This document shows, in pieces, positions 1 through 64,000 of a DNA stretch of 64,000 bases; the first letter of the stretch is position 1; every line of letters starts with the position of its first letter. The DNA is taken from the NCBI RefSeq assembly GCF_025949695.1, contig NZ_JAPDFL010000001.1:1739501-1803500 (forward strand), given 5' to 3'. The position numbers and the translations under genes were made by a program. The notes under the pieces were generated by a model. It worked only from the letters and a program-made list of their open reading frames with translations. It was not told where the DNA came from and did not search any database. This DNA comes from Pararhodobacter zhoushanensis. GTDB lineage: Bacteria > Pseudomonadota > Alphaproteobacteria > Rhodobacterales > Rhodobacteraceae.

Positions 1-1
1 G

Positions 2-670
2 GCTGTGGCGCTGGTCGCCGGGGTCGGTGTGGGGCTGATAAACGGGCTCTTGATCACCAAGCTGGGGATCGAGGCGTTTATCGTCACGCTGGGCTCGATG
101 GGGATCTACCGCAGTCTGGTGACCTGGCTGGCCGATGGCGGTACGCTGAGCCTCGATTTCAGCCTGCGCAGCTTTTATCAGCCGGTGTATTACGGCGGGA
201 TTTTCGGGATCTCGTGGCCGATCATCGTCTTTGCCGTGGTGGTTGTGCTGGGCGAAATCCTGATGCGCGCCACCGCCTTTGGCCGCCACTGCGCCGCCAT
301 CGGTTCGAACGATCAGGTGGCGCGCTATTCGTCGGTGCGCGTCGCCCGGGTGCGGCTGGCGACCTATGTCATGCTGGGTGTTCTGGTTGGTGTCGCTACC
401 ATCATGTACGTGCCGCGGCTTGGATCGGCCTCGGCCTCGACCGGCCTGTTGTGGGAGCTTGAGGCCATCGCTGCCGTGATCGTCGGCGGCACCATGCTCA
501 AGGGCGGGTTTGGCCGTGTCTGGGGCACGGTCATCGGTGTGCTGATCCTGACCCTGATCGGCAACATCCTCAATCTGACCGATTTCGTTTCGCCTTACCT
601 GAACGGAGCCATTCAGGGGGCCATCATCGTTCTCGCTGTCGTCTTGCAGCGAGCGAACAAGCCGGCCTGA
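2..670 (+). CDS. Sugar-type ABC transporter permease (RbsC family), 5' truncated
   Basis: Inner-membrane permease of a ribose/monosaccharide-type ABC importer. The frame is open from the first bases of the window, so the N-terminal third lies upstream; about 222 residues remain against roughly 320 for the family. Hydrophobic helices alternate with the conserved cytoplasmic loop of the family (FGRHCAAIGSNDQVARYSSV, like the usual GR-x-x-x-A-x-G-x-N-x-x-A-A block) and a late ELEAIAAVIVGGTML...GGFG segment typical of RbsC-like proteins. It is followed 31 bases later by its presumed periplasmic binding protein. The ATP-binding subunit is probably upstream. The substrate cannot be read from the sequence. 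Confidence 0.9.
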   Translation, partial: AVALVAGVGVGLINGLLITKLGIEAFIVTLGSMGIYRSLVTWLADGGTLSLDFSLRSFYQPVYYGGIFGISWPIIVFAVVVVLGEILMRATAFGRHCAAIGSNDQVARYSSVRVARVRLATYVMLGVLVGVATIMYVPRLGSASASTGLLWELEAIAAVIVGGTMLKGGFGRVWGTVIGVLILTLIGNILNLTDFVSPYLNGAIQGAIIVLAVVLQRANKPA

Positions 671-701
671 TGGCCGGTGCAACCAAGGGGGAGGAACCCA
701 C

Positions 702-1643
702 ATGAAGAACTTCGCATCTGCCTTTGCCATGGCCGCGGTGCTGGCAGCACCCGCGCTGGCCCAGGAAACCATGGTCATCGGCGTGTCGATCCCGGCCGCG
801 ACCCATGGCTGGGCGGGCGGCATGAACTATTTCGCCCAGACCACGGTTGATCGTCTGGAAGAAACCTATCCGCAGCTCGACTTCGTGCTGGCCACGGCGT
901 CGGACCCGGCGCGTCAGGTCAACGATATCGAGGACATGATGGCCACGCGCGGCATCGACGCGCTGGTCGTGCTGCCCTTCGAATCCGAGCCGCTGACCGG
1001 CCCGGTAATGGCCGTGTCCGAAGCTGGTGTCTGGGTGACGGTCGTTGACCGCGGTCTGGCCGTCGAGGGGATCGAGGATCTCTACGTCGCGGGCAACAAC
1101 CCTGATTTCGGCCGTGTGTCGGGCGAATACATGGTCTCGGCGATGCCGGACGGCGGTCAGATCGTCGTGCTGCGCGGCATCCCGACCACGATCGACAACG
1201 AGCGCGTCGAGGGCTTCCAGGCCGCCATTGAGGGCTCGGGCATCGAGATCATCGGCATGGAGCACGGCAACTGGAACCGGGATACCTCGTTCACCGTGAT
1301 GCAGGACTTCCTGTCGCGCCACCCGCAGATTGATGCGGTCTGGGCGTCGGATGATGACATGGCAGTCGGTGTTCTGGCCGCCATCGAGGCCGCTGGCCGC
1401 AGCGATATCCAGTTCGTTCTGGGTGGTGCGGGCATGAAGGAGATGATCCAGCGCGTCATGGAAGGCGACACGATGATCCCCGCCGACGTGACCTATCCGC
1501 CGTCGATGATCGCCACCGCGATCGAGCTGACGGCTGTCGGTCTGGTGTCTTCGGCCCCTGTCTCGGGCGAGTTCATCATCGGCTCGGTGCTGGTCACCCA
1601 AGACAACGCCGAGGACTTCTACTACCCCGACAGCCCGTTCTGA
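702..1643 (+). CDS. Periplasmic sugar-binding protein (Peripla_BP_4) of the ABC importer
   Basis: Solute-binding protein of 313 residues. Residues 1 to about 20 form a signal peptide ending ALA-Q. The mature part follows the type I periplasmic binding fold of the ribose/LacI-like group: GVSIPAATHGWAGGM at the start of lobe 1, DPARQVNDIEDMMATRGIDAL, then VDRGL and the NPDFGRVSGEYM block leading into lobe 2. Its ATG follows a GGGGAGGA ribosome-binding site. It belongs to the same operon as the permease upstream, and a strong hairpin lies just after its stop. The sugar bound is unknown; pentoses, polyols and other monosaccharides are all possible. Confidence 0.9.
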   Translation: MKNFASAFAMAAVLAAPALAQETMVIGVSIPAATHGWAGGMNYFAQTTVDRLEETYPQLDFVLATASDPARQVNDIEDMMATRGIDALVVLPFESEPLTGPVMAVSEAGVWVTVVDRGLAVEGIEDLYVAGNNPDFGRVSGEYMVSAMPDGGQIVVLRGIPTTIDNERVEGFQAAIEGSGIEIIGMEHGNWNRDTSFTVMQDFLSRHPQIDAVWASDDDMAVGVLAAIEAAGRSDIQFVLGGAGMKEMIQRVMEGDTMIPADVTYPPSMIATAIELTAVGLVSSAPVSGEFIIGSVLVTQDNAEDFYYPDSPF

Positions 1644-1660
1644 GGCTGAGCTTTGACAAA

Positions 1661-1689
1661 GCCATGGCCGGGCGCATCCCGGCCATGGC
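1661..1689 (+). terminator. Hairpin after the sugar-binding protein gene
   Basis: Perfect 12-bp inverted repeat GCCATGGCCGGG / CCCGGCCATGGC with a 5-base loop, 17 bases after the stop codon. There is no good T tract, so it may protect the mRNA 3' end or help Rho-dependent termination rather than act as a classic intrinsic terminator. Confidence 0.7.
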
Positions 1690-1699
1690 ACCCCCTCAG

Positions 1700-2066
1700 G
1701 CCCCCGGAACACCAGGTCGCGTTTGGCGACAAGGGCGCTGACCCCTTCGGCGAAATCGGCGGTGCGGCTGGGGGCGATGGAGGCGCGGCGCTTGGCTTCG
1801 CGATGATCGGCCAGCCCCGGATCCCTGTCCATCAGCGCCTTGGTATGACCAAAGGCCAGCGTCGGCCCGGCGGCAACGCGGGTGGCGGGCGCGGCGGCGT
1901 CGAAGCCGCCCTTATCTAAAACCCAGTCCAAAAATCGGCAGGCAAGAGCCTTTTCCACGTTCAGCGCGCGGCCGGTCAGCATCAGCCCGAATGCCATCCC
2001 CCGACCCACGCGGCGCGGCAGGAACCACCTGAGCCCGCAATCGGGCGACGCGCCGACGCGGTCATG
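1700..2066 (-). pseudogene. Enoyl-CoA hydratase/isomerase relic (C-terminal half)
   Basis: Reading the minus strand gives recognisable crotonase C-terminal blocks: VGASPDCGLRWFLPRRVG (usual form: GLxPDxGxxxxLPRxVG), LTGRALNVEKALACRFLDWV, AAGPTLAFGHTKALM and TADFAEGVSALVAKRDLVFRG. The N-terminal half with the oxyanion-hole motifs is missing, and the fragment runs straight on from a thiolase piece. It has no start codon or ribosome-binding site of its own. It sits immediately downstream of the acyl-CoA dehydrogenase gene, so it is probably what is left of a beta-oxidation operon on this strand. Confidence 0.75.
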
Positions 2067-2230
2067 CGCCAGTATCTGCGCCTGCATTCCCGAGCCGCAC
2101 ATCGTGCTCAGCGTGGTGCAGGCGGTGCCCAGCGTCAGCGCGGCCTGACGCGCCGGGGCCTCCCCTGACCAGCCCCCAGCCCATCTGGGCGGCGGCGATG
2201 CCAATGGAATCCTGTGTCAGGGGCGTCCTG
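2066..2230 (-). pseudogene. Acetyl-CoA acyltransferase (thiolase) N-terminal relic
   Basis: Directly after the acyl-CoA dehydrogenase stop, the minus strand encodes a thiolase-like start ([19 protein letters not shown]) in one frame. In the next frame it encodes APARQAALTLG and the active-site region TMCGSGMQAQ, where thiolases carry the nucleophilic cysteine. The piece then breaks off into the crotonase relic. The frame change and the abrupt fusion mean it cannot make a working enzyme. An intact thiolase is present at 8.6-9.8 kb. Confidence 0.65.
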
Positions 2231-3364
2231 TCAAACGTTCAGGGCGCGGGCGATGACCATGCGTTGAATGTCGCTGGTGCCCTCGTAGATCTGGCACACG
2301 CGCACGTCGCGCCAGATGCGCTCGACGGGGAAGTCACGGGTGTAGCCATAGCCGCCAAAGGTCTGGATCGCGTCCGAGGCCACTTTTTCCGCCATCTCTG
2401 ACGCAAAAAGTTTCGCCATCGACGCGGCTTGCAGTGCGGGCTGGCCTGCGTCTTTCAGTGCGGCGGCGTGCAGGACCAGCTGGCGACCGGCCTCGACGCG
2501 GGTGGCCATATCGGCCAGCCGGAAGGCGACGGCCTGATGCTCGATCAGCGCCTTGCCCATGCTGATGCGCTCCTGCGCATAGCTGACCGCTGCGTCCAGC
2601 GCGGCGCGGGCCATGCCGACCGATTGCGACGCGATGCCGATACGCCCGCCCTCAAGATTGGACAAGGCGATGCGGTAGCCCTCGCCTTCGGCCCCCAGCA
2701 GGTTTTCAGCGGGTATTTCAAGGTTTTCCAAAGCAATCTGCGCGGTGTCTGACAGGTGCTGGCCGATCTTCTTTTCGATCGATGCGACGCGCCAACCCGG
2801 CGTGTTGGTCGGCACGATAAAGGCCGAGATGCCCTTCTTGCCCGCGCCCGGATCGGTCACCGCAAAGACAATCGCGATATCGGCGTTCTTGCCCGAGGTG
2901 ATGAACTGCTTGACCCCGTTGAGCACCCAGCCGCCATTCGTGCGCACCGCGCGGGTGCGCAGGGCCGAGGCGTCCGAGCCCGCCTGCGGCTCGGTCAGGC
3001 AGAACGCGCCCAGCCATTCGCCGCGCGCCATCGGGCGCAGGTAGGTCTCTTTCTGCGCCTCGGTGCCAAAGCGCAGGATCGGCACGCAGCCGACCGAGTT
3101 GTGCACCGACATCACCGTCGACAGCGCACCGTTGCCCGCCGCGATTTCCTCAAGCGCGCAGGCATAGGCGACGGTATCGGTCAGCGCGCCGTCCCATTCC
3201 TCGGGCACCAGCATGCCCATCAGCCCCAGCGCGCCCATCTGCGCCACCACATCGCGCGGGAAATGCGCGGTTTCGTCCCATTCGGCGGATCTGGGGGCCA
3301 GTTGTTCGGCGGCAAAGCGGCGCGCCATGTCGCGCACCATCGTCTGGTCATCGGTCAGGATCAT
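2231..3364 (-). CDS. Acyl-CoA dehydrogenase
   Basis: FAD-dependent acyl-CoA dehydrogenase of 377 residues, which introduces the alpha,beta double bond into acyl-CoA esters. Visible motifs are [17 protein letters not shown] (flavin and substrate contact), [14 protein letters not shown] and the C-terminal IYEGTSDIQ, whose glutamate (about residue 361) is the usual catalytic base. The start MILTDDQ is preferred over an upstream in-frame alternative because GAGGAAAC lies just before it and acyl-CoA dehydrogenases begin this way. It is divergent from the TetR-fadN operon, with a palindromic operator in the gap, so both units are probably co-regulated. Thiolase and crotonase relics follow it. Confidence 0.93.
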
Positions 3365-3413
3365 GCTGTTTCCTCGCCTGCGGTGCCGCCACAGTTGACG
3401 GTGGTTTATCCCA

Positions 3414-3440
3414 TTGGTAACCCGTATACCAACGGGTAAC
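3414..3440. promoter_or_regulatory. Overlapping palindromes between acyl-CoA dehydrogenase and tetR, probable TetR operator
   Basis: Two perfect inverted repeats interlock: TTGGTA-N7-TACCAA (3414-3432) and ACCCGT-N6-ACGGGT (3420-3437). They lie in the 100-bp divergent gap between the acyl-CoA dehydrogenase gene and the tetR-fadN operon. A TTGACG hexamer at 3395-3400 could be a -35 element for the plus-strand operon. Position and symmetry fit the operator of the adjacent TetR protein; this is inference. Confidence 0.65.
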
Positions 3441-3487
3441 AAAAAGACGCAACAGTATTACACGCATGAGCCGCCCCGCCAAAACCC

Positions 3488-4123
3488 TTGCCGCCACCGC
3501 CGATCTCGCCCTGGTCCAGCCAGAGCGAGCGCGAGGCAGAGCGCGCGGCCAAGCGCGAGGCGGTGCTGCGTACGGCGGCGCGGTTGTTCAACACCAAGGG
3601 CTATCATGCGACCTCGCTGGACGAGGTGGCAACGGCGCTGAACGTGACCAAGCCGACGATTTACCACTATTTCGCCAACAAGGATGAGATCCTGTTCGAG
3701 TGCACGCGCCGGGGGCTGGATGCGATCATCGAGGCCTCGCGCCGGACCGCCGCGCAGGGCGGCAGCGCTGCCGAGCGGTTGCGCGGGGTGCTGACGGTCT
3801 ATGCGCTGACGATGATGGACGATTTCGGCATCTGCGTCGCGCGGACGCAGGACCATCTGTTGTCCGAAACCAGCCGCCAGCAGTTCCGCGCGCTCAAGCG
3901 CGAGATTGATGCGCTGATCCGGCAGCTGGTGGTCGAGGGCGGTGCGGATGGCTCGGTGCGGGTGCGCGATGTGCGCATCGCGACATTTACCGCCGCTCAG
4001 GCGCTCAACGGGTTGGGCAATTGGTTTAACGCCGAGGGGCCGATGAGCGCGCCCGAGGTTGCCGAGCAGGTCGTGCAGACATTGATGGCGGGGCTGACCG
4101 GACGGGGCGCTGCAACGGATTGA
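3488..4123 (+). CDS. TetR-family transcriptional regulator of the beta-oxidation operon
   Basis: TetR-type repressor. The N-terminal helix-turn-helix is clear: AVLRTAARLFNTKGYHATSLDEVATALNVTKPTIYHYFANKDEIL. The C-terminal ligand domain resembles regulators of acyl-CoA metabolism. The start is unclear. The open frame begins at a TTG (3488) without a ribosome-binding site, while an ATG at 3466 is in another frame. Removing one C from the CCC at 3509-3511 would join that ATG to the TetR frame and give 218 residues, so a one-base error or mutation is possible. The stop lies 35 bases before fadN, suggesting one operon. Confidence 0.85.
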   Translation: MPPPPISPWSSQSEREAERAAKREAVLRTAARLFNTKGYHATSLDEVATALNVTKPTIYHYFANKDEILFECTRRGLDAIIEASRRTAAQGGSAAERLRGVLTVYALTMMDDFGICVARTQDHLLSETSRQQFRALKREIDALIRQLVVEGGADGSVRVRDVRIATFTAAQALNGLGNWFNAEGPMSAPEVAEQVVQTLMAGLTGRGAATD

Positions 4124-4158
4124 GAGAAAAAGGCCCGTGCGCGGGCGAGGGGGGATTG

Positions 4159-6336
4159 ATGCAAGTTTACGGGGCCGGGGATACCGGGATCAAACGCGCG
4201 GCGGTGATCGGCGCGGGGTCGATGGGCGGCGGCATCGCCGCGCACTTCGCCAATGCCGGGATCGCGGTGGATCTGCTGGACATGAAGGGCGGCGACTCTG
4301 GCTGCGCCCCGGCCGAGGCGGGTCTGGCGCGGCAACTGCAGATCGGTGGCTTCATGGCGCCCGACGCCGCCCAACTGGTGCGTGTCGGCAATGTCGAGGA
4401 TCACCTTGACCGGCTGGCGCAGGCCGACTGGATCATCGAGGCGGTGATCGAAAAGCTGGACGTCAAGCGCGCGCTCTATGGCTCGATTGCACCGCATCTG
4501 AAGGCGGATGTGATCGTGTCATCCAACACCTCGACCATCCCGCGCGCGGCGCTGACCGAGGGGATGGACCCCGCTCTGGCCAAGCGCTTCGCGATTACCC
4601 ATTTCTTCAACCCGCCCCGCGTGATGCAGCTGCTGGAGATCATCTGCGACCCGCAGGCGGACCCGGCGATGGTGCAGCGCCTACACCGCGCGTCCGAGGT
4701 GCTGCTGGGCAAAACGGTCATCGACTGCCGCGACACGCCCGGTTTCATCGCCAATCGGATTGGCTGTTTCTGGATGGCCGCCGCCGCGATGGAAGCCCAG
4801 CGTCTGGGCTTGAGCGTCGAGCAGGCGGACGCGGTGCACGCTGGCCTTGGCATTCCGCGCACCGGGGTGTTTGGCCTCTTTGATCTGGTCGGCATTGATC
4901 TGGTGCCCAACGTCTGGGGCAGTCTGCTGAGCACTTTGCCCGCCGATGACGCCCTGCGCGGCTATGACATCACGCAAGACGCGGTGTTCACCGGACTTCT
5001 GGCCAAGGGGCATCTGGGCCGCAAGACCAAGGCGGGCTTCTACCGCAAGGCGGCGGATGGCAGCCGCGAGGCGTATGATCTGGTCACGCAAACCTACCGG
5101 CCCGAGCAAAAGACCACGCCCGTGCCGCGCGACCCGCGCGCGCTACTGGCCGAGGACAGCGCGTCGGGTGCCTATGCCAAGGCGGTGCTGAGCGCGGTGC
5201 TGGCCTATGCGCAGGCGCATGCGGACGAGATCGCCAGCGATCCGGCCTCGGTCGATATCGCGATGGAGCTGGGGTATTCGTGGAAACAGGGGCCGTTTGC
5301 GCTGGCGGCGAAGGTGGGGCTGATCGACGCCGCGCCCAAGCGCCCGCGCCGCGCCTCGCTGGACGGTGCGCCGGTGATCCGCGCGAACGATTTTGCCACG
5401 CTGCACGATCTGGGCGACGGGGTTGCCTGCTTCCGGGCACGCTCGAAGCTCAACACCTTCGCGCCCGAGGTGCTGGCCCTGCTGGGCGAAACGCTGGACG
5501 CTGCGGGCAAGGACTATACCGCGCTGGTGCTGGGCAATGACGATGCGCGCGCGTTCTCGGCAGGGGCGGATCTGAGCTTCTTCCTCGATCGGCTCGATCT
5601 GCCGGGCGGGATGGACACCATCCTTGGCTATGTCATCGGCGGGCAAGAGCTTTTCCTGAAAATGCGCCGCCTGCCGGTGCCGGTGGTGGCCGCGATCCAC
5701 GGCTTCACCCTGGGCGGCGGGTGCGAGTTCCAGATGCATACCTCGGCCACGGTGGCGCATGCCGAAGCCAGAATCGGCGTGCCCGAAACCGGCGTTGGGC
5801 TGTTGCCCGCCTGGGGTGGGTGCACCCAGCTTCTGGCCCGTGCCGCGGCAGCGATGCTGGACGCCAGCCCGACCGAGCACGCAGCCCGCGCCTTTGCGAC
5901 GATCTACGCGGGCGAAATCGCGCCCTCGGCGGCGGCGGGCAGGGCGGCGGGTCTGCTGCGGCCAGACGACGCGCTGGTCATGTTCCGCCCCGACCTGATC
6001 GCGACGGCCAAGGCGCGCGCGCTGGCGCTGGTGCCGGGCTATTCGCCGCCCGCGCCTCTGGCCGTGGCGGTCGCCGGGCGTGAGGGCGCGCAAGCGCTGC
6101 TGGCCCCTTTGCGCGACCAGCGTGCCATGGGGGCGCTGTCGGACGTGGATGTCCATCTGGCCGAGGTGATCATCGGCGTGCTGACCGGCGGGCCGGATGC
6201 GCAGCCGGGCGATACCCGCAACGAGGAACAGCTGATGGCGCTTGAGCGGGCGGCGTTTCTGGAGCTGGTGCAAAGCGCCCCCAGCCGCGCGCGGATGGAG
6301 CACATGCTGGCCACCGGCAAACGGTTGAAGAACTGA
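4159..6336 (+). CDS. 3-hydroxyacyl-CoA dehydrogenase / enoyl-CoA hydratase fusion (FadN-like)
   Basis: Bifunctional beta-oxidation enzyme of 725 residues. The 3-hydroxyacyl-CoA dehydrogenase comes first: Rossmann motif GAGSMGGGIAAHFANAG near residues 16-32, SNTSTIP, the HFFNPP...LLEII region and PGFIANRI. The enoyl-CoA hydratase domain is C-terminal (roughly residues 400-600), with FSAGADLSFF for the oxyanion hole, HGFTLGGGCEFQMHT and PETGVGLLPAWGG. This order is opposite to FadB/FadJ and matches Bacillus FadN-type proteins. The ATG at 4159 is chosen because GAGGGGGG precedes it; an upstream in-frame TTG lacks a site. It is followed by SDR, dehydrogenase and thiolase genes. Confidence 0.92.
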   Translation: MQVYGAGDTGIKRAAVIGAGSMGGGIAAHFANAGIAVDLLDMKGGDSGCAPAEAGLARQLQIGGFMAPDAAQLVRVGNVEDHLDRLAQADWIIEAVIEKLDVKRALYGSIAPHLKADVIVSSNTSTIPRAALTEGMDPALAKRFAITHFFNPPRVMQLLEIICDPQADPAMVQRLHRASEVLLGKTVIDCRDTPGFIANRIGCFWMAAAAMEAQRLGLSVEQADAVHAGLGIPRTGVFGLFDLVGIDLVPNVWGSLLSTLPADDALRGYDITQDAVFTGLLAKGHLGRKTKAGFYRKAADGSREAYDLVTQTYRPEQKTTPVPRDPRALLAEDSASGAYAKAVLSAVLAYAQAHADEIASDPASVDIAMELGYSWKQGPFALAAKVGLIDAAPKRPRRASLDGAPVIRANDFATLHDLGDGVACFRARSKLNTFAPEVLALLGETLDAAGKDYTALVLGNDDARAFSAGADLSFFLDRLDLPGGMDTILGYVIGGQELFLKMRRLPVPVVAAIHGFTLGGGCEFQMHTSATVAHAEARIGVPETGVGLLPAWGGCTQLLARAAAAMLDASPTEHAARAFATIYAGEIAPSAAAGRAAGLLRPDDALVMFRPDLIATAKARALALVPGYSPPAPLAVAVAGREGAQALLAPLRDQRAMGALSDVDVHLAEVIIGVLTGGPDAQPGDTRNEEQLMALERAAFLELVQSAPSRARMEHMLATGKRLKN

Positions 6337-6529
6337 CACAAAGCCGCCCTGCGCGCGGTGGATCGTGACGATCCGGGCGCGCGGGGTGGCATCGGACCGA
6401 TTAGGGGTCATCGAGTCATTTTTGCCGCCGACCGTCCCCGTTGCGCCACCTTCCACGCTGATCAGCCGCGGGCTGCGCGACGCATACGAGCCCAAGCAGG
6501 GCTGACTTAACACCGAAAGGAACCACCCC
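6337..6529 (+). other. Gap between fadN-like gene and SDR gene; imperfect hairpin and a 39-codon reading frame
   Basis: An imperfect GC-rich hairpin with wobble pairs occupies about 6346-6389. A short frame from GTG 6386 to TGA 6505 would encode 39 residues ending RGLRDAYEPKQG. It lacks a ribosome-binding site, and I do not recognise it. It may be the tail of a lost gene or chance. The SDR ribosome-binding site (AAAGGAA) closes the gap. Confidence 0.35.
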
Positions 6530-7291
6530 ATGATCATCAAGGATCAGGCGGCCATCGTGACCGGCGGGGCCTCGGGCCTCGGCGGCGCAACGGCGGAAAT
6601 GCTGGCCAAGGCCGGTGCCAAAGTCGCGATTTTCGACATGAACGAAGCGCTGGGCGCGGCCAAGGCGGCCGAGCTGGGCGGGGCCTTCTTCAAGGTCAAC
6701 GTGACCGATGAAAACGCCGTGCAAGAGGCGATTGCCGCCGCCGAGGGCATGCATGGCAAGGCGCGCATTCTGGTCAACTGCGCCGGGATTGGGCCACCCG
6801 CCAAGGTCGTTGACCGTGAGGGCAAGGCGCTGGCGCTGTCGTCCTTTGCCTCGGTGGTCAGTGTGAACCTGCTGGGCACGTTCAACGTGCTGTCGAAGTT
6901 CGCGGCCTCCCTGCACACCGCCGATCTGCTGGGCGAAGAGCGCGGCGTGGCGATCAACACGGCCTCGGTCGCGGCGTTTGACGGTCAGATCGGTCAGGCG
7001 GCCTATGCCGCGTCCAAGGCGGGCGTTGTCGGCATGACGCTGCCCGTCGCGCGCGAGTTTGCCCGCTATGGCATCCGCGTGATGACCATCGCGCCGGGCC
7101 TGTTCATGACCCCGCTGCTGGCCTCGCTGCCGCAAGAGGCGCAAGACAGTCTGGGCCGTCAGGTGCCGTTCCCGCCGCGTCTGGGCGATCCGTCCGAATA
7201 CGCGCGACTCGTCGCCGCGATCATCGACAACCCCATGCTGAACGGCGAAGTCATTCGTCTGGACGGCGCAATTCGGATGGCCCCGAAATGA
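6530..7291 (+). CDS. SDR-family 3-hydroxyacyl-CoA dehydrogenase (HSD17B10-like)
   Basis: Short-chain dehydrogenase/reductase of 253 residues. Visible are the glycine-rich NAD-binding turn GGASGLGG, the D-M-N end of beta-2, NCAGIGPP, and the catalytic set NTASVAAF...YAASKAG. The long insertion after NCAG (AKVVDREGKALALSSFASVV) and the C-terminal IRLDGAIRMAPK are typical of the type 10 17-beta-hydroxysteroid/2-methyl-3-hydroxybutyryl-CoA dehydrogenase group, so a hydroxyacyl-CoA with a branched or ring-bearing chain is a reasonable guess. Its stop overlaps the next start (ATGA), which implies translational coupling to the second acyl-CoA dehydrogenase. Confidence 0.9.
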   Translation: MIIKDQAAIVTGGASGLGGATAEMLAKAGAKVAIFDMNEALGAAKAAELGGAFFKVNVTDENAVQEAIAAAEGMHGKARILVNCAGIGPPAKVVDREGKALALSSFASVVSVNLLGTFNVLSKFAASLHTADLLGEERGVAINTASVAAFDGQIGQAAYAASKAGVVGMTLPVAREFARYGIRVMTIAPGLFMTPLLASLPQEAQDSLGRQVPFPPRLGDPSEYARLVAAIIDNPMLNGEVIRLDGAIRMAPK

Positions 7292-8478
7292 GCAACCTTC
7301 TGGAAACCACCGGCATCTCGGACCGCGCGCTCGACATCGCCGACCGGGTCGAGCGTTTCGTCCGCGAGACCATCGCGCCCTATGAACGCGACCCGCGCCG
7401 CACGTCGCACGGGCCGAGTGACGAACTGGCCACCGAGCTGAAGGCGCTGGCGCGCAAGGCCGGGGTGCTGACCCCGCATGTCCTGCCCGATGGCGGCCAC
7501 CTGACCCAGCGCGAGACAGCCGCCGTGCTGATCCGCTCGGGCCTGTCGCCTCTGGGTCCGATCGCCTGCAATACGGCCGCGCCCGATGAGGGCAACATGT
7601 ACCTGCTCGGCAAGGTCGCCAGCCCCGAACTGAAGGCGCGCTATCTTGAGCCGATGATCCGTGGCGAGAAGCGCTCGGCCTTCTTCATGACCGAACCGGC
7701 CGAGGATGGCGGCGCGGGTTCGGACCCGTCGATGATGCTGACCACCTGCCGCATGGACGGCAACCATTGGGTGATCAATGGCCGCAAGACCTATATCACC
7801 GGGGCCGACGGGGCCGGGGTGGGCATCGTCATGGCGAAATCTGACGAGGGCGCCTGCATGTTTCTGGTCGATCTGCCCGATCCGGCGATCAGGATCGAGC
7901 GGGTGATGGATACCATCGACAGCTCAATGCCCGGCGGTCACGCCGTGGTCAGCATCGACAACCTGCGCGTGCCCGCGACGCAGATGCTGGGCGAAAGCGG
8001 CGAGGGCTTCCGCTATGCGCAGGTCCGCCTGTCGCCCGCGCGGCTGAGCCATTGCATGCGCTGGCTGGGGGCCTGCGTGCGCGCCAACGAGATCGCGACC
8101 GACTATGCCAACCGCCGCATGGCCTTTGGCAAGCAGCTGATTGACCATGAGGGCGTCGGCTTCATGCTGGCCGAGAACCTGCTGGACCTCAAGCAGGCCG
8201 AGCTGATGACCTATTGGTGTGCCGACGTGCTCGACACCGGGGCGGGCGGCACGGCGCAAAGCTCGATGGCCAAGGTGGCGGTGTCCGAGGCGCTGATGCG
8301 CATCGCGGATCGTTGCGTGCAGGTGATGGGCGGGCAGGGCGTGACCGGTGACACCATCGTCGAACAGGTGTTCCGCGAAATCCGCGCCTTCCGCATCTAT
8401 GACGGCCCGACCGAGGTGCACAAATGGTCGCTGGCCAAGAAGATCAAGCGCGACTGGAAAAAAGCGCAAGAGGCATGA
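7288..8478 (+). CDS. Acyl-CoA dehydrogenase, ACAD10/11-like
   Basis: Second acyl-CoA dehydrogenase of the operon, 396 residues. It shows FFMTEPAEDGGAGSDPSMM, the flavin contact WVINGRKTYITGADGAG and the C-terminal ARMxx-like region VMGGQGVTGDTIVEQVFREIRAFRIYDGPTEVHK. The last motif (YDGPTEVH in place of YEGTxxIQ) is characteristic of the ACAD10/11-like subgroup and shows that the catalytic base is arranged differently from the enzyme at 2.2-3.4 kb. The two dehydrogenases are therefore unlikely to be redundant; they may act on different chain types or steps. Translation is coupled to the SDR gene by a 4-base overlap. Confidence 0.92.
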   Translation: MSNLLETTGISDRALDIADRVERFVRETIAPYERDPRRTSHGPSDELATELKALARKAGVLTPHVLPDGGHLTQRETAAVLIRSGLSPLGPIACNTAAPDEGNMYLLGKVASPELKARYLEPMIRGEKRSAFFMTEPAEDGGAGSDPSMMLTTCRMDGNHWVINGRKTYITGADGAGVGIVMAKSDEGACMFLVDLPDPAIRIERVMDTIDSSMPGGHAVVSIDNLRVPATQMLGESGEGFRYAQVRLSPARLSHCMRWLGACVRANEIATDYANRRMAFGKQLIDHEGVGFMLAENLLDLKQAELMTYWCADVLDTGAGGTAQSSMAKVAVSEALMRIADRCVQVMGGQGVTGDTIVEQVFREIRAFRIYDGPTEVHKWSLAKKIKRDWKKAQEA

Positions 8479-8625
8479 CCCGCGCGGCCCCCGACGTTCA
8501 GGCGAATGCCGGGGCCGCGGTTTGTCGCGCTGGCCGTCGCGGCCATGAAAGCCTGCCGCTGGCTGACCGGGCCGCAGGGATCAAACATGCGGCCCAGTCC
8601 GGGCCGTCTTTCAGGAGGAACACCG

Positions 8626-9786
8626 ATGGCCGAGGCCTATCTCGTCGAACTGGTCCGCACTGCGGGCGGGCGTCGCAAGGGCGCGCTGGCAAACTGGCAC
8701 CCCGCCGATCTGGGCGCCGAGGTGATCGACGCGCTTGTCGCGCGCTCACGCATCGACCCGGTGGCGATTGACGATGTGATCGTCGGCTGCGTGACGCAGG
8801 CTGGCGAGCAGGCCTTTGCCTTTGGCCGCAACTGCGTGCTGGCCTCGGGCCTGCCCGAAAGCGTCCCGGCCGTGACGATTGACCGCCAGTGCGGCTCGTC
8901 CCAGCAGGCGGTCCAGTTTGCGGCGCAGGCCGTGATGTCGGGCACGCAGGATGTGGTGATCGCGATGGGCGTGGAATCCATGACCCGTGTGCCGATGTTC
9001 TCGAACCTGACCTTGCACAGCAAAGAGGGGCTTGGCATCGGCCCGTTCAGCGACCGGATCGCCAAACGCTTTGGCACCCGCGATTTCAGCCAGTTCAAGG
9101 GGGCGGAGATGATCGCGCAGAAGCACGGGTTTGACCGCGCGCAGCTTGACGCCTTCGCGCTGGAAAGCCACCGCCGTGCTGCTGCCGCGACCGACGCCGG
9201 GGCCTTTGCCGACGAGATCGTGCCGCTGGCCATCGACGGCGGGATGCACAGCCGCGACGAGGGGATCCGCGCCGACGCCTCGCTCGAGTCGATCGGCGCG
9301 GTCAGGCTGCTTGAGGAAGGCGGCATGATCACCGCCGCCAATGCCTCGCAGATCTGCGACGGGGCGGCGGGGGTGCTGGTGGTGTCGGAAGCTGCGCTCA
9401 AACGCTACAACCTGACGCCAAGGGCGCGGATCGTGACCATGACCGTCACCGGCGGTGATCCGGTGATCATGCTCGAAGAGCCGATCCCGGCAACGATCAA
9501 GGCCCTCAGGCGCGCGGGTCTGAGCATCGACGACATCGACCTTTACGAGGTCAACGAGGCCTTCGCCCCGGTGCCGATGGCCTGGCTCAAGATGCTTGAC
9601 GCTGATCCGGCACAGCTGAACGTCAACGGCGGGGCCATCGCGCTGGGGCACCCGCTGGGTGCGTCCGGCGCGCGGCTGATGACCACGCTGGTCAACGCGC
9701 TGCACAAGCGGGGCAAGAAATACGGCTTGCAGACCATGTGCGAAGGTGGCGGTCTGGCGAATGTGACGATTGTGGAGGCGCTCTGA
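8626..9786 (+). CDS. Acetyl-CoA acyltransferase (thiolase)
   Basis: Thiolase of 386 residues, which cleaves 3-ketoacyl-CoA to acetyl-CoA (or propionyl-CoA) and a shortened acyl-CoA. The nucleophilic cysteine sits in DRQCGSSQQ (residue 89), the histidine in NGGAIALGHPLGASGAR (residue 342) and the second cysteine in MCEGGGLAN (residue 372), where CxGGG is normal. The ATG at 8626 follows a strong AGGAGGAA site; a longer in-frame extension upstream has none. A 147-base gap with a 9-bp hairpin separates it from the dehydrogenase, and it is followed without spacing by the nitronate monooxygenase-like gene. Confidence 0.94.
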   Translation: MAEAYLVELVRTAGGRRKGALANWHPADLGAEVIDALVARSRIDPVAIDDVIVGCVTQAGEQAFAFGRNCVLASGLPESVPAVTIDRQCGSSQQAVQFAAQAVMSGTQDVVIAMGVESMTRVPMFSNLTLHSKEGLGIGPFSDRIAKRFGTRDFSQFKGAEMIAQKHGFDRAQLDAFALESHRRAAAATDAGAFADEIVPLAIDGGMHSRDEGIRADASLESIGAVRLLEEGGMITAANASQICDGAAGVLVVSEAALKRYNLTPRARIVTMTVTGGDPVIMLEEPIPATIKALRRAGLSIDDIDLYEVNEAFAPVPMAWLKMLDADPAQLNVNGGAIALGHPLGASGARLMTTLVNALHKRGKKYGLQTMCEGGGLANVTIVEAL

Positions 9787-10764
9787 ATGGCCCTGAAAAC
9801 CAAGATCACCGAGATGCTCGGCATCCAGCATCCCATCGTGCAGGGCGGCATGATGTGGGTCGGCACCGCCGAGATGGCCTCGGCCGTGTCCAACGCGGGC
9901 GGGTTGGGCATCCTGACCGCGCTGACGCAACCGACCCCGGACGATCTGCGCCGCGAGATCGACCGCTGCCGCGCAATGACCGACAAGCCGTTCGGCGTGA
10001 ACCTGACGCTGTTGCCCTCGGTCTCACCGCCGCCCTACGCCGAGTATCGCCGCGCGATCATCGACAGTGGCGTTACCATCGTGGAAACCGCAGGCTCGCG
10101 GCCGCAGGAGCATGTCGAAGAGTTCAAGTCGCATGGCCTGACCGTTCTGCACAAATGCACGTCGGTCCGGCATGCCGTGTCGGCGCAGCGCATGGGCGTC
10201 GATATCATCTCGATCGACGGGTTCGAATGCGCGGGCCATCCCGGTGAGGATGACGTGCCGGGGCTGGTCCTGATCCCCGCCGCAGCCGATCAGGTGACGG
10301 TGCCGATGCTGGCCTCGGGCGGGATCGGTGACGGGCGCGGGCTGGCGGCGGCGCTGGCGCTGGGTGCCGAGGGGGTCAACATGGGCACCCGCTTTTGCGC
10401 GACGGTCGAAGCACCGATCCATGATGACGTGAAGGCGATGCTGGTCAGCAACACCGAGCGCGACACCAACCTGATCTTCCGGGGCTTCAAGAACACCGGA
10501 CGGGTCGCCAAGACAACGGTGTCGGACAGGGTGGTCGAGATCGGCACGCGCCCCGGCGCTGTGTTCGAGGATGTGCGTCCGATGGTGTCAGGCGCCAAGG
10601 GGCGGCAGGCGCTGACCACGGGCGATCTGGATGCCGGGCTGATCTGGGCCGGACAGATCCAGGGTCTGATCCACGATATCCCCACCTGTGCGGTCTTGTT
10701 GTCACGGATGGTGGCCGATGCTGAGGCGATCATTCGCGGCCGGATGGCCGGTTTCCTTGCCTGA
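9787..10764 (+). CDS. Nitronate monooxygenase / 2-nitropropane dioxygenase-family FMN protein
   Basis: TIM-barrel FMN protein of 325 residues. The N-terminal QGGMMWVGTAEMASAVSNAGGLGIL, the middle GVDIISIDGFECAGHPGED and the phosphate-binding LASGGIGDGRGLAAALALGAEGVNMGTRF identify the family. Members oxidise alkyl nitronates, but relatives inside beta-oxidation operons often have other or unknown roles, such as enoyl reductase-like steps. The ATG starts directly after the thiolase stop, so it is the last gene of the operon. A short GC hairpin (CCGCCGG/CCGGCGG, 10772-10796) follows. Confidence 0.85.
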   Translation: MALKTKITEMLGIQHPIVQGGMMWVGTAEMASAVSNAGGLGILTALTQPTPDDLRREIDRCRAMTDKPFGVNLTLLPSVSPPPYAEYRRAIIDSGVTIVETAGSRPQEHVEEFKSHGLTVLHKCTSVRHAVSAQRMGVDIISIDGFECAGHPGEDDVPGLVLIPAAADQVTVPMLASGGIGDGRGLAAALALGAEGVNMGTRFCATVEAPIHDDVKAMLVSNTERDTNLIFRGFKNTGRVAKTTVSDRVVEIGTRPGAVFEDVRPMVSGAKGRQALTTGDLDAGLIWAGQIQGLIHDIPTCAVLLSRMVADAEAIIRGRMAGFLA

Positions 10765-11259
10765 CCGACTGCCGCCGGTCCCCGATGGTCCGGCGGTTCT
10801 CATGCCAGCCCAGCACGCCGCTGCGGCGTGGTTCGGACGGGATGTCCGTCTCCTTTCGTGCCATGCGTGGCGGAACCCTGCCTGCGGACAGGCGCGGGGC
10901 CGGGTCAGGCTGCGTCACGCCGTCCGCGCTGACCAAGCTGCCGCGCGTGGTGTTCTGCGGCTACGTAATGGCACAGGCCATCGACAGCGCCCGGGCACGG
11001 CAGGTGTCGCTCTTCAACAGCAGCGTGCCACCGTCATCGCGCGTCTTTCGCGCGGTGACCTGCACCAGCCGGTCGCGCTGGCGGGCTCAAGGTAGCTCAT
11101 CCCTTTGCTCGGCAAAGAGCGGATTGTCCGGCTGACCTGCCATGGGTCTGTCATCGAGCCACGACTCATGATGGTCCTTTGCGCCTCGTGGTGCGGGTTG
11201 AGCAATCGCCGGGCGCGCGGACCGCTCACCGCGCGCAGCGGGACGGACGATTGCGGCGG
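10765..11259. other. 495-bp region without a convincing gene; possible thioesterase remnant
   Basis: After a small hairpin there is no frame with a start, ribosome-binding site and recognisable protein. On the plus strand around 10945-11095 the words PRVVFCGYVMAQAIDSARA and AVTCTSRSRW faintly recall acyl-CoA thioesterase II (RVFGGxVxAQAL and the following strand), but the match is short and the frames broken. I treat this as decayed or non-coding DNA at the end of the fatty-acid operon. Confidence 0.4.
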
Positions 11260-12066
11260 TCAGCCTGACGGCCAAAGGGCGTGGAAATGGTGGACCGGCC
11301 CGTGGCCGTGGCCCACGTCCAGCGCCTCGGCGGCGCCGAGGGCGGCGTGCAGATAGGCCTTGGCCTGCCGCACGCTCTCGACCATCCCGAGGCCGGGCAG
11401 CAGCGCCGTAATGGCCGAAGACAGCGTGCAACCGGTGCCGTGGTCATTGGTGGTGGTGATGCGGGGCGCGGCGAAAGCCGTCACGCTATCCGCGCCTGCC
11501 AGCAGGTCGGTGCTCTCCTTGCTTGCGGCCAGATGCCCGCCCTTCAGCAACACCCAGTCCGATCCCAGCGCCAGAAGTTCGGGCAGGGCGGTCTGCATGT
11601 CGTCGGCTGTCCAGTGATCGGGGCGACCCAGCAGCACGGCGGCTTCGGGCAGGTTCGGGGTGATCAGCGTCGCCAGCGGCACCAGCCGGTCGCGCACCGC
11701 GGCCACCGCCTCAGGGTCCAGCAGCGCGTGGCCGCTTTTGGCGACCATCACCGGATCCAGCACGATTCTGGCCACCTTGTGATGGCGCAGACGATCCGCC
11801 ACGGCCTCGGCAATCCCGGCGTTGGCGATCATGCCGATCTTCACCGCGTCGATGCGCACATCCTCTAGCACCGCGTCGATCTGGTCGGCCACGAAGGCCG
11901 GGTCCAGCGCCACAAAGGACCGCACACCCTGCGTGTTCTGGGCCACGACGGCGGTGATCACCGAGCATGCATAGGCCCCCAGCGCCGAAAAGGCCTTGAT
12001 ATCGGCCTGAATTCCCGCGCCGCCGGACGGATCGGTGCCCGCGATGGTCAGGACATTGGCGATCAT
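11260..12066 (-). CDS. thiD: Hydroxymethylpyrimidine/phosphomethylpyrimidine kinase ThiD
   Basis: Thiamine-biosynthesis kinase of 268 residues that phosphorylates HMP and HMP-P. The N-terminal motif [18 protein letters not shown], the VVAQNTQGV strand, the [13 protein letters not shown] segment and the [15 protein letters not shown] anion-hole loop are all standard for ThiD. The start at 12066 overlaps the NUDIX stop (ATGA). It is the second gene of a unit led by a TPP riboswitch, so expression should fall when thiamine pyrophosphate is plentiful. No other thi gene is visible nearby. Confidence 0.95.
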
Positions 12067-12505
12067 GGCGCGACCTCCGCCATCAGCGCTGCCGCCTGCG
12101 CGGCGACCGTGGCGACATCGCGGCTGAGCGGCAACGCGGCCAGACGGTCGAGAGCGACCCACCGCGCGTCGAGCGCGTCATCTGCGGCGACGGGTTCGCC
12201 CTGCGTCCACTGGCACAGCGCGGTGATCAGGATGAAATGATGGCGCAGGGCCTCGTCGTCACCCCGGTCCAGCGCATCCAGCGCGCCAAAGACGCGCAAC
12301 ACGCGGGCCGAGACGCCGGTTTCCTCGGTCAACTCGCGCAGGGCAGCATCGTGCAGCGTCTCGCCCCGCTCGATCTTGCCGCCGGGAAAGCCCCAAAGGC
12401 CCGCATCGGGCGGATTGGCGCGGCGCACAAGCAGGACGTCACCGTCGCGCACCACGACAGCAAGGATCGCGGCAATCGGGCGGTCGGGCAGGGGGGTGTC
12501 AGCAT
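12063..12505 (-). CDS. NUDIX hydrolase (MutT-like), probable one-base frameshift near the start
   Basis: NUDIX pyrophosphatase of about 147 residues. The box GGKIERGETLHDAALRELTEETG matches GX5EX7REUXEEXGU. The GLWGFPGGKIE context is MutT-like, but the place under a TPP riboswitch ahead of thiD suggests damage control or phosphatase work in thiamine metabolism. The only sensible ATG (12505, with GAGG five bases before it) is out of frame with the body. One extra C in the run opposite 12491-12496 would give MLTPPLPDRPIAAILAVVV. So either an assembly error or a real frameshift is present. The stop overlaps thiD. Confidence 0.8.
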
Positions 12506-12508
12506 GGC

Positions 12509-12527
12509 GGCCTCGTCTTTTGAGGCC
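12509..12527 (-). promoter_or_regulatory. Hairpin masking the NUDIX ribosome-binding site (riboswitch expression platform)
   Basis: Between the TPP aptamer and the ATG at 12505, the transcript carries GGCCTC-N7-GAGGCC. The 3' arm contains GAGG, the only Shine-Dalgarno candidate, five bases before the ATG. This is what a translational off-state platform looks like. It also supports that ATG as the true start despite the frame problem behind it. Confidence 0.65.
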
Positions 12528-12550
12528 GGCAAAGGAGAGAGCGCGGCGGT

Positions 12551-12659
12551 CCCGTCCCTTCGCCGGCATGATCCGGATCAGGTTCAAAGGGTCACTGCGC
12601 TGTACCGTGCGATGCTGTCAGACTCTCAGCCCCCTGACGGGGCCCCCCTCGGTGACAGG
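12551..12659 (-). promoter_or_regulatory. TPP riboswitch (THI element)
   Basis: The minus strand carries the conserved thi-box core: GGGGGCUGAGAGUCUGACA for the pyrimidine-sensing arm, and ACCCUUUGAACCUGAUCCGG followed by AUGCCGGCGAAGGGA for the pyrophosphate arm. A closing helix can form between CCUGUC (12659-12654) and GACGGG (12556-12551). It precedes the NUDIX-thiD operon. Binding of TPP is known to lower expression of the downstream genes in this class. Confidence 0.96.
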
Positions 12660-12729
12660 GATGATATCAGGCTGCGCCCCGGGTTCAATGCTGGCTGGCG
12701 ACGGGGCCGTGAAAACTTGCACCATACGT

Positions 12730-12759
12730 GTTGCATTATAAACAAGTTGCAATATAAAC
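12730..12759 (+). promoter_or_regulatory. Ferredoxin promoter with two tandem MarR-type boxes
   Basis: GTTGCATTATAAAC (12730-12743) and GTTGCAATATAAAC (12746-12759) repeat with a 16-bp period. A -35-like TTGCAT (12731) and a -10-like TATAAA (12753), 16 bases apart, lie inside them, so bound protein would block RNA polymerase. The same box occurs before dhaKL and the P450 gene; the adjacent MarR protein is the likely binder. Confidence 0.7.
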
Positions 12760-12780
12760 CGTGCCGAAGAGGAGTTTCCG

Positions 12781-13101
12781 ATGGTCAAGATTATCTTTGT
12801 GTCAGCCTCAGGCGCGCGCACGGAACTGGACGTGTCCGAAGGCACCAGCATCATGCAGGCCGCTGTGCAGAACGGCGTTGACGGCGTGATCGGCGAATGC
12901 GGCGGGGCGGCGATGTGCGCGACCTGCCATGTCCATATCGACCCGGCCTTTGCCGACAAGGTGCAACCGATTGCCGATATCGAAGAGGCGATGCTGGACT
13001 GCGCGATGTCCCCGGTTGATGCGCGCAGCCGTCTGGGCTGTCAGATCGCGCTGGGGCCGGAACTGGACGGCGTGATCGTCCATCTGCCGCCGTCGCAATG
13101 A
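12781..13101 (+). CDS. Putidaredoxin-type [2Fe-2S] ferredoxin
   Basis: Small electron carrier of 106 residues. Cluster ligands are Cys40, Cys46 and Cys49 (GECGGAAMCATCHVH) and Cys87 (RLGCQIAL), the C-X5-C-X2-C...C pattern of adrenodoxin/putidaredoxin-like ferredoxins that reduce bacterial P450s. Its own promoter carries two copies of the box also found upstream of the P450 gene 2.3 kb away, which makes that P450 its probable partner. No ferredoxin reductase is encoded nearby, so one must be supplied from elsewhere. The start ATG follows AGAGGAG. Confidence 0.94.
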   Translation: MVKIIFVSASGARTELDVSEGTSIMQAAVQNGVDGVIGECGGAAMCATCHVHIDPAFADKVQPIADIEEAMLDCAMSPVDARSRLGCQIALGPELDGVIVHLPPSQ

Positions 13102-13112
13102 CCGTTGCTGCG

Positions 13113-13601
13113 CTAGCGCCCGAGGGCCTCGCGGTCCACGGTGTCGATCTTGGACAGATTCTGGCGCATGCGCTCGAACATCGCGAACAGCGTGTCCAGT
13201 TCGGCCTCGTTGAACCCGTCCAGCAGCGCGGCCTCGCGCCGCAGCGCGATGGCGATGATGCGGTCGTGCAGCGCCGCGCCCGAGGGGGTCAGCCACAACA
13301 GCCGCTTGCGATCCACCAGTCGCGCGACGGCATGGCCCATCTCTTCCAGATGGCGGCTCGACCGGCTGACGATGGATTTGTTCATCGCGACCATCTCGAC
13401 GATGCGCATGGCCTGAATGCCCGGCTCGTTGCGCAGGGCGGAGAGCACACGCCATTCGTTCAGACCGATGCCGAAGATCTCAAGGTAGAGCTGCGAGGCG
13501 CCCCAGGACAGGCTGTTGTTCAGGACGGACAGGTAATAGGGCGCATAGCGCTGGGCCGTAACCGACAGATCGCGGTCGGTGATGATGTCGGTCTCGGGCA
13601 T
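13113..13601 (-). CDS. MarR-family transcriptional regulator (P450/ferredoxin/DHA kinase regulon)
   Basis: MarR-type dimeric winged-helix regulator of 162 residues. The DNA-binding part runs through LYLEIFGIGLNEWRVLSALRNEPG, the recognition helix region AMNKSIVSRSSRHLEEMG and the wing VDRKRLLWLTPSGAALHD. It is clearly a paralogue of the MarR at 42.8-43.3 kb (shared YLS/N-N-LS-GASQLYLE-FGIG core). It is transcribed divergently from the dhaKL gene, with one copy of the 14-bp box between them, and convergently to the ferredoxin gene, whose promoter holds two copies. It probably represses these genes until an aromatic acid or its CoA ester binds; the ligand is unknown. Confidence 0.92.
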   Translation of the reverse strand: MPETDIITDRDLSVTAQRYAPYYLSVLNNSLSWGASQLYLEIFGIGLNEWRVLSALRNEPGIQAMRIVEMVAMNKSIVSRSSRHLEEMGHAVARLVDRKRLLWLTPSGAALHDRIIAIALRREAALLDGFNEAELDTLFAMFERMRQNLSKIDTVDREALGR

Positions 13602-13641
13602 CCGGCGTCTCCTGCGTTCAGAGGTCTTTAGCGGTGACTAC

Positions 13642-13655
13642 GTTTAATTGCAAAC
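13642..13655. promoter_or_regulatory. Fifth MarR-type box, between marR and dhaKL
   Basis: GTTTAATTGCAAAC reads GTTTGCAATTAAAC on the other strand. It matches the boxes in front of the ferredoxin and P450 genes (GTTGCAATATAAAC). Its position between the two divergent starts would allow both autoregulation and control of dhaKL. Confidence 0.6.
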
Positions 13656-13671
13656 CACGAGGGAGGGCACG

Positions 13672-15339
13672 TTGAAAAAGCTCATCAATGACGTGAAAGA
13701 TGTCGTTCCACAGGCGCTGGCGGGTCTGGTTGCCACATCGAACGGCCTGCGCCTGATCGAAGGCACCACCATCGTGGTGCGCGCCGATCTGGACGCGGTG
13801 AAAGCGGCGGGCAAGGTTGCGCTGATCTCCGGCGGTGGCTCGGGTCATGAGCCGGCGCATGCGGGCTATGTCGGCGCGGGGATGCTGACAGCGGCGGTGG
13901 CGGGCGACGTGTTCGCTTCGCCCTCGACCGACGCCGTGCTGACGGCGATCCGCGCGGTGGCGGGGCCGGGAGGCGTGCTGCTGATCGTCAAGAACTACAC
14001 CGGCGACCGGCTGAATTTCGGACTGGCCGCGCAGATCGCGCGCGGTGAGGGGATCGAGGCCGAAGTGCTGATCGTCGATGACGACGCGGCGCTGGGTTCG
14101 GCGGAAAAGACCGCCGGGCGGCGCGGGATCGCGGGCACGGTTCTGGTGCACAAGATCGTCGGCGCTGCGGCCGAGGCCGGTCTGTCGCTGGCCGAGGTCA
14201 AGGCGCGCGGCGAGGCGGCGGTCAAGGCCACCGGCTCGATGGGCGTGGCGCTGAGCCCGTGCACCGTGCCCGCCGCGGGCACCCCGAATTTCGAACTGGG
14301 CGCGGATGAGATCGAGATGGGGCTGGGCATCCATGGCGAATCCGGGCTGGCGCGCATCACCCTGCGCCCCTCGGCGCATCTGGCCGAGGATATGATCGAC
14401 ACCATCGCCGCCGACCGCCGTTTCAGCGCGGGCGACCGCGTGGCGCTGTTGGTCAACAATCTGGGCTCGACCCCGCCGATGGAGGTTTCCATCATCGCCG
14501 GCGACGCGCTCAACGCCTGTTCGCGGCTGGGGCTGGAGGTGTCGCGCGTCTGGGCGGGGACGTTCCTGACGGCGATCGACATGGCCGGGGTCTCGCTGTC
14601 GCTGATGGCGCTGGATGACGACCGGCTGGCGGCGCTGGACGCGCCCGCGTCGGCTCCGGCGTGGATGCTGCCGGGGTTGCGTGAGGGGCTGACGGTTCCC
14701 GCGCCTGCTGCGGTCGCAGATGTGGTGGCAGACGGGGCAGGGGAGCCTGCGGTGCTGGCCGCACTGCTCGCGGGATGCGCGGCGCTGATCAAGGCCGAGC
14801 CCGAACTGACGCGGATGGATCAGGTGGTCGGCGACGGCGACATCGGCCGCTCGCTGGCGGGCGGGGCCGAGGCGCTGATTGCCGAGAAAGCGACGCTGGC
14901 AGGCCTGTCGGGCGCGGCGTTCTGGCGGCATGTCGGCGCGGTGGTGCGGCGTTCGACCGGGGGCACCTCGGGGCCGCTGTATGCGATCCTTGCCTTTGGG
15001 GCGGCGAATGCGCTCGACACTGCCGAGGGTGACGCCGGCACGGTGCTGGCTGCCGCTTTCGCCAGCGGTGTCAAGGCCTTGTGCGATCTGGGCGGGGCTG
15101 AGCCGGGGGACCGGACGATGGTCGATGCGCTGGCACCTGCCCTGGGGGCGATGGCGGCTGGCGGCACCCCGTCCCAGCGTCTGCGCGCGGCGGCCAAGGC
15201 TGCCGAAAGCGGGGCCGAGGCGACAAGGCAGATGAAGCCGCGCCGGGGCCGGTCCAGCTATGTCGGCGACCGGGTGCTGGGCCATCCCGATCCGGGCGCG
15301 GTGGCGGTGGCGCTGTGGCTGAGTGCGGCCGCCAGCTAG
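13672..15339 (+). CDS. dhaKL: Single-chain dihydroxyacetone kinase (DhaK-DhaL fusion)
   Basis: ATP-dependent dihydroxyacetone (glycerone) kinase, 555 residues. The DhaK domain opens with KKLINDVKDVVPQAL, has GGGSGHEPAHAGYVGAGML, and carries the histidine that binds substrate covalently in GLGIHGESG (residue 221). The DhaL domain follows from about residue 350, with VGDGDIGRSLAGGAEAL supplying the metal-binding aspartates and GGTSGPLYAI. The TTG at 13672 is taken as start because GGGAGG lies before it and homologues begin M-K-K-L-I-N-D; an earlier in-frame TTG lacks a site. Presence between a MarR gene and a P450 under the same box is unusual. Confidence 0.93.
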   Translation: MKKLINDVKDVVPQALAGLVATSNGLRLIEGTTIVVRADLDAVKAAGKVALISGGGSGHEPAHAGYVGAGMLTAAVAGDVFASPSTDAVLTAIRAVAGPGGVLLIVKNYTGDRLNFGLAAQIARGEGIEAEVLIVDDDAALGSAEKTAGRRGIAGTVLVHKIVGAAAEAGLSLAEVKARGEAAVKATGSMGVALSPCTVPAAGTPNFELGADEIEMGLGIHGESGLARITLRPSAHLAEDMIDTIAADRRFSAGDRVALLVNNLGSTPPMEVSIIAGDALNACSRLGLEVSRVWAGTFLTAIDMAGVSLSLMALDDDRLAALDAPASAPAWMLPGLREGLTVPAPAAVADVVADGAGEPAVLAALLAGCAALIKAEPELTRMDQVVGDGDIGRSLAGGAEALIAEKATLAGLSGAAFWRHVGAVVRRSTGGTSGPLYAILAFGAANALDTAEGDAGTVLAAAFASGVKALCDLGGAEPGDRTMVDALAPALGAMAAGGTPSQRLRAAAKAAESGAEATRQMKPRRGRSSYVGDRVLGHPDPGAVAVALWLSAAAS

Positions 15340-15362
15340 ATCGTTTCCAAAGATACAAGTCA

Positions 15363-15392
15363 CTTGCAATATAAACCCGTTGCTAATTAAAC
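15363..15392 (+). promoter_or_regulatory. P450 promoter with two tandem MarR-type boxes
   Basis: CTTGCAATATAAAC (15363-15376) and GTTGCTAATTAAAC (15379-15392), again with a 16-bp period as in front of the ferredoxin gene. They lie 27 bases before the P450 start and just after the dhaKL stop, so the P450 gene has its own controlled promoter rather than simply continuing the dhaKL transcript. Confidence 0.68.
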
Positions 15393-15418
15393 TGTCCGTG
15401 TTCGGAGGAGAGCGCCCC

Positions 15419-16627
15419 ATGACCAACAGCGATTCGCGAGATCGTCCCGTGCTGGATATCGACCCGTTCAGCCGCGAGAGCATGGATAATCCCATTGCTC
15501 TGGATGAAGCGATCCGCGCGGCGGGTCCGGTTGCCTGGGTGCCCAAATACGGCTTCTGGATCACCGGCCACGATGCTGTGGTGCGCGAAGTGTTCGAGGA
15601 TTGGCGCCGCTTTTCCTCGGCCTTTGGCACCGGGCTGACCAATGTCGTGACCGAAGAGCCGTGGCGCAAGCCGTCGGTCATTCTGGAAGCCGATCCGCCC
15701 ATCCACACCCCCAACCGCAAAGTGCTGGCCAAGGTTCTGTCCCCCGCCGCTTTGCGCAAGATGGCCGATGATTTCCGCGCCGAGGCTGACCGCATGGTCG
15801 ATGCCCTGCTGGAGCACGACACGGTCGATCTGGCCAGCGATCTGGCCTTTGCTTTCCCGTTCAAGGTTTTGCCGGATGCAGCAGGCCTGCAGCCCTCGGG
15901 GCGGCACCATCTGATGCCCTATTCCACGTTGAATTTCAACGCGATGGGGCCAAAGAACGACCTGTACCACGCCGCCCGCAAGATCGTGGAAGAGCAAGGT
16001 ACGTTTGAATATGTCGCGGCACAGATGGCCGAGGAAAACCTGCTTCCCGGCGGGTTCGGCGAGGAAATCTACAGCGCCGTACACCGGGGCGAGATCTCGA
16101 ATGATGACGCAGGCATGCTGGTGCGTGCCTTCATTTCGGCCGGGATCGACACCACGGTCTTTGGCATCGGCATCGCCATCAAGGCGCTGATCGAGAACCC
16201 GGCGCAATGGGACAAGCTGCGCGCCGACCCCTCGCTGGCCCGTGCGGCCTTTGAAGAGGGGCTGCGCTGGTACGCGCCCAGCCCGGTGATCGGCCGCACG
16301 ACCAGTGGTCCGACCGACCTGGCGGGCGTGCAGCTGGGCGGCGGCGAGAAGGTGATGATGTGGCTGGGCGCGGCCAACCGCGACCCTGCGCGCTGGGACG
16401 ATCCCGACACCTATGACATCAGCCGCCGCACCGTGGGCCATCTGGCTTTTGGCACCGGCATTCACGGCTGCGTCGGCCAGATGGTCGCGCGGCTGGAAGC
16501 GGAATCCGTTCTGGGAGCCCTCGCGCGCAAGGTCGCGAAGATCGAGCTGATCGGCACCCCCGAGCGCGTCTACATCAACTGGCTGCGGGGGTATCACTCG
16601 CTTCCGGCCCGGCTGACGCCTGCGTAA
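15419..16627 (+). CDS. Cytochrome P450, CYP199-like (para-substituted benzoate O-demethylase type)
   Basis: Haem monooxygenase of 402 residues. The I-helix oxygen-binding motif is FISAGIDTTVFGIG, the K-helix ExxR is FEEGLRWYAP, and the haem loop FGTGIHGCVGQ puts the thiolate ligand at Cys351. Blocks such as SVILEADPPIHTPNRKVLAKVLSP, LMPYSTLNFNAMGP and NRDPARWDDPDTYDISRRTVGHLAFGTG resemble CYP199A proteins of Rhodopseudomonas, which demethylate 4-methoxybenzoate. Subfamily assignment is from memory. The matching ferredoxin is at 12.8 kb. The ATG follows GGAGGAG; the promoter carries two MarR-type boxes. Confidence 0.9.
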   Translation: MTNSDSRDRPVLDIDPFSRESMDNPIALDEAIRAAGPVAWVPKYGFWITGHDAVVREVFEDWRRFSSAFGTGLTNVVTEEPWRKPSVILEADPPIHTPNRKVLAKVLSPAALRKMADDFRAEADRMVDALLEHDTVDLASDLAFAFPFKVLPDAAGLQPSGRHHLMPYSTLNFNAMGPKNDLYHAARKIVEEQGTFEYVAAQMAEENLLPGGFGEEIYSAVHRGEISNDDAGMLVRAFISAGIDTTVFGIGIAIKALIENPAQWDKLRADPSLARAAFEEGLRWYAPSPVIGRTTSGPTDLAGVQLGGGEKVMMWLGAANRDPARWDDPDTYDISRRTVGHLAFGTGIHGCVGQMVARLEAESVLGALARKVAKIELIGTPERVYINWLRGYHSLPARLTPA

Positions 16628-16676
16628 GTTTTGACGAAATGCGTCCCTGATGGGCGCGATTTACTGGGAGGAGTAA

Positions 16677-17795
16677 ATGATGACCATGACCAGAACCCTG
16701 ACCCTGACGAGCGCGCTGACGCTGCTCGCCACCGGCGCGCTGGCGCAGACCCCGATCTACGGATCGTGGCCGCCCGCGTCGGATTACCTGAACACCGACA
16801 CGCTGCCCGAAGCCTTCGCGATGATGTCGCAGGCCACCGGCGGCGCGCTGGAATGGGAGCTGATCGCCGGTGGCCAGTTGGCCGATGGCCGCGGCACGCT
16901 GGCGGCGGTGACCGATGACCTGATGCAGGCTGGCCTGCAGATCCCGGTCTATACGCCCGAGGCAATGCCCTCGTTCACGCTGCTCTATTCGGTCGTCGTG
17001 CCGGGCGATGACCCCATGGCTGTGGCTGCGGCAGCCGCCGAGACCGTCTTCCTGAACTGCCCGTCGTGCCTGCAGGAAGCGCGTGACAACAACGTGCTGC
17101 CGTTCGGTGGCTTCGCGTCGGCCTCGTACCGGCTGATGTGCACCTCGCCGGTGTCTTCGCTTGAGCAGATGTCGGGCCTGCGCATCCGCGCCACCGGCGG
17201 GTATGGCGAAATGGCGATCATGGGCGGCGGCACCCCGCTGTCGGTCACGCTGACCGAGGCCGTGGGCCTGCTGCAACGCGGCGGTCTGGATTGCCTGATG
17301 GCAACCCGCGAATGGCTGCAAACCTATGGCTACGGCGAATACGCCCGCTATGTCACCGATCTGCCGCTGGGCAACTCCAGCCCCGCCGTCGGCTTCCTGA
17401 TGAACCGCGATCTGTTCATGGGTCTGTCGGCGGACGAGCAGCAGGCGATGATGCGGGCCTCGGCCTTCATCACCGCCAAGCATACGATCGGCAACTACGT
17501 GATCCGCGATCAGGAAAGCTTTGAGAACCAGCAAGAGGTCAATGGCGTCGAACTGGTTGCACCCGACGCCGGTCTGACCGCGATGGTCGAAGGCTTCTCG
17601 GCGCATGACCGCGCCCGTCTGCTGGAAGCCGGTGAGCGTCTGGGCGTCGAAGACCCCGCCGCGCTGATCGACACCTATCTGGCGGCTGTCGAGCGCTGGC
17701 GCCCGATCTCGGCCGAGCTGGGCAATGACGTCGAAGCCATGACCCAGCGGATCTGGGATGAGGTGTTCTCGCAGGTTGATCCCTCGACCCTGTAA
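16677..17795 (+). CDS. dctP: TRAP transporter solute-binding protein (DctP family)
   Basis: Periplasmic binding subunit of a TRAP importer, 372 residues with a signal peptide through about residue 23 (TGALAQ). The mature protein shows the DctP layout: binding-lobe strand PIYGSWPPASDYLN, the LEQMSGLRIRATGGYGE segment that in this family carries the arginine contacting the substrate carboxylate, and a long C-terminal helix. Three ATGs crowd the start (16677, 16680, 16686) behind GGGAGGAG; the first is used here. It is followed by a hairpin and the dctQ and dctM genes. The ligand is an organic acid by family habit; the neighbouring P450 suggests an aromatic acid. Confidence 0.9.
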   Translation: MMTMTRTLTLTSALTLLATGALAQTPIYGSWPPASDYLNTDTLPEAFAMMSQATGGALEWELIAGGQLADGRGTLAAVTDDLMQAGLQIPVYTPEAMPSFTLLYSVVVPGDDPMAVAAAAAETVFLNCPSCLQEARDNNVLPFGGFASASYRLMCTSPVSSLEQMSGLRIRATGGYGEMAIMGGGTPLSVTLTEAVGLLQRGGLDCLMATREWLQTYGYGEYARYVTDLPLGNSSPAVGFLMNRDLFMGLSADEQQAMMRASAFITAKHTIGNYVIRDQESFENQQEVNGVELVAPDAGLTAMVEGFSAHDRARLLEAGERLGVEDPAALIDTYLAAVERWRPISAELGNDVEAMTQRIWDEVFSQVDPSTL

Positions 17796-17807
17796 GCTTG
17801 CCTCTTG

Positions 17808-17836
17808 GGCCGGGGGCGTGGCACACGCCCCCGGCC
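17808..17836 (+). terminator. Intercistronic hairpin between dctP and dctQ
   Basis: Perfect 13-bp stem GGCCGGGGGCGTG / CACGCCCCCGGCC with a 3-base loop. Placed right after the binding-protein gene, it probably makes dctP mRNA more abundant than dctQM mRNA by partial termination or 3' protection. Confidence 0.75.
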
Positions 17837-17864
17837 TTCCCTTTCGCGCACCCGAGGACGTGAC

Positions 17865-18377
17865 ATGAAATTCTTCCACCGCTTGGTGAGCTGGATCGCC
17901 AATGCGCTCTTTGCCGTGTCGATGGTCGCCGGCGTCCTGATGATGCTGCACGTCACCATCGACGTGATCGCGCGCTCGCTCTTCAACAGCCCGCTGGCAG
18001 GCACCGGCGAGATCACGGCGAGCTACTATATGATCGCCGTCGCCTTCCTGCCCATCGCCTGGGTGACGCTGCGCGACCAGCATGTGACCGCCGACATCTT
18101 CGTCAGCGCCCTGCCGCGCCTGTTTCAGACGGTGATCGCGCTGTTGGTCGATGTGCTGGTCATCCTCTACGTCAGCGCGTTCGTCTGGCAGACATGGGTT
18201 TCCGCCGCCGCCCGCACCGAGCGCGGCGAGGTCTGGGAGATCCTTGGCGGCTACCTGCCCATCTGGCCGACGCGCTGGATCCTGCCGGTGGCAGGGGCGG
18301 CGATGGTGCTGACGATGATTTTCCGGCTGTTCGCCAAATTGACCAACACCAACCCCGTGACCGGGGAGAAGGCCTGA
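17865..18377 (+). CDS. dctQ: TRAP transporter small permease (DctQ)
   Basis: Small membrane subunit of 170 residues with four predicted helices. The loop VTLRDQHVTADIFVSALPR matches the conserved W-x-x-x-R-D-x-H-V-x-V-D-x-F segment of DctQ proteins. The ATG at 17865 follows GAGGACG; an upstream in-frame extension reads through the hairpin and is rejected. It pairs with the large permease, which starts one base after its stop codon. Confidence 0.92.
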   Translation: MKFFHRLVSWIANALFAVSMVAGVLMMLHVTIDVIARSLFNSPLAGTGEITASYYMIAVAFLPIAWVTLRDQHVTADIFVSALPRLFQTVIALLVDVLVILYVSAFVWQTWVSAAARTERGEVWEILGGYLPIWPTRWILPVAGAAMVLTMIFRLFAKLTNTNPVTGEKA

Positions 18378-18378
18378 C

Positions 18379-19695
18379 ATGGACGCCCTTCAATTCGGAC
18401 TGGCCACGCTGGGCATCATGCTGACCCTGATCGCGCTGCGCGTGCCTATTGGCGTGGCGCTGGGCGTGGTCTCGGTGCTGGGTCTGGCCTATGTGCGCAA
18501 CTTCAACATCGCGCTGTCGATTCTGCGCGAGACACCCTTCGCCTTTGCCGCCAGCTGGGATCTGACCGCGATCCCGATGTTCCTGCTGATGGGGGCGATT
18601 GCCAACCATTCGGGGATTTCGTCGTCGCTGTTCCGCGCGGCCCGTCTGTGGTTCAGCGCACTGCCCGGTGGTCTGGCTGTTGCGGCCAACATGGCCAGCG
18701 TCGGCTTTGCCGCGGCCTGTGGCTCGTCGCTGGCCTCGTCCGCGGCGATGGGGCGGCTGGCGATCCCCGAGATGCTGCGCGTCGGTTATGACAGGGCGCT
18801 GGCGACCGGGGTTGTGGCCTCGGCCGGTACGCTGGCCGCGCTGATCCCGCCGTCGATCATGCTGGTGCTTTACGGCGTGTTCGCCGAGGTCTCGATCTCG
18901 CGCCTGCTGATCGCCGGGATCGTGCCGGGTATCCTGACCGCGACCGCCTATGTCGCGCTCATCGTCATCCGCTGCAAGCTCAACCCGGCGCTGGCCCCCA
19001 AGCTGGACGACGCCGAGCTGGCCACGCTCAAGGCCGACCGCATGTCGGCCCTGCGTGAAGTGTGGCCTGTCACGCTGCTGATCCTCGGCATCATTGGCGG
19101 GCTCTATGGCGGCATCGTCACGCCGACCGAAGCCGGGGCCACCGGGGCCGCGCTGGCACTGGTGATCGCGCTGGTTCAGCGCCGCATTACGATGCCCAAC
19201 TTCGTCGACGCGCTGCGCGAGTCGATGTCGGGCACCGCGCAGATCTTCTTCGTCGGCATGGGCGCGGTGATGTACACGCGGCTCTTGTCGCTGACCGGCG
19301 TGTCGTCGCTGCTGGCGGATATGGTCGGCGGCTTTGCGGGCGATCCGATTCTGGTGATCCTTGCCATCTCGGTGGTGTTTCTGGTGCTGGGCATGTTCCT
19401 GGACCCGCTGGGCATCATGCTGATCACGTTGCCGGTTTTCCTGCCGATGATGAAAGCGCTGGATCTGGACCTGATCTGGTTCGGCATCATCGTAGTGAAA
19501 TACGTCGAGATCGGCATGATCACCCCACCGTTAGGCATGAACGTCTTTGTGGTGAAATCCGTGGTGGGTGATTCGGTCCCGATCTGGACAATCTATCGCG
19601 GCGTGCTGTGGTTCCTGCTGGCCGAGGTCGTTGTGATGGCCCTGCTTATCAGCTTCCCGCAGATTACCCTGTTCCTGCCTGATCTGATGCGCTGA
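18379..19695 (+). CDS. dctM: TRAP transporter large permease (DctM)
   Basis: Main transport subunit, 438 residues, with about twelve hydrophobic segments. Typical blocks are LTAIPMFLLMGAIANHSGISSSLF, the ASAGTLAALIPPSIMLVLYGV region and the late GMITPPLGMNVFVVKSV. Together with DctP and DctQ it forms a sodium-driven, binding-protein-dependent importer. It is the last gene of this operon; an intrinsic terminator follows 25 bases later. Confidence 0.94.
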   Translation: MDALQFGLATLGIMLTLIALRVPIGVALGVVSVLGLAYVRNFNIALSILRETPFAFAASWDLTAIPMFLLMGAIANHSGISSSLFRAARLWFSALPGGLAVAANMASVGFAAACGSSLASSAAMGRLAIPEMLRVGYDRALATGVVASAGTLAALIPPSIMLVLYGVFAEVSISRLLIAGIVPGILTATAYVALIVIRCKLNPALAPKLDDAELATLKADRMSALREVWPVTLLILGIIGGLYGGIVTPTEAGATGAALALVIALVQRRITMPNFVDALRESMSGTAQIFFVGMGAVMYTRLLSLTGVSSLLADMVGGFAGDPILVILAISVVFLVLGMFLDPLGIMLITLPVFLPMMKALDLDLIWFGIIVVKYVEIGMITPPLGMNVFVVKSVVGDSVPIWTIYRGVLWFLLAEVVVMALLISFPQITLFLPDLMR

Positions 19696-19720
19696 TCCAC
19701 GCCTGAAAGGGCACGAAATT

Positions 19721-19772
19721 CGGCTGTGCGAGGGCCCCGTGCGCGGGTTCTTGCGCAGCCGTTTTGCATTTT
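19721..19772 (+). terminator. Intrinsic terminator after the first TRAP operon
   Basis: A 12-bp stem with two G-U pairs (CGGCTGTGCGAG / CTTGCGCAGCCG) is followed by TTTTGCATTTTCTT. This fits Rho-independent termination after dctM. The rest of the 240-bp gap to opgG holds no gene and probably the opgG promoter. Confidence 0.7.
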
Positions 19773-19936
19773 CTTCGTCGCGATGAACAAATCCGCGCGA
19801 CGTGGCTTGTGTTTGTGCAGGGAAGGACTTCTCTGTGATGCCGCGCCGCTTAGATGAGCAGGATTCTGCCGCGCAGCATCTTGGGCGTGTTTCTTGCTGC
19901 ACCGCAAAATTACCGGTGTGGTAAGAGGTTAACCGA

Positions 19937-21622
19937 ATGATTGAATGGAGACTGCGTGTGTCTAAGTTGTCTGGCCATCTGACCGAGGCTCTGACCACCC
20001 ACTACCCCAGCCGCCGCCGCTTTCTGGCGGGGCTGGCCGGAACCGTTGCAGCCACGGCGCTGCTGGCCCCTGCTCACCTGCGCGCGCAAGAGGTTGCTCC
20101 TGCCGAACCCGCGCCCGAGGCCGCGCCGGTCGAGCCAGCACCGCCTGCGGCACCGCAGCCGCAACCGTTTTCCTATGAGATCCTGACCGAAGCGCAGCGT
20201 CTGGCCAGCGAATCCGCGCCGCCGGCACCTGAAGCGATCGAGGGTTTTCTGGCCGATCTGGACTATGACGGCTACCAGCGCATCCGCTTCCGTCCGGCCC
20301 GCGCGCGCTGGCAGGAGCCGGCGCAGAACTTCCGTCTGCACGCTTTCCATCTTGGTTGGCTGTTCGGCGAACCGGTGCACATCCATGAGATCGTCGACGG
20401 GCATGCACTGCCGATGGATTTCTCGACCGCCGATTTCGAATACGGCGGCACGCTTGCCGAGTCGGTGCCAGCCGATGCCGTGATGCCCGGCGTTGCCGGG
20501 TTCCGTCTGCACACGCCGCTCAACCGTGCCGATATCTTTGACGAGCTGATCGCCTTTCTGGGCGCCAGCTATTTCCGCGCGCTCGGCCGCGGCACCGTTT
20601 ACGGCCTGTCCGCGCGCGGTCTGGCCGTGAACACCGCCCTGTCGGGGCGCGAGGAGTTCCCGCGCTTTACCGATTTCTGGCTGGAGCGCCCGCTGCCCGG
20701 CCAGACCAGCGTCACGCTCTACGCCGCGCTTGCCAGCGATTCCGTCACCGGCGCTTACCGCTTTGTCATCACGCCGGGCGAGAATACCGTGGTCGAGGTC
20801 ACCGCCCGGCTGTTCCTGCGCGCCGATGTCGCGCAACTGGGTCTGGCGCCGCTGACCTCGATGTTCCTGTTCGGCGGGGCCGATCCCGGCGCGTTCGAGG
20901 ATTTCCGCGCGGCGGTGCATGACAGCGAATATCTGGTGCTCAACAGCCGCGAGGGCGACACCTATGTGCGCGCGCTCAACAACCCGGTGCGGCTGGCCAG
21001 CTCGTATCTGCGGTCTGACAACCCGGCCTCGTTCGGTCTGGTGCAGCGGTCGCGCGATTTCGGCGATTACCTCGACGCGCAGGCGCATTACGAGTCGCGT
21101 CCTTCGCTGATGGTCGAGCCGCTGGGTGACTGGGGCCGGGGGTCGGTGCGTCTGGTCGAAATCCCGTCGGATCTGGAAGGCAACGACAACATCGTCGCCT
21201 TCTGGGTGCCCGAGGGGGAATTCAAACAGGGCAACGCGCTGGAGCTGAGCTATCGGCTGCATTGGGGGCGGACCCCGCCGGGCGACCGCAATGTCGAGCG
21301 CGCCACTATTTTGCGCACGCGTGCCGGTCATGGCGGCGTTGCCGGGGTGGCAGCGGCAATAGACCGCCGAAAATTCGTGATCGATTTCCAGGGCGGACTT
21401 TTGGGGGAACTTTCCGCAGATGCGGACGTTTCAGCCCAGGTCAGCGCGGACAGGGGTGTCGTCACCGAAGCCATTGTCAGCAAGATCAGCGGAACCGAGA
21501 TCTGGCGCCTCGTGCTTGAGGTGCAAAGCGATCCCGGTGCGGTGGTTGAGCTACGCGCAAGCGTGACCGGATTTGACCGGGTGCTGACCGAGACATGGCT
21601 TTACCAATGGGTGCGGGAATGA
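19937..21622 (+). CDS. opgG: Periplasmic glucan biosynthesis protein OpgG (MdoG)
   Basis: Periplasmic protein needed for osmoregulated periplasmic glucan synthesis, 561 residues. A twin-arginine signal (SRRRFLAGLAG, arginines at 26-28) precedes a proline/alanine linker. The MdoG body follows: LADLDYDGYQRIRFRP, LGWLFGEPVHIHEI, SSYLRSDNPASFGLVQRSRDFGDYLD, SVRLVEIPSDLEGNDNIVAFW and the C-terminal immunoglobulin-like domain. It is the first gene of opgG-opgH-opgC, and its stop overlaps the next start codon. The start at 19937 is the first ATG; a GTG at 19958 is an alternative. Confidence 0.94.
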   Translation: MIEWRLRVSKLSGHLTEALTTHYPSRRRFLAGLAGTVAATALLAPAHLRAQEVAPAEPAPEAAPVEPAPPAAPQPQPFSYEILTEAQRLASESAPPAPEAIEGFLADLDYDGYQRIRFRPARARWQEPAQNFRLHAFHLGWLFGEPVHIHEIVDGHALPMDFSTADFEYGGTLAESVPADAVMPGVAGFRLHTPLNRADIFDELIAFLGASYFRALGRGTVYGLSARGLAVNTALSGREEFPRFTDFWLERPLPGQTSVTLYAALASDSVTGAYRFVITPGENTVVEVTARLFLRADVAQLGLAPLTSMFLFGGADPGAFEDFRAAVHDSEYLVLNSREGDTYVRALNNPVRLASSYLRSDNPASFGLVQRSRDFGDYLDAQAHYESRPSLMVEPLGDWGRGSVRLVEIPSDLEGNDNIVAFWVPEGEFKQGNALELSYRLHWGRTPPGDRNVERATILRTRAGHGGVAGVAAAIDRRKFVIDFQGGLLGELSADADVSAQVSADRGVVTEAIVSKISGTEIWRLVLEVQSDPGAVVELRASVTGFDRVLTETWLYQWVRE

Positions 21623-21792
21623 ACGCCGAACCGAATACGATGATGACCGAAACCGCCGACGTGGTGCCCGCAGCGCATTGGGCGCCGCCGGCGGCACCGC
21701 TCGACATGCCGCGTCAGCGGCTGGAAGCGCCGGTTGCCCGGTTGTCTCTGGTGCGCTTGATCGCGCAGTTGCTGCCCCGTCAGCGCGTCTGA
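21619..21792 (+). CDS. N-terminal segment of OpgH separated by an in-frame TGA (or a 57-residue coupled ORF)
   Basis: The ATG overlaps the opgG stop (ATGA) and gives 57 residues, including PPAAPLDMPRQRLEAP, which resembles the proline-rich MPPxxPLxMPxQ motif found near the N-terminus of OpgH proteins. The frame is the same as that of the glucosyltransferase that follows, and the two are separated by a single TGA (21790-21792). I read this as the natural N-terminus of OpgH cut by a nonsense codon, or by a sequence error, rather than a separate gene. If the stop is real, OpgH must restart just after it. Confidence 0.6.
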   Translation: MNAEPNTMMTETADVVPAAHWAPPAAPLDMPRQRLEAPVARLSLVRLIAQLLPRQRV

Positions 21793-23583
21793 TTGCGCCT
21801 GCGCATGGGGGCTCCCTTGAAAGCGGATTTCCGCACGCTGATGGTTCGGACGGCGGCGCTGTCCTTCACCGCGCTTGCCGCGCTGACCGCAACGTCCTTG
21901 CTGGCGGAAGCGGCAATTCAGGACGGTGTCGATCTATGGGACGTCGTGCGCGGCGTGCTGATCTTTGTCACCACGGCCTGGCTGGCCTGGGGGGCATCGC
22001 TGTCTTTCGTCGGTCTGTGGCCGATGCGCGCCAAACCGGTGCCAGACCTTCAGGGGCCGCAGCCCCCGCTGGTCATCCTGATGCCGATCTGCAACGAGGA
22101 TCCGGTCAGCACCTTCGCGCGCATCGCCGCGATGGACCGCTCGATCCGCGAGGCGGGACTGACGGCGGATATCGCCATCCTGTCCGACACGCGCGACGAG
22201 GCCGCGGCGCTGCGCGAGCGTCACGTCTACGTCCGCCTGCTCAGGCAGACCAACGGGGCAGGGCGCATCTTCTACCGTCGCCGCTTGGACAACCGGGGTC
22301 GCAAGGCCGGCAATATCGAGGAGTTCATCCGGTCCTCGGGTGCGGCCTATGATTTCGCGGTCATTCTGGATGCCGACAGCCTGATGGAAGGCGCTGCCAT
22401 CCGTCAGATGCTGGCCCGCATGCAGGCCGACCCGAAACTCGGCCTGTTGCAGACCCTGCCGAAGATCATCGGCGCGCGCTCGTTCTTTGGCCGCGCCATG
22501 CAGTTCGCCGCCGGGTTCCATGGCCCCGTCTTCACGCGCGGACTGGCCCGGATGCAGGGCCAGACCGGCCCGTTCTGGGGCCATAACGCGATCATTCGCG
22601 TCCGCGCCTTCGCCGAAAGCTGCGGGTTGCCCGAGCTGAGCGGGCGTCCCCCGTTCGGCGGCCACATCCTGAGCCACGACTACGTCGAGGCCGCCTTGCT
22701 CGCCCGCGCCGGGTGGAGCGTGCAGGTGGATGGCTCGATCGAAGGTTCGTTCGAGGAAGGCCCCGAGAACCTGCTCGCCTTCGCCAAACGCGACCGCCGC
22801 TGGTGTCAGGGCAACCTGCAACACAGCCGCCTGCTGTTCGCGCCGGGTCTGTCAGCGTGGAGCCGCTTTGTCTTTCTGCAGGGCATCTTCGCCTATCTCG
22901 TCTCGGTGCTCTGGGGCGCGTTCCTGATCGCGTCCATCGTGGCGACCATCGCGGCCCCGCTGCCCAACTACTTCCCCGAGCCGCATCTGCTGTTCCCGGT
23001 CTTCCCTGACGACCGCACCAAGGAAATCACCGCGCTGGTCTTCGGTATCGCCGGACTGCTGGTCCTGCCCAAGCTGGCCATCCTCATCGGCGCTGCCGTC
23101 TCGGGCCGGGTGCGCGGCTTTGGCGGCACCGACCGGGCAGCGGCGTCGGTCGCGGTGGAAATCCTGCTGTCGTCGCTGCTGGCGCCGGTGATGCTGCTCT
23201 ATCAGGGGCGTGCCGTGTTTCAGGTCTTGATCGGCTATGACGGCGGCTGGCCCGCCAACCAGCGCGGCGAAGGACGGTTGAGCCTGACCCAAGGGCTGCG
23301 CGCCGGTCTGTGGATCAGCGCCATCGGGGCTGCGGCACTGGCGCTGGTCGCGCGGATTGCGCCCGAACTGGCGCTGTGGCTGATGCCGGTCAGCCTGCCG
23401 ATGCTGGCCGCGCCGCTGCTGATTGCGCTGACCTCGCGCCCGCTTACCCGCAGCGTGTTCATCACGCCCGGCGAGGGGGAACCGTCGCCCGTGACCCGCG
23501 ACTACCGCGCGATTGTGGCGCGGTGGGAGCAGGGCGAGGATGTGCAGACCGCGCTGCCGGAGGGTGCCGATGTCGCACTCTGA
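21793..23583 (+). CDS. opgH: Glucan glucosyltransferase OpgH (MdoH)
   Basis: Inner-membrane family 2 glycosyltransferase that builds the beta-1,2-linked glucan backbone from UDP-glucose, up to 596 residues here. Catalytic landmarks are the IAILSDTRDE region, ILDADSLMEG (D-x-D), SHDYVEAALLARAGW and KRDRRWCQGNLQH (the QxxRW-like motif). Helices at the N-terminus and in the C-terminal half form the export channel. The reading frame restarts at TTG 21793 or ATG 21805 after a TGA; the 57 residues in front in the same frame look like its original N-terminal tail. The stop overlaps opgC. Confidence 0.9.
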   Translation: MRLRMGAPLKADFRTLMVRTAALSFTALAALTATSLLAEAAIQDGVDLWDVVRGVLIFVTTAWLAWGASLSFVGLWPMRAKPVPDLQGPQPPLVILMPICNEDPVSTFARIAAMDRSIREAGLTADIAILSDTRDEAAALRERHVYVRLLRQTNGAGRIFYRRRLDNRGRKAGNIEEFIRSSGAAYDFAVILDADSLMEGAAIRQMLARMQADPKLGLLQTLPKIIGARSFFGRAMQFAAGFHGPVFTRGLARMQGQTGPFWGHNAIIRVRAFAESCGLPELSGRPPFGGHILSHDYVEAALLARAGWSVQVDGSIEGSFEEGPENLLAFAKRDRRWCQGNLQHSRLLFAPGLSAWSRFVFLQGIFAYLVSVLWGAFLIASIVATIAAPLPNYFPEPHLLFPVFPDDRTKEITALVFGIAGLLVLPKLAILIGAAVSGRVRGFGGTDRAAASVAVEILLSSLLAPVMLLYQGRAVFQVLIGYDGGWPANQRGEGRLSLTQGLRAGLWISAIGAAALALVARIAPELALWLMPVSLPMLAAPLLIALTSRPLTRSVFITPGEGEPSPVTRDYRAIVARWEQGEDVQTALPEGADVAL

Positions 23584-24793
23584 GCGCCGCGATCCTGTGA
23601 CCGTCACCAAACGCGCGCGCGATCCGCGCATTGATGCATTTCGCGGGCTCGCGCTGGTGATGATCTTTATTGATCATGTGCCCGGCAACCCGTTCGAATA
23701 TCTGACGATCCGCAACCTTGGCTTTTCCGACGCCGCCGAGTCCTTCTTCATCCTGTCCGGCATCGCCGCCGGGCTGGCCTATTCCGGGCGTTTCCTGCCC
23801 GAAGCGCGCCTCAAGACCGGGCTTTGGTCCGCCGTGCAGCCGATGTGGAGCCGGGCGTGGGTCTTGTACCTGATGCAGATCTTCATGACCCTTTGGGCCA
23901 TCGCGATCTTTTCCTTTGGCGCGCAGGCGTTCGACCTGCCGCAAATGCTGACCATCATCAACCTGCGGCAGGTGTTCGAGAATACCGAGCAGGCGCTGCT
24001 GGGCATCCCGCTGCTGACCCATCAGCTGGGCTATGTGAACATCCTGCCCGCCTATAGCGTGCTGCTGTTTGTCGGCCCGGCGCTGATTGTGCTGGGCCTG
24101 CGCCACCCTGTGCTGCTGGTCGCGCTCTCGGCGGCGGTCTGGCTGGCGGCGGGGATCTGGCGGCTCAACCTGCCCAACTATCCCAACCCCGGCGGCTGGT
24201 TCTTTAACCCTGTCGCCTGGCAGGCGGTGTTCGTGGCCGGGCTGCTGACCGGCATCCATTTGCGCAAGGGCGAGCGCTTTGTGCCCCGCAATCCGTATCT
24301 GTTTGCGGCGGCGCTGGGCTATCTGGTGCTGGTCGTGGCATGGCGCTACCTGCCCGGTCTGGGCGAGGTGCTGAACCATCAGATGGCCCGGTTGGGCGCC
24401 TTGGGCGTGCCGTTCAACGTGGTCTCGCATGACAAGACCTATCTGGCGCTGCCCCGTTTCCTGCATGTGCTGGCGATGTTCTATGTACTGTCGTGCCTGC
24501 CCGTGGTGACGCGCGTTACCGCGCATGCGCTCGCGGCACCGTTGCGGCTGATGGGGCGGCAAGGGCTCTTGGTCTTCGTATCGGGCACCCTGCTGGCGCT
24601 GGTGTTTCAGGTGATCATGACCAACTGGGAACAGGCGGGCTGGCTGGCCTGGGTGCTGCCGCCGCTGGGCGTTGCGGGGATGATTGCCATCGCCTGGGTG
24701 GCCGAGTGGCAGAAGGCCCTGCGCAAACCCAAGGGTGCGCCGGTGGCGCTGCCCGCCCGCCGCAGCGCGGGCGAGGCGTTGGCGGCCGAGTGA
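23570..24793 (+). CDS. opgC: OpgC-family acyltransferase (glucan succinylation)
   Basis: Polytopic membrane protein of 407 residues with about ten helices. The start DPRIDAFRGLALVMIFIDHVPGN and the AESFFILSGIAAGLAYSGR segment are diagnostic for the OpgC/acyltransferase-3-like family that attaches succinyl groups to periplasmic glucans in Rhodobacter. It starts 14 bases inside opgH behind a GGAGGG site, completing an opgGHC order known from Rhodobacterales. Its stop abuts the convergent ArsH-like gene. Confidence 0.9.
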   Translation: MSHSERRDPVTVTKRARDPRIDAFRGLALVMIFIDHVPGNPFEYLTIRNLGFSDAAESFFILSGIAAGLAYSGRFLPEARLKTGLWSAVQPMWSRAWVLYLMQIFMTLWAIAIFSFGAQAFDLPQMLTIINLRQVFENTEQALLGIPLLTHQLGYVNILPAYSVLLFVGPALIVLGLRHPVLLVALSAAVWLAAGIWRLNLPNYPNPGGWFFNPVAWQAVFVAGLLTGIHLRKGERFVPRNPYLFAAALGYLVLVVAWRYLPGLGEVLNHQMARLGALGVPFNVVSHDKTYLALPRFLHVLAMFYVLSCLPVVTRVTAHALAAPLRLMGRQGLLVFVSGTLLALVFQVIMTNWEQAGWLAWVLPPLGVAGMIAIAWVAEWQKALRKPKGAPVALPARRSAGEALAAE

Positions 24794-25504
24794 TCAGATA
24801 CTGGTCTGGTTGACGCGCGCCATCAGCGCCTCGGCGCTTTCCTTGCGCTCGCTGTAGCGGTCGGTCAGATACGCGGCGCTGTCGCGGGTCAGCAGGGTGA
24901 ATTTCACCAGCTCTTCCATCACATCGACCATCCGGTCGTAATAGGGCGAGGGCAGCATCCGGTCGTCATCGCCAAACTGCTGGAAAGCCTTGGCGACCGA
25001 AGATTGGTTGGGGATCGTCAGGCAGCGCATCCAGCGGCCCAGCACACGCAACTGGTTGACCGCGTTGAAGCTTTGCGATCCGCCCGAGACCTGCATGACC
25101 GCCAGCGTCTTGCCTTGCGTCGGGCGCACCGCACCCAAGGAGAGCGGAATCCAGTCGATCTGCGCCTTCATGATGCCGGTCATCGACCCGTGCCGTTCGG
25201 GTGAACACCAGACCATGCCCTCGCTCCAGCTGACCAGATCGCGCAGCTCCTGCACCTTGGGATGCGAGGCATCGGCATCGTCCGGCAGCGGCAGCCCCGA
25301 GGGGTTGAAGCTGCGCGTCTCGGCCCCCAGCCGGGTCAGGACACGCGCGGCTTCGTCGTTCATCAGGCGGCTGAACGAACGGGCGCGCAGCGATCCGTGC
25401 AGCAGCAGGATACGCGGCGCATGGGTGGCGCGCCCGGCCGGATGCAGGCGCGTCAGGTCGGGGGTGGCAAAATGCGCGTCGTCGAGTTGCGGCGTATCGG
25501 TCAT
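24794..25504 (-). CDS. arsH: ArsH-like NADPH-dependent FMN reductase
   Basis: Flavodoxin-fold protein of 236 residues. [25 protein letters not shown] binds the FMN phosphate, and [23 protein letters not shown] is the highly conserved ArsH block. ArsH oxidises trivalent organoarsenicals and also reduces quinones and azo dyes using NADPH. No arsR, arsB or arsC is visible nearby, so here it may serve general redox stress rather than an ars operon. The start MTDTPQL is chosen from length and homologue starts; an upstream extension reads through the preceding gap. Confidence 0.88.
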
Positions 25505-25588
25505 CAGTCGGCCCTTTGCTGGCGGGCCGCAGAACACAGGCGCCCGGTCCCGCGCATACGGAACCGGGCAGGGGGCGTCAATCAAGGC

Positions 25589-26401
25589 TTAGCCCAGAAA
25601 GGCGTCACACAGCGGGCTTTGCGGATCTTTGAGCGCCTCGATCACCGAAAAATGGTGATGCACGCTGTCCACGACACAGCGCGTTTGCGCGTCCAGCCCG
25701 TCCCACATCATCGCCATCAGCTGCGCCTGCCGGATGAATTCGGGTAGCTCGCCGCCGCCGACCCACGCGGTCAGCCGCGCGCCGGGCAGGGGGCGGTGAA
25801 GCGCCGGGCTTTCCGCCGTCGCCTCGGCCATGTCCAGATGCAGCGTCTCGTTCATGCCGGTGTGCAGCAGCGGGCGCAGGTCGTGCAACCCGCTGATCGA
25901 CAGGGCGTGCTCAATCCGAGCCAAGACAGCAGCGGGCAGGGCGGTGTCCTGACACAGCATCCGCGCCACCAGATGCCCGCCCGCTGAATGCCCCGACAGC
26001 CGGATCGGCCCGGCAACCCTCTCGGCCGCGACGGTGAGCGCGCGGGCGATCTGCTGCGTGATCTGGCTGATCCGCGCGTTCGGCGTCAGGGTGTAGCTGG
26101 GCAGCGCCACCGCCCAGCCCCGCGCCCGCGCGCCTTCGGCGAATTGCGACCAATGCGCCTTTTCCAGCCGCATCCAGTAGCCGCCATGCACGAACACCGC
26201 CAGACCCTTGGGCGTGCCCTTGGGCCAGACGATGTCCAGCTTTTCACGCGGTGCATCGCCGTAGGCGATGTCCTGCTCGACGCGCACGCCGCTGGCCCGG
26301 TACACCGCGCCCTCTGCGGCCCAATGGGCGGGCAGCTGTGCTGATCCCGCCACATGGGCCATGTTGTCAAAGGCGCGGTTCCAATCCCGTCCTGCGGTCA
26401 T
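25589..26401 (-). CDS. Alpha/beta hydrolase (arylformamidase/esterase-like)
   Basis: Serine hydrolase of 270 residues. The oxyanion-hole motif is VFVHGGYWMRLEK, and the nucleophile elbow is LSGHSAGGHLVARM. The conserved HGGYW is shared with kynurenine formamidases and carboxylesterases of the HSL-like group. A late histidine follows in DSVHHHFSVIE, suitable as the catalytic base. It is the last gene of the cupin-FMO-cupin-hydrolase operon and overlaps the cupin stop (ATGA). A likely job is hydrolysis of an ester or amide formed by the upstream monooxygenase; the substrate is not known. A GC hairpin at 25542-25570 follows. Confidence 0.85.
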   Translation of the reverse strand: MTAGRDWNRAFDNMAHVAGSAQLPAHWAAEGAVYRASGVRVEQDIAYGDAPREKLDIVWPKGTPKGLAVFVHGGYWMRLEKAHWSQFAEGARARGWAVALPSYTLTPNARISQITQQIARALTVAAERVAGPIRLSGHSAGGHLVARMLCQDTALPAAVLARIEHALSISGLHDLRPLLHTGMNETLHLDMAEATAESPALHRPLPGARLTAWVGGGELPEFIRQAQLMAMMWDGLDAQTRCVVDSVHHHFSVIEALKDPQSPLCDAFLG

Positions 26402-26844
26402 TCATTCGCCTCGGGCGGCAGGAACTCCACATCATGCTCGGCCGAGACCCGCACCACCGCGTCGGTGTCGGTCATGCCGTTCAGCTCCATGAACAGCTCT
26501 TGCAGCTTGCCAGCCGGTGAGACCCAGAACAGCGCGCGCACCGGCTTGTCGGATTTGTTGAAATACCCGTGCGGGATGCCGCGCGGCATGCGCACCAGAT
26601 CGCCCGCTTTGGCCTTGGTCCATTGGCCGTCCAGCTTCAGATCCAGCTCGCCCTCTTGCACCAGAATGAATTCGTCCTGCGTGGGGTGGATATGAACGGG
26701 GACGAACTGGCCGGGGGCCGAGTTCGCCTCGAACGCAAAGCTCGAGTCGCAATGCGATTTCAGGTAGTAGGTTTGCCCGAGGATATCGAGCTTGGTGCCC
26801 GTCCCGTTCGGCGTAACGCCTTTGTCCAGCGCTTTGGTCATCAT
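26398..26844 (-). CDS. Cupin-domain protein A
   Basis: Single-domain cupin of 148 residues. The first cupin motif appears as PVHIHPTQDEFILVQEGELDL (histidines and glutamate as metal ligands) and the second as RMPRGIPHGYFNKSD. The metal site is therefore likely intact. Such small cupins can be dioxygenases, isomerases or ligand-binding accessory proteins. It is related to the cupin at 28.4-28.8 kb, which brackets the FMO gene on the other side. Start codon at 26844, stop overlapping the hydrolase start. Confidence 0.88.
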   Translation of the reverse strand: MMTKALDKGVTPNGTGTKLDILGQTYYLKSHCDSSFAFEANSAPGQFVPVHIHPTQDEFILVQEGELDLKLDGQWTKAKAGDLVRMPRGIPHGYFNKSDKPVRALFWVSPAGKLQELFMELNGMTDTDAVVRVSAEHDVEFLPPEANE

Positions 26845-26863
26845 CGTGTCTCCCTGTCAGGTC

Positions 26864-28351
26864 TCAGCCTGCGTGATACTGCGGCGTGGTCGCCAGAAAG
26901 CGGCCATAGGCGGCAGCATCCGGTGGCGAGAAGGTTTCGGCAAGCGGGTTGCTGCGTTTCCACTGGCGCGCGCCCATGTCCTGCAGCAGCTCGTCGAAAT
27001 GGTGAAAGTGGAACGGGGCCGAGCACAGCCCGCCATAGATCTGCGCGGCGGGACGCTCATTGCGCTTCCAGTGCAGCATCTGGTCGATGTTCTGCACCAT
27101 CTGCGTGTCCGAGGGCTGGTTGGCCAGCTGCCCGTCAGCATAACGCACCAGCCAGTTGGCGACCATCTCGGCCGACAGCACCGTGCAGAAGCTGGAGTTG
27201 AAACCGACAAAGCCCATGTCGGGCAGGTCAGGATTCACCGCCAGCCGGTAGACGCGATACTGGCCGTCACCCTCGATCAGCTTGTCGCGGTAGGCTTGCG
27301 GCAGATAGGGGATGCCCAGCTTCCAGCCGACGGCCAGCACCGACACATCACAGTCAATCACCTCGCCCGTGGTCAGCGTCAGTTTCTTGCCGTCGTAGTG
27401 GTCATAGGTGCCGATCACCGGCTTGATCGTGCCCGCATTCAGCGCCTCGAACAGCCCCGGCGTGACGATGGGGACCGAGCAGGACACGTCCTTTTCAATG
27501 GGAATCGTCGGCACCATGTTGTGCTTTTTCAGCCCCAGTTGCAGCTTGAGCAGCGTTTCCAGCCCGCGAAAATTGGCCCAGACCAAGGGCTTGGTGATCG
27601 CCTCGACCAGCTTCTTGACCGGCCCGCGGCCCCAGCCGTTGAACTGCATCTCCTGCGCGCGCATGTAGAGCAGGTTCTTGAAGTTGATGCCGCCGACGTA
27701 ATACGGGATGCGCCAGACGTTCTCGCGGTAGACCAGCGTCACCTGTTTTGCGCCGTTCTTCACCGCGTTGACCGCGATGTCGGTGGCCGATTTCGACCCG
27801 CCCAGCACGACGACGCTCGCGCCCGCGCAGATCGACGGATCGGTATAGTCGGACGAGTGCATGACCTTGCCGCCCGCCTTAACGAAGCTGTCCTGTCCCG
27901 GGTGGCTGATGATGTTCTTTTCCGAAAACTGCCCGGTGCAGATCGCCACGAAATCAACGTCCTGCGTCCATTCCTGCCCGCCCGCGTCCAGCGTCAGGGT
28001 CCAGCCGGGCTTGCCATCGGCGCGCCGGTCCATGGATGTCACCGCCGTGTTCAGCCGGAACAGCCGCGCCAGCCTGTGCTTGGCGGCATAGGCATGCAGA
28101 TAGGCGTGGACCTGCGGGCCTTTGGGCCATTCGGGATACTCGGCAGGCATCGGCAGATCGGTGTAGCAATAGAGCTCCTTGGGCGATTGCGTCTGCACGT
28201 CAGGGTACGAGCGTGACAGTTCCCATACCCCGCCGAAATCCGCGCTGCGCTCATAGCCCAGCACGCGGTGGCCCTTTTCGTCAAAGGCCTTGGCAGCAGC
28301 CAGCCCGCTGATGCCGCCGCCGATGACGGCCACGATTTTGCGTTCAACCAT
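26864..28351 (-). CDS. Flavin-containing monooxygenase
   Basis: FAD- and NADPH-dependent monooxygenase of 495 residues. FAD is bound by GGGISGLAAAKAFDEKG at the N-terminus and NADPH by VLGGSKSATDIAVN in the middle. The FMO fingerprint region reads AGGKVMHSSDY: the G-x-x-x-H-x-x-x-Y part is kept, but the leading phenylalanine of FxGxxxHxxxY/F is absent. The aromatic residue at the end favours FMO-type heteroatom oxidation over a classical Baeyer-Villiger enzyme. It is flanked by two paralogous cupins in one operon divergent from an AraC gene. Confidence 0.9.
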   Translation of the reverse strand: MVERKIVAVIGGGISGLAAAKAFDEKGHRVLGYERSADFGGVWELSRSYPDVQTQSPKELYCYTDLPMPAEYPEWPKGPQVHAYLHAYAAKHRLARLFRLNTAVTSMDRRADGKPGWTLTLDAGGQEWTQDVDFVAICTGQFSEKNIISHPGQDSFVKAGGKVMHSSDYTDPSICAGASVVVLGGSKSATDIAVNAVKNGAKQVTLVYRENVWRIPYYVGGINFKNLLYMRAQEMQFNGWGRGPVKKLVEAITKPLVWANFRGLETLLKLQLGLKKHNMVPTIPIEKDVSCSVPIVTPGLFEALNAGTIKPVIGTYDHYDGKKLTLTTGEVIDCDVSVLAVGWKLGIPYLPQAYRDKLIEGDGQYRVYRLAVNPDLPDMGFVGFNSSFCTVLSAEMVANWLVRYADGQLANQPSDTQMVQNIDQMLHWKRNERPAAQIYGGLCSAPFHFHHFDELLQDMGARQWKRSNPLAETFSPPDAAAYGRFLATTPQYHAG

Positions 28352-28365
28352 GGTGATGCGCCCCC

Positions 28366-28806
28366 TCAGCCCGCGTCCGGGGGCGGCAGGAAGTCCACCT
28401 CATAAAGCGCAGACAGCCGCACCAGTTCAGCCGGATCGGTCACGCCGTCAAGCTTGCCGAACAGATCGAAGAGCTTGCGCGCCGGGGCCACGCCAAAGAC
28501 GCAGGTGGCCTCGGCGCCTGAGCGGTTGAAGATGCCATGCGCGATACCCATCGGCATCCTGATCGTGTCGCCGGGGCCTGCCTTGTGCACGTCGCCGCCG
28601 AATTCGACCTCAAGGTTGCCGGTCAGCATATAGATCCACTCGTCCTGCGTCGGGTGGATATGGGGCGGCACGAAGGTGCCGTCCGGCACCTGCGCGTGCC
28701 AGATGAACACGTTGGGGCTGTGCAGTTTGGGGGTGTAGGTATGGCCGACGACGTTCCAGCTTTTACCGCCGATTGCGTCGCTTTGTGGCGTGACTCCAAG
28801 TTCCAT
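28366..28806 (-). CDS. Cupin-domain protein B
   Basis: Cupin of 146 residues, first gene of the FMO operon. Metal-binding motifs are VPPHIHPTQDEWIYMLTGNLEV and RMPMGIAHGIFNRSG. The shared HIHPTQDE core shows that it and the cupin at 26.4-26.8 kb arose by duplication. The start MELGVTPQ is used because a purine-rich stretch precedes it, and the in-frame extension upstream runs through the promoter gap shared with the AraC gene. Its function is not assigned; two cupins around one monooxygenase suggests either a two-component ring-opening step or sensing of the product. Confidence 0.87.
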   Translation of the reverse strand: MELGVTPQSDAIGGKSWNVVGHTYTPKLHSPNVFIWHAQVPDGTFVPPHIHPTQDEWIYMLTGNLEVEFGGDVHKAGPGDTIRMPMGIAHGIFNRSGAEATCVFGVAPARKLFDLFGKLDGVTDPAELVRLSALYEVDFLPPPDAG

Positions 28807-28932
28807 CTTTTTCCGTCTCCCTGTTTTTATTGGCTCTGGAGAGGATGGCAGAGCGCAGCCGCGCAGAGTATCCAGATTGCGAGTCCAATATCTCAAGCTT
28901 GAAATGTGCGTTTTTCGGCGTAGCATGACGCG

Positions 28933-29901
28933 ATGCACAGCCCCGAGCTTCTTGCCGCTTACCCTGTCCTGCGGACCCGCGATCTGGACGCGGCGCGGGC
29001 GGCTGTGTCACAGCGTTACTGCGATCACCGGCTGACCCTGCCGCAGGGCCGCGCGCTCGATGTGCGCCACAACCACGTGCGCGGCACGAACCTGTCGCTG
29101 AACCTGCTGGGTTATGGCGGCGACGTCGGGATTGATCCCGGGCAGTTGCGCGACTTCTATCTGTTGCAGCTGCCGCTGGCCGGGGCGGCGCGCATTCAGC
29201 ACCGCGGGTATGAGGTCGACGCCAGTCCCGCGCGCGGGACGATCATCAGCCCTGACCGGCCGACGCGGATGGAATGGCGGGGCGATTGCGTCAAGCTGAT
29301 GGTGCAGATCGACCGCGCGTTCCTCAACCGCGTGGCCGAGGACGATCTGGGCATCCCGCTGCCCGGTCCGATCCGCTTTGACCCGGCGGTGGACCTGACG
29401 CGCGAGGCGGGGCGCACGCTGAAAACCCTGACGCTGGCCATGGCCCGCGCGATTGATGCGGGCACGCTGTCGGTCGAGCGGCAAAGCCTGCGCCAGATGA
29501 GCGTCGAACACGAGATCGCGCGCATGTTGCTGGAACTGCAGCCCAGCAACATCAGCCATCTGATGGACCGCGCGGCAACCCGCGTCGCCCCGCGCCAGTT
29601 GCGCCGGGCGATTGCGTTCATCCACGAGGCTTATGCAGAAGAGCTGCGGCTTGAGGACATCGCCGCCGCCGCCGACGCCCATCCGCGCACCCTGCAGATC
29701 GCCTTCAAAGCGGCGCTGGGCATGACGCCGATGTCCTATCTGCGCAAGGTGCGGCTGGACATGGCGCGCTACCGGCTGTCGGCGCGGGTGGTGACCGAGA
29801 GCGTGACAGACGTCGCCTTTGGCTGCGGCTACACGCATCTGGGTCGGTTTGCGCGCGATTACCGCGCGCAATTCGGGCATTCGCCCAGTGTGAGGGGCTG
29901 A
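28933..29901 (+). CDS. AraC-family transcriptional regulator
   Basis: Regulator of 322 residues. The N-terminal half is an AraC-binding-like domain (LRDFYLLQLPLAGAARIQHRG, TIISPDRPTRMEWRG) of the type seen in aromatic-degradation activators. The C-terminal double helix-turn-helix covers about residues 225-320, with EDIAAAADAHPRTLQIAFK and ESVTDVAFGCGYTHLGRFARDYRAQFG. It is divergent from the cupin-FMO-cupin-hydrolase operon across a 126-bp gap and is its probable activator. Its stop faces the stop of the MBL-fold gene. Confidence 0.93.
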   Translation: MHSPELLAAYPVLRTRDLDAARAAVSQRYCDHRLTLPQGRALDVRHNHVRGTNLSLNLLGYGGDVGIDPGQLRDFYLLQLPLAGAARIQHRGYEVDASPARGTIISPDRPTRMEWRGDCVKLMVQIDRAFLNRVAEDDLGIPLPGPIRFDPAVDLTREAGRTLKTLTLAMARAIDAGTLSVERQSLRQMSVEHEIARMLLELQPSNISHLMDRAATRVAPRQLRRAIAFIHEAYAEELRLEDIAAAADAHPRTLQIAFKAALGMTPMSYLRKVRLDMARYRLSARVVTESVTDVAFGCGYTHLGRFARDYRAQFGHSPSVRG

Positions 29902-29902
29902 C

Positions 29903-30852
29903 TCAGCCCTGCAGTTCTTTCCACATCTGCTGATCGCGCTCGGCGGTCCAGATGCGGGGGTGTCGATGCCGCGGGCTTCGTCATAGGCGCGGCCGACGTT
30001 GAAGGGCAGGCAGTGCTCGTAGATCGCGTAGTCCTTGAACTTGGGGTCGCACTCGGCGCGCACCGCGTCCCAGGCCTCTTTCAGCGAGCCGCCGCGCGCC
30101 GCGACGCGCTGCACCGGGCGGTAGGTGCTCTCGACGAAATCGCGGGTGTTGGCCAGCGCACTGGCGACCATCTCACGGCCCACCAGCGCATCGCCCCGGC
30201 CCGGCGCGATGGCGACCGGATCATAGGCGGCGATGGCGTCCAGCGTGGCGCCCCAATCGGCGAAATGCCCGTCGCCGCAATAGCAGGCCGAGTGGTATTC
30301 GACGATATCGCCGGTGAACATCACGCCCGCATCGGGCACCCAGACCACGGCATCGCCGGCGGTATGGGCGCGGCCGGGGGTCAGGATCTCGACCTTGCGG
30401 TTGCCGAGGTACACGGTCATGCGGTCGTTGAAGGTGGTGGTGGGCCAGGTCAGGCCGGGGATTTCCTCATGCCCCTGAAACAGGCGCGGGAAGCGGCCGA
30501 ATTCGCTGTCCCAGTCTTCCTGCCCGCGCTCGACCACCATGGCGCGGGCGGTGTCGGACATGATGATCTCGGGCGCGCCGTAGGCTGAGGCGCCGAGCAC
30601 GCGGACGGCGTGGTAATGGGTCAGCACGAGATGGCTGATCGGCTTGTCGGTGACCGAGCGGATGCACTCCACCACCTTGCGTGCGAGGCGGGGCGTGGCC
30701 TGCGCTTCGATCACCATCACCGACTCGTCGCCGATGATGACACCTGAGTTGGGATCGCCCTCGGCGGTGAAGGCATAGAGGCCCTCACCCACTTGCGTGA
30801 AGGAAATCGCTTTTTCCGCCATGTCGCCGGCAGAGGCAAAGGCTTTGGACAT
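29903..30852 (-). CDS. Metallo-beta-lactamase-fold protein with altered metal motif; one-base frameshift near the C-terminus
   Basis: MBL-fold hydrolase-like protein, about 316 residues after correction, last gene of the dctPQM operon. The usual HxHxDH is LTHYHAVRVLGAS, so the third, fourth and later ligand positions (D-H) are missing; GRAHTAGD and TGDIVEYHSACYCGD are kept, and the late PGHG is PGRG. This pattern recurs in a conserved subfamily in my recollection, so it is probably not decay. The C-terminus reads out of frame after the five G at 29956-29960; one more base would restore DTPRIWTAERDQQMWKELQG and a stop at 29903. Confidence 0.82.
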
Positions 30853-30878
30853 AGGTCAAGTCTCCGGTCTTGAAGGGG

Positions 30879-32210
30879 TCAGCGCAACGCGATGGGAAGC
30901 CAGAGCGCGATGGCAGGGTAGAAGATCACCAGCAACAGCGCGGTGATCTGGATGATCACGAAAGGAATAACGCCACGATAGATCGTCGAGATCGGCAGAT
31001 CGGGCGCGACGCCGCGCAGGTAGAACAGCGCATAGCCGAAGGGCGGCGTCAAAAAGCTGGTTTGCAGGTTCACGGCCAGCGCAATGGCGAACCAGATCAT
31101 CACCTGATCACCCGGCAGCCCGAAATCAAGCTGCGCGACGATCGGGGCGACGATGGGCACCACGACGGCGGTGATTTCCACCCAGTCGAGGAAAAAGCCC
31201 AGAATGAACACCAAAAGCATGATCATGAAGAGGACGGCGTGCGGGCTGGTCTCGTGGATGTTGAACAGATCGAGGATCATCGCATCCCCGCCCAACCGCC
31301 GGAACACGACCGAAAAGATCGACGCGCCGATCATCACGAAGACGATCATCGCCGTGGTCTTGGTCGTTTCATAGAGCGCGCCGCCCAGTGTCGGCAGCTT
31401 CAGATTGCCCGACAGCAGCGCAAGGATCAGCGCGCCCGCCGCGCCGATGGCGGCGGATTCGGTCGGGGTGGCGACACCGGCGATGATCGTGCCCAGAACG
31501 GACAGGATCAGCACAAGCGGGGCCACCAGATCGCGCGTCAGGGCCCAGACCGTCTGGCCAAGGCTGGTCTTCTCAACCTTCTCGGGCGCAGGCACGCGGT
31601 GCGGGGCAAAGATCGCCACGCCGCCGATATAGAGGAAATACAGCCCCGACAGCACCAGACCCGGCACGATGGCGGCCATGAACAGATCGCCCACAGACAC
31701 GCGCAACTGGTCGCCGAGGATGATCAGCATGATCGACGGCGGCAGCAGGATACCCAGCGTGCCGGACGAGGCAATGAGCCCGCTGGCCAGCTTCATGTCG
31801 TATTTCGCCTCGCGCATGGCGGGCAGGGACATCATCCCCATCATCACCACCGAAGCGCCGATGATCCCGGTCGAAGCGGCCATGATCACGCCGATGATCA
31901 TCACCGAAAACGCATAGCCACCCGGCGTCGAGCGAAACAGCGAGGCAAGCGAGCGCATCAGGCGCTCGGCGATGCCCGAGCGTTCCAGCATCAATCCCAT
32001 GAACACAAAGAGCGGGATCGCCACCAAGAGCCAGTTGGTCAGCGTGCCCGAATAGATCCGCTGCACGCCCATCGACAGGAACAGGATCGGAATGCCGTTC
32101 AGGAACGAGAAGATGATGCCGATGCCTGCCAGCACAAAGGCCACCGGATAGCCGGTGAAAATTCCGGCGATCAGGCCGATGAGCATGAAGGCGGGCCAGA
32201 TATGTTCCAT
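30879..32210 (-). CDS. dctM: TRAP transporter large permease (DctM), second system
   Basis: Transport subunit of 443 residues with about twelve helices. Recognisable are VAIPLFVFMGLMLERSGIAERL, the ASSGTLGILLPPSIMLIILGD block and SFLTPPFGYALFYLRGVAPD near the C-terminus. The last is typical of the mannitol/chloroaromatic-type TRAP group. The start MEHIWPAFM overlaps the dctQ stop by one base (TAATG). A long in-frame extension into dctQ is a shadow. The MBL-fold gene follows 26 bases downstream in the same transcript. Confidence 0.93.
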   Translation of the reverse strand: MEHIWPAFMLIGLIAGIFTGYPVAFVLAGIGIIFSFLNGIPILFLSMGVQRIYSGTLTNWLLVAIPLFVFMGLMLERSGIAERLMRSLASLFRSTPGGYAFSVMIIGVIMAASTGIIGASVVMMGMMSLPAMREAKYDMKLASGLIASSGTLGILLPPSIMLIILGDQLRVSVGDLFMAAIVPGLVLSGLYFLYIGGVAIFAPHRVPAPEKVEKTSLGQTVWALTRDLVAPLVLILSVLGTIIAGVATPTESAAIGAAGALILALLSGNLKLPTLGGALYETTKTTAMIVFVMIGASIFSVVFRRLGGDAMILDLFNIHETSPHAVLFMIMLLVFILGFFLDWVEITAVVVPIVAPIVAQLDFGLPGDQVMIWFAIALAVNLQTSFLTPPFGYALFYLRGVAPDLPISTIYRGVIPFVIIQITALLLVIFYPAIALWLPIALR

Positions 32211-32773
32211 TAGCGGATGTCCTCGGTCAGGTCGCCCTTGGCCAGCTGGATCGCTGTGCCGATGGCGCGGGTCAGCCCCAGCAGGGCGAGCATGCCAAAC
32301 GACAGCGGCACCACGGCCTTGATCAGCCAGCGGCTGTTGAGCCCGCCTTGGGTCGAAGCCTCGGCCGTGCGCCAGGCGACACCGGCAAAGTTCCAGCCAT
32401 ACCAGGCAATGATCACGCAGAAGGGCAGAAGGAAAAACAGATCGCCCAGCATGCGCACCCACAGCCGTTGGCGGGGCGACATCATCAGCGACAGGAAATC
32501 GACCGATACGTGACGGTCATCGCGCAGGGCCCAGACCCCGCCAAACAGCACCAGCAGCGCAAAAATGTACCATTGCACGTCAAACAGGCTGTTCACCGTC
32601 AGTCCGCGACCCAGCACCGGGATCGGATTGTCCCACGCCAACAGCGAGTTCTGACCCATCTTGGCCAACACCACCGATACCAGGATCGTCACGATCAGCG
32701 GCAGGGTCAGCCAGCTGACCCAGCGCGCGGGCCAGCACAGAACGGCCATCACATGTTTGAAGAATACCGGCAT
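32210..32773 (-). CDS. dctQ: TRAP transporter small permease (DctQ), second system
   Basis: Small membrane subunit of 187 residues with four helices. ALRDDRHVSVDFLSLMMSPRQRLW is the conserved R-D-x-H-V-x-V-D segment. The enlarged loop after the second helix (AWDNPIPVLGRGLTVNSLFD) is seen in the subgroup that pairs with mannitol/chloroaromatic-type DctM proteins. It is separated from dctP by a hairpin and coupled to dctM by a one-base overlap. Confidence 0.9.
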   Translation of the reverse strand: MPVFFKHVMAVLCWPARWVSWLTLPLIVTILVSVVLAKMGQNSLLAWDNPIPVLGRGLTVNSLFDVQWYIFALLVLFGGVWALRDDRHVSVDFLSLMMSPRQRLWVRMLGDLFFLLPFCVIIAWYGWNFAGVAWRTAEASTQGGLNSRWLIKAVVPLSFGMLALLGLTRAIGTAIQLAKGDLTEDIR

Positions 32774-32793
32774 TGCCTCGCCCCCTTTTGACG

Positions 32794-32823
32794 CCCACGG
32801 GCGGCACCTGGGCCGCCCGTGGG
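32794..32823 (-). terminator. Intercistronic hairpin between dctP and dctQ, second system
   Basis: Perfect 12-bp stem CCCACGGGCGGC / GCCGCCCGTGGG with a 6-base loop, immediately after the dctP stop. It mirrors the hairpin in the first TRAP operon and probably sets a higher dose of binding protein. Confidence 0.75.
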
Positions 32824-32851
32824 TCAGTGTCTTGCGATCAATACACGCCGA

Positions 32852-33892
32852 TCAGCGCGCGGGAAGAGCCTGCAGCGTGCTCCATTCGCCGACGCTGTCC
32901 ATGTAGGCGCGCAGCGAGGCCAGCGCCTCGGCGAAGATCGGGTCTTGCGCGGCCTGCTCGTCGAGCACTTCGTCCGACGCCTCGCGCAGGGCGACCAGCA
33001 CCTCTTCGGGGAAGCGGCGCACATCGGTGCCGGCTTCGCGGATCGTCGCGATGGCGGCGGCCTGGCTGTTGACCTGATCGCCAAGGTTGTAGGCGATGTT
33101 GGCCTGGCAGGCCTCGGTCATGATGTTCTGGGTGCGCTCGTCAAGGCCGTTCCAGACGTCCATGTTGATGATGACGCTGTCCCAGCTCGACGGCTGGTGC
33201 CAGCCCGGGAAGTAGTAGTATTGCGTCACGCGCTGAAAGCCGAAGCCCACATCAAGCTGCGGAGCCGAGAACTCAGCCGCGTCGATGCGCCCGGTTTCCA
33301 GCGACAGGAAGATCTCGCCAGCCGGAACCAGCTGGGTGTTGGCCCCCAGACGCGCCATGGCCATGCCGCCCAGGCCAGCGATGCGCATGTTCAGGCCCTG
33401 CAGGTCGGCGGGGGTGTTGATCTCGCGGTTGAACCAGCCGCCCGCTTCAGCACCGACCAGATGGCAGGGCAGAACCTTCACGTTGAACGGATCATAGGCG
33501 CGCTGGATGATCTCCAGACCGCCGCCCTGGAACATCCAGCCCAGCGCGATATCCGGGGTCGGGCCGAAGGGCATCGAGCCGATCAGGTTGGCGACCGGGA
33601 TCTGTTGCGCCCAGTAGCCGATCCAGTCGAAGCCCATTTGCAGAGCGCCCGAGCTGACCGCGCCGAACACTTCGAACGGCGGCACGAAATCGCCCGCGCC
33701 ATGCACGTTGATGGTCACGGCACCGTCGGTCATCTCATTGACGCGCGCGGCCCACAGTTGCGGGCTGGGGCCGATCGACGGCACGTTCAGGCCGAAGACG
33801 CTTTGCAGATCAAAGGTTTGCGCGTTGGCAACACCCGATGCCGCGGCAAGCGCGGCTGCTGCCAGAACTGGCAGCTTGGTAAATTTTGACAT
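32852..33892 (-). CDS. dctP: TRAP transporter solute-binding protein (DctP), second system
   Basis: Binding protein of 346 residues with a signal peptide ending at about residue 24 (VANAQ). INTPADLQGLNMRIAGLGGMA holds the conserved arginine of the ligand clamp, and SLETGRIDAAEFSAPQLDVGFGF followed by YYYFPGWHQPSS matches the mannitol/chloroaromatic-binding subgroup. It heads the dctP-Q-M-MBL operon. It is divergent from the SDR/flavoprotein operon across 190 bp containing an AT-rich repeat region. The compound is probably a carboxylate that feeds the adjacent oxidising enzymes. Confidence 0.92.
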   Translation of the reverse strand: MSKFTKLPVLAAAALAAASGVANAQTFDLQSVFGLNVPSIGPSPQLWAARVNEMTDGAVTINVHGAGDFVPPFEVFGAVSSGALQMGFDWIGYWAQQIPVANLIGSMPFGPTPDIALGWMFQGGGLEIIQRAYDPFNVKVLPCHLVGAEAGGWFNREINTPADLQGLNMRIAGLGGMAMARLGANTQLVPAGEIFLSLETGRIDAAEFSAPQLDVGFGFQRVTQYYYFPGWHQPSSWDSVIINMDVWNGLDERTQNIMTEACQANIAYNLGDQVNSQAAAIATIREAGTDVRRFPEEVLVALREASDEVLDEQAAQDPIFAEALASLRAYMDSVGEWSTLQALPAR

Positions 33893-33980
33893 GTCTGTCC
33901 TCCCACAGATTGCGGCCCGCGTGTCGGGCCCTTCCCTCCGGCGTCGCGACGGGTTGCGTCCGGCACTGTCTGGACGTTAG

Positions 33981-34014
33981 GTATAAACAAATCGGTTTGC
34001 AACAAACAAATTTT
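33981..34014. promoter_or_regulatory. AT-rich divergent control region between dctP and the SDR operon
   Basis: An island of low GC in an otherwise GC-rich gap carries GTATAAACAAATCGGTTTGC followed by AACAAACAAA. Half-sites resembling both ends of the MarR-type box at 12.7 and 15.4 kb (TATAAAC and TTGCAAC) are present but in a different order. It is a likely operator/promoter for the two divergent operons; the IclR protein encoded downstream is one candidate binder. Confidence 0.45.
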
Positions 34015-34091
34015 ATGCGAGACGCAGAGAAGAGGGTTCCGCACGATCTTGGGTCGTGTCGGGCCACGTTGGATGCAACGGGAGGATGAGT

Positions 34092-34845
34092 ATGCAAGGA
34101 ATTCAGGGCGCCGTCGCGGTGGTGACAGGGGCTGCGCAGGGCAATGGACGCGCGATTGCGCTGGGTCTGGCCGCCGCGGGCGCGAAGGTTGCGTGCTGCG
34201 ATGTGCAGGGCGACGCGGTGCGCGAACTGGCTGCCCGAGATCATCGCCGAAGGCGGGCAGGCCATCGGCCTGACGCTGGACGTCACCGACCCCGGCTCTT
34301 GCGCGGCGGCGGCGCAGGCGGTTGCAGACGGCCTTGGGAACGCGGCGATTCTGGTCAATAACGCGGGCATCATCCGCCGCACCTTGCCCGACGCCGACAC
34401 CTTTGCGGCCGACTGGGACGCGGTGATCGCGGTCAATGCCACCGGCACGATGCAGATGATCCGCGCCTTTCTGGCCCAGTTGCGCGCCACCAAAGGGCGC
34501 ATCGTCAACCTTGGCTCGATCATGTCGGTGACGGCGGGACCGGGGCTGGCGGCCTATGCCGCATCCAAGGGCGCGGTGCTGCAACTGACCAAGGTGCTGG
34601 CGCATGACCTTGCCCCGGATGGCATCCGCGTCAACGCGATTGCGCCCGGCGTGATCGAGACCCCGATGACCGAAGTGACCCGCGCCGATCCCGACGCGAT
34701 TGGCCGCTTCATGGCCCATACCCCGCTGCGCCGTCCGGGCCGCCCCGAGGAGCTGGTCGGACCGGTTCTGTTCCTGGCCTCGGACGCGTCGAGCTACATG
34801 ACGGGCGCGTTGCTGCCCGTCGATGGCGGCTATCTGGCCGCGTGA
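34092..34845 (+). CDS. SDR-family oxidoreductase with a one-base frameshift
   Basis: Short-chain dehydrogenase/reductase. The first part, in frame with ATG 34092, gives AVAVVTGAAQGNGRAIALGL and DVQGDAVRELAA. The rest lies one base on: EIIAEGGQAIGLTLDVTD, ILVNNAGI, the catalytic GSIMSVTAGPGLAAYAASKGA and DGGYLAA at the end. Removing one C from CCC at 34234-34236 yields VRELAAEIIAEGG and a protein of 250 residues, the normal SDR length. The gene is therefore either damaged by a single insertion or misassembled. The stop overlaps or nearly touches the flavoprotein gene. Confidence 0.82.
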
Positions 34846-34859
34846 TCAAGGATAAGACG

Positions 34860-36569
34860 ATGAAACGACAAGAGGTTGATGTTCTGGTAATCGGCTCGGG
34901 CGCAGGCGGTCTGTCGACGGCAGTCGCAGCGGCACACCGGCGGCTGGACGTGCTGGTGGTCGAGAAAGAGCCGGTCTTCGGCGGTACCACGGCGCGTTCG
35001 GGCGGCTGGATGTGGATCCCCGGCAACGGGCCCGAGTTGCGCGCCGGGATCGAGGACAACGCCGAAAAGGCGCGGATCTACCTGCAGCACGAGGCGGGCG
35101 ACCATTTCGACGCCGAGCGCGTCGATGCGTTTCTGGAAGCTGGCCCCAAGGCGGTGACCTTCTTCGAGGAAAACACGTCGTTGCAGTTCGACCTTGGCCC
35201 GTTCTTTGCCGACTATCACCCCGATGCCCCCGGCGGCATGGACGGCGGGCGTTCCATCGTCGCGCGGCCGTTTGACGGGCGCGAGTTGGGCGACGAGATA
35301 AAGCGCCTGCGCCCACCGCTGCAAGAGATCACCTTTCTGGGCATGATGATCGGCTCGGGCAAAGAGCTGTTGCACTTTTTCAACGTGATGCGCTCGCCGG
35401 TCTCGGCGTTCTACGTCGCCAAACTGTTCTTCAAGTTCCTGCGCGATATGGCTTTTCATGGCCGCCCCATGCGCCTGATGAACGGCAACGCCCTGGCCGG
35501 GCGCTTGGCTAAATCTGCCTTTGACAAGAATATCCCGATCTGGACCCATGCCCCTGTCCGCGCCCTGTTGCGCGACGACGCGGGCAAGGTGATCGGCGCG
35601 CGGGTAGAGCGGCGCGATGGCCCGGTCGAGATCATCGCGCGCAAGGGCGTGGTGCTGGCGGCGGGCGGTTTCCCGCAAGACATGCTGCGCCGCAAGGAAC
35701 TGATGCCGCACGCGCCGACGGGCTATGAGCACGTCACGCCCGCCCCGCCGGGCAACACCGGCGACGGGCTGCGTCTGGGCGAATCAGTGGGCGCGGTGGT
35801 CGATACCTCGTTGCCGCATGCCGCCGCCTGGGTGCCGATCTCGCGCCCGGTCAAGGCGGATGGCACGCTGGGCACGTTCCCGCATTTCGTCGACCGGTCG
35901 AAACCCGGTGTCATTGCCGTGACCCGCTCAGGCCGGCGGTTTGTGAACGAGTCGAACTCGTACCACGACTTCTGTCAGGCGATGGTCAAGCGCTGCGCCG
36001 AGGAAGGCCCCGAGGGGGCCGAGCCCGCCGCGTGGTTCATCACCGATCACCGCGCGTTCCGCAAATACGGGCTGGGCTATGCCAAACCCGCGCCGGTGCC
36101 GTACAAGGCGCTGATCAAGAACGGCTACCTGCTGCGTGGGCAAACGCTGGCCGAGCTGGCGGCGCAGATCGGTGCCGATCCGGCGCAGCTGCAGCAGACG
36201 GTCACCGAGTTCAACGGCCCCGCCGCACGCGGTGAAGACCCGGCCTTTGGCAAGGGCACGACCAGCTACAACCGCTCGCTGGGCGATCCCGAGCACGGCC
36301 CGAACCCGTGTCTTGCGCCGATCAAGGACGGCCCGTTCTACGCCGTACGTCTGTATGTCGGCGATCTGGGCACCTTTGCGGGGCTCAAGACCAACGGCAA
36401 TGCGCAGGTTCTGGACGATCAGGGCAAGCCGATGGCCGGGCTCTATTCGGTCGGCAACGATGCGGCGTCGATCATGGGCGGGAACTATCCCGGTGGCGGC
36501 ATCACGCTGGGACCGGCCATCACCTTTGGCTACATCGCCGCGCGGCATATGTCGTCGGCGAATGACTGA
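34860..36569 (+). CDS. FAD-dependent oxidoreductase, 3-ketosteroid dehydrogenase/fumarate reductase-like
   Basis: Flavoprotein of 569 residues. FAD is held by VLVIGSGAGGLSTAVAAAH and VVEKEPVFGGTTARSGGWMWIPGN; the C-terminal SIMGGNYPGGGITLGPAITFGYIAARHM is the second FAD and active-site strand of the KstD/succinate dehydrogenase flavoprotein group. Such enzymes desaturate or saturate a bond next to a ketone. ATG 34860 is used; a GTG at 34842 overlapping the SDR stop is also possible. With the preceding SDR it could oxidise an alcohol to a ketone and then dehydrogenate the ring; this is inference. Confidence 0.88.
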   Translation: MKRQEVDVLVIGSGAGGLSTAVAAAHRRLDVLVVEKEPVFGGTTARSGGWMWIPGNGPELRAGIEDNAEKARIYLQHEAGDHFDAERVDAFLEAGPKAVTFFEENTSLQFDLGPFFADYHPDAPGGMDGGRSIVARPFDGRELGDEIKRLRPPLQEITFLGMMIGSGKELLHFFNVMRSPVSAFYVAKLFFKFLRDMAFHGRPMRLMNGNALAGRLAKSAFDKNIPIWTHAPVRALLRDDAGKVIGARVERRDGPVEIIARKGVVLAAGGFPQDMLRRKELMPHAPTGYEHVTPAPPGNTGDGLRLGESVGAVVDTSLPHAAAWVPISRPVKADGTLGTFPHFVDRSKPGVIAVTRSGRRFVNESNSYHDFCQAMVKRCAEEGPEGAEPAAWFITDHRAFRKYGLGYAKPAPVPYKALIKNGYLLRGQTLAELAAQIGADPAQLQQTVTEFNGPAARGEDPAFGKGTTSYNRSLGDPEHGPNPCLAPIKDGPFYAVRLYVGDLGTFAGLKTNGNAQVLDDQGKPMAGLYSVGNDAASIMGGNYPGGGITLGPAITFGYIAARHMSSAND

Positions 36570-37485
36570 GACCGCCAGCGCGCGCCAAGGCATCGCTCTG
36601 GGGCTGCTCGCGGCGCTCAGCTGGGGTGTCTATAACGTCGGTGCCGAGATCGGACAGGCCAGCGGGTTCCGGCCCGTTGACCTGACCCTTCTGCGCTATG
36701 GCGGGGCGGCGGTGCTGATGCTGCCGCTGCTCATTCTGGCCCGCCACCGCCTCCCGCCATTCCGGCAGGTGGCGGTGTTGGCGCTGCTGGTGGGGCCGGT
36801 GTTTGCGCTGTGTTTCAATCAGGGATTCCAGTACGCCCCGCTGTCGCATGCGGTGGTCATCGGGCCGGGCATGTCGATGCTGGTGGCCAATCTGCTGGTC
36901 CGCTGGCGCGATGGGGTGCGGCTCAGCTGGAACCGTCGCATCGGGATGGGCATCCTGATCTGCGGGCTCTTGAACATCGCCGCCGATGCCCCGCCGCCCC
37001 GCGATGCGGGCGGCTCGGTGCTGCTGGGCGATCTGTTCTTTGTCACCTCGGGCTCGCTCTGGGGGTGCTATGTCTATGTCATGGGCCGCTGGCGCTTGCC
37101 GCCGATTGAAACCACGGCGGCGATTGCCGCACTGGCGACGGTGGTGTTTTTCCCGCTCTATCTGCTGATCTGGGGCTTTCCCCGCATGGCGCCGGGCCTG
37201 TGGGCCGAGCAGGTCTTCTATCAAGGCGCGGTCGGTGGCTGTCTGGCCTTCGTCATCTTCGCCGCCACCGTGCAGCGCTTGGGGGCAGGGCGCGCGGCGC
37301 TGTTCTCAGCGCTGGTGCCCTCGACCGCTGTGCTGCTGGCGATCCCGCTGACCGGGACTTGGCCCAACGCGCTGCAATGGACGGGCGTCGGCGTCACCAC
37401 GCTGGGGCTCATCGTGTCGCTGGATTTGCGCCGCTCTGCGGCTGCGCGATTGCCCGAGCCGGGCCAAGGCGCTAGCAGAGGATAA
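36562..37485 (+). CDS. EamA/DMT-family membrane transporter
   Basis: Drug/metabolite-type exporter of 307 residues with ten predicted helices in two EamA repeats, each beginning with a G-x-x-x-W-G/N-like block (LGLLAALSWGVYNVGAEIGQASG; LGDLFFVTSGSLWGCYVYVMG). It overlaps the flavoprotein gene by 8 bases and so belongs to the same operon. It may export a toxic intermediate or a by-product. The longer in-frame extension upstream is a shadow of the flavoprotein gene. Confidence 0.87.
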   Translation: MTETASARQGIALGLLAALSWGVYNVGAEIGQASGFRPVDLTLLRYGGAAVLMLPLLILARHRLPPFRQVAVLALLVGPVFALCFNQGFQYAPLSHAVVIGPGMSMLVANLLVRWRDGVRLSWNRRIGMGILICGLLNIAADAPPPRDAGGSVLLGDLFFVTSGSLWGCYVYVMGRWRLPPIETTAAIAALATVVFFPLYLLIWGFPRMAPGLWAEQVFYQGAVGGCLAFVIFAATVQRLGAGRAALFSALVPSTAVLLAIPLTGTWPNALQWTGVGVTTLGLIVSLDLRRSAAARLPEPGQGASRG

Positions 37486-37504
37486 ATGTTTGGAGGGGGT
37501 CGGC

Positions 37505-38302
37505 GTGGACGCAGCGGGCGAGAAACAGGGCAAGGCGCAACGCGGCATCCGCTCGCTGGAAACGGCGGGCGCGATCTTGCGGGCGATGGCTGAGGCCACC
37601 GGCCCGTTGAAACTGCGCGATCTGGCCGAGTCGGTCGATGTCGCCCCCGCCCAGCTGCACCCCTATCTTGTCAGCCTGCGCGCCATGCGCATGGTCGAGC
37701 AGACCGACACCGGCCTTTACGGGCTGGGACCGTTCGCGCTCGAGGTCGGCCTCAGCCGGCTGCGCGCGCAGGACGCCTATCACGAAGCCTTTCTGCGGGT
37801 CAGCGCGCTGGCCGAGGATTTGCGCATGATGGTGGCGCTGTCGGTCTGGGGGTTGCATGGCGTGACCATCGTGCATGTCCGCGAAAGCATTGCGCGTATC
37901 CACGCCAACGTGCGGGCGGGCGGCGGGTTCGGCCTGACCAACACCGCGACGGGGCGGCTGTTCGCGGCGTATCTGCCCGAGGCCGTGACCGCCCCGCAGG
38001 TAGAGCGCGAGGTGCAAGAGCGCGCCAGTTCCGAACTGCGCTTCGCCTTTGATCGCGAAGGCTTTCGCAAGTCGCTGGAGACTATCCGGGCGCAGGGATT
38101 CGAGATTACCATCGACATGCCGATCCCCGGCATCAGCGCCGTCACCGCGCCGATCTTCGACTATACCGGCGAGATGAAACTGTCGGTCACGGTGATCGGC
38201 CCGACCGAAGCCATCGACCTGCGCCAGTCCGGCCCGGTGGTTCAGGCGACGCTTAACTTTACGCAAAGTCTCTCGGAAGATCTGGGCTATCGCCCGGCCT
38301 GA
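37505..38302 (+). CDS. IclR-family transcriptional regulator
   Basis: Regulator of 265 residues. The N-terminal winged helix covers about residues 15-75 (RSLETAGAILRAMAEATGPLKLRDLAESV, then APAQLHPYLVSLRAMRMVEQT). The effector domain follows with GVTIVHVRES and DMPIPGISAVTAPIFDYTGEM, whose GxSAVxAPIFD is typical of IclR ligand domains. GTG 37505 is chosen because GGAGGGGG lies six bases before it; an upstream TTG is in frame but poorly placed. It sits between the EamA gene and a MaoC gene in one run and probably controls this operon and the divergent TRAP genes. Confidence 0.9.
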   Translation: MDAAGEKQGKAQRGIRSLETAGAILRAMAEATGPLKLRDLAESVDVAPAQLHPYLVSLRAMRMVEQTDTGLYGLGPFALEVGLSRLRAQDAYHEAFLRVSALAEDLRMMVALSVWGLHGVTIVHVRESIARIHANVRAGGGFGLTNTATGRLFAAYLPEAVTAPQVEREVQERASSELRFAFDREGFRKSLETIRAQGFEITIDMPIPGISAVTAPIFDYTGEMKLSVTVIGPTEAIDLRQSGPVVQATLNFTQSLSEDLGYRPA

Positions 38303-38338
38303 CAGGATGGTTTGATCCTTCCCAACTGGGAGGACGCG

Positions 38339-38797
38339 ATGATTCTGGAGGATCTGAAGACCCGCATCGGGCAGGAACTGGGTGTCTCGCGCTGGCATCT
38401 GCTCGATCAGTCGCGCATCGACCGCTTTGCCGATGTGACCGAGGATTGGCAGGACATCCACGTCGATCCCGTCGCCGCCGCGCAGACCGCGTTCGGCGGC
38501 ACCATTGCGCACGGGTTCCTGTCGCTGTCGATGATCTCGGTGATGCTGTATGACGTCTGGGCCGATCTGGCGATCGCGGACATGGGCACTGGCGTGAATT
38601 ACGGCTGCGACCGGCTGCGGTTTCTGGCCCCGGTGCGCAGCGGTACGCGGATACGGGGCCGGTTTGTGCTGGCGGATGTGGTCGAAAAGCGGCCCGGCCA
38701 GTACCTCTTGCACACTGACATCAGGGTCGAGGCCGAGGGCAGTGAGCGCCCGGTGCTGGCGGCGCGCTGGCTGAGCCTGATCTACCGCAAGGGTTAA
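38339..38797 (+). CDS. MaoC-like (R)-specific enoyl-CoA hydratase
   Basis: Hotdog-fold hydratase of 152 residues. The hydratase 2 motif appears as DWQDIHVDPVAAAQTAFGGTIAHGFL, with aspartate and histidine as the catalytic pair. The protein is close to the NodN/MaoC group. It ends the SDR-flavoprotein-EamA-IclR run (36-base gap from iclR, GGGAGG before ATG 38339). It could hydrate the enoyl-CoA made by a dehydrogenase or serve the CoA-ester chemistry of the next operon. The first MarR-type box of that operon begins 32 bases after its stop. Confidence 0.9.
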   Translation: MILEDLKTRIGQELGVSRWHLLDQSRIDRFADVTEDWQDIHVDPVAAAQTAFGGTIAHGFLSLSMISVMLYDVWADLAIADMGTGVNYGCDRLRFLAPVRSGTRIRGRFVLADVVEKRPGQYLLHTDIRVEAEGSERPVLAARWLSLIYRKG

Positions 38798-38828
38798 AAC
38801 GCCGCCCGGAAGTTTGCGCACGAAATGA

Positions 38829-38878
38829 GTTGACATGACAACACGTTTCCGCAACAACAGTCGTGTTGACATAACAAC
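38829..38878 (+). promoter_or_regulatory. Two 14-bp palindromic boxes in front of the demethylase operon
   Basis: GTTGACATGACAAC (38829-38842) and GTTGACATAACAAC (38865-38878), start to start 36 bp. Each contains TTGACA, a perfect -35 hexamer, so binding would occlude the promoter. A third copy, GTTGACAAAACAAC on the minus strand, lies before livK at 47904-47917. The MarR protein encoded at the far end of the livK operon is the natural candidate to bind them. Confidence 0.75.
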
Positions 38879-38982
38879 CAAACGCGCGTTCCATCACCGT
38901 CCGAGGAGGAGCTCTGGTCCCGACCAGACACGGCGATGAGACAAGGCCACCGCGCGCACGGCCCCGGAGGAGGATGACCAAG

Positions 38983-40434
38983 ATGACCCAGACCACTGCC
39001 CCCAAGTCGCTGAGCGATCTGCTGTCGCAGGTGCCCAGCGTGACCGATCACCTGTTCCGCAACGCCCCCAAGAACGCGCTGACCATCTACACGCAGATGA
39101 TGCCCGGCGACGGCGTGCGCCCTGAATTCACCACCTGGCGCGACGAACAATGGGCCTGGCGCAACACCATCGCGGTGCATGACCAGAGCTATCACATGCA
39201 GTCGCTGCACGTGCGCGGCCCCGATGCGCTGGCCTTCACGCAATACCTGTCGGTCAACACGTTCAAGAACTTCGGCATCGGCGCTGCCAAGCAGCTCGTC
39301 TGCTGCTCGCCCGAGGGGTATCTGATCGGCGATGCGATCCTCTACCGCATGGCCGAGGATGACTACATGGTCGTCGGTAACCCGGCGACGACCGAATGGG
39401 TCGAATACAACGCGCAGGCGCTGGATTATGACGTCACCACCGAGCTGGACGCGATGTGGACGCTCAACCCGGCCAAAAAGCGCGAATTCTACCGCCTGCA
39501 GGTCGAAGGCCCGCGCGCGTGGGAGCTCTTGGAAGAGCTGAACGGCGGCCCATTGCCCGAAATCAAGTTCTTCAAATCGGCCGAGATCAACCTCGGCCAG
39601 TTCAAGGCGCGCGGCATGCGGCACTCGATGGGGGGCATGCCGGGGCTGGAAATCTATGGTCCTTGGGCAGATTACAAGGACGTCAAACGCCTGCTGCAAT
39701 CGGCGGGCAAGAAATACGGCCTGCGCATGGTCGGCTCGATCGCCTATTTCACCACCGTGATCGAAAGCGGCTGGTGGGCGGTGCCGGTCTCGGCGGTTTA
39801 CACCGGTGACGGGATGAAGGGCTACCGCGACTGGTGCTCGGCCAAGAACGCCGCGATGCGCATGTCGCTGGGCGGCAGCTTCTACAGCCCTGATATTCAG
39901 GACTATTACCTGACGCCCTATGACGTGAATTACGGCCATATCATCAAGTTCGACCACGACTATATCGGCCGTGCCGCGCTGGAAGCGATGAAGGATCAGC
40001 CGCACCGCAAGAAGGTGACGCTGGTGTGGAACGCCGATGATGTGCTGGCGGTCATGCAGTCGCAATTCGAGGATGCCGAGGGCGACAAGCCGCTGCCGAT
40101 CACCCTGCCTTTGGCCGCCGCCGGGCGCATGCACTACGACCGCGTGACCGACACCGAGGGCAATACCATCGGTCTGGCCACCTATCCGGGCTATACCGCG
40201 AATGAGCGGGCGATGATGTCGCTGGCCTCGCTCGATGCCGGGTTCACCGAGCCGGGCACCGAAGTGGTTCTGCTCTGGGGTGAGGATGGCGGCGGCGACC
40301 GCAGCGCCGGCAACATCGAAAAGCACCGCCAGGTCAAGATCCGCGCGACTGTTGCGCCCAGCCCGATCAGTCAGGCGGCGCAAAGCTACCGCACCGACAT
40401 TGGCGTCAAACGCGGCTCGACGCTGGACGTGTAA
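38983..40434 (+). CDS. LigM/DesA-like tetrahydrofolate-dependent O-demethylase (GcvT family)
   Basis: GcvT/aminomethyltransferase-fold protein of about 483 residues. EFTTWRDEQWAWRNTIAVHD, GGMPGLEIYGPW, GGSFYSPDIQDYYLTPYDV and IIKFDHDYIGRAALEAM correspond block by block to LigM (vanillate/3-O-methylgallate demethylase of Sphingobium) as I remember it. The AYxxxxxESGW block keeps a tyrosine (residue 255 here) where LigM has its catalytic tyrosine. These enzymes pass a methyl group from a methoxy-aromatic to THF. ATG 38983 or 38974 are both possible behind GGAGGAGG. It heads the operon with CoA ligase, thioesterase and GFA genes. The true substrate is unknown. Confidence 0.85.
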   Translation: MTQTTAPKSLSDLLSQVPSVTDHLFRNAPKNALTIYTQMMPGDGVRPEFTTWRDEQWAWRNTIAVHDQSYHMQSLHVRGPDALAFTQYLSVNTFKNFGIGAAKQLVCCSPEGYLIGDAILYRMAEDDYMVVGNPATTEWVEYNAQALDYDVTTELDAMWTLNPAKKREFYRLQVEGPRAWELLEELNGGPLPEIKFFKSAEINLGQFKARGMRHSMGGMPGLEIYGPWADYKDVKRLLQSAGKKYGLRMVGSIAYFTTVIESGWWAVPVSAVYTGDGMKGYRDWCSAKNAAMRMSLGGSFYSPDIQDYYLTPYDVNYGHIIKFDHDYIGRAALEAMKDQPHRKKVTLVWNADDVLAVMQSQFEDAEGDKPLPITLPLAAAGRMHYDRVTDTEGNTIGLATYPGYTANERAMMSLASLDAGFTEPGTEVVLLWGEDGGGDRSAGNIEKHRQVKIRATVAPSPISQAAQSYRTDIGVKRGSTLDV

Positions 40435-40441
40435 GCACAGT

Positions 40442-40468
40442 GCCCCGTCCGGGGGAGCCGGGCGGGGC
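40442..40468 (+). terminator. Intercistronic hairpin after the demethylase gene
   Basis: An 11-bp stem with one G-U pair (GCCCCGTCCGG / CCGGGCGGGGC) and a 5-base loop lies between the demethylase stop and the ligase ribosome-binding site. It probably gives a higher mRNA level for the demethylase than for the genes behind it. Confidence 0.6.
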
Positions 40469-40489
40469 CATCTGCGGGGAGGAGAGATC

Positions 40490-41911
40490 ATGACACATCC
40501 CACTAACCGGGCCGAAGAAACCCGGCGCGCCTGGCATGGCGTGCTGGAGAAATATCTTGAGGACCGCTCGACACCGCTGAACGCGCAGTACTGGTCGCCG
40601 ATGGACACCTGGTCGCGCGACCAGATCCGCGCGGTTCAGGATGAGAAAATCGCCTCGGTCGCGCCGTTTCTCTATGAGAACAGCGATTTCTACCGCCGCC
40701 GGTTTGACGGGCTGGGGCTGGCACCGACCGCGCTGAAATCGGTCGATGACCTGATCGCCAAATGGCCGGTGATCACCAAACAAGAGATGATGGAAGACGC
40801 CATCGCCCATCCGCCCTTTGGCACCTATACCGCCTGCGGGCCGGACGAATGGGCTGACCGGGGCTGGATGCATTTCTCGTCCTCGGGCTCGACCGGGGTG
40901 CCGCGCGTGTTCCGCTACACCCATTTCGACCGCAAGTTCTGGGAGCAGGCCAACGCCCGCGCGCTCTATTCCGGTGGCCTGCGCAAGGGCGATACGGCAT
41001 TCCCGATGGTCGGCTTTGGCCCGCATGTGTTTGCGTGGGGCGTGCAATACACGCTGGCGGCGATGAACCTGCCGGTGATCCCCGGCGGCGGCATGGACGC
41101 GAAAGCGCGCGCGCATATCATCGAGCGGTTCAAGCCGACGACGCTGGTCTGCACGCCGTCCTATGCCTTCTACCTCGGCGGGGTGATGCGCGAGATGGGC
41201 CTCGATCCGGCTGCCAGCTCGGTCAAATGGCTCGTCACCGGGGGCGAGCCGTTCTCGGGCGTCGCCGGGACGGTCGAGAAACTGCAGGACCTGTGGGGCG
41301 CGATGTCGGTCGAGTTTTACGGCTGCACCGAGGTCAGCCCGCATTGCGGCGGCTACTCCTGCCCGGAATACCAGACGGGGGATGAGAATTTCATTCACCT
41401 GATGGAGGATATTCAGGTCTGGGAAACCGTCGATCCTGACACGCTGGCCCCGGTGGCCATGGGTGAAAAGGGCATCACCGTCTGCACCAACCTCAACAGC
41501 GAATCCTCGCCGCAGCTGCGTTTTCTGGTCGGCGACTACACCCGCCTGTCGGACGCGCCCTGCGCCTGCGGGCGCAATCATATCAAGGGCATGGGCTGCC
41601 TGACCGGGCGCTCGGACGATCTGATCAACCTGCGCGGCATCAAGTTCTTCCCGGTGCAGATCGAAGAGGCCGTGCGCGCGATCAAGGGAACGGGCGACGA
41701 ATTCCAGATCCGCCTGACCACGATGGACGACGGGCTGGACGTGATGACCGTGCTGGTGGAACACACCGATAGCGCCGTGGCCGATGTGGTGGCCAAGGAA
41801 ATCCGCTCGCGCTGCGAAATCCGCTGCGCGGTCGAGGTGCGCGCCCCCAACTCGCTGCCGAAATCGGAAATGAAGGCCAAGCGGGTTTACGACGAAAGGA
41901 ACAAGGGCTGA
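40490..41911 (+). CDS. PaaK-like aryl/acyl-CoA ligase
   Basis: Adenylate-forming ligase of 473 residues, related to phenylacetate-CoA ligase. Motifs: FSSSGSTGVPRVFRYTHFD (phosphate loop), VEFYGCTEVSPHCGG (A5), LVGDYTRL (A7), LTGRSDDLINLRGIKFFPVQIEE (A8) and PKSEMKAKRV near the C-terminal lysine. The cysteine-rich CACGRNH is common in this group. It differs clearly from the true PaaK at 57.6-58.9 kb. It would activate the acid released or used by the demethylase as a CoA ester. It overlaps the thioesterase start by one base and has a GGGGAGGAG ribosome-binding site. Confidence 0.9.
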   Translation: MTHPTNRAEETRRAWHGVLEKYLEDRSTPLNAQYWSPMDTWSRDQIRAVQDEKIASVAPFLYENSDFYRRRFDGLGLAPTALKSVDDLIAKWPVITKQEMMEDAIAHPPFGTYTACGPDEWADRGWMHFSSSGSTGVPRVFRYTHFDRKFWEQANARALYSGGLRKGDTAFPMVGFGPHVFAWGVQYTLAAMNLPVIPGGGMDAKARAHIIERFKPTTLVCTPSYAFYLGGVMREMGLDPAASSVKWLVTGGEPFSGVAGTVEKLQDLWGAMSVEFYGCTEVSPHCGGYSCPEYQTGDENFIHLMEDIQVWETVDPDTLAPVAMGEKGITVCTNLNSESSPQLRFLVGDYTRLSDAPCACGRNHIKGMGCLTGRSDDLINLRGIKFFPVQIEEAVRAIKGTGDEFQIRLTTMDDGLDVMTVLVEHTDSAVADVVAKEIRSRCEIRCAVEVRAPNSLPKSEMKAKRVYDERNKG

Positions 41912-42360
41912 TGCTGTCGAGCACCCTCAAACGCCGCGTGGAATGGGGCGATTGCGACCCCGCCGGGATCGTCTTCAACCCGCAGTTCTTTCGCTGGTTC
42001 GACCACGGTACGACCATGCTCTATGAGGCCGCAGGCTGGCCCAAGCAGGAGATGCTGGCGCGCTTCAACGCCGCCGGTTGCCCGCTGGTCGATACCCGCG
42101 CGATCTTCAAGGCACCGTGCCGCTATGGCGATGATGTCGAGATCACCACCGAGATCGCCGAAATCAAGGACCGCAGCTTTGACATCCGCCACAGTCTGAC
42201 CAAAGACGGCAAGCTGTGTGTCGAGGGGTTCGAAACCCGCGTCTGGACCATCAAGGACCCTGAGCGCGGCTTGAAATCCGCGCCGATCCCGGCTGAACTG
42301 GTGGCGCGGTTCAGGGGGAGTGATGCAGGGACGCTGCCTGTGCGGGGATATTGCCTATGA
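41911..42360 (+). CDS. Hotdog acyl-CoA thioesterase (4-hydroxybenzoyl-CoA thioesterase type)
   Basis: Thioesterase of 149 residues. VEWGDCDPAGIVFNPQFFRWFDHGTT contains the aspartate (CDPAG) that serves catalysis in the 4-hydroxybenzoyl-CoA thioesterase family. It directly follows the CoA ligase, an arrangement that can release a product acid or recycle CoA from dead-end esters. The last 38 bases overlap the GFA gene in another frame, which is long for this window; a slightly shorter true C-terminus or a small sequence error is possible. Confidence 0.9.
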   Translation: MLSSTLKRRVEWGDCDPAGIVFNPQFFRWFDHGTTMLYEAAGWPKQEMLARFNAAGCPLVDTRAIFKAPCRYGDDVEITTEIAEIKDRSFDIRHSLTKDGKLCVEGFETRVWTIKDPERGLKSAPIPAELVARFRGSDAGTLPVRGYCL

Positions 42361-42799
42361 GGCGGATGGCCAGCCGGCAACGGTGACGGTCTGTCACTGC
42401 CGGTTCTGCCAAAGGGCCACGGGCGGGGCCTATCTGGTGGACGCGCTGTTCAGGCGCGACCACTTCCGCATCCTGCAGGGCGCGCCGCGCGTCTATGACC
42501 AGCTGTCCGAAGGTAGCGGCAACCTCGTGCATATCCAGTTCTGCGAGCGTTGCGGGACCAAGCTGTGGCTGGAGTTCCAACGCTTTCCCAATCTGGTCGG
42601 TATCTTCGCCGGCACGCTGGACGATCCCAACGCGTTTGACCGCAGCCCCGCACGCACGCATTACATCTTTGCCGATCAGGCGGCGGACTGGACGGTGATG
42701 CCCCCCGGCGCGCGGGTTTATCCCGGGGATACCGCGCACCCCGATGGCACCCGCGCGGTGCCGCTGTGTCTGGACGCGGTGCGGATCGTCGGCGCTTAG
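42323..42799 (+). CDS. GFA-family (glutathione-dependent formaldehyde-activating type) zinc protein
   Basis: Small zinc protein of 158 residues. Cysteines occur as GRCLCGDI, CHCRFC and FCERCG, the two zinc sites of the Gfa/CENP-V fold. Authentic Gfa speeds formation of S-hydroxymethylglutathione, but many family members have no proven role. Here it ends a demethylase operon, where formaldehyde or a methyl-derived C1 unit is expected, so a link with C1 disposal is attractive but unproven. Its stop overlaps the stop of the convergent marR gene by 4 bases. ATG 42323 follows a GGGGGAG site. Confidence 0.85.
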   Translation: MQGRCLCGDIAYEADGQPATVTVCHCRFCQRATGGAYLVDALFRRDHFRILQGAPRVYDQLSEGSGNLVHIQFCERCGTKLWLEFQRFPNLVGIFAGTLDDPNAFDRSPARTHYIFADQAADWTVMPPGARVYPGDTAHPDGTRAVPLCLDAVRIVGA

Positions 42800-43308
42800 T
42801 CCATCTGTGCCAGATTGCCGTGCATCTGGCGCATGACCTTCAGGAAGATTTCCAGATCCTGCGGCTCGACCCCGCTGATCAGCGTGTTCTCGCGGTCCAG
42901 CGCGACGGCCAGCACCGCGTCATGCAGCGCATAGCCCTTGTCATTCAGCGCCCAGGTCCGGCGGCGGATGTCCTGTTCCGAGATCTCGTGATCCAGAATG
43001 CCCTGTTCCGACAATTTGCTCAGCGAGCGGCTGGTCGCGGCCTTGTCCAACTCGACAACCTGACAAATGCGCGCGGCGGCGATCCACGGCTCGATCGCCA
43101 GCATCGAAATCACCCGCCAGTCAACAATGCCGATGCCGAAACGCTCAAGGTACAGCTGCGAGGCGCCACGCGACAGCTTGTTGTTCACCGCCGACAGGAA
43201 ATAGGGCGTGTACTGGTTGATGTCGACGACCGGACGGCCATTGCGTTCGGTCGTCGGGCTGGAAATCCGCGCCTCGGGGCAGGTTTGGGCCGGGGTCTTG
43301 TCGGTCAC
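42796..43308 (-). CDS. MarR-family regulator at the end of the livKHMGF operon
   Basis: MarR-type regulator of about 170 residues. The winged-helix core LYLERFGIGIVDWRVISMLAIEPW, KAATSRSLSKLSEQG and EQDIRRRTWALNDKGYALHD is paralogous to the MarR at 13.1 kb. GTG 43308 has AGGGA upstream; a TTG further up (43353) would overlap livF and is less likely. It lies 41 bases behind livF, so it is expressed from the livK promoter, which carries the same 14-bp box as the facing demethylase operon. That wiring predicts autoregulation plus control of both operons. Confidence 0.9.
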   Translation of the reverse strand: MTDKTPAQTCPEARISSPTTERNGRPVVDINQYTPYFLSAVNNKLSRGASQLYLERFGIGIVDWRVISMLAIEPWIAAARICQVVELDKAATSRSLSKLSEQGILDHEISEQDIRRRTWALNDKGYALHDAVLAVALDRENTLISGVEPQDLEIFLKVMRQMHGNLAQMD

Positions 43309-43349
43309 GGTGCATCCCTGTCTGGTGCTCAAGGGCCCGTGCGCGGTGT

Positions 43350-44058
<709 letters not shown>

Positions 44059-44066
<8 letters not shown>

Positions 44067-44805
44067 GATGCGCTCCCAGATACAGATCGCGGACCTGTTG
44101 GTTGGCGGCGATGTCGGCGGGCGTGCCTTGGGTCAGGATCGCGCCATTGACCAGCACGATGATCGAGCGGGCGACCTGAAACACCAGTTTCATGTCATGC
44201 TCGATGATCAGCACGGCCAGATCGGCGGGCAAGGCCTCGATCGCGCCGGTGATCAGGTGGCTGTCGGACGAAGGCACGCCGGCGGCGGGTTCATCGAGGA
44301 TCAGCACGCGGGGTTTGAGCGCCAGCGTCATCGCCATCTCGACCAGCCGCTGCTGGCCATAGGCGAGGTCCTGCACCGGCTTGTCGGCAAGGGGCAGCAG
44401 GGTGAAGGCGGCAAGTTGTGCCTCGATCTCGGCCTCGATGCCCTTGTCGCGGTCCGCCCGGTGCCAGAACCGCAGCGCGCGGCGCTCGCGCTCAAGGATC
44501 GGCAGGCGGATGTTTTCGCGCACGCTCAGGTGCTTGAACAGCGTGGTGATCTGGAAGGTCTTGGCGATCCCGGCGCGCACCCGCGCGGCCTCGCCCAGCC
44601 CGCCGATATCGCGCCCGTCCAGCAGGATCTGCCCCGAGGTCGGTTTGAGGATACCGGTGATCAGGTTGGAGAACGTGGTTTTCCCCGCGCCGTTCGGCCC
44701 GATCAGCGCGGTGCGGTCGCCCGGTTGCAGGCTCAGCGTGATGTCGCGCGCGACGATCAGCCCGCCGAAGCTCTTGTTCAGCCCCTTGGTTTGCAGCCCC
44801 TTCAT
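44059..44805 (-). CDS. livG: Branched-chain-type ABC transporter ATP-binding protein LivG
   Basis: ATPase of 248 residues. Walker A GPNGAGKTTFSN, signature region DLAYGQQRLVEMAMTLAL, Walker B VLILDEPAAGVPSSD. The LivG-specific signature lacks the usual SGGE and has AYGQQR instead, as expected. It overlaps livF by 8 bases and livM by 4 bases. Confidence 0.94.
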
Positions 44806-45761
44806 TTGCCACCCCCGATCAGGCGCTTCAAAGCCGTGGGCACGCCCAGCAACCCTTTTGGCACAAAGAACACCACCCCCAGCACCAGCGCGCCGATGAT
44901 GAACAGCCAGTTAAACGGATCGACCGAGGCCGCCAGATGGTGCACGACCATGAAGATCACCGTGCCAATGATCGCGCCGTAAAGCTTCCCGGCCCCGCCA
45001 AGGATCAGCATGATCACCGCCTCGGCGCTGTGGGAGAAGTTGAAGACCTCAAGGCTGACCAGTTGCGTGATCTGCGCGGCCAGCGCGCCCGCGATCCCGG
45101 CAATCGCGCCGCCCAGCGTGTAGAGGATCAGGCGGCGCTGGTAGACCGGTGCGCCGATGGCCCGCATCCGCGCCGGGCTCTCATGGATGCCGCGCGCCAT
45201 CAGGCCCAGCGGCGAGGCTTTGAGCATTTTGAGCGCGAAGAGCACCACGAACAGCACGCAGCAGACATAGATATACCCGGTCTGCCCGATGAAATCGAAG
45301 CGCCACAGGCCAAGGATCGGGTCCATGCGGATACCGCGCATCCCGTCCGCACCGCCGGTCCAGTCGCGCGCGCGGTTGGCGATCTCTTGCAACACCAGCG
45401 CCACCGCGATGGAGAGCATGATCAGCGTCAGCCCCTCGGCGCGCATCAGCAAAAGGCCCGACAGGAAGGCAATCGCCGCCCCGGCCAGCATCCCCACGGC
45501 CAGCCCCAGAAGGGGGTCGCCGGAGAGATGGATCGCGAACAGCCCGGCTGCATAAGCGCCCGAGCCATAAAGCGCCGCCTGTCCCAGCGTGACGATGCCG
45601 CCAAGACCAAGGATCAGGTCAATCGACAAAACGAGGATCGCCATGATCACGATACGGGTCAGAAAGGCGAGGTCATACGGGAAGGCATAGAAGGCCGCGA
45701 CAGCCGCGATGATCAGCAGCGCATCGGCCAGCAGGCCCTTGGTGAGCGGGGTCAGTTTCAT
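44802..45761 (-). CDS. livM: Branched-chain-type ABC transporter permease LivM
   Basis: Membrane permease of 319 residues with eight to ten helices. The LGLGGIVTLGQAALYGSGAYAAGL segment and MARGIHESPARMRAIGAPVYQRRL (the E-x-x-x-R-x-x-x-x-G loop that contacts the ATPase) are typical of LivM. Its start overlaps the livH stop and its stop overlaps the livG start, so the subunits are translationally coupled. Confidence 0.93.
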   Translation of the reverse strand: MKLTPLTKGLLADALLIIAAVAAFYAFPYDLAFLTRIVIMAILVLSIDLILGLGGIVTLGQAALYGSGAYAAGLFAIHLSGDPLLGLAVGMLAGAAIAFLSGLLLMRAEGLTLIMLSIAVALVLQEIANRARDWTGGADGMRGIRMDPILGLWRFDFIGQTGYIYVCCVLFVVLFALKMLKASPLGLMARGIHESPARMRAIGAPVYQRRLILYTLGGAIAGIAGALAAQITQLVSLEVFNFSHSAEAVIMLILGGAGKLYGAIIGTVIFMVVHHLAASVDPFNWLFIIGALVLGVVFFVPKGLLGVPTALKRLIGGGK

Positions 45762-46621
45762 GCGTGGCCCCGTCCCATCAGCCCGTGCGGGCGCAGTGTC
45801 AGCAAAAGCATCATCACCGCGTAAAAGGCGATGGTGCCGAAATCGGGCACCAGATAGCGCGCGGCGGTGTCCAGAATGCCCAGACCCAGCGCCGCGACAA
45901 ACGACCCGGTGATCGAGCCCATGCCGCCCACGGCGACCACGGTCAGGAACAGCACCATGTAGCGAAGGGGATAATAGGCATCGATCGGCAGCAGCTCAGC
46001 CCCCAACGCGCCCCCCAAAGCGGCAAGCCCGGCGCCCAACATGAAGGTCAACGCGTAGATGGCGGCGGTGTTGATGCCCAGCACCGAGGCCGTCGCGCGG
46101 TGGTCCACAGCGGCGCGCAGGCGGATGCCGAAGCGGGTGCGCTCGATCAGCAGATACAGGAACGCAATCACGATCAGCCCGGCGATGATCACGACGATGC
46201 GGTGATAGGGCAGGGTGCGAAAGCCCAGATCCAGCGCGCCGCGCAGCAGCGGCGGGGTCGGGATCGCCAGGATTGTGGACCCAAGCCACAGATTGACCGA
46301 GGCGATCATCAGAAACGCGATGCCGATGGTGGCCAGCACCTGCTGCAGCTCTCCCATCCGGTAGATGCGCTGATAGAGCAGCCGCTCCAGCGGCAGGGCG
46401 ATCAGCATGGTGGCGGCCACGGCCAGCGCCATCGCCGACCAGTAGCCCAGCCCTGCCGCGATCAGCCAATGCGCCAGCGCGCCGCCCAGCATGGCAAAGC
46501 CGCCATGGGCCAGATTGATCACCCGCATCAGACCCATCGTCACCGACAGCCCGACCGAGATCATGAACAGGATCATGCCATAGGCAATCCCGTCCACCAG
46601 AATGGAAAGTAACGTGTTCAT
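45758..46621 (-). CDS. livH: Branched-chain-type ABC transporter permease LivH
   Basis: Membrane permease of 287 residues. It opens with ILVDGIAYGMILFMISVGLSVTMGLMRVINLAHGGFAM, the invariant LivH signature, and later has RTRFGIRLRAAVDHRATASVLGIN for the cytoplasmic coupling loop. It is separated from livK by a 57-base gap containing a hairpin and overlaps livM by 4 bases. Confidence 0.94.
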   Translation of the reverse strand: MNTLLSILVDGIAYGMILFMISVGLSVTMGLMRVINLAHGGFAMLGGALAHWLIAAGLGYWSAMALAVAATMLIALPLERLLYQRIYRMGELQQVLATIGIAFLMIASVNLWLGSTILAIPTPPLLRGALDLGFRTLPYHRIVVIIAGLIVIAFLYLLIERTRFGIRLRAAVDHRATASVLGINTAAIYALTFMLGAGLAALGGALGAELLPIDAYYPLRYMVLFLTVVAVGGMGSITGSFVAALGLGILDTAARYLVPDFGTIAFYAVMMLLLTLRPHGLMGRGHA

Positions 46622-46640
46622 GCAATGCTTCCGCCGGTGA

Positions 46641-46666
46641 GGGGCCGCCCTTTCGCGGGCGGCCCC
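46641..46666 (-). terminator. Intercistronic hairpin between livK and livH
   Basis: Perfect 10-bp stem GGGGCCGCCC / GGGCGGCCCC with a 6-base loop, directly after the livK stop. It fits partial termination or 3' protection to raise binding-protein dose. Confidence 0.72.
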
Positions 46667-46678
46667 GGGGTCAGGGCG

Positions 46679-47845
46679 TTACTGGCTCAGGCCGAGATCC
46701 GGCACAGCCTCGATCGTGGCAATCTCGCGGTTGATCAGGCGACCGTTCTCGTCGTGGTCAACTTCGCGGATATAGACGTTCTGGGTGATGTGGCGGGTAA
46801 CGGGGTCAATCGACACCGGCCCGCGCGGGCTTTCCCAGGCATAGCCACGGGCCGCTTCGATCGCTGCCGGGCCATCGCTGCCCGCCATTTCGACCATGTG
46901 GTAGATCAGCGCAGCGCCGTCATAGGCCCCGACCGAGGCCAGGTTCGCCACGCTGTCAGGATACATCTCGGCCAGCATCGTGGTGAACGCGTGGTTCATC
47001 TCGGAGTCATGCGCAGCCGAGTAGTGATAGGCGGTGTGCAGCCCCAGCGCCTGATCGCCCAGCGCGTCGAGCGTGGTTTCGTCCGTCTCGCCCGTCCCAA
47101 GGAACGTGATCCCGGCGGCCTGCAGGTTGTTCTCGTTATACGAACGGGTGAAGGCGTAGGTGGGCGGACCGGCGGGCAGGAAACCGAAAACGGCCTGCGG
47201 CGACTGATCGCGAACGCGCTGCATGAAGGGTGCGAAATCGGTGGTCGAGATCGGCATGCGGATCTGGTCCAACACAGTCCCGCCACCGGCCTCAAAGGCC
47301 GAACGGAAGGCGTTCTCGGCGTCGATGCCGGGGCCATAATCGGTCACAGCCGTAACCGCCGTGGTGATCCCCTGCTCAAGTGCCCAGTCGGCCATCGGCA
47401 CCGTCACCTGCCACAGCGTGAAGCCGGTGCGCACGAAGTATTCGGACTGCTGGGTGATGATCGACGTCGCGGCGTTGAAGATCACGCCGGGCGTTTCCGA
47501 CTGCGTCAGCAGCTCGGCCACGGCCAGCGCGTTGGGCGTAAACACCAGCCCGCCGATATAGTCGACCTGCTCGCGGATCAGCAATTCCTGCGCCATCGCC
47601 CGCGACTGATCGGGGTTCGGCCCGCCCGAGTCCCGGTACAGGAACTCGATCGTGTGATCGCCGACCTCGGTGCCGTTCTGGGCCTGAAAGACCTCGATGG
47701 CTTGCTGGAACTGTTGACCCCAGATCGCGAAGGGGCCGGAAAGCGGGGCGATGACACCGACCCGGATGGTATCTGCCGGTGCGCTGCCTGCCATCAGGGC
47801 AAGCAGGATCGGCGCGGCCAGAAGCCGCTTTGATGGTGTGTTCAT
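46679..47845 (-). CDS. ABC transporter solute-binding protein, LivK-type
   Basis: Periplasmic binding protein (Peripla_BP_6) of 388 residues. The signal peptide runs to about residue 26 (MAGSAPADT). IRVGVIAPLSGPFAIWGQQ begins the mature fold, and YRDSGGPNPDQSRAMAQELL and EYFVRTGFTLWQ follow. ATG 47845 lies behind GGGAGGACTTC; a long in-frame region upstream is a shadow of the demethylase-like gene. Its promoter carries the 14-bp MarR-type box overlapping a TTGACA element. The family binds amino acids, amides and aromatic acids; the pairing with demethylase genes points to an aromatic or methylated acid. Confidence 0.92.
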   Translation of the reverse strand: MNTPSKRLLAAPILLALMAGSAPADTIRVGVIAPLSGPFAIWGQQFQQAIEVFQAQNGTEVGDHTIEFLYRDSGGPNPDQSRAMAQELLIREQVDYIGGLVFTPNALAVAELLTQSETPGVIFNAATSIITQQSEYFVRTGFTLWQVTVPMADWALEQGITTAVTAVTDYGPGIDAENAFRSAFEAGGGTVLDQIRMPISTTDFAPFMQRVRDQSPQAVFGFLPAGPPTYAFTRSYNENNLQAAGITFLGTGETDETTLDALGDQALGLHTAYHYSAAHDSEMNHAFTTMLAEMYPDSVANLASVGAYDGAALIYHMVEMAGSDGPAAIEAARGYAWESPRGPVSIDPVTRHITQNVYIREVDHDENGRLINREIATIEAVPDLGLSQ

Positions 47846-47903
47846 GAAGTCCTCCCAATGTCTGCGGTCGCTGACCGTTGACGATTTCAGCATGGCGGAT
47901 CGA

Positions 47904-47917
47904 GTTGTTTTGTCAAC
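47904..47917 (-). promoter_or_regulatory. 14-bp MarR-type box in the livK promoter
   Basis: On the minus strand the site reads GTTGACAAAACAAC, matching the two boxes before the facing demethylase operon at 12 to 13 of 14 positions. TTGACA inside it is a consensus -35; CATGCT about 16 bases further can serve as -10. It lies 59 bases before the livK start. Confidence 0.72.
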
Positions 47918-47937
47918 ACATATCTTGCCGCTCTGGT

Positions 47938-49209
47938 TCAGTAGGAAGCGCGCCGGTTGTCTTGCTTGAAAGGGGCCTGCGCGATGGTTGCGCGGATGGC
48001 GATCTGGGGTCTGCCGGGCGCTCCCCACAGCACGCTGACCGCGCTGCCGATCTCGGCCTCGGCGACATCGATGGTGGCCAGCGACAGCATTTCGCGGAAG
48101 GAATACGAATACCCGCGCGAGGTGGTCGCGCCGATGTCCCGCCCGTCCTTCATCACCCGGTCGCAATACATGAACCCGCGCTGATCCCGGGGCATTTCCA
48201 TCCAGTCGTAGGGCAGGCCTTCCTTTTGGAACAACGAGGTATAGACCGTCGACACATCCTCGGGATTCCACACCAGCGTGCGGATCACCCGGCGCGGGTT
48301 GGCCTTTTCTTCGGCCAGCGCGTCCCGCCCGATAAAGTCGTGACCCAGATGGATGCGATTGGCCCAGCCCAGCTCGACCGGGCTGCGATACCAGTCGGAA
48401 ATCCGGCCGCCTTCAAAGCTGCCCGCAACGTTGAAGGTCGAGGCAAAGGCAGGCAGGGCCGCGCGGAATTCATCCAGATAGGCCTGCATCGACGGCTCGA
48501 AAATCGCCGGCAGATAGTCGGTGACGATGGTGGGAAAACACGCCTCAAGATGGTTGATGAACGCGGTGCGCCCGCCCAGCCGCCGGATGCCGACGTCACG
48601 CCCGGCCTCGAGAATCGCCGCGTACACCTCGGCGCTGCGGTTGATGTCGCCTTGCAGTTCGAACCCCAACTCGCCCGCCATGCCTTGGCGCAACGCCAGC
48701 ACCTTGCAGCCGGCGATGGTGATATGGCCGTTGTGCATGAACTTCACGTCGCGCAGCGACTGGCCGCTGGCCTTTTCCACGACATGGATCGCGTCCGGCC
48801 CCTGAACCTGAAAATTGAACCAGTCGTCGGCCTGCGATTGCACGTTGTACGATCCATGCCGCAGCTTGTGGTCCACCCAGAAGGTGCCGCGCCCGAACAG
48901 CATGACCTCATCGTCGCTGAGCCGGGTCAACACGCCCTCGGCGATGATCTTGCCGGACTCCTCGGTGTGGATCACGTGCTTGGACTGGTCGATGGCGAAG
49001 TTGTCGAAATTGTTCACCGACACGTCCGAGAACAGCTTCAACACATCCGGCCCCCGGAACCGGCGCTCCCACAGGAACGACCAGTCACCGATGTAACAGC
49101 CCTCTTTCCACGACAGGCTTTCGTCCTGCCAGTCGGTGTATTCGGGCTGCCCCCAGCGCGTGGTGAAATAGCCTTCGGGCGTGCGCCGAAGGGTCTGCAG
49201 GTCAGTCAT
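47938..49209 (-). CDS. GcvT-family demethylase-like protein, LigM paralogue lacking the catalytic tyrosine
   Basis: GcvT-fold protein of 423 residues. YTDWQDESLSWKEGCYIGDWS, RQGMAGELGFELQGD, DWYRSPVELGWANRIHLGHDFIGRDALAEE and RTLVWNPEDVSTVYTSLFQKEG parallel the protein at 39.0-40.4 kb and LigM, but it is about 60 residues shorter. In the block where the first protein has GSIAYFTTVIESGW, this one has GGRTAFINHLEACF: phenylalanine replaces tyrosine. It is preceded by a gntR gene in one transcript and followed by the livK promoter. It may use another substrate, such as a methylated non-aromatic acid, or be an accessory subunit. Confidence 0.82.
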   Translation of the reverse strand: MTDLQTLRRTPEGYFTTRWGQPEYTDWQDESLSWKEGCYIGDWSFLWERRFRGPDVLKLFSDVSVNNFDNFAIDQSKHVIHTEESGKIIAEGVLTRLSDDEVMLFGRGTFWVDHKLRHGSYNVQSQADDWFNFQVQGPDAIHVVEKASGQSLRDVKFMHNGHITIAGCKVLALRQGMAGELGFELQGDINRSAEVYAAILEAGRDVGIRRLGGRTAFINHLEACFPTIVTDYLPAIFEPSMQAYLDEFRAALPAFASTFNVAGSFEGGRISDWYRSPVELGWANRIHLGHDFIGRDALAEEKANPRRVIRTLVWNPEDVSTVYTSLFQKEGLPYDWMEMPRDQRGFMYCDRVMKDGRDIGATTSRGYSYSFREMLSLATIDVAEAEIGSAVSVLWGAPGRPQIAIRATIAQAPFKQDNRRASY

Positions 49210-49247
49210 GACCGCCTCCTTGTTGTCAGATCAGGTTTGGTGCGGCC

Positions 49248-49979
49248 TTAGCCGTCGGTGCCCGCAGCCACCCAAGGGATCGCGTGATCGCGGGCTTGCA
49301 GCAGTTCGAGGTAGCGCGCGGCGCAGAAGGAGTGCTCATGCGCCAGCGATTGCGCGCGCGCGCCATGGCCTTGCGCAATCGCCTCGACAATCGCGCGGTG
49401 CTGCTCTTGCGCCATGATCAGCACCTTCTTGACCGAGGCATGATCCAGCGCCAGCGATTGCACAAAGGCGTTGGGTGCGGCAAAGGGCAGCGCCTTGATC
49501 CGGTCGAGCGAGCGCGCGACCATGTCGCTGCCCGACGCCTCGATCAACAGGCGGTGAAATTCGTCGTTCAGGCGGACGTAATCGCTTTGGTCCACATCCG
49601 CCGACAGGTTGCCGACCACATCGTCCAGTTCGGCGACGCAGGCGCGCATCCGCATCAGCAGCGCCTTGGGCACCGTGCCCTCGGCGGCATAGCGGGCGGC
49701 AAGGCCTTCCAGCGTGCCGCGGATCTCGATGGCCTGAAAAATGTCCTGCGCGCTATAGGCCTTGACCGCAAAGCCCGAGGTTTCGCGGCGCTCCAGCAGT
49801 CCCTCTTCCGCCAGTTGCGCCAGCGCGGCGCGGGCGGGGGTGCGCGAGACGCCGAAACGCTCGACGATCATCGGCTCGGCCACCCGCGCGCCGGGGGCCA
49901 GCAAACCGTCGATAATCAGCCCGCGCAGGCCAAGCACGGCCCTGAGTGTCTGCGACTGGGTGTTGTCCTGGTCCTGCAT
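49248..49979 (-). CDS. GntR-family (FCD domain) transcriptional regulator
   Basis: Regulator of 243 residues. The winged helix is at the N-terminus (LRGLIIDGLLAPGARVAEPMIVERFGVSRTPARAALAQLAEEGLLER). An FCD effector domain follows, with EIRGTLEGLAARYAAEG, DYVRLNDEFHRLLIEASG and EQHRAIVEAIAQGHGARAQSLAHEH, whose aspartate and histidines would bind a metal. ATG 49979 has GGGAGG before it. It is followed 38 bases later by the LigM paralogue. Two CGTATACG palindromes upstream are probable operators. Confidence 0.92.
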   Translation of the reverse strand: MQDQDNTQSQTLRAVLGLRGLIIDGLLAPGARVAEPMIVERFGVSRTPARAALAQLAEEGLLERRETSGFAVKAYSAQDIFQAIEIRGTLEGLAARYAAEGTVPKALLMRMRACVAELDDVVGNLSADVDQSDYVRLNDEFHRLLIEASGSDMVARSLDRIKALPFAAPNAFVQSLALDHASVKKVLIMAQEQHRAIVEAIAQGHGARAQSLAHEHSFCAARYLELLQARDHAIPWVAAGTDG

Positions 49980-50033
49980 GGCGTCCTCCCTGTGCTGCAC
50001 GCTAGGGCGGCACAGGGAGGCCTGTCAACGATT

Positions 50034-50104
50034 CGTATACGGTTTTCAGCTATCTCGCGTAAATCTGTGCCTGTACTGCAGGCGAACCCATGAAAGCGTA
50101 TACG
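50034..50104 (-). promoter_or_regulatory. Two CGTATACG palindromes upstream of gntR
   Basis: CGTATACG occurs at 50034-50041 and again at 50097-50104, each beside a T/A-rich flank (GGTTTTC and TTTTTGC). The 63-bp spacing is six helical turns. FCD-type GntR proteins bind short palindromes of this kind, so autoregulation of gntR-ligM2 is likely. The rest of the gap shows no gene. Confidence 0.62.
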
Positions 50105-50116
50105 TTTTTGCCATGC

Positions 50117-50503
50117 TCAGATCGCCGCGATCGCCTCGGCCAGCATGTCGCGCACCTTGCCGGCGACCGCGTGCAGCTCGGGGTTTTCGATCGCCGACAT
50201 CGACGCCACCGGGTCAATCGCCGAAATCTCGACCCCGCCCTCGACCTCGCGCAGGATCACGTTGCAGGGCAGCATCGCGCCGACCTTGGGTTCAAGCCCG
50301 ATGGCAGCCCAGGCCATGCCGGGGCTGCAAGCCCCCAGAATGCGGTAGCCCGACATGTCCTTGTCCATCTTGGTTTTCATCGTCTGCTTGACGTCGATCT
50401 CGGTCAGCACGCCAAACCCTTTGGTTTGCAGGGCCGAGCGGGTGCGGGCGTCGATGTCGGGCATGGCGGCGCCGGGGAACAGACGGTCGATGGTATAGGG
50501 CAT
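50117..50503 (-). CDS. DUF302-domain protein
   Basis: Small protein of 128 residues. ALQTKGFGVLTEIDVKQTMKTKMDKDM, YRILGACSPGMAWAAIGLEPKVGAMLPCNVILRE and EISAIDPVASM are the conserved DUF302 blocks. The family has no settled function; members often occur beside copper, sulphur or stress genes, and the conserved cysteines suggest metal or thiol chemistry. There is no signal peptide with the start used (ATG 50503, behind GAGGAGG). It appears monocistronic. Confidence 0.85.
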   Translation of the reverse strand: MPYTIDRLFPGAAMPDIDARTRSALQTKGFGVLTEIDVKQTMKTKMDKDMSGYRILGACSPGMAWAAIGLEPKVGAMLPCNVILREVEGGVEISAIDPVASMSAIENPELHAVAGKVRDMLAEAIAAI

Positions 50504-50571
50504 GATGAGCCTCCTCTTCACAGTAGAAGATGGGGGGCGAGGGGGCGCAGCACAAGCCTTGCGCCGAAACG

Positions 50572-50599
50572 CAAAACGCCGCGCAGGGGCTGCGCGGCG
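50572..50599 (-). terminator. Intrinsic terminator of the small secreted-protein gene
   Basis: A 9-bp perfect stem (CGCCGCGCA / TGCGCGGCG) with a 5-base loop, followed on the minus strand by TTTTGCGTTT. It lies 22 bases after the stop of the 109-residue secreted protein gene. Confidence 0.75.
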
Positions 50600-50621
50600 T
50601 CGAAAGTCAGACGCGACCGAC

Positions 50622-50951
50622 TTATTCGTCGACGATGGTGTAGTCGCTCGTCTCGCACAGGTTGAGCGAGTCGGTCACTTCCGTCTCGTCCGCGAAAACC
50701 GCGCGCAGATCGTAGTCGCAGCCACGGTCGCCCTGAATGGTGACCTCAGCCGACTGACCGGCACCAAGGATGTCGGCGCCCAGAATGTCGTCTTCCCAAT
50801 CGTCGGCCGAGGTCGGCGACGCGTAGAATTCCATCACGTCGGTCGTGGTGGCATTGTTGAGGGTGAAGACGATGTCTTCGGCAAACACAGGCGCTGCAAA
50901 CAAAGAAAGAACGGCAGCCGCGGTGGCAATACGCATCATGCGCAGGGACAT
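50622..50951 (-). CDS. Small secreted protein, function unknown
   Basis: Protein of 109 residues with a clear Sec signal peptide (LRMMRIATAAAVLSLFAAPVFAE, cleavage near residue 24-25). The acidic mature part of about 85 residues has two cysteines (CDYDLRAVF and LNLCETS) that may form a disulfide. The pattern FTLNNATTTDVMEFYASP with a regular strand layout suggests a small beta-rich periplasmic domain. I do not recognise a family with certainty. It is a single gene with its own terminator and a GC-poor promoter gap. Confidence 0.8.
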   Translation of the reverse strand: MSLRMMRIATAAAVLSLFAAPVFAEDIVFTLNNATTTDVMEFYASPTSADDWEDDILGADILGAGQSAEVTIQGDRGCDYDLRAVFADETEVTDSLNLCETSDYTIVDE

Positions 50952-51092
50952 GGGATAACCTTTTGGAACGAGGGAATAACTCGATAGGCATAGAGCCTGC
51001 CGTGCGTTGCCGGAAGAGGGATTCGGCGGCGTCGTGGAAATATCTTTTGACCCGGTAACGCTTTGTTCATGGCGCGCTGAAACGGTAGCGTG

Positions 51093-51656
51093 ATGTCACG
51101 CTATCATCGCCCTTTCGCCACCGGCGCCCGTGTCTTTTTCACCGTCTCCTTGGCGCAACAAGGGGGCGACCTGCTGCTGCGAGAGGTGGATCGCCTGCGC
51201 GCGGCAGTCGTGCAGACGCGCAACCAGCGGCCCTTTGGCATTGATGCGTTTGTCGTGCTGCCCGACCATCTGCATGCGTTGTGGACCTTGCCGCCGGGGG
51301 ACGGCGATTACAGCCTGCGCTGGGCGGCGATCAAGGCGCGCTTTTCGCGCGGGCTGGCGGTTGGCGCGCAGCGCGCCAGCCACGCGGTGCGGCGTGAAAA
51401 GGCGATCTGGCAGCGGCGGTTCTGGGAACACCACATCAGGGATGAGGCCGATTACGAGCAACACCTGCGCTACTGCTGGGGCGATCCGGTCGCGCATGGG
51501 CTGGTTGCGCGGGCGGTGGATTGGCCGCTGTCTTCGCTGCACCGCGACCTGCGGCGCGGCATGGTGCCGCCTGACTGGCTGATTGCCGGTGAAGGCGGGG
51601 TAGGGTGCGCTTCAGCGCACCGACTGCGCCTGCCGTTCCGCGATACGGTGCGCTGA
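51093..51656 (+). CDS. REP-associated tyrosine transposase (RAYT, IS200/IS605-like Y1 family)
   Basis: Y1 transposase-like protein of 187 residues. FVVLPDHLHALWTLP carries the HUH-type metal-binding histidines. The helix with the nucleophilic tyrosine fits DEADYEQHLRYCWGDPVAHGLV, and WQRRFWEHHIRD is the typical RAYT block. RAYTs are single-copy relatives of IS200/IS605 transposases that act on REP hairpins marked by a GTAG tetranucleotide. Such a REP pair lies at the gene's 3' end, and its right arm even contains the stop codon. ATG 51093 (GTG 51090 also possible) has no strong ribosome-binding site. Confidence 0.9.
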   Translation: MSRYHRPFATGARVFFTVSLAQQGGDLLLREVDRLRAAVVQTRNQRPFGIDAFVVLPDHLHALWTLPPGDGDYSLRWAAIKARFSRGLAVGAQRASHAVRREKAIWQRRFWEHHIRDEADYEQHLRYCWGDPVAHGLVARAVDWPLSSLHRDLRRGMVPPDWLIAGEGGVGCASAHRLRLPFRDTVR

Positions 51657-51670
51657 AGCGCACCCTACCC
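51598..51670. repeat. Inverted REP pair (REPIN) overlapping the 3' end of the RAYT gene
   Basis: Two 24-bp arms (51598-51621 and 51647-51670) are perfect inverted copies. Each arm is GTAG followed by the hairpin GGTGCGCTTCAGCGCACC (8-bp stem, 2-base loop). This is the REP layout: a 5' GTAG foot plus a palindrome, two of them facing each other around a 25-bp spacer. The RAYT reading frame runs through the left arm and the spacer and stops in the right arm (51654-51656). Confidence 0.9.
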
Positions 51671-51687
51671 GGACCGCCAAACGCAAA

Positions 51688-51719
51688 ACGGCCCCGCGGG
51701 ATCACACCCGCGGGGCCGT
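51688..51719 (-). terminator. Intrinsic terminator of ettA
   Basis: A 13-bp perfect stem (ACGGCCCCGCGGG / CCCGCGGGGCCGT) with a 6-base loop, followed on the minus strand by TTTTGCGTTT. It lies 17 bases after the ettA stop. Confidence 0.85.
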
Positions 51720-51736
51720 CAAGCCGTCAGCTCCGC

Positions 51737-53392
51737 TCAGCGCGAGAAGCGCTTGTACTTGGCGCGCTTGGGTTCCAGCGCGTCGGGGCCAAGGCGGCGG
51801 ATCTTGTCTTGCTCGTAGTCTTCGAAGTTGCCCTCGAACCACTCGACATGCGCGTCGCCCTCGAACGCCAGAATATGCGTGCACAGACGGTCCAGGAAGA
51901 AACGGTCGTGCGAGATGATGATCGCGCAGCCGGCGAATTCGTCGATGGCCGATTCCAGCGCCTGCAGCGTCTCGACGTCCAGATCGTTGGTCGGTTCATC
52001 GAGCAGCAGCACGTTGCCGCCCGAGCGCAAGAGCTTGGCCATGTGCACGCGGTTGCGCTCACCACCCGACAGCAGGCCGACTTTCTTCTGCTGGTCGGTG
52101 CCCTTGAAGTTGAACGCGCCGGTATAGACCCGGCTGTTCATCTGCATGTCGCCCAGCTGGATGATCTCGGACCCGCCCGACACCTCTTCCCAGACCGTCT
52201 TGGCCGGATCGAGCGCATCGCGCGACTGGTCGACATAGGACAGCTGCACCGTGTTGCCCAGCTCGATCGTGCCCTCGTCGGGCGCTTCGCCCCCGGTGAT
52301 CATGCGAAACAGCGTCGATTTCCCGGCACCGTTCGGGCCGATCACCCCAACGATGGCCCCCGGCGGCACGGTGAAGCTGAGATCCTCGATCAGCAGCTTG
52401 TCGCCCATGTGTTTTTTCAGGCCGACGACCTCGATCACCTTGTTGCCCAGACGCTCGCCGTTGGGGATGATGATCTGCGCGTTGGTGGCGCGTTCCAGCA
52501 CGGTCTGACCGGCCATGTCGTTGTAGCGCGCGATACGGGCCTTGCCCTTGGCCTGACGGGCCTTGGCACCCGAGCGGATCCACTCGAGTTCCTTTTCCAG
52601 CGCTTTTTGCTTGGATTTGTCCTCGCGGGCTTCCTGCTGCATGCGCTTGGCCTTCTGGGCCAGCCACGCGGAATAGTTGCCCTCATAGGGAATGCCGCGC
52701 CCGCGATCCAATTCCAGGATCCACGACGTGATGTCATCGAGGAAGTAGCGGTCGTGGGTGACGATCAGGATCGTGCCTTTATAGGCGATCAGGTGTTTCT
52801 GCAGCCAGGCGATGGATTCCGCGTCCAGGTGGTTGGTCGGCTCATCGAGCAGCAGCATGTCCGGCGCTTCCAGCAGCAGCTTGCACAGCGCCACCCGGCG
52901 GCGTTCCCCACCCGAGAGCGACTCGACATCCGCGTCATCCGGCGGGCAGCGCAGCGCGTCCATGGCGACGCCGACGGTCGCTTCCAGCTCCCACAGGTTC
53001 TGCGCGTCAATCTCGTCCTGCAGCGTCGCCATCTCGTCGGCGGTCTCGTCCGAGTAGTTCATCGCCAGTTCGTTGTAGCGGTCCAGAATGGCCTGCTGCT
53101 TGGCGACGCCCAGCATCACGTTGCCCTTCACGTCCAGCGCCGGGTCCAGATACGGCTCCTGCGCCAGATAGCCGACCTTGGCGCCCTTGGCGGCCCAGGC
53201 TTCGCCTTTGAAGTCGGTATCCATGCCGGCCATGATCTTCAGCAGGGTCGATTTACCCGAGCCGTTGACGCCGACGACACCGATTTTCACACCGGGCAGG
53301 AAGTTCAGGTTGATGTCCTCAAAGCACTTTTTGCCGCCGGGATAGGTCTTGGACACACCATCCATGTGATAGACATACTGATACGAGGCCAT
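51737..53392 (-). CDS. ettA: ABC-F translation factor EttA
   Basis: Energy-dependent translational throttle A, a ribosome-associated ABC-F ATPase of 551 residues (E. coli EttA is 555). Two ATPase domains: GVNGSGKSTLLKI, LSGGERRRVALCKLLL, LLLDEPTNHLD and GPNGAGKSTLFRM, LSGGERNRVHMAKLLR, LLLDEPTNDLD. The arm insertion between Walker A and the signature of domain 1 (YSDETADEMATLQDEI) and the linker KAKRMQQEAREDKSKQKALEKELEW are diagnostic. ATG 53392 is the normal start, MASYQYVYHMDGV. It is a core chromosomal gene with its own terminator. Confidence 0.96.
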   Translation of the reverse strand: MASYQYVYHMDGVSKTYPGGKKCFEDINLNFLPGVKIGVVGVNGSGKSTLLKIMAGMDTDFKGEAWAAKGAKVGYLAQEPYLDPALDVKGNVMLGVAKQQAILDRYNELAMNYSDETADEMATLQDEIDAQNLWELEATVGVAMDALRCPPDDADVESLSGGERRRVALCKLLLEAPDMLLLDEPTNHLDAESIAWLQKHLIAYKGTILIVTHDRYFLDDITSWILELDRGRGIPYEGNYSAWLAQKAKRMQQEAREDKSKQKALEKELEWIRSGAKARQAKGKARIARYNDMAGQTVLERATNAQIIIPNGERLGNKVIEVVGLKKHMGDKLLIEDLSFTVPPGAIVGVIGPNGAGKSTLFRMITGGEAPDEGTIELGNTVQLSYVDQSRDALDPAKTVWEEVSGGSEIIQLGDMQMNSRVYTGAFNFKGTDQQKKVGLLSGGERNRVHMAKLLRSGGNVLLLDEPTNDLDVETLQALESAIDEFAGCAIIISHDRFFLDRLCTHILAFEGDAHVEWFEGNFEDYEQDKIRRLGPDALEPKRAKYKRFSR

Positions 53393-53577
53393 GACGGTCA
53401 CTCCAAAAATAACGGGGATTTGCACCGTTCCCTATAGGGGCGCGGCCAAACCTGCAAGCGCCGCCTCTTCCCCTTTGCCCCTGCAGCGCCCATACTGCGC
53501 CCGTTAAGATCAATTTTGGCCGTGATGTGAAACCTGGCGACGTTCCGATCCCACAGCCCTTGACCCCGGAGCCTTTC

Positions 53578-54459
53578 ATGCCCCTCGATTTCATTGGCGG
53601 CGGTAGCATTGTGCTGCTCTTGCTCGCGCTCTTCATTATCATTTCGATTTTTCTGGGCGTCCGCATCGTTCCCCAGTCGCAGAAATACGTCGTGGAACGC
53701 TTTGGCCGCCTGCGCGCCGTGCTTGGCCCCGGCATCAACCTGATCGTGCCCTTCGTGGACACCGTTGCGCATAAGGTCTCGATCCTTGAGCGTCAGCTGC
53801 CCAACCAACGGCAAGACGCGATCACCACCGACAACGTGCTGGTGCAGGTCGAAACCTCGGTGTTTTACCGCATCATGGAGCCGGAAAAGACCGTCTATCG
53901 CATCCGCGACGTGGACGCGGCGATCCTGACCACGGTAGCCGGCATCGTGCGCTCGGAAATCGGCACGATGGAGCTGGACGAGGTTCAGTCGAACCGCGCC
54001 CGCCTGACGCAGAAGATCGGCGCGGCGATTGCCGATGTGGTTGACGACTGGGGCATCGTGGTGACCCGCGCCGAATTGCTGGACGTCAATCTGGACGAGG
54101 CCACCCGCGCCGCCATGCTGCAACAGCTGAACGCCGAGCGCGCCCGCCGCGCCGCCGTGACCGAGGCCGAGGGCAAGCGCCGCGCGGTCGAGCTGGCCGC
54201 CGATGGCCAGCTTTACGCCGCCGAGCAGGAAGCCAAGGCCAAGCGCGTCACCGCCGATGCCGAGGCTTATGCGACCGGGGTGATCGCCGAGGCGATTGCC
54301 AAGAACGGGCTGGAAGCCGCGCAATATCAGATCGCGCTGGCGCAGGTTGAGGCTATGAAGAAGGTCGCCGAGGGTCAGGGCAAGCAAACCGTGATCCTGC
54401 CCGCCGCGCTGATGGATTCCTTTGGCGATGCCTTCAAGATGCTGAAAGGGAAGTTCTGA
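53578..54459 (+). CDS. SPFH/band 7 membrane protein (stomatin/QmcA-like)
   Basis: Membrane-anchored band 7 protein of 293 residues. An N-terminal helix (IVLLLLALFIIISIFLG) is followed by VRIVPQSQKYVVERFGRLRAVLGPGINLIVPF, the SPFH opening, and by the coiled-coil AEGKRRAVELAADGQLYAAEQEAKAKR. Such proteins form ring- or cage-like assemblies and organise membrane proteases or microdomains. It overlaps the nfeD-like gene (TGATG), the usual pairing in bacteria. ATG 53578 follows GGAG; an upstream GTG is less likely. Confidence 0.92.
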   Translation: MPLDFIGGGSIVLLLLALFIIISIFLGVRIVPQSQKYVVERFGRLRAVLGPGINLIVPFVDTVAHKVSILERQLPNQRQDAITTDNVLVQVETSVFYRIMEPEKTVYRIRDVDAAILTTVAGIVRSEIGTMELDEVQSNRARLTQKIGAAIADVVDDWGIVVTRAELLDVNLDEATRAAMLQQLNAERARRAAVTEAEGKRRAVELAADGQLYAAEQEAKAKRVTADAEAYATGVIAEAIAKNGLEAAQYQIALAQVEAMKKVAEGQGKQTVILPAALMDSFGDAFKMLKGKF

Positions 54460-54746
54460 TGCTGGAATCGCTCTGGTGGGTCTGGATCGCTGCCGGTCTG
54501 GCGCTGGCGATTCTTGAGGTACTGGTGCCCGGCTTCCTGTTTGCCGGCTTCGCGGTCGGTGCCGTGGCCACCGGCGCGCTGATCGCGCTGGGCCTGCCCG
54601 GCATGGGCTGGCTGTCGGTGTCGCTGATCAACGCGCTGCTGGTGTTTGCGGTGATCTCGGTCATTGCGTGGCTGGCGATGCGCGCGCTTCTGGGTGTGCG
54701 CAGCGGGCAGTTGAAGAAGATCGACCACGACATCAACGAAGACTGA
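54459..54746 (+). CDS. NfeD-like short membrane protein
   Basis: Membrane protein of 95 residues with two or three helices (WVWIAAGLALAILEVLVPGFLFAGFAVGAVATGALIALG; LINALLVFAVISVIAWLAMRALLG). It corresponds to the short (1b-type) NfeD partner of SPFH proteins; the soluble OB domain is reduced to a short tail. Its start overlaps the SPFH stop by one base, so the two are made together and probably form a complex. Confidence 0.9.
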   Translation: MLESLWWVWIAAGLALAILEVLVPGFLFAGFAVGAVATGALIALGLPGMGWLSVSLINALLVFAVISVIAWLAMRALLGVRSGQLKKIDHDINED

Positions 54747-54772
54747 AACGGGGGCCGGACGGCCCCTTTCTC

Positions 54773-55378
54773 TTAGCGCGCCGACGGGAACAGCGTCTTT
54801 CGCACCACGTTGAGGTCAAAGCAGAACGTCCAGTTCTTTTGATACATCAGGTCGATGCGGGCTTTGCGCGGCACGCAGTTGGTCGCGTAAATCGCGTCGG
54901 TTTCCTCGGGCGTTCTGGCCCGCGCCAGCAGGTGCTGTTCGTGCCTTGAGTAATAGATCGTGGCAAGCCCGGTCAGGCCCGGACGGCTTTTCAGCACCTC
55001 GTCATATACCTCGGGAAACCGCTCGACGTATTCGCGCAGGGGCGGGCGCGGGCCGACCACCGACATATCCCCGATCCACAGGTTCCACAGCTGCGGCAGC
55101 TCATCAAACCGGCGGCGGCGCAGCCATGCCCCGACCGGGGTGATGCGCCGCGCCTTGTCCCCGCCCGAGACGCCCCGGTCCCCTGCATCCACCGTCATCG
55201 TGCGGAACTTCCACAGCCGGAAACCGCGCGTCGGCGTGGTCATCCGCTCGCCGCCGTAAAAGACCGGGCGACCATCCGTGATCAGGATCACCAGCGCAAT
55301 CACGATCACCATGGGCACGACAAAGGGCGTGATCATGGCGGCGGTCCAGATATCGAAAGCGCGTTTGGCGGGGTTCAT
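54773..55378 (-). CDS. Bacterial sugar transferase (undecaprenyl-phosphate glycosylphosphotransferase)
   Basis: Monotopic phosphoglycosyl transferase of 201 residues, which starts a lipid-linked glycan by moving a sugar phosphate onto undecaprenyl phosphate. KRAFDIWTAAMITPFVVPMVIVIALVILITDG is the membrane helix, LWKFRTM and RRFDELPQLWNLWIGDMSVVGPRPPLREYVE are the conserved catalytic blocks (DE pair included). Its start overlaps the stop of the epimerase gene (ATGA). Only these two glycan genes are present, so the rest of the polymer pathway is elsewhere. Confidence 0.93.
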   Translation of the reverse strand: MNPAKRAFDIWTAAMITPFVVPMVIVIALVILITDGRPVFYGGERMTTPTRGFRLWKFRTMTVDAGDRGVSGGDKARRITPVGAWLRRRRFDELPQLWNLWIGDMSVVGPRPPLREYVERFPEVYDEVLKSRPGLTGLATIYYSRHEQHLLARARTPEETDAIYATNCVPRKARIDLMYQKNWTFCFDLNVVRKTLFPSAR

Positions 55379-56196
55379 GCGGGGTCCTTGCAGGCGCGCC
55401 ACTCGGCGATCATCGCGGGCGCTGTGCTGTCGGTATGTTGCAGCCGGACAAGGGATTCAAGCCGCCCCGTGGCCAGCGTGAGGCGCGCAATCGCTTGGGG
55501 AGGCGCAGGCTGGCGCGCGACCGGCAGGCCCGCCGCTGCCGCCAGATCGGCCATATCCACCGGCTCGGGCGTGCCGATGTTCAGCACCGGCGGCAGGGCA
55601 GGGGCCAGCGCCAGCGCCAACAGCACCCGGCCCAGCGTCTGCGGGCCGATGTAGCTGCGCACAGGGCCGCTGCCATCGGCGAACTGGTCCAGCACCAACG
55701 GTCGGCGCTCGTTGGTCAGCAGCGCATCGGCCCCGGCGACATTGCCGATGCGCAGATGGGTCACGTCAGGCCCGGTACAGGCCTGCTCCATCGCCAGTTT
55801 TGCGCGGCCATAGTCGTTGGTGGGCGCGCAGGTGTCGTCCTCATCCCACGGCGTGGCCCTCCCGGATCCATAGACTGCCGACGACGACGCCAGCAGCACC
55901 CGCCCGATCCCCGCATGGCGCGCGCCTTTCAGCGTCGCGATGCCGAGGGCAACATTGTCGTCCAGCCGCGCGTCCGGTCCCGGTGTCACCCCCGCCAGCA
56001 TGACCAGCGCGCGCGGTCGCCCGTTGGCCGCGCACCAGTCGAGCAGCGCAGCGGTTCCGTCCAGCGGCGACCACGTCAGTTCCTGCCGCGCACCGCGCCC
56101 GGACCAGGCCACCGACGCCAGATCCGCTGCCTGCAACAGCCGCCCGACCCGCCCGTTCGCGCCCGTGATCAACAGGGTTTTGCTTTGCTCACTCAT
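55375..56196 (-). CDS. NAD-dependent sugar epimerase/dehydratase family protein
   Basis: Extended-SDR protein of 273 residues. LLITGANGRVGRLLQA binds NAD, LASSSAVYGSGRATPW gives the serine/threonine strand and NDYGRAKLAME the Y-x-x-x-K pair. It is shorter than typical 320-residue UDP-sugar epimerases and belongs with the compact reductase/epimerase types that supply a nucleotide sugar to the neighbouring sugar transferase, with which it overlaps by 4 bases. It is divergent from the paaG operon. Confidence 0.87.
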   Translation of the reverse strand: MSEQSKTLLITGANGRVGRLLQAADLASVAWSGRGARQELTWSPLDGTAALLDWCAANGRPRALVMLAGVTPGPDARLDDNVALGIATLKGARHAGIGRVLLASSSAVYGSGRATPWDEDDTCAPTNDYGRAKLAMEQACTGPDVTHLRIGNVAGADALLTNERRPLVLDQFADGSGPVRSYIGPQTLGRVLLALALAPALPPVLNIGTPEPVDMADLAAAAGLPVARQPAPPQAIARLTLATGRLESLVRLQHTDSTAPAMIAEWRACKDPA

Positions 56197-56256
56197 CCCG
56201 CCTGATTGCCACGGGCGGACCGGTAAAACCAGCCGCGACGCCGCGCATAATTCATT

Positions 56257-56272
56257 GACTGAACGGTCGGTC
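56257..56272. promoter_or_regulatory. Palindromic TetR-type operator before paaG
   Basis: GACTGAACGGTCGGTC is an interrupted palindrome (pattern GAC-GA-CG-TC-GTC) and contains the AACGNNCGNT core known from PaaR sites. It lies in the gap between the epimerase and paaG, overlapping a TTGACT -35-like element, 46 bases before paaG. The TetR protein encoded after paaK is the probable repressor. Confidence 0.65.
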
Positions 56273-56317
56273 TATGTAAGCTTTTCGCCAGCGGCCCCGC
56301 CGTCAAGGGAGGATTCC

Positions 56318-57106
56318 ATGAGCGATTCGGACACCATTGCGGTGAGCCTTTCCGACGGCGTGCTTGAAGTCACGCTCAACCGGCCCGAGCGGCTGAATTC
56401 CTTTACCGAAAGCATGCACCTTGCCCTGCGCGCCGCGCTGAACCGTGCGCCGTCCGAGGCGCGCTGCGTGCTCTTGACCGGTGCTGGCCGGGGCTTTTGC
56501 GCCGGGCAGGATCTGGGCGACCGCGACCCGCGCAAAATGGACGGCCCGCCCGATCTGGGCGATACCGTGCGCCGCCTCTGGGCCCCCTTGGTGCGCCAGA
56601 TCAAGGCGCTGGAAATGCCGGTGATCTGCGCGGTGAACGGCGTGGCGGCGGGCGCGGGCTCGTCTCTGGCGCTGAACTGCGACCTGACGCTGGCCGCGCA
56701 AAGCGCCAGGTTCATCCAGTCTTTCTCGAAGGTTGGGCTGATCCCCGACACCGGCGGCAGCTGGCACCTGACCCGGCTGCTGGGCGCGCAGCGCGCGATG
56801 GGGTTGGCCCTGACCGCGCAAAGCCTGCCCGCGCAACAGGCCGCCGACTGGGGCCTGATCTGGCAATGCCTGCCCGATGACGCGCTGATGACCGAGGCGC
56901 GCGCGCTGGCCAGACGCTTCGCATCCGGCCCGACCTTTGGCTTCGCGCAGACCAAACGCGCCCTTCAGGCCGCTGCGACCAACACGCTGGACGCGCATCT
57001 TGAGCTGGAGGCCGAGCTGATGAAAGCCTGCGGCGAAAGCGCCGATTACGCCGAGGGCGTCGGCGCCTTCCTCGACAAGCGCCCGGCGGAGTTCACCGGC
57101 AAATGA
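56318..57106 (+). CDS. paaG: Phenylacetate-pathway enoyl-CoA hydratase/isomerase PaaG
   Basis: Crotonase of 262 residues; PaaG isomerises ring-1,2-epoxyphenylacetyl-CoA to the oxepin and acts later as an enoyl isomerase. GRGFCAGQDLGDRDPRKMDGPPDLG is the PaaG hallmark; the oxyanion loop NGVAAGAGSSLALNCD and IPDTGGSWHLTRLLG (aspartate as catalytic acid/base) follow. ATG 56318 has AAGGGAGGA upstream; an in-frame extension into the epimerase region is a shadow. The stop overlaps paaI. The ring-oxygenase genes paaABCDE are not in this window. Confidence 0.92.
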   Translation: MSDSDTIAVSLSDGVLEVTLNRPERLNSFTESMHLALRAALNRAPSEARCVLLTGAGRGFCAGQDLGDRDPRKMDGPPDLGDTVRRLWAPLVRQIKALEMPVICAVNGVAAGAGSSLALNCDLTLAAQSARFIQSFSKVGLIPDTGGSWHLTRLLGAQRAMGLALTAQSLPAQQAADWGLIWQCLPDDALMTEARALARRFASGPTFGFAQTKRALQAAATNTLDAHLELEAELMKACGESADYAEGVGAFLDKRPAEFTGK

Positions 57107-57546
57107 CCCTGACCCCGCAAGAGCTTGCGCAGGCCTGCGCCGATTCCATGTGGGCGCAGGACGAGGCCACCAACGGGCTGGGCATGGTGCTGCAAAGCGT
57201 CGCCCCCGGTCAGGCGGTGATCACCATGAAGGTGATGCGCGACATGACCAACGGGCTGAAGACCTGCCACGGCGGGTTTATCTTCACGCTGGCTGACAGC
57301 GCCTTCGCCTTTGCCTGCAATACCTACAACCAGCGCACCGTCGCGCAGATGGCGCAGATCACCTTTCTGGCCCCGGGTTTCGAGGGCGATGTGCTGACCG
57401 CCTCGGCCCGCAAGATCTGGAAACAGGGGCGCAGCGGCATCTACGACATTCAGGTCACGAACCAGTCCGGCCAGCCGGTCGCCGAGTTCCGTGGCCATTC
57501 GCGTACCGTCAAGGGCACCCATCTGCCCGACATGTCCAAGGAGTGA
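57103..57546 (+). CDS. paaI: Hydroxyphenylacetyl-CoA thioesterase PaaI
   Basis: Hotdog thioesterase of 147 residues. TCHGGFIFTLADSAFAFACN includes the catalytic aspartate, and NQRTVAQMAQITFLAPGFEGDVL is the PaaI strand pair. It rescues CoA from stalled phenylacetyl-CoA derivatives. It overlaps paaG by 4 bases and lies 3 bases before paaK, so all three are co-translated. Confidence 0.93.
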   Translation: MTLTPQELAQACADSMWAQDEATNGLGMVLQSVAPGQAVITMKVMRDMTNGLKTCHGGFIFTLADSAFAFACNTYNQRTVAQMAQITFLAPGFEGDVLTASARKIWKQGRSGIYDIQVTNQSGQPVAEFRGHSRTVKGTHLPDMSKE

Positions 57547-57549
57547 GCC

Positions 57550-58860
57550 ATGGAAGACCTCTCGCCCCGCCCCGGTGATCTGGAGCCGATCGAAACCGCC
57601 TCGCGCGATGAGATATCGGCCTTGCAGCTTGAGCGGCTGAAATGGACGCTCACCCATGCCTATGAAAACTCGCCGTTCTACCGCAAGCGCTTCGATGAGA
57701 AGGGCGTGCACCCGGATGATCTGAAGGCCCTTTCGGATCTGGCGAAATTCCCCTTCACGGTGAAGACCGACCTGCGCGATACCTACCCGTTCGGCATGTT
57801 CGCCGTCCCGCGGGAGAAAATCGCCCGGATCCATGCCTCGTCGGGCACCACCGGCAAACCCACCGTTGTGGGCTATACCGCCAAGGACATCGACACCTGG
57901 GCCGGGCTCGCCGCCCGCTCCATCCGCGCCTCGGGCGGCCGGGCCGGGGACATCCTGCATGTCGCCTATGGCTATGGGCTGTTTACCGGCGGCCTGGGCG
58001 CACATTACGGCGCCGAGAAACTGGGCTGCACCGTGGTGCCGATCTCGGGCGGGATGACCGAGCGGCAGGTGACATTGATCCAGGACTTCAAGCCGCGCGT
58101 GATCATGGTCACGCCCAGCTACATGCTGTCGATCCTCGATGAATTCCGCCGTCAGGGGCTGGACCCGCGCGAAAGCTCGCTCGCCGTCGGCATCTTCGGG
58201 GCTGAACCTTGGACCAACGCCATGCGCCGCGAGATCGAAGAGGCGTTTGATATGCACGCCGTCGATATCTACGGCCTTTCCGAGGTCATGGGGCCGGGCG
58301 TCGCCAATGAATGCGTCGAGACCAAGGACGGGCTGCACATCTGGGAAGACCACTTCTACCCCGAGATCATCAACCCCGAAACCGGCGAGCCGGTGGCGGA
58401 TGGGGAGATGGGCGAGCTGGTCTTCACCACCCTGACCAAGGAAGGTCTGCCGATCATCCGCTACCGCACCCGCGACCTGACACGGCTGCTGCCGGGCACC
58501 GCGCGCTCGATGCGGCGGATGGAAAAGATCACCGGGCGCTCGGATGACATGATCATCCTGCGCGGGGTCAACGTGTTCCCGACGCAGATCGAGGAACAGA
58601 TCCTGAAATGCGCCGGCCTCGCCCCGCATTTCCAGATCGAACTGGTCCGCGCCGACCGCATGGACGCGATGGTCGTGCATTGCGAAGCGACCGACAGCAG
58701 CGCTGGGGCAGAGGCGCGCGCCGCCTCGGCCAAAGAACTGGCGCATCACATCAAATCGGTGGTGGGTGTCTCGACAAAGATCACCGTGCACAACCCCGGC
58801 GGGGCCCCGCGCTCGGATGGCAAGGCCAAGCGCGTGGTCGACAATCGCCCCAAACCCTAA
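57550..58860 (+). CDS. paaK: Phenylacetate-CoA ligase PaaK
   Basis: AMP-forming ligase of 436 residues, the entry step of aerobic phenylacetate degradation. HASSGTTGKPTVVGYT is the phosphate loop, DIYGLSEVMGPGVANEC the A5 motif, YRTRDLTRLLPG the A7 motif and ITGRSDDMIILRGVNVFPTQIEEQIL the A8 hinge; GKAKRVVDNRP ends with the catalytic lysine region. Length and motifs match classical PaaK far better than the ligase at 40.5 kb. It is the last enzyme gene before the tetR gene. Confidence 0.96.
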   Translation: MEDLSPRPGDLEPIETASRDEISALQLERLKWTLTHAYENSPFYRKRFDEKGVHPDDLKALSDLAKFPFTVKTDLRDTYPFGMFAVPREKIARIHASSGTTGKPTVVGYTAKDIDTWAGLAARSIRASGGRAGDILHVAYGYGLFTGGLGAHYGAEKLGCTVVPISGGMTERQVTLIQDFKPRVIMVTPSYMLSILDEFRRQGLDPRESSLAVGIFGAEPWTNAMRREIEEAFDMHAVDIYGLSEVMGPGVANECVETKDGLHIWEDHFYPEIINPETGEPVADGEMGELVFTTLTKEGLPIIRYRTRDLTRLLPGTARSMRRMEKITGRSDDMIILRGVNVFPTQIEEQILKCAGLAPHFQIELVRADRMDAMVVHCEATDSSAGAEARAASAKELAHHIKSVVGVSTKITVHNPGGAPRSDGKAKRVVDNRPKP

Positions 58861-58972
58861 CGCTTTCATCTTGCTGAAAATACGCTGGGGGGTGAATGGC
58901 CGGAACGGCCAGAGGGGGGCTAGCCCCCTCCCTCCGCCACCGCCCCTCTGCCCACCACCAAGGAGCCGGACC

Positions 58973-59566
58973 ATGGCCCGTACCCGCGCCCTCGACTTTG
59001 AGGACAAGCAACGCGCGATCCTGACCAGCGCCGCGGCGGTGCTGGCCGAGCAGGGCATGGACAAGGCCTCGATGGCGCAGATCGCCGGGCAGGCAGGGGT
59101 CTCGAAAGCGCTGCTGTACCATTATTATCCGGGCAAGGACGCGCTGATCTTCGGTATCATCCGCACGCATCTGTCCGAACTGGACGAGGCGGTGAGCACT
59201 GCCGATGATGCAACCCTGCCGCCCCGCGCGCGGCTCAGGGCGCTGGTTGGCGCGGTGCTGGAAACGTACCGGGATGCCGACAATTTCCACAAGGTCCAGC
59301 TGAACGGCACACCGACCCTGCCGCCAGGCCAGAAGGACGAGATCCACGCCATCGAGCGGCGCATCGTGCGGCGGTTCTCGGAGGTGTTGCGGGCGGTGCG
59401 GCCAGAGCTGGAAGCGCCCTTGCTGATGCCGGTGACCATGTCGCTGTTTGGCATGATGAACTGGGTCTACATGTGGTTCCGCGACGGCGGGGCAGTCACG
59501 CGCGAAGACTACGCGGATGTGGCGACGGCGCTCGTGCTCGACGGGATCGCAGGGGTGGGCCGGTAG
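58973..59566 (+). CDS. TetR-family regulator, PaaR-like
   Basis: TetR protein of 197 residues. Helix-turn-helix: AILTSAAAVLAEQGMDKASMAQIAGQAGVSKALLYHYYPGKDALI. The ligand domain with DADNFHKVQLNGTPTLPPGQKDEI resembles PaaR-type regulators that respond to phenylacetyl-CoA. It follows paaK by 112 bases with AAGGAG before ATG 58973. The probable operator is the palindrome before paaG. It may also govern the liv genes that follow on the other strand. Confidence 0.9.
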   Translation: MARTRALDFEDKQRAILTSAAAVLAEQGMDKASMAQIAGQAGVSKALLYHYYPGKDALIFGIIRTHLSELDEAVSTADDATLPPRARLRALVGAVLETYRDADNFHKVQLNGTPTLPPGQKDEIHAIERRIVRRFSEVLRAVRPELEAPLLMPVTMSLFGMMNWVYMWFRDGGAVTREDYADVATALVLDGIAGVGR

Positions 59567-59627
59567 GGGCGGCGCTCGGGGGCATCGAGCCCCCTCGCGC
59601 CGCGCCGGGGCCAGCCCCGGCACCCCG

Positions 59628-59652
59628 CCGGGGGACGCAGGGCGTCCCCCGG
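59628..59652. terminator. GC-rich hairpin between the paa and liv operons
   Basis: An 11-bp perfect stem (CCGGGGGACGC / GCGTCCCCCGG) with a 3-base loop, between the tetR stop and the convergent livF stop. It has no T tract on either side and may work for both directions. The surrounding C/G runs resemble short repeats often seen at gene ends in Rhodobacterales. Confidence 0.6.
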
Positions 59653-59689
59653 ACCCCCTCAAGGGGCGTATTGAAAGCAAGATGAAGGG

Positions 59690-60379
59690 TCAGAGGCCGA
59701 GGTAGCGGTGTTCGATCTCGGGTGTGATCTGGGACGGGGTGCCGGACCAGACGCTTTGGCCGCGTTCCAGAATGACGCAGGTGTCGGCGACGGGTTTGAG
59801 TTCGCTCAGCGTCTTGTCGACCACGAGGATGGACAGGCCCTGCGCTTTGAGTGCGCGGATGGCGGCCCAGATTTCCTGTCGGATGACGGGGGCGAGGCCC
59901 TCGGTTGCCTCATCGAGCACCAGAAGGCGCGGGTTGGTCATCAGGGCGCGGCCGATGGCGAGCATCTGTTGTTCGCCGCCCGACAGGGTGCTGGCCTGTT
60001 GCCCGGCGCGTTCGGCGAGGCGGGGGAAGAAGCCTTGCACCCGTTCCAGCGTCCACGCGCCGGGGCGGGCGGCGGCGATCAGGTTCTCGGTGACGGTGAG
60101 CGTGGCAAAGCAGCGCCGCCCCTCGGGCACCAGCCCGATGCCAAGGCGTGCGGCCTTGTAGCTGGGCAGGGTGGTGATCGTCTGCCCGGCGAACCAGACC
60201 TGCCCCCGGTACGCCGCGTGCAGGCGGCACAGCGTGCGGATGGTCGTGGTCTTGCCCATCCCGTTGCGGCCCATCAGGGCGACCGCTTGCCCCTCTTGAA
60301 CTGTCAGATCGACGCCGAACAGCGCTTGCGAGGCGCCGTAGAACACCTCGATCCCCTCGACCCTGAGCAGGTCAGTCAT
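59690..60379 (-). CDS. livF: Branched-chain-type ABC transporter ATP-binding protein LivF, second system
   Basis: ATPase of 229 residues. Walker A GRNGMGKTTTIRTL, signature LSGGEQQMLAIGRAL, Walker B LLVLDEATEGLAP. It is the last gene of the livK-H-M-G-F run convergent with the paa operon, overlapping livG by 4 bases. The glutamate of the Walker B DEP motif is present, but the proline is replaced by alanine (DEA), as in many LivF proteins of this subgroup. Confidence 0.93.
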   Translation of the reverse strand: MTDLLRVEGIEVFYGASQALFGVDLTVQEGQAVALMGRNGMGKTTTIRTLCRLHAAYRGQVWFAGQTITTLPSYKAARLGIGLVPEGRRCFATLTVTENLIAAARPGAWTLERVQGFFPRLAERAGQQASTLSGGEQQMLAIGRALMTNPRLLVLDEATEGLAPVIRQEIWAAIRALKAQGLSILVVDKTLSELKPVADTCVILERGQSVWSGTPSQITPEIEHRYLGL

Positions 60380-61125
60380 GCCGGGTCTCCCAGATAGGCT
60401 TCGCGCACGCGCGGGTCATGGCGGATGTCCTCGACGCTGCCCGAGGCGATGATCTGCCCGTAAACCAGCACCGTGATCCGGTCGGCCAGCGCAAACACCG
60501 CGTCCATGTCGTGTTCGACCAGCAGAATCGGCGCTTGCTGTTTGAGGTCTTGCAGGAAGCTGACCAGCTTGCCGACCCCCTCGGTTCCCATGCCCGCCAT
60601 CGGCTCGTCGAGCAGAAAGCACGCCGGTTCCAGCGCCAGCGCCATGGCGATTTCCAGCAGCCGGCGCTCGCCATGGCTGAGTTCGGCCGAGGGCACGCTG
60701 GCGCGGCCCGCCATGCCGACGCGGGTCAGAATCGCCTGCGCGCCTGCGATCAGGCCACGGTCGCGCTGCACGGGTTTGAGGAAGCGGAACGGGTGGCCCT
60801 GACGGGCCTGCAGGGCCAGCATCACGTTGCGGCGGGCGGAAAATTCGGGGATCAGCGAGGAAATCTGAAAGCTGCGCCCCAGTCCCAGCCGGGCGCGCTG
60901 GGCGGTGCTCAACTGGGTCACGTCGCGGCCGCGAAAGGTGATCGTGCCGCTGTCGGGCGCGATCTTGCCCGCGATCTGGCCGATCAGCGTGGATTTGCCC
61001 GCACCATTCGGTCCGATCAGCGCGTGGATTTCGCCCGGGATCAGGGTCAGCGAGACGTCATCGGTGGCCTTGAGCGCGCCGAAACTTTTCTGCAGGTGGG
61101 ACAGGGTCAGGACCGGCTCAACCAT
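60376..61125 (-). CDS. livG: Branched-chain-type ABC transporter ATP-binding protein LivG, second system
   Basis: ATPase of 249 residues. Walker A GPNGAGKSTLIGQI, signature region ELSHGERRLLEIAMALAL, Walker B CFLLDEPMAGMGTEG. The SHGERR signature places it with importers of aromatic or urea-like compounds rather than classical leucine systems. It overlaps livM by 8 bases and livF by 4 bases. Confidence 0.93.
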   Translation of the reverse strand: MVEPVLTLSHLQKSFGALKATDDVSLTLIPGEIHALIGPNGAGKSTLIGQIAGKIAPDSGTITFRGRDVTQLSTAQRARLGLGRSFQISSLIPEFSARRNVMLALQARQGHPFRFLKPVQRDRGLIAGAQAILTRVGMAGRASVPSAELSHGERRLLEIAMALALEPACFLLDEPMAGMGTEGVGKLVSFLQDLKQQAPILLVEHDMDAVFALADRITVLVYGQIIASGSVEDIRHDPRVREAYLGDPA

Positions 61126-62095
61126 GGCGTTCTTTTCCCGCGATCAGGCCGATCAGACCCCCGCGCGCAAAGAGCACGGCGCCCAGCAGCACGAGGCCCA
61201 GCCAGAGTTTCCAATGTTCGGTCATGCCGCCGAACGTGACCTCGAACCCGACCAGAATGGCCGCGCCCGCAACCGGGCCGAACAGCCGCCCCGTGCCGCC
61301 CAGAATGATGATCACGATCAGCTCGCCCGACATCGGCCAGGCCATCATCGACGGCGAGGTGAAGCGGGTCAGGTCCGCCATCAGCGCGCCCGCCAGCCCG
61401 GTGATCATCCCCGAAATCGCGAAGGCAGTGAGTTGCACGCCGTAAGGGTTGATGCCGACGGCCGCTGCGCGCTCGGGGTTCTGGCGGATCGCCATCAGCG
61501 CCGCACCAAACCGCGAGCCGCGCAGCAGGGCTGAAAACGCCAGTCCCGCCATCAGCACCCCGAAGGCGACGAGGAACAGATCCCACGGCCGCATGGTGTT
61601 AAGGCCGGGGAACTGGTTGCGCACATAGATCGGCAACCCGTCTTCACCGCCGTAGGCGGGCCATGAAATGGCGAAATAGAACACCATCTGCGCGAAGGCG
61701 AGGGTGATCATGATGAAGAAAATGCCAGAGGTCCGCAGGCTCAACGCGCCGATTGCCGTTGCCATCACGCCCGAGATCAGCATGGCAATCGGCCAGATGG
61801 TCAGCATCTGATTGCTGCCGGGCAGGCCCAGGACCGGGGTGTTCAGGAAGGCGTGTTGCGCAAGGATTCCAGCGACATAAGCGCCGATGCCAAAGTAAGC
61901 GGCGTGGCCGAAGGATACCATGCCCCCCAGCCCCAGCGCAATGTTCAGGCCAACCCCGGCCAGCGCCAGAATCGCAATGCGGGTCGCCAGCGTGATGGTA
62001 AACGGCTCACCGGCCCACAGCGCCCAGAGCGGCACCAGCAGCAGGCCCAGGGCCAGGACCGCGTTGACGGCGTATTCGCGGGATTTTTCAGGCAT
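61118..62095 (-). CDS. livM: Branched-chain-type ABC transporter permease LivM, second system
   Basis: Membrane permease of 325 residues with about ten helices. NIALGLGGMVSFGHAAYFGIGAYVAG and ALMAIRQNPERAAAVGINPYGVQL (coupling loop) are typical LivM features. Start and stop overlap the neighbouring subunit genes by 8 bases each. Confidence 0.93.
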   Translation of the reverse strand: MPEKSREYAVNAVLALGLLLVPLWALWAGEPFTITLATRIAILALAGVGLNIALGLGGMVSFGHAAYFGIGAYVAGILAQHAFLNTPVLGLPGSNQMLTIWPIAMLISGVMATAIGALSLRTSGIFFIMITLAFAQMVFYFAISWPAYGGEDGLPIYVRNQFPGLNTMRPWDLFLVAFGVLMAGLAFSALLRGSRFGAALMAIRQNPERAAAVGINPYGVQLTAFAISGMITGLAGALMADLTRFTSPSMMAWPMSGELIVIIILGGTGRLFGPVAGAAILVGFEVTFGGMTEHWKLWLGLVLLGAVLFARGGLIGLIAGKERHG

Positions 62096-63005
62096 GAGCG
62101 GGGAACAATCCCTTGGGGCGGATGACCAGCACGGCGGCCATCAGCACATAGATCAGCATCGAGGCAAGCGCGGCACCGATGCCGGCGGCCTGGCTTTGCT
62201 CCATGAAATGACCAAAGAGCCGGGGCAGCAGGAAGCGACCCATCGTGTCGATCACGCCGACCAACAGCGCCCCGACCATCGCGCCCTTGATCGAGCCGAT
62301 GCCACCGATCACGATGACCACGAAGGCGAGGATCAGCACCGGCTCGCCCATGCCGACCTGCACCGATTGCACGGCCCCGACCAGCGCTCCGGCCAGACCA
62401 GCCAGACCGGCCCCCAGCGCGAAGACCAGCGTGTAAAGCGCGCGGATGTTGACGCCGAGTGCCGCGATCATCTCACGATCATTCTCACCGGCGCGAATGC
62501 GGATGCCCAGACGGGTGCGCGCGATCAGCAGCCACAATCCCAGCGCCACCGCCAGGCCAAAGCCGATCAGGGCCAGCCGGTACAGCGGGTACTGCGCGAT
62601 GCCCAGATTGACCGTGCCTGACAGGATCGGCGGCACATCCAGAAACAGCGGAAAGGGTCCAAAGCCGATCTTGGTTAATTCCGACAGCACGAGGATCAGC
62701 GCAAACGTGGCCAGCACCTGATCCAGATGGTCGCGGTCATAGAGACGGCGCAGGACGGTTACCTCGATCAGGGCACCCGCTGCCGCCGCAGCAGCAGTGC
62801 CGGCGATCAGGCCCAGCCAGAAATTGCCGCTGGCCGCAGCCGCAGCGGCGCAAAAGAACGCGCCAATCATATAAAGCGAGCCATGCGCCAGATTGATCAG
62901 GCCCATCACGCCAAACACCAGCGTCAGGCCAGCGGACATGAGGAACAGCATCAGGCCCAGTTGCAGGCCATTCAGCACTTGTTCCAGAAAGAGTGCAGTG
63001 GTCAC
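62088..63005 (-). CDS. livH: Branched-chain-type ABC transporter permease LivH, second system
   Basis: Membrane permease of 305 residues. LNGLQLGLMLFLMSAGLTLVFGVMGLINLAHGSLYM is the LivH signature, and RTRLGIRIRAGENDREMIAALGVN is the ATPase-contact loop. A 65-base gap with a strong hairpin separates it from the binding-protein gene upstream. Confidence 0.93.
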   Translation of the reverse strand: MTTALFLEQVLNGLQLGLMLFLMSAGLTLVFGVMGLINLAHGSLYMIGAFFCAAAAAASGNFWLGLIAGTAAAAAAGALIEVTVLRRLYDRDHLDQVLATFALILVLSELTKIGFGPFPLFLDVPPILSGTVNLGIAQYPLYRLALIGFGLAVALGLWLLIARTRLGIRIRAGENDREMIAALGVNIRALYTLVFALGAGLAGLAGALVGAVQSVQVGMGEPVLILAFVVIVIGGIGSIKGAMVGALLVGVIDTMGRFLLPRLFGHFMEQSQAAGIGAALASMLIYVLMAAVLVIRPKGLFPAHA

Positions 63006-63034
63006 GGCGATCCCTTCGCGGGTCGTTGCAGAGG

Positions 63035-63063
63035 GGGGCGCGCGCCGTCAAGCCGCGCGCCCC
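63035..63063 (-). terminator. Intercistronic hairpin between the second binding-protein gene and livH
   Basis: A 10-bp perfect stem (GGGGCGCGCG / CGCGCGCCCC) with a 9-base loop, 7 bases after the binding-protein stop. It matches the placement of hairpins after the other four binding-protein genes in the window. Confidence 0.7.
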
Positions 63064-63070
63064 GGTCAGG

Positions 63071-64000
63071 TCATTCCATCGCGCAATCGGCGGCGTAGAC
63101 GTCCTGATGATCCTCGAACGCGGTGCCGACCAGGCGGTTGGTCAGGACGCCGTCGACCGAGACGACCTCACGCGCATAGTAGTTCTGGATCGGGTGCTGG
63201 TTGTTGCCAAAGCGGAACGCCCCGCGCACCGAGTCAAAATCCGCTGCGCGCATCGCCGTGCGGAACGCGGGCAGGTCATTGATATCCGCAGCGGCCAGCG
63301 CCGACAGAATCAGGTTGGCTGAATCGAACGCCTGTGCGGCATAGACCGAGGGCAGGCGACCGTAAGCCTCCTGGAAACCGGCAACGAAGGCCTGGTTAGC
63401 CGCGTTGTCCATGTCGGGCGACCATTCGGCGGTGTTGATCACGCCCAGGGCGGCGTCGCCGACGGCGGGCAGCACGTCCTGCGAGAACGAGAAGGCGGCC
63501 GAAATGATCGGCAGGTCGATGCCCGATTGCGCGTATTGGCGCATGAAGCTGATGCCCATGCCACCCGGCTCGAAGATAAAGATCGAATCCGCGCCCGAGG
63601 CCCGGATCTGTGCGATCTCGGCGGCGAAATCGGTCTGGCCCAACTGGGTGAACAGCTCACCCGCCAGCGTGCCCTCGAAATAGCGCTTGAAGCCGGTCAG
63701 CGCGTCGATCCCGGCGGGATAGTTCGGCGCCATGATGAAGGTGTTCTCATAGCCCAGAACATTGGCGTACGCCCCCGACGCTTCATGCATCGTGTCGTTC
63801 TGATAGGCTGCGTTGAAATAGTTCGGGGTGCAGCCCGCACCGGCCAGTTGCGAGGGGCCGGCGTTGGGCGAAACGTAGATCACGTCTTGCGCGGTTGCCG
63901 AGGGCACCACCGCCATGGCGAGGTTCGACCAGACGATGCCGGTCAGGATCTGCGCGCGCTCGGACTGGATCATGCGGTCGGCGATCTGAACGGCCTGTTC
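63071..64000 (-). CDS. ABC transporter solute-binding protein (Peripla_BP_6), N-terminus beyond the window
   Basis: Binding protein of the second liv-type importer. The frame is open to the last base of the window, so the signal peptide and first part of lobe 1 lie outside; 309 residues are visible. IFIFEPGGMGISFMRQYAQSG, DVLPAVGDAALGVINTAEW and FVAGFQEAYGRLPSVYAAQAFDSANLI follow the lobe 2 layout of the family. The late FDSVRGAFRFGNNQHPIQNYYAREVV block, with the basic and aromatic residues, is common in aromatic-acid or amide-binding members. With paaK next door, phenylacetate or a related acid is a possible ligand. Confidence 0.88.
   Translation of the reverse strand, partial: EQAVQIADRMIQSERAQILTGIVWSNLAMAVVPSATAQDVIYVSPNAGPSQLAGAGCTPNYFNAAYQNDTMHEASGAYANVLGYENTFIMAPNYPAGIDALTGFKRYFEGTLAGELFTQLGQTDFAAEIAQIRASGADSIFIFEPGGMGISFMRQYAQSGIDLPIISAAFSFSQDVLPAVGDAALGVINTAEWSPDMDNAANQAFVAGFQEAYGRLPSVYAAQAFDSANLILSALAAADINDLPAFRTAMRAADFDSVRGAFRFGNNQHPIQNYYAREVVSVDGVLTNRLVGTAFEDHQDVYAADCAME

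What the first reader, a model, noticed from the sequence alone, without database searches (positions are those of the whole stretch)
38829..50104. Candidate undescribed regulon: facing demethylase/CoA-ligase and livKHMGF-marR operons with a shared 14-bp operator
Seen: GTTGACATGACAAC and GTTGACATAACAAC before a LigM-like gene, and GTTGACAAAACAAC before livK, each overlapping TTGACA. The plus operon is demethylase, PaaK-like ligase, hotdog thioesterase, GFA protein; the minus operon is livK-H-M-G-F-marR, and the two stop codons overlap. Known: LigM/DesA use THF to remove methyl groups from methoxy-aromatics; MarR proteins bind such palindromes; GFA proteins are linked to formaldehyde. Inference: import, demethylation and CoA activation of a methylated or methoxylated acid under one autoregulated MarR. 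I know of no described pathway with this gene set.
Basis: partly seen in the sequence, partly recalled or inferred. Interest (0 to 1): 0.85.

Follow-up and report, generated by a model that had tools for sequence, protein, structure and literature searches.

The report
MarR regulon for methoxy-acid uptake
Two convergent gene clusters in a Pararhodobacter, one for importing an acid and one for demethylating and activating it, share a 14-base switch that is kept in relatives from two genera, so they very probably form one small regulon, probably for a methoxybenzoate-like compound that is still unidentified.

Summary
The window (Pararhodobacter, 4.65 Mb) has exactly three GTTG-N6-CAAC sites: two 36 bp apart before a LigM/DesA-type demethylase (DesA1), one before livK. 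Relatives make the case: in the 7 sequences with the same marR-liv set all three positions keep a site, and 8 of 9 Maritimibacter sites carry GCAAC instead of ACAAC. DesA1 forms a clade apart from LigM and DesA (100/100), keeps LigM's catalytic Tyr position and stays below both equivalog cut-offs. LivK is 56% identical over 206 residues to R. palustris 4evs.

MarR control of ligM (DesR) and MarR plus GntR control around a THF demethylase (A. fabrum) are published; this Liv/PaaK-like/4HBT set I did not find. Raw motif counts genome-wide do not exceed a reversed control. Substrate and binding are untested. A paralogous MarR with its own operator pattern and a P450 occurs in the same 6 of 18 genomes of the genus as desA1.

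The parts
38829..38842 (+). MarR operator O1 (GTTGACATGACAAC) before desA1
   Evidence: site kept in 9 of 12 related loci
38865..38878 (+). MarR operator O2 (GTTGACATAACAAC), 36 bp from O1
   Evidence: spacing 36-37 bp in the same 9 loci
38974..40434 (+). desA1: THF-dependent aryl O-demethylase-like protein, separate clade
40490..41911 (+). PaaK-like acid-CoA ligase
   Evidence: PaaK model 220.8 bits, cut-off 646.3; best PDB match 2-hydroxyisobutyryl-CoA synthetase
41911..42360 (+). 4-hydroxybenzoyl-CoA-thioesterase-like hotdog protein
   Evidence: 4HBT_2; best PDB match 5wh9
42323..42799 (+). GFA/CENP-V domain protein (GTG start at 42320 also possible)
   Evidence: PF04828, 105.5 bits (scanned as 42320-42799)
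42796..43353 (-). marR, proposed repressor of both operons (orthologues suggest that the start is the GTG near 43308)
43350..44066 (-). livF-type ABC ATPase
44059..44805 (-). livG-type ABC ATPase
44802..45761 (-). livM-type permease
45758..46621 (-). livH-type permease
46679..47845 (-). livK-type substrate-binding protein
   Evidence: closest PDB sequences 4evs, 4f06, 4ey3
47904..47917 (-). MarR operator O3 (GTTGACAAAACAAC) before livK
   Evidence: kept in 6 of 6 loci with the orthologous marR-liv set
47938..49209 (-). desA2: divergent LigM/DesA-family protein lacking the catalytic Tyr; accessory
49248..50000 (-). FCD-family GntR regulator (likely ATG start 49979, after GGGAGGA)
50034..50041 (.). 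GTATAC palindrome (CGTATACG), proposed GntR operator
   Evidence: published Atu1419 operator core (PMC7797058)
50097..50104 (.). second GTATAC palindrome (CGTATACG)

Best explanation
A MarR-repressed catabolic regulon. Without inducer, MarR (42796-43353) occupies GTTGACANNNCAAC at O1/O2 (before desA1-paaK-4HBT-GFA) and at O3 (before livKHMGF-marR) and so shuts off both operons and itself. A methoxylated aromatic acid, most likely a methoxybenzoate, is taken up by LivKHMGF; DesA1 moves its methyl group to tetrahydrofolate; the PaaK-like ligase makes the hydroxyaryl-CoA; the 4HBT protein recycles or releases CoA; ring opening is encoded elsewhere (a benzoyl-CoA box pathway is one candidate). Shown: the sites, their conservation and joint change, gene order, families, clade. 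Inferred: MarR binding, repression, inducer, substrate, reaction order. On top lies an accessory module, gntR-desA2, with GTATAC palindromes; by the Atu1419 precedent this GntR would sense methylene-THF, i.e. one-carbon load (inference).
For: In window, L009, L011, L013, L016, L019 and L052 all three positions keep a site; in the livK promoter alignment of these 7 the long invariant blocks are the site and the ribosome-binding/start region. In Maritimibacter 8 of 9 sites carry GCAAC for ACAAC. In L010, L012 and L014 another MarR (37-41%) and another, divergent liv operon replace the set, yet paired sites remain before desA1, and GTTGACANNNCAAA stands before the new liv operon in 3 of 3. The motif also lies between a MarR homologue (31-35%) and a divergent P450-like gene in 7 of 13 motif regions fetched from other genomes of the family (the P450 family was confirmed by scan for L107 and L109 only); the recognition-helix core DKxAxSR is invariant in 17 aligned MarRs. 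L015, L017 and L018 lack the sites; L017 has a TetR gene beside desA1. LivK: 415 bits to 4evs, 56% identity over 206 residues. DesA1 keeps the LigM Tyr. boxB in 7 of 7 desA1+ genomes tested and 2 of 5 desA1- congeners; 62 of 295 in the family.
Against: No binding, expression or growth data. Exact and one-mismatch motif counts do not exceed the reversed control in the genome (8 against 9 with one mismatch), and in the family 51 of 295 genomes have an exact match against 57 (hand count) for the reversed control. No -10 found. boxB in the genus, 6 of 6 against 2 of 5, is only p = 0.06; G162, desA1+ without a paaK hit, lacks boxB; relatedness confounds it. Three relatives carry a thiolase gene in the operon (L012, L014, L052), which a plain benzoate route does not need. 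L017 and L018 have no paaK hit. A ligase and a thioesterase in one operon are not fully explained.
Confidence: 0.62

Rival explanations
1. The regulon is real but the acid is not a benzoate: it is a methoxylated phenylacetate, phenylpropanoid or arylpyruvate, with the PaaK-like ligase and, in some relatives, a thiolase doing side-chain chemistry.
For: PaaK-family ligase; thiolase between desA1 and paaK in L012, L014 and L052 (scanned for L012 only); indolepyruvate-oxidoreductase-like gene within 7 kb of desA1 in L015 and L019 (the L015 copy gave only a TPP domain in Pfam); a MaoC-like hydratase gene (38312-38797) ends 31 bp before O1 on the same strand in the window, and its homologue lies likewise in L009.
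Against: LivK is far closer to 4evs/4f06 (415 and 410 bits) than to 3ukj and 3tx6 (24 and 22 bits), which I recall as coumarate-type binders. No hydratase or dehydrogenase lies between O1 and the end of the plus operon, and the MaoC gene was found near desA1 in L009 only of the 12 relatives. The thiolase is absent from most of the 12, and its best homologue in the own genome is 31% identical.
Confidence: 0.25
2. This is an ordinary vanillate/syringate system (LigM/DesA with a DesR-type MarR).
For: Same protein family, a MarR regulator, and a site containing TTGACA, as the SYK-6 ligM site overlaps the -35 region (PMC6888825).
Against: DesA1 scores 496 of 800 (DesA) and 451 of 580 (LigM) and falls in its own clade. 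The genome has a LigM over the cut-off elsewhere (L135, 612.7 over 580). The published DesR sites are GTTTGTGTCACATAC and GTTTGTGTAACATAC, not this motif.
Confidence: 0.1
3. The three 14-mers are chance or generic -35 boxes and the two operons are not co-regulated.
For: Genome-wide and family-wide counts near the reversed control; TTGACA is the -35 consensus.
Against: Same positions and 36-37 bp spacing before desA1 in 9 of 12 loci, site before livK in 6 of 6, joint change in Maritimibacter, loss in L015, L017 and L018.
Confidence: 0.03

Closest known systems
DesR regulon of Sphingobium sp. SYK-6 (MarR; PMC6888825: abstract, outline and passages seen)
   Same: MarR repressor of a THF-dependent O-demethylase gene (ligM) and of itself; short inverted repeat overlapping the -35 region of ligM
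   Different: Sites GTTTGTGTAACATAC-type; the targets named in the abstract are desB, ligM and desR, with no Liv transporter, CoA ligase or thioesterase. Orthology of the two MarRs was not tested.
Agrobacterium fabrum SpG8-1b hydroxycinnamate region (HcaR/MarR plus Atu1419/FCD-GntR; PMC7797058: passages seen)
   Same: MarR and FCD-GntR both serve a pathway with a LigM-type demethylase; GntR operator ATGTATACAT, core GTATAC, in three copies
   Different: There the pathway is feruloyl-CoA conversion to vanillate and protocatechuate; here a Liv importer plus PaaK-like ligase and no feruloyl-CoA enzymes in the two operons
LigM / DesA THF-dependent aryl O-demethylases (PDB 5x1i, 5tl4)
   Same: Family, length, catalytic Tyr position kept in DesA1
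   Different: DesA1 is a separate clade with GSIAYFTT in place of GSRAYPSN around that Tyr; DesA2 lacks the Tyr
R. palustris binding proteins 4evs, 4f06, 4ey3 (organism and benzoate-type ligands recalled, not checked here)
   Same: LivK is similar along nearly its whole mature length, 301-415 bits
   Different: Ligand of the window LivK unknown

Membership tests
LigM/DesA THF-dependent aryl O-demethylase | GCV_T domain and full-length similarity to LigM | tested here: met
   PF01571 134 bits; LigM 390 bits over query residues 47-470
LigM/DesA THF-dependent aryl O-demethylase | LigM catalytic Tyr (Tyr247; number and role recalled, a catalytic Tyr is also named in PMC9296663, passages) | tested here: met
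   Tyr in DesA1 and its 12 clade members; Ala in DesA2, so not met for DesA2
NCBIfam equivalogs DesA (NF047633) and LigM (NF047885) | score over the curated cut-off | tested here: not met
   DesA1 496 of 800 and 451 of 580; DesA2 262 and 256
LigM/DesA THF-dependent aryl O-demethylase | methyl transfer from a methoxyaryl acid to THF | not testable with these tools
   needs an enzyme assay
DesR-type regulon | published operator GTTTGTGTMACATAC | tested here: not met
   conserved sites are GTTGACANNNCAAC
DesR-type regulon | orthology of the MarR protein | not tested
   DesR sequence not at hand; no MarR homologue over 55 bits in the 48 other loci with LigM/DesA-family genes, many of them short
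Autoregulated MarR regulon | same inverted repeat before the marR operon and the target operon, conserved in relatives | tested here: met
Autoregulated MarR regulon | binding of the MarR to the repeat, released by an aromatic ligand | not testable with these tools
   needs gel shift and reporters
Atu1419-type FCD-GntR | FCD domain and GTATAC palindromes before the gene | tested here: met
   7 of 15 gntR genes found near LigM/DesA-family genes have GTATAC near their start, all 7 at least 43% identical to this one; the 8 without are 38-41%
Atu1419-type FCD-GntR | effector N5,N10-methylene-THF | not testable with these tools
   inferred from PMC7797058; sequence similarity to Atu1419 itself was not tested

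The most novel reading that the evidence does not exclude
Pararhodobacter carries two paralogous MarR circuits with orthogonal operators that share out methoxylated aromatic acids between two demethylation chemistries: MarR1 (DK helix, GTTGACANNNCAAC) runs a THF-dependent, CoA-coupled pathway with a new DesA1 subfamily of unknown specificity, and MarR2 (NK helix, GTTTAATTNNNAAC, 43% identical) runs a cytochrome P450, a dihydroxyacetone kinase and a TRAP importer. A third, GntR layer reads the one-carbon load released by demethylation.
Probability: 0.2. Interest if true: 0.75.

Novelty: new variant of a known kind. Interest (0 to 1): 0.55.

Why it matters
It names a separate, conserved clade of THF-dependent demethylases together with its importer, CoA ligase, thioesterase and regulator, so the substrate can be found by testing one small gene set. 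The operator is precise enough to look for further targets, and the two paralogous MarRs with different recognition helices and operators are a ready test of how MarR specificity diverges. The GntR layer would show whether sensing of methylene-THF is common to folate-dependent demethylation.

Tried and rejected
Rejected: chance motif, although raw counts do not separate it from the reversed control. Rejected: canonical LigM or DesA. Weak: a 2-hydroxyisobutyrate route suggested by the ligase's best PDB match (202 bits, against 191.6 for a PaaK entry); no mutase gene in the operon. Six of the 13 fetched motif regions (L113, L115-L119) hold single sites with no MarR hit and look like chance; of the 7 with a MarR, 5 have two exact sites, L112 one exact and one with a mismatch, L114 one. 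Plasmids: desA1 relatives at E below 1e-60 all under 60% identity (74 records). Phenylacetyl-CoA epoxygenase is in 12 of 12 genomes; the gentisate dioxygenase model matches in 10 of 12 but passes its cut-off in 1: neither discriminates. A P450 structure was asked for three times and never ran. The P450's resemblance to CYP199 is recalled; what a call shows is 50% identity to unnamed plasmid P450s. A pattern for closely paired GTATAC sites gave no match in the own genome. Papers: searches for homarine, MarR with O-demethylase, LigM (twice), R. palustris transporters, the operator letters, Rhodobacteraceae and Pararhodobacter listed no paper that I recognised as describing this gene set; I opened four papers, and most subscription papers are not held.
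Full report
Place. The window lies in a 4.65-Mb genome close to Pararhodobacter zhoushanensis: DesA1 is 99% identical to that in L009.

Observation. The three 14-mers and the genes are as described. GTTG-N6-CAAC occurs three times in 64 kb, at exactly these places; GTTGACANNNCAAC, a pattern loosened after seeing the relatives, has 3 matches against 0.02 expected. In the genome GTTGACANNACAAC has 4 exact matches: these three and one inside an ORF of L001. As a bare count this is not impressive: the reversed control gives 2 exact matches, and with one mismatch the counts are 8 and 9. In the family sample 51 of 295 genomes have an exact match, and 57 by my hand count of the rows have one to the reversed control. 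Conservation and placement must carry the argument.

Footprint. Of 60 loci found with DesA1, 12 are close relatives (67-99% identity). In L009, L011, L013, L016, L019 and L052 the set desA1-paaK-4HBT (plus strand) and marR-livFGMHK (minus strand) is kept, with two sites 36-37 bp apart before desA1 and one before livK. In the livK promoter alignment of these six and the window the long invariant blocks are GTTGACA, CAAC and the ribosome-binding/start region; in the desA1 promoter alignment the sites line up in the ten rows that have them. Of the nine sites of the three Maritimibacter loci, eight read GCAAC where Pararhodobacter reads ACAAC, and five are exactly GTTGACATCGCAAC. In L010, L012 and L014 the regulator is another MarR (37-41%) and the transporter another, divergent liv operon, yet paired sites remain before desA1, and GTTGACANNNCAAA stands before the new liv operon in all three. 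L015, L017 and L018 have no site; L017 has a TetR gene beside desA1, and L015 a similar ORF some 7 kb away that was not scanned. So 9 of 12 loci have paired sites before desA1. GFA was found in L009-L014 and not in L015-L019 or L052, so it is not core.

Regulator family. In 13 motif regions fetched from other genomes, 7 have the motif between a MarR homologue (31-35%) and a divergent gene with a P450-like start (L107-L112, L114); a family scan was made for L107 and L109 only, and both are P450s. The other 6 have single sites without a MarR hit. In the alignment of 17 MarRs the recognition-helix core DKxAxSR is invariant. The PDB matches of the L109 P450 begin with three other P450s (290, 165 and 146 bits), followed by entries of a P450 aromatic O-demethylase at about 127 bits.

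Enzymes. DesA1 belongs to the LigM/DesA family (390 bits to LigM), scores below both NCBIfam cut-offs, and with 12 relatives forms one clade at 100/100 apart from the LigM and DesA-type rows (the tree tool warns that long branches meet, so the sister group is unsure). It keeps LigM's catalytic Tyr position with a different surround (GSIAYFTT). DesA2, 92 bp upstream of livK, has Ala there and a stem of 3.06 changes per column; of the 12 relatives only L009 has it and gntR beside livK. The genome has six LigM/DesA-family genes plus one weak partial match. Of five scanned, one, L135, passes the LigM cut-off (612.7 over 580; L136 was not scanned); it lies beside its own gntR with GTATAC sites. The substrate here is therefore unlikely to be plain vanillate.

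Substrate. LivK gives 415, 410 and 301 bits to 4evs, 4f06 and 4ey3 and 56% identity over the 206 residues compared with 4evs; I recall these as binders of benzoate derivatives, and no call checked that. The hotdog protein is closest to a 4-hydroxybenzoyl-CoA thioesterase, 5wh9. The ligase is PaaK-type but below the PaaK cut-off (220.8 of 646.3). boxB is in 7 of 7 desA1+ genomes tested and in 2 of 5 desA1- congeners, against 62 of 295 in the family, where 3 of 4 desA1+ genomes have it and G162 does not. Within the genus the difference is p = 0.06 (6 of 6 against 2 of 5). boxB is also in 6 of the 7 genomes with the MarR-P450 pair (G186 lacks it; p about 0.0004, relatedness ignored). A methoxybenzoate going to a hydroxybenzoyl-CoA is my first choice; the thiolase gene in L012, L014 and L052 and the MaoC-like gene just upstream of O1 in the window and L009 keep side-chain substrates open.

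Second circuit. gntR (ATG probably at 49979) has two CGTATACG palindromes 56 and 119 bp upstream. GTATAC occurs 3 times in the window, two of them here, against 0.91 expected, which alone proves little. Atu1419 of A. fabrum binds ATGTATACAT, represses a LigM-type gene and is released by N5,N10-methylene-THF (PMC7797058, passages). Of 15 gntR genes found near LigM/DesA-family genes, 7 have GTATAC near their start. Sensing of one-carbon load is inference.

Known or new. DesR, a MarR, represses ligM, desB and desR in SYK-6 and needs GTTTGTGTAACATAC-type sites (PMC6888825; abstract, outline, passages). The logic is therefore known; this gene set and operator were not found in my paper searches.

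Co-occurring paralogue. MarR2 (13113-13601, 43% identical to MarR1) lies beside ferredoxin, dihydroxyacetone kinase, P450 and TRAP genes. GTTTAATTGCAAAC stands before dhaK/marR2 and GTTTAATTAGCAAC before the P450 (the pattern was written after seeing them). Tried on the genus, the pattern hits 6 of 18 genomes including the own one, the same six that have desA1; each has a P450 orthologue and a MarR2 orthologue beside a site. The MarR2 helix reads MNKS-VSRS, not DKxAxSR. In the other five genomes the cluster lies on another contig than desA1. Common descent may still explain the shared presence.

Noticed in passing
window 12781-19695: Second MarR (43% identical to MarR1) with ferredoxin, dihydroxyacetone kinase, cytochrome P450 and TRAP transporter; candidate operator GTTTAATTNNNAAC at 13642-13655 and 15379-15392; the pattern is found in the same six genomes of the genus as desA1.
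   Followed up: partly
L107-L112, L114: MarR / divergent P450-like pair sharing the GTTGACA motif in 7 other genomes of the family; boxB present in 6 of the 7.
   Followed up: partly
L012 11538-12737, L014 11537-12736, L052 11454-12731: A thiolase gene (scanned for L012 only) sits between desA1 and paaK in three relatives.
   Followed up: partly
L133, L134, L135, L136: Four further LigM/DesA-family genes in the same genome; L135 passes the LigM cut-off and has its own gntR and GTATAC sites.
   Followed up: partly
L015 6139-8295, L019 3820-5970: Indolepyruvate-oxidoreductase-alpha-like gene (scanned by NCBIfam for L019) near desA1 in two relatives, with TRAP genes.
   Followed up: no
window 34842-36569: FAD-dependent oxidoreductase (PRK06134, 798.8 over 747), also resembling a 4-oxocyclohexenecarboxylate dehydrogenase (571.9 bits, cut-off 900), with IclR and MaoC genes upstream of desA1.
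   Followed up: no
window 51090-51656: REP-associated tyrosine transposase (159 bits, cut-off 80) close to the gntR end of the locus.
   Followed up: no
window 57550-58860: Canonical phenylacetate-CoA ligase PaaK (731.8 bits, cut-off 646.3) next to what look like further liv-type ABC genes at 59690-63005 (not scanned).
   Followed up: no
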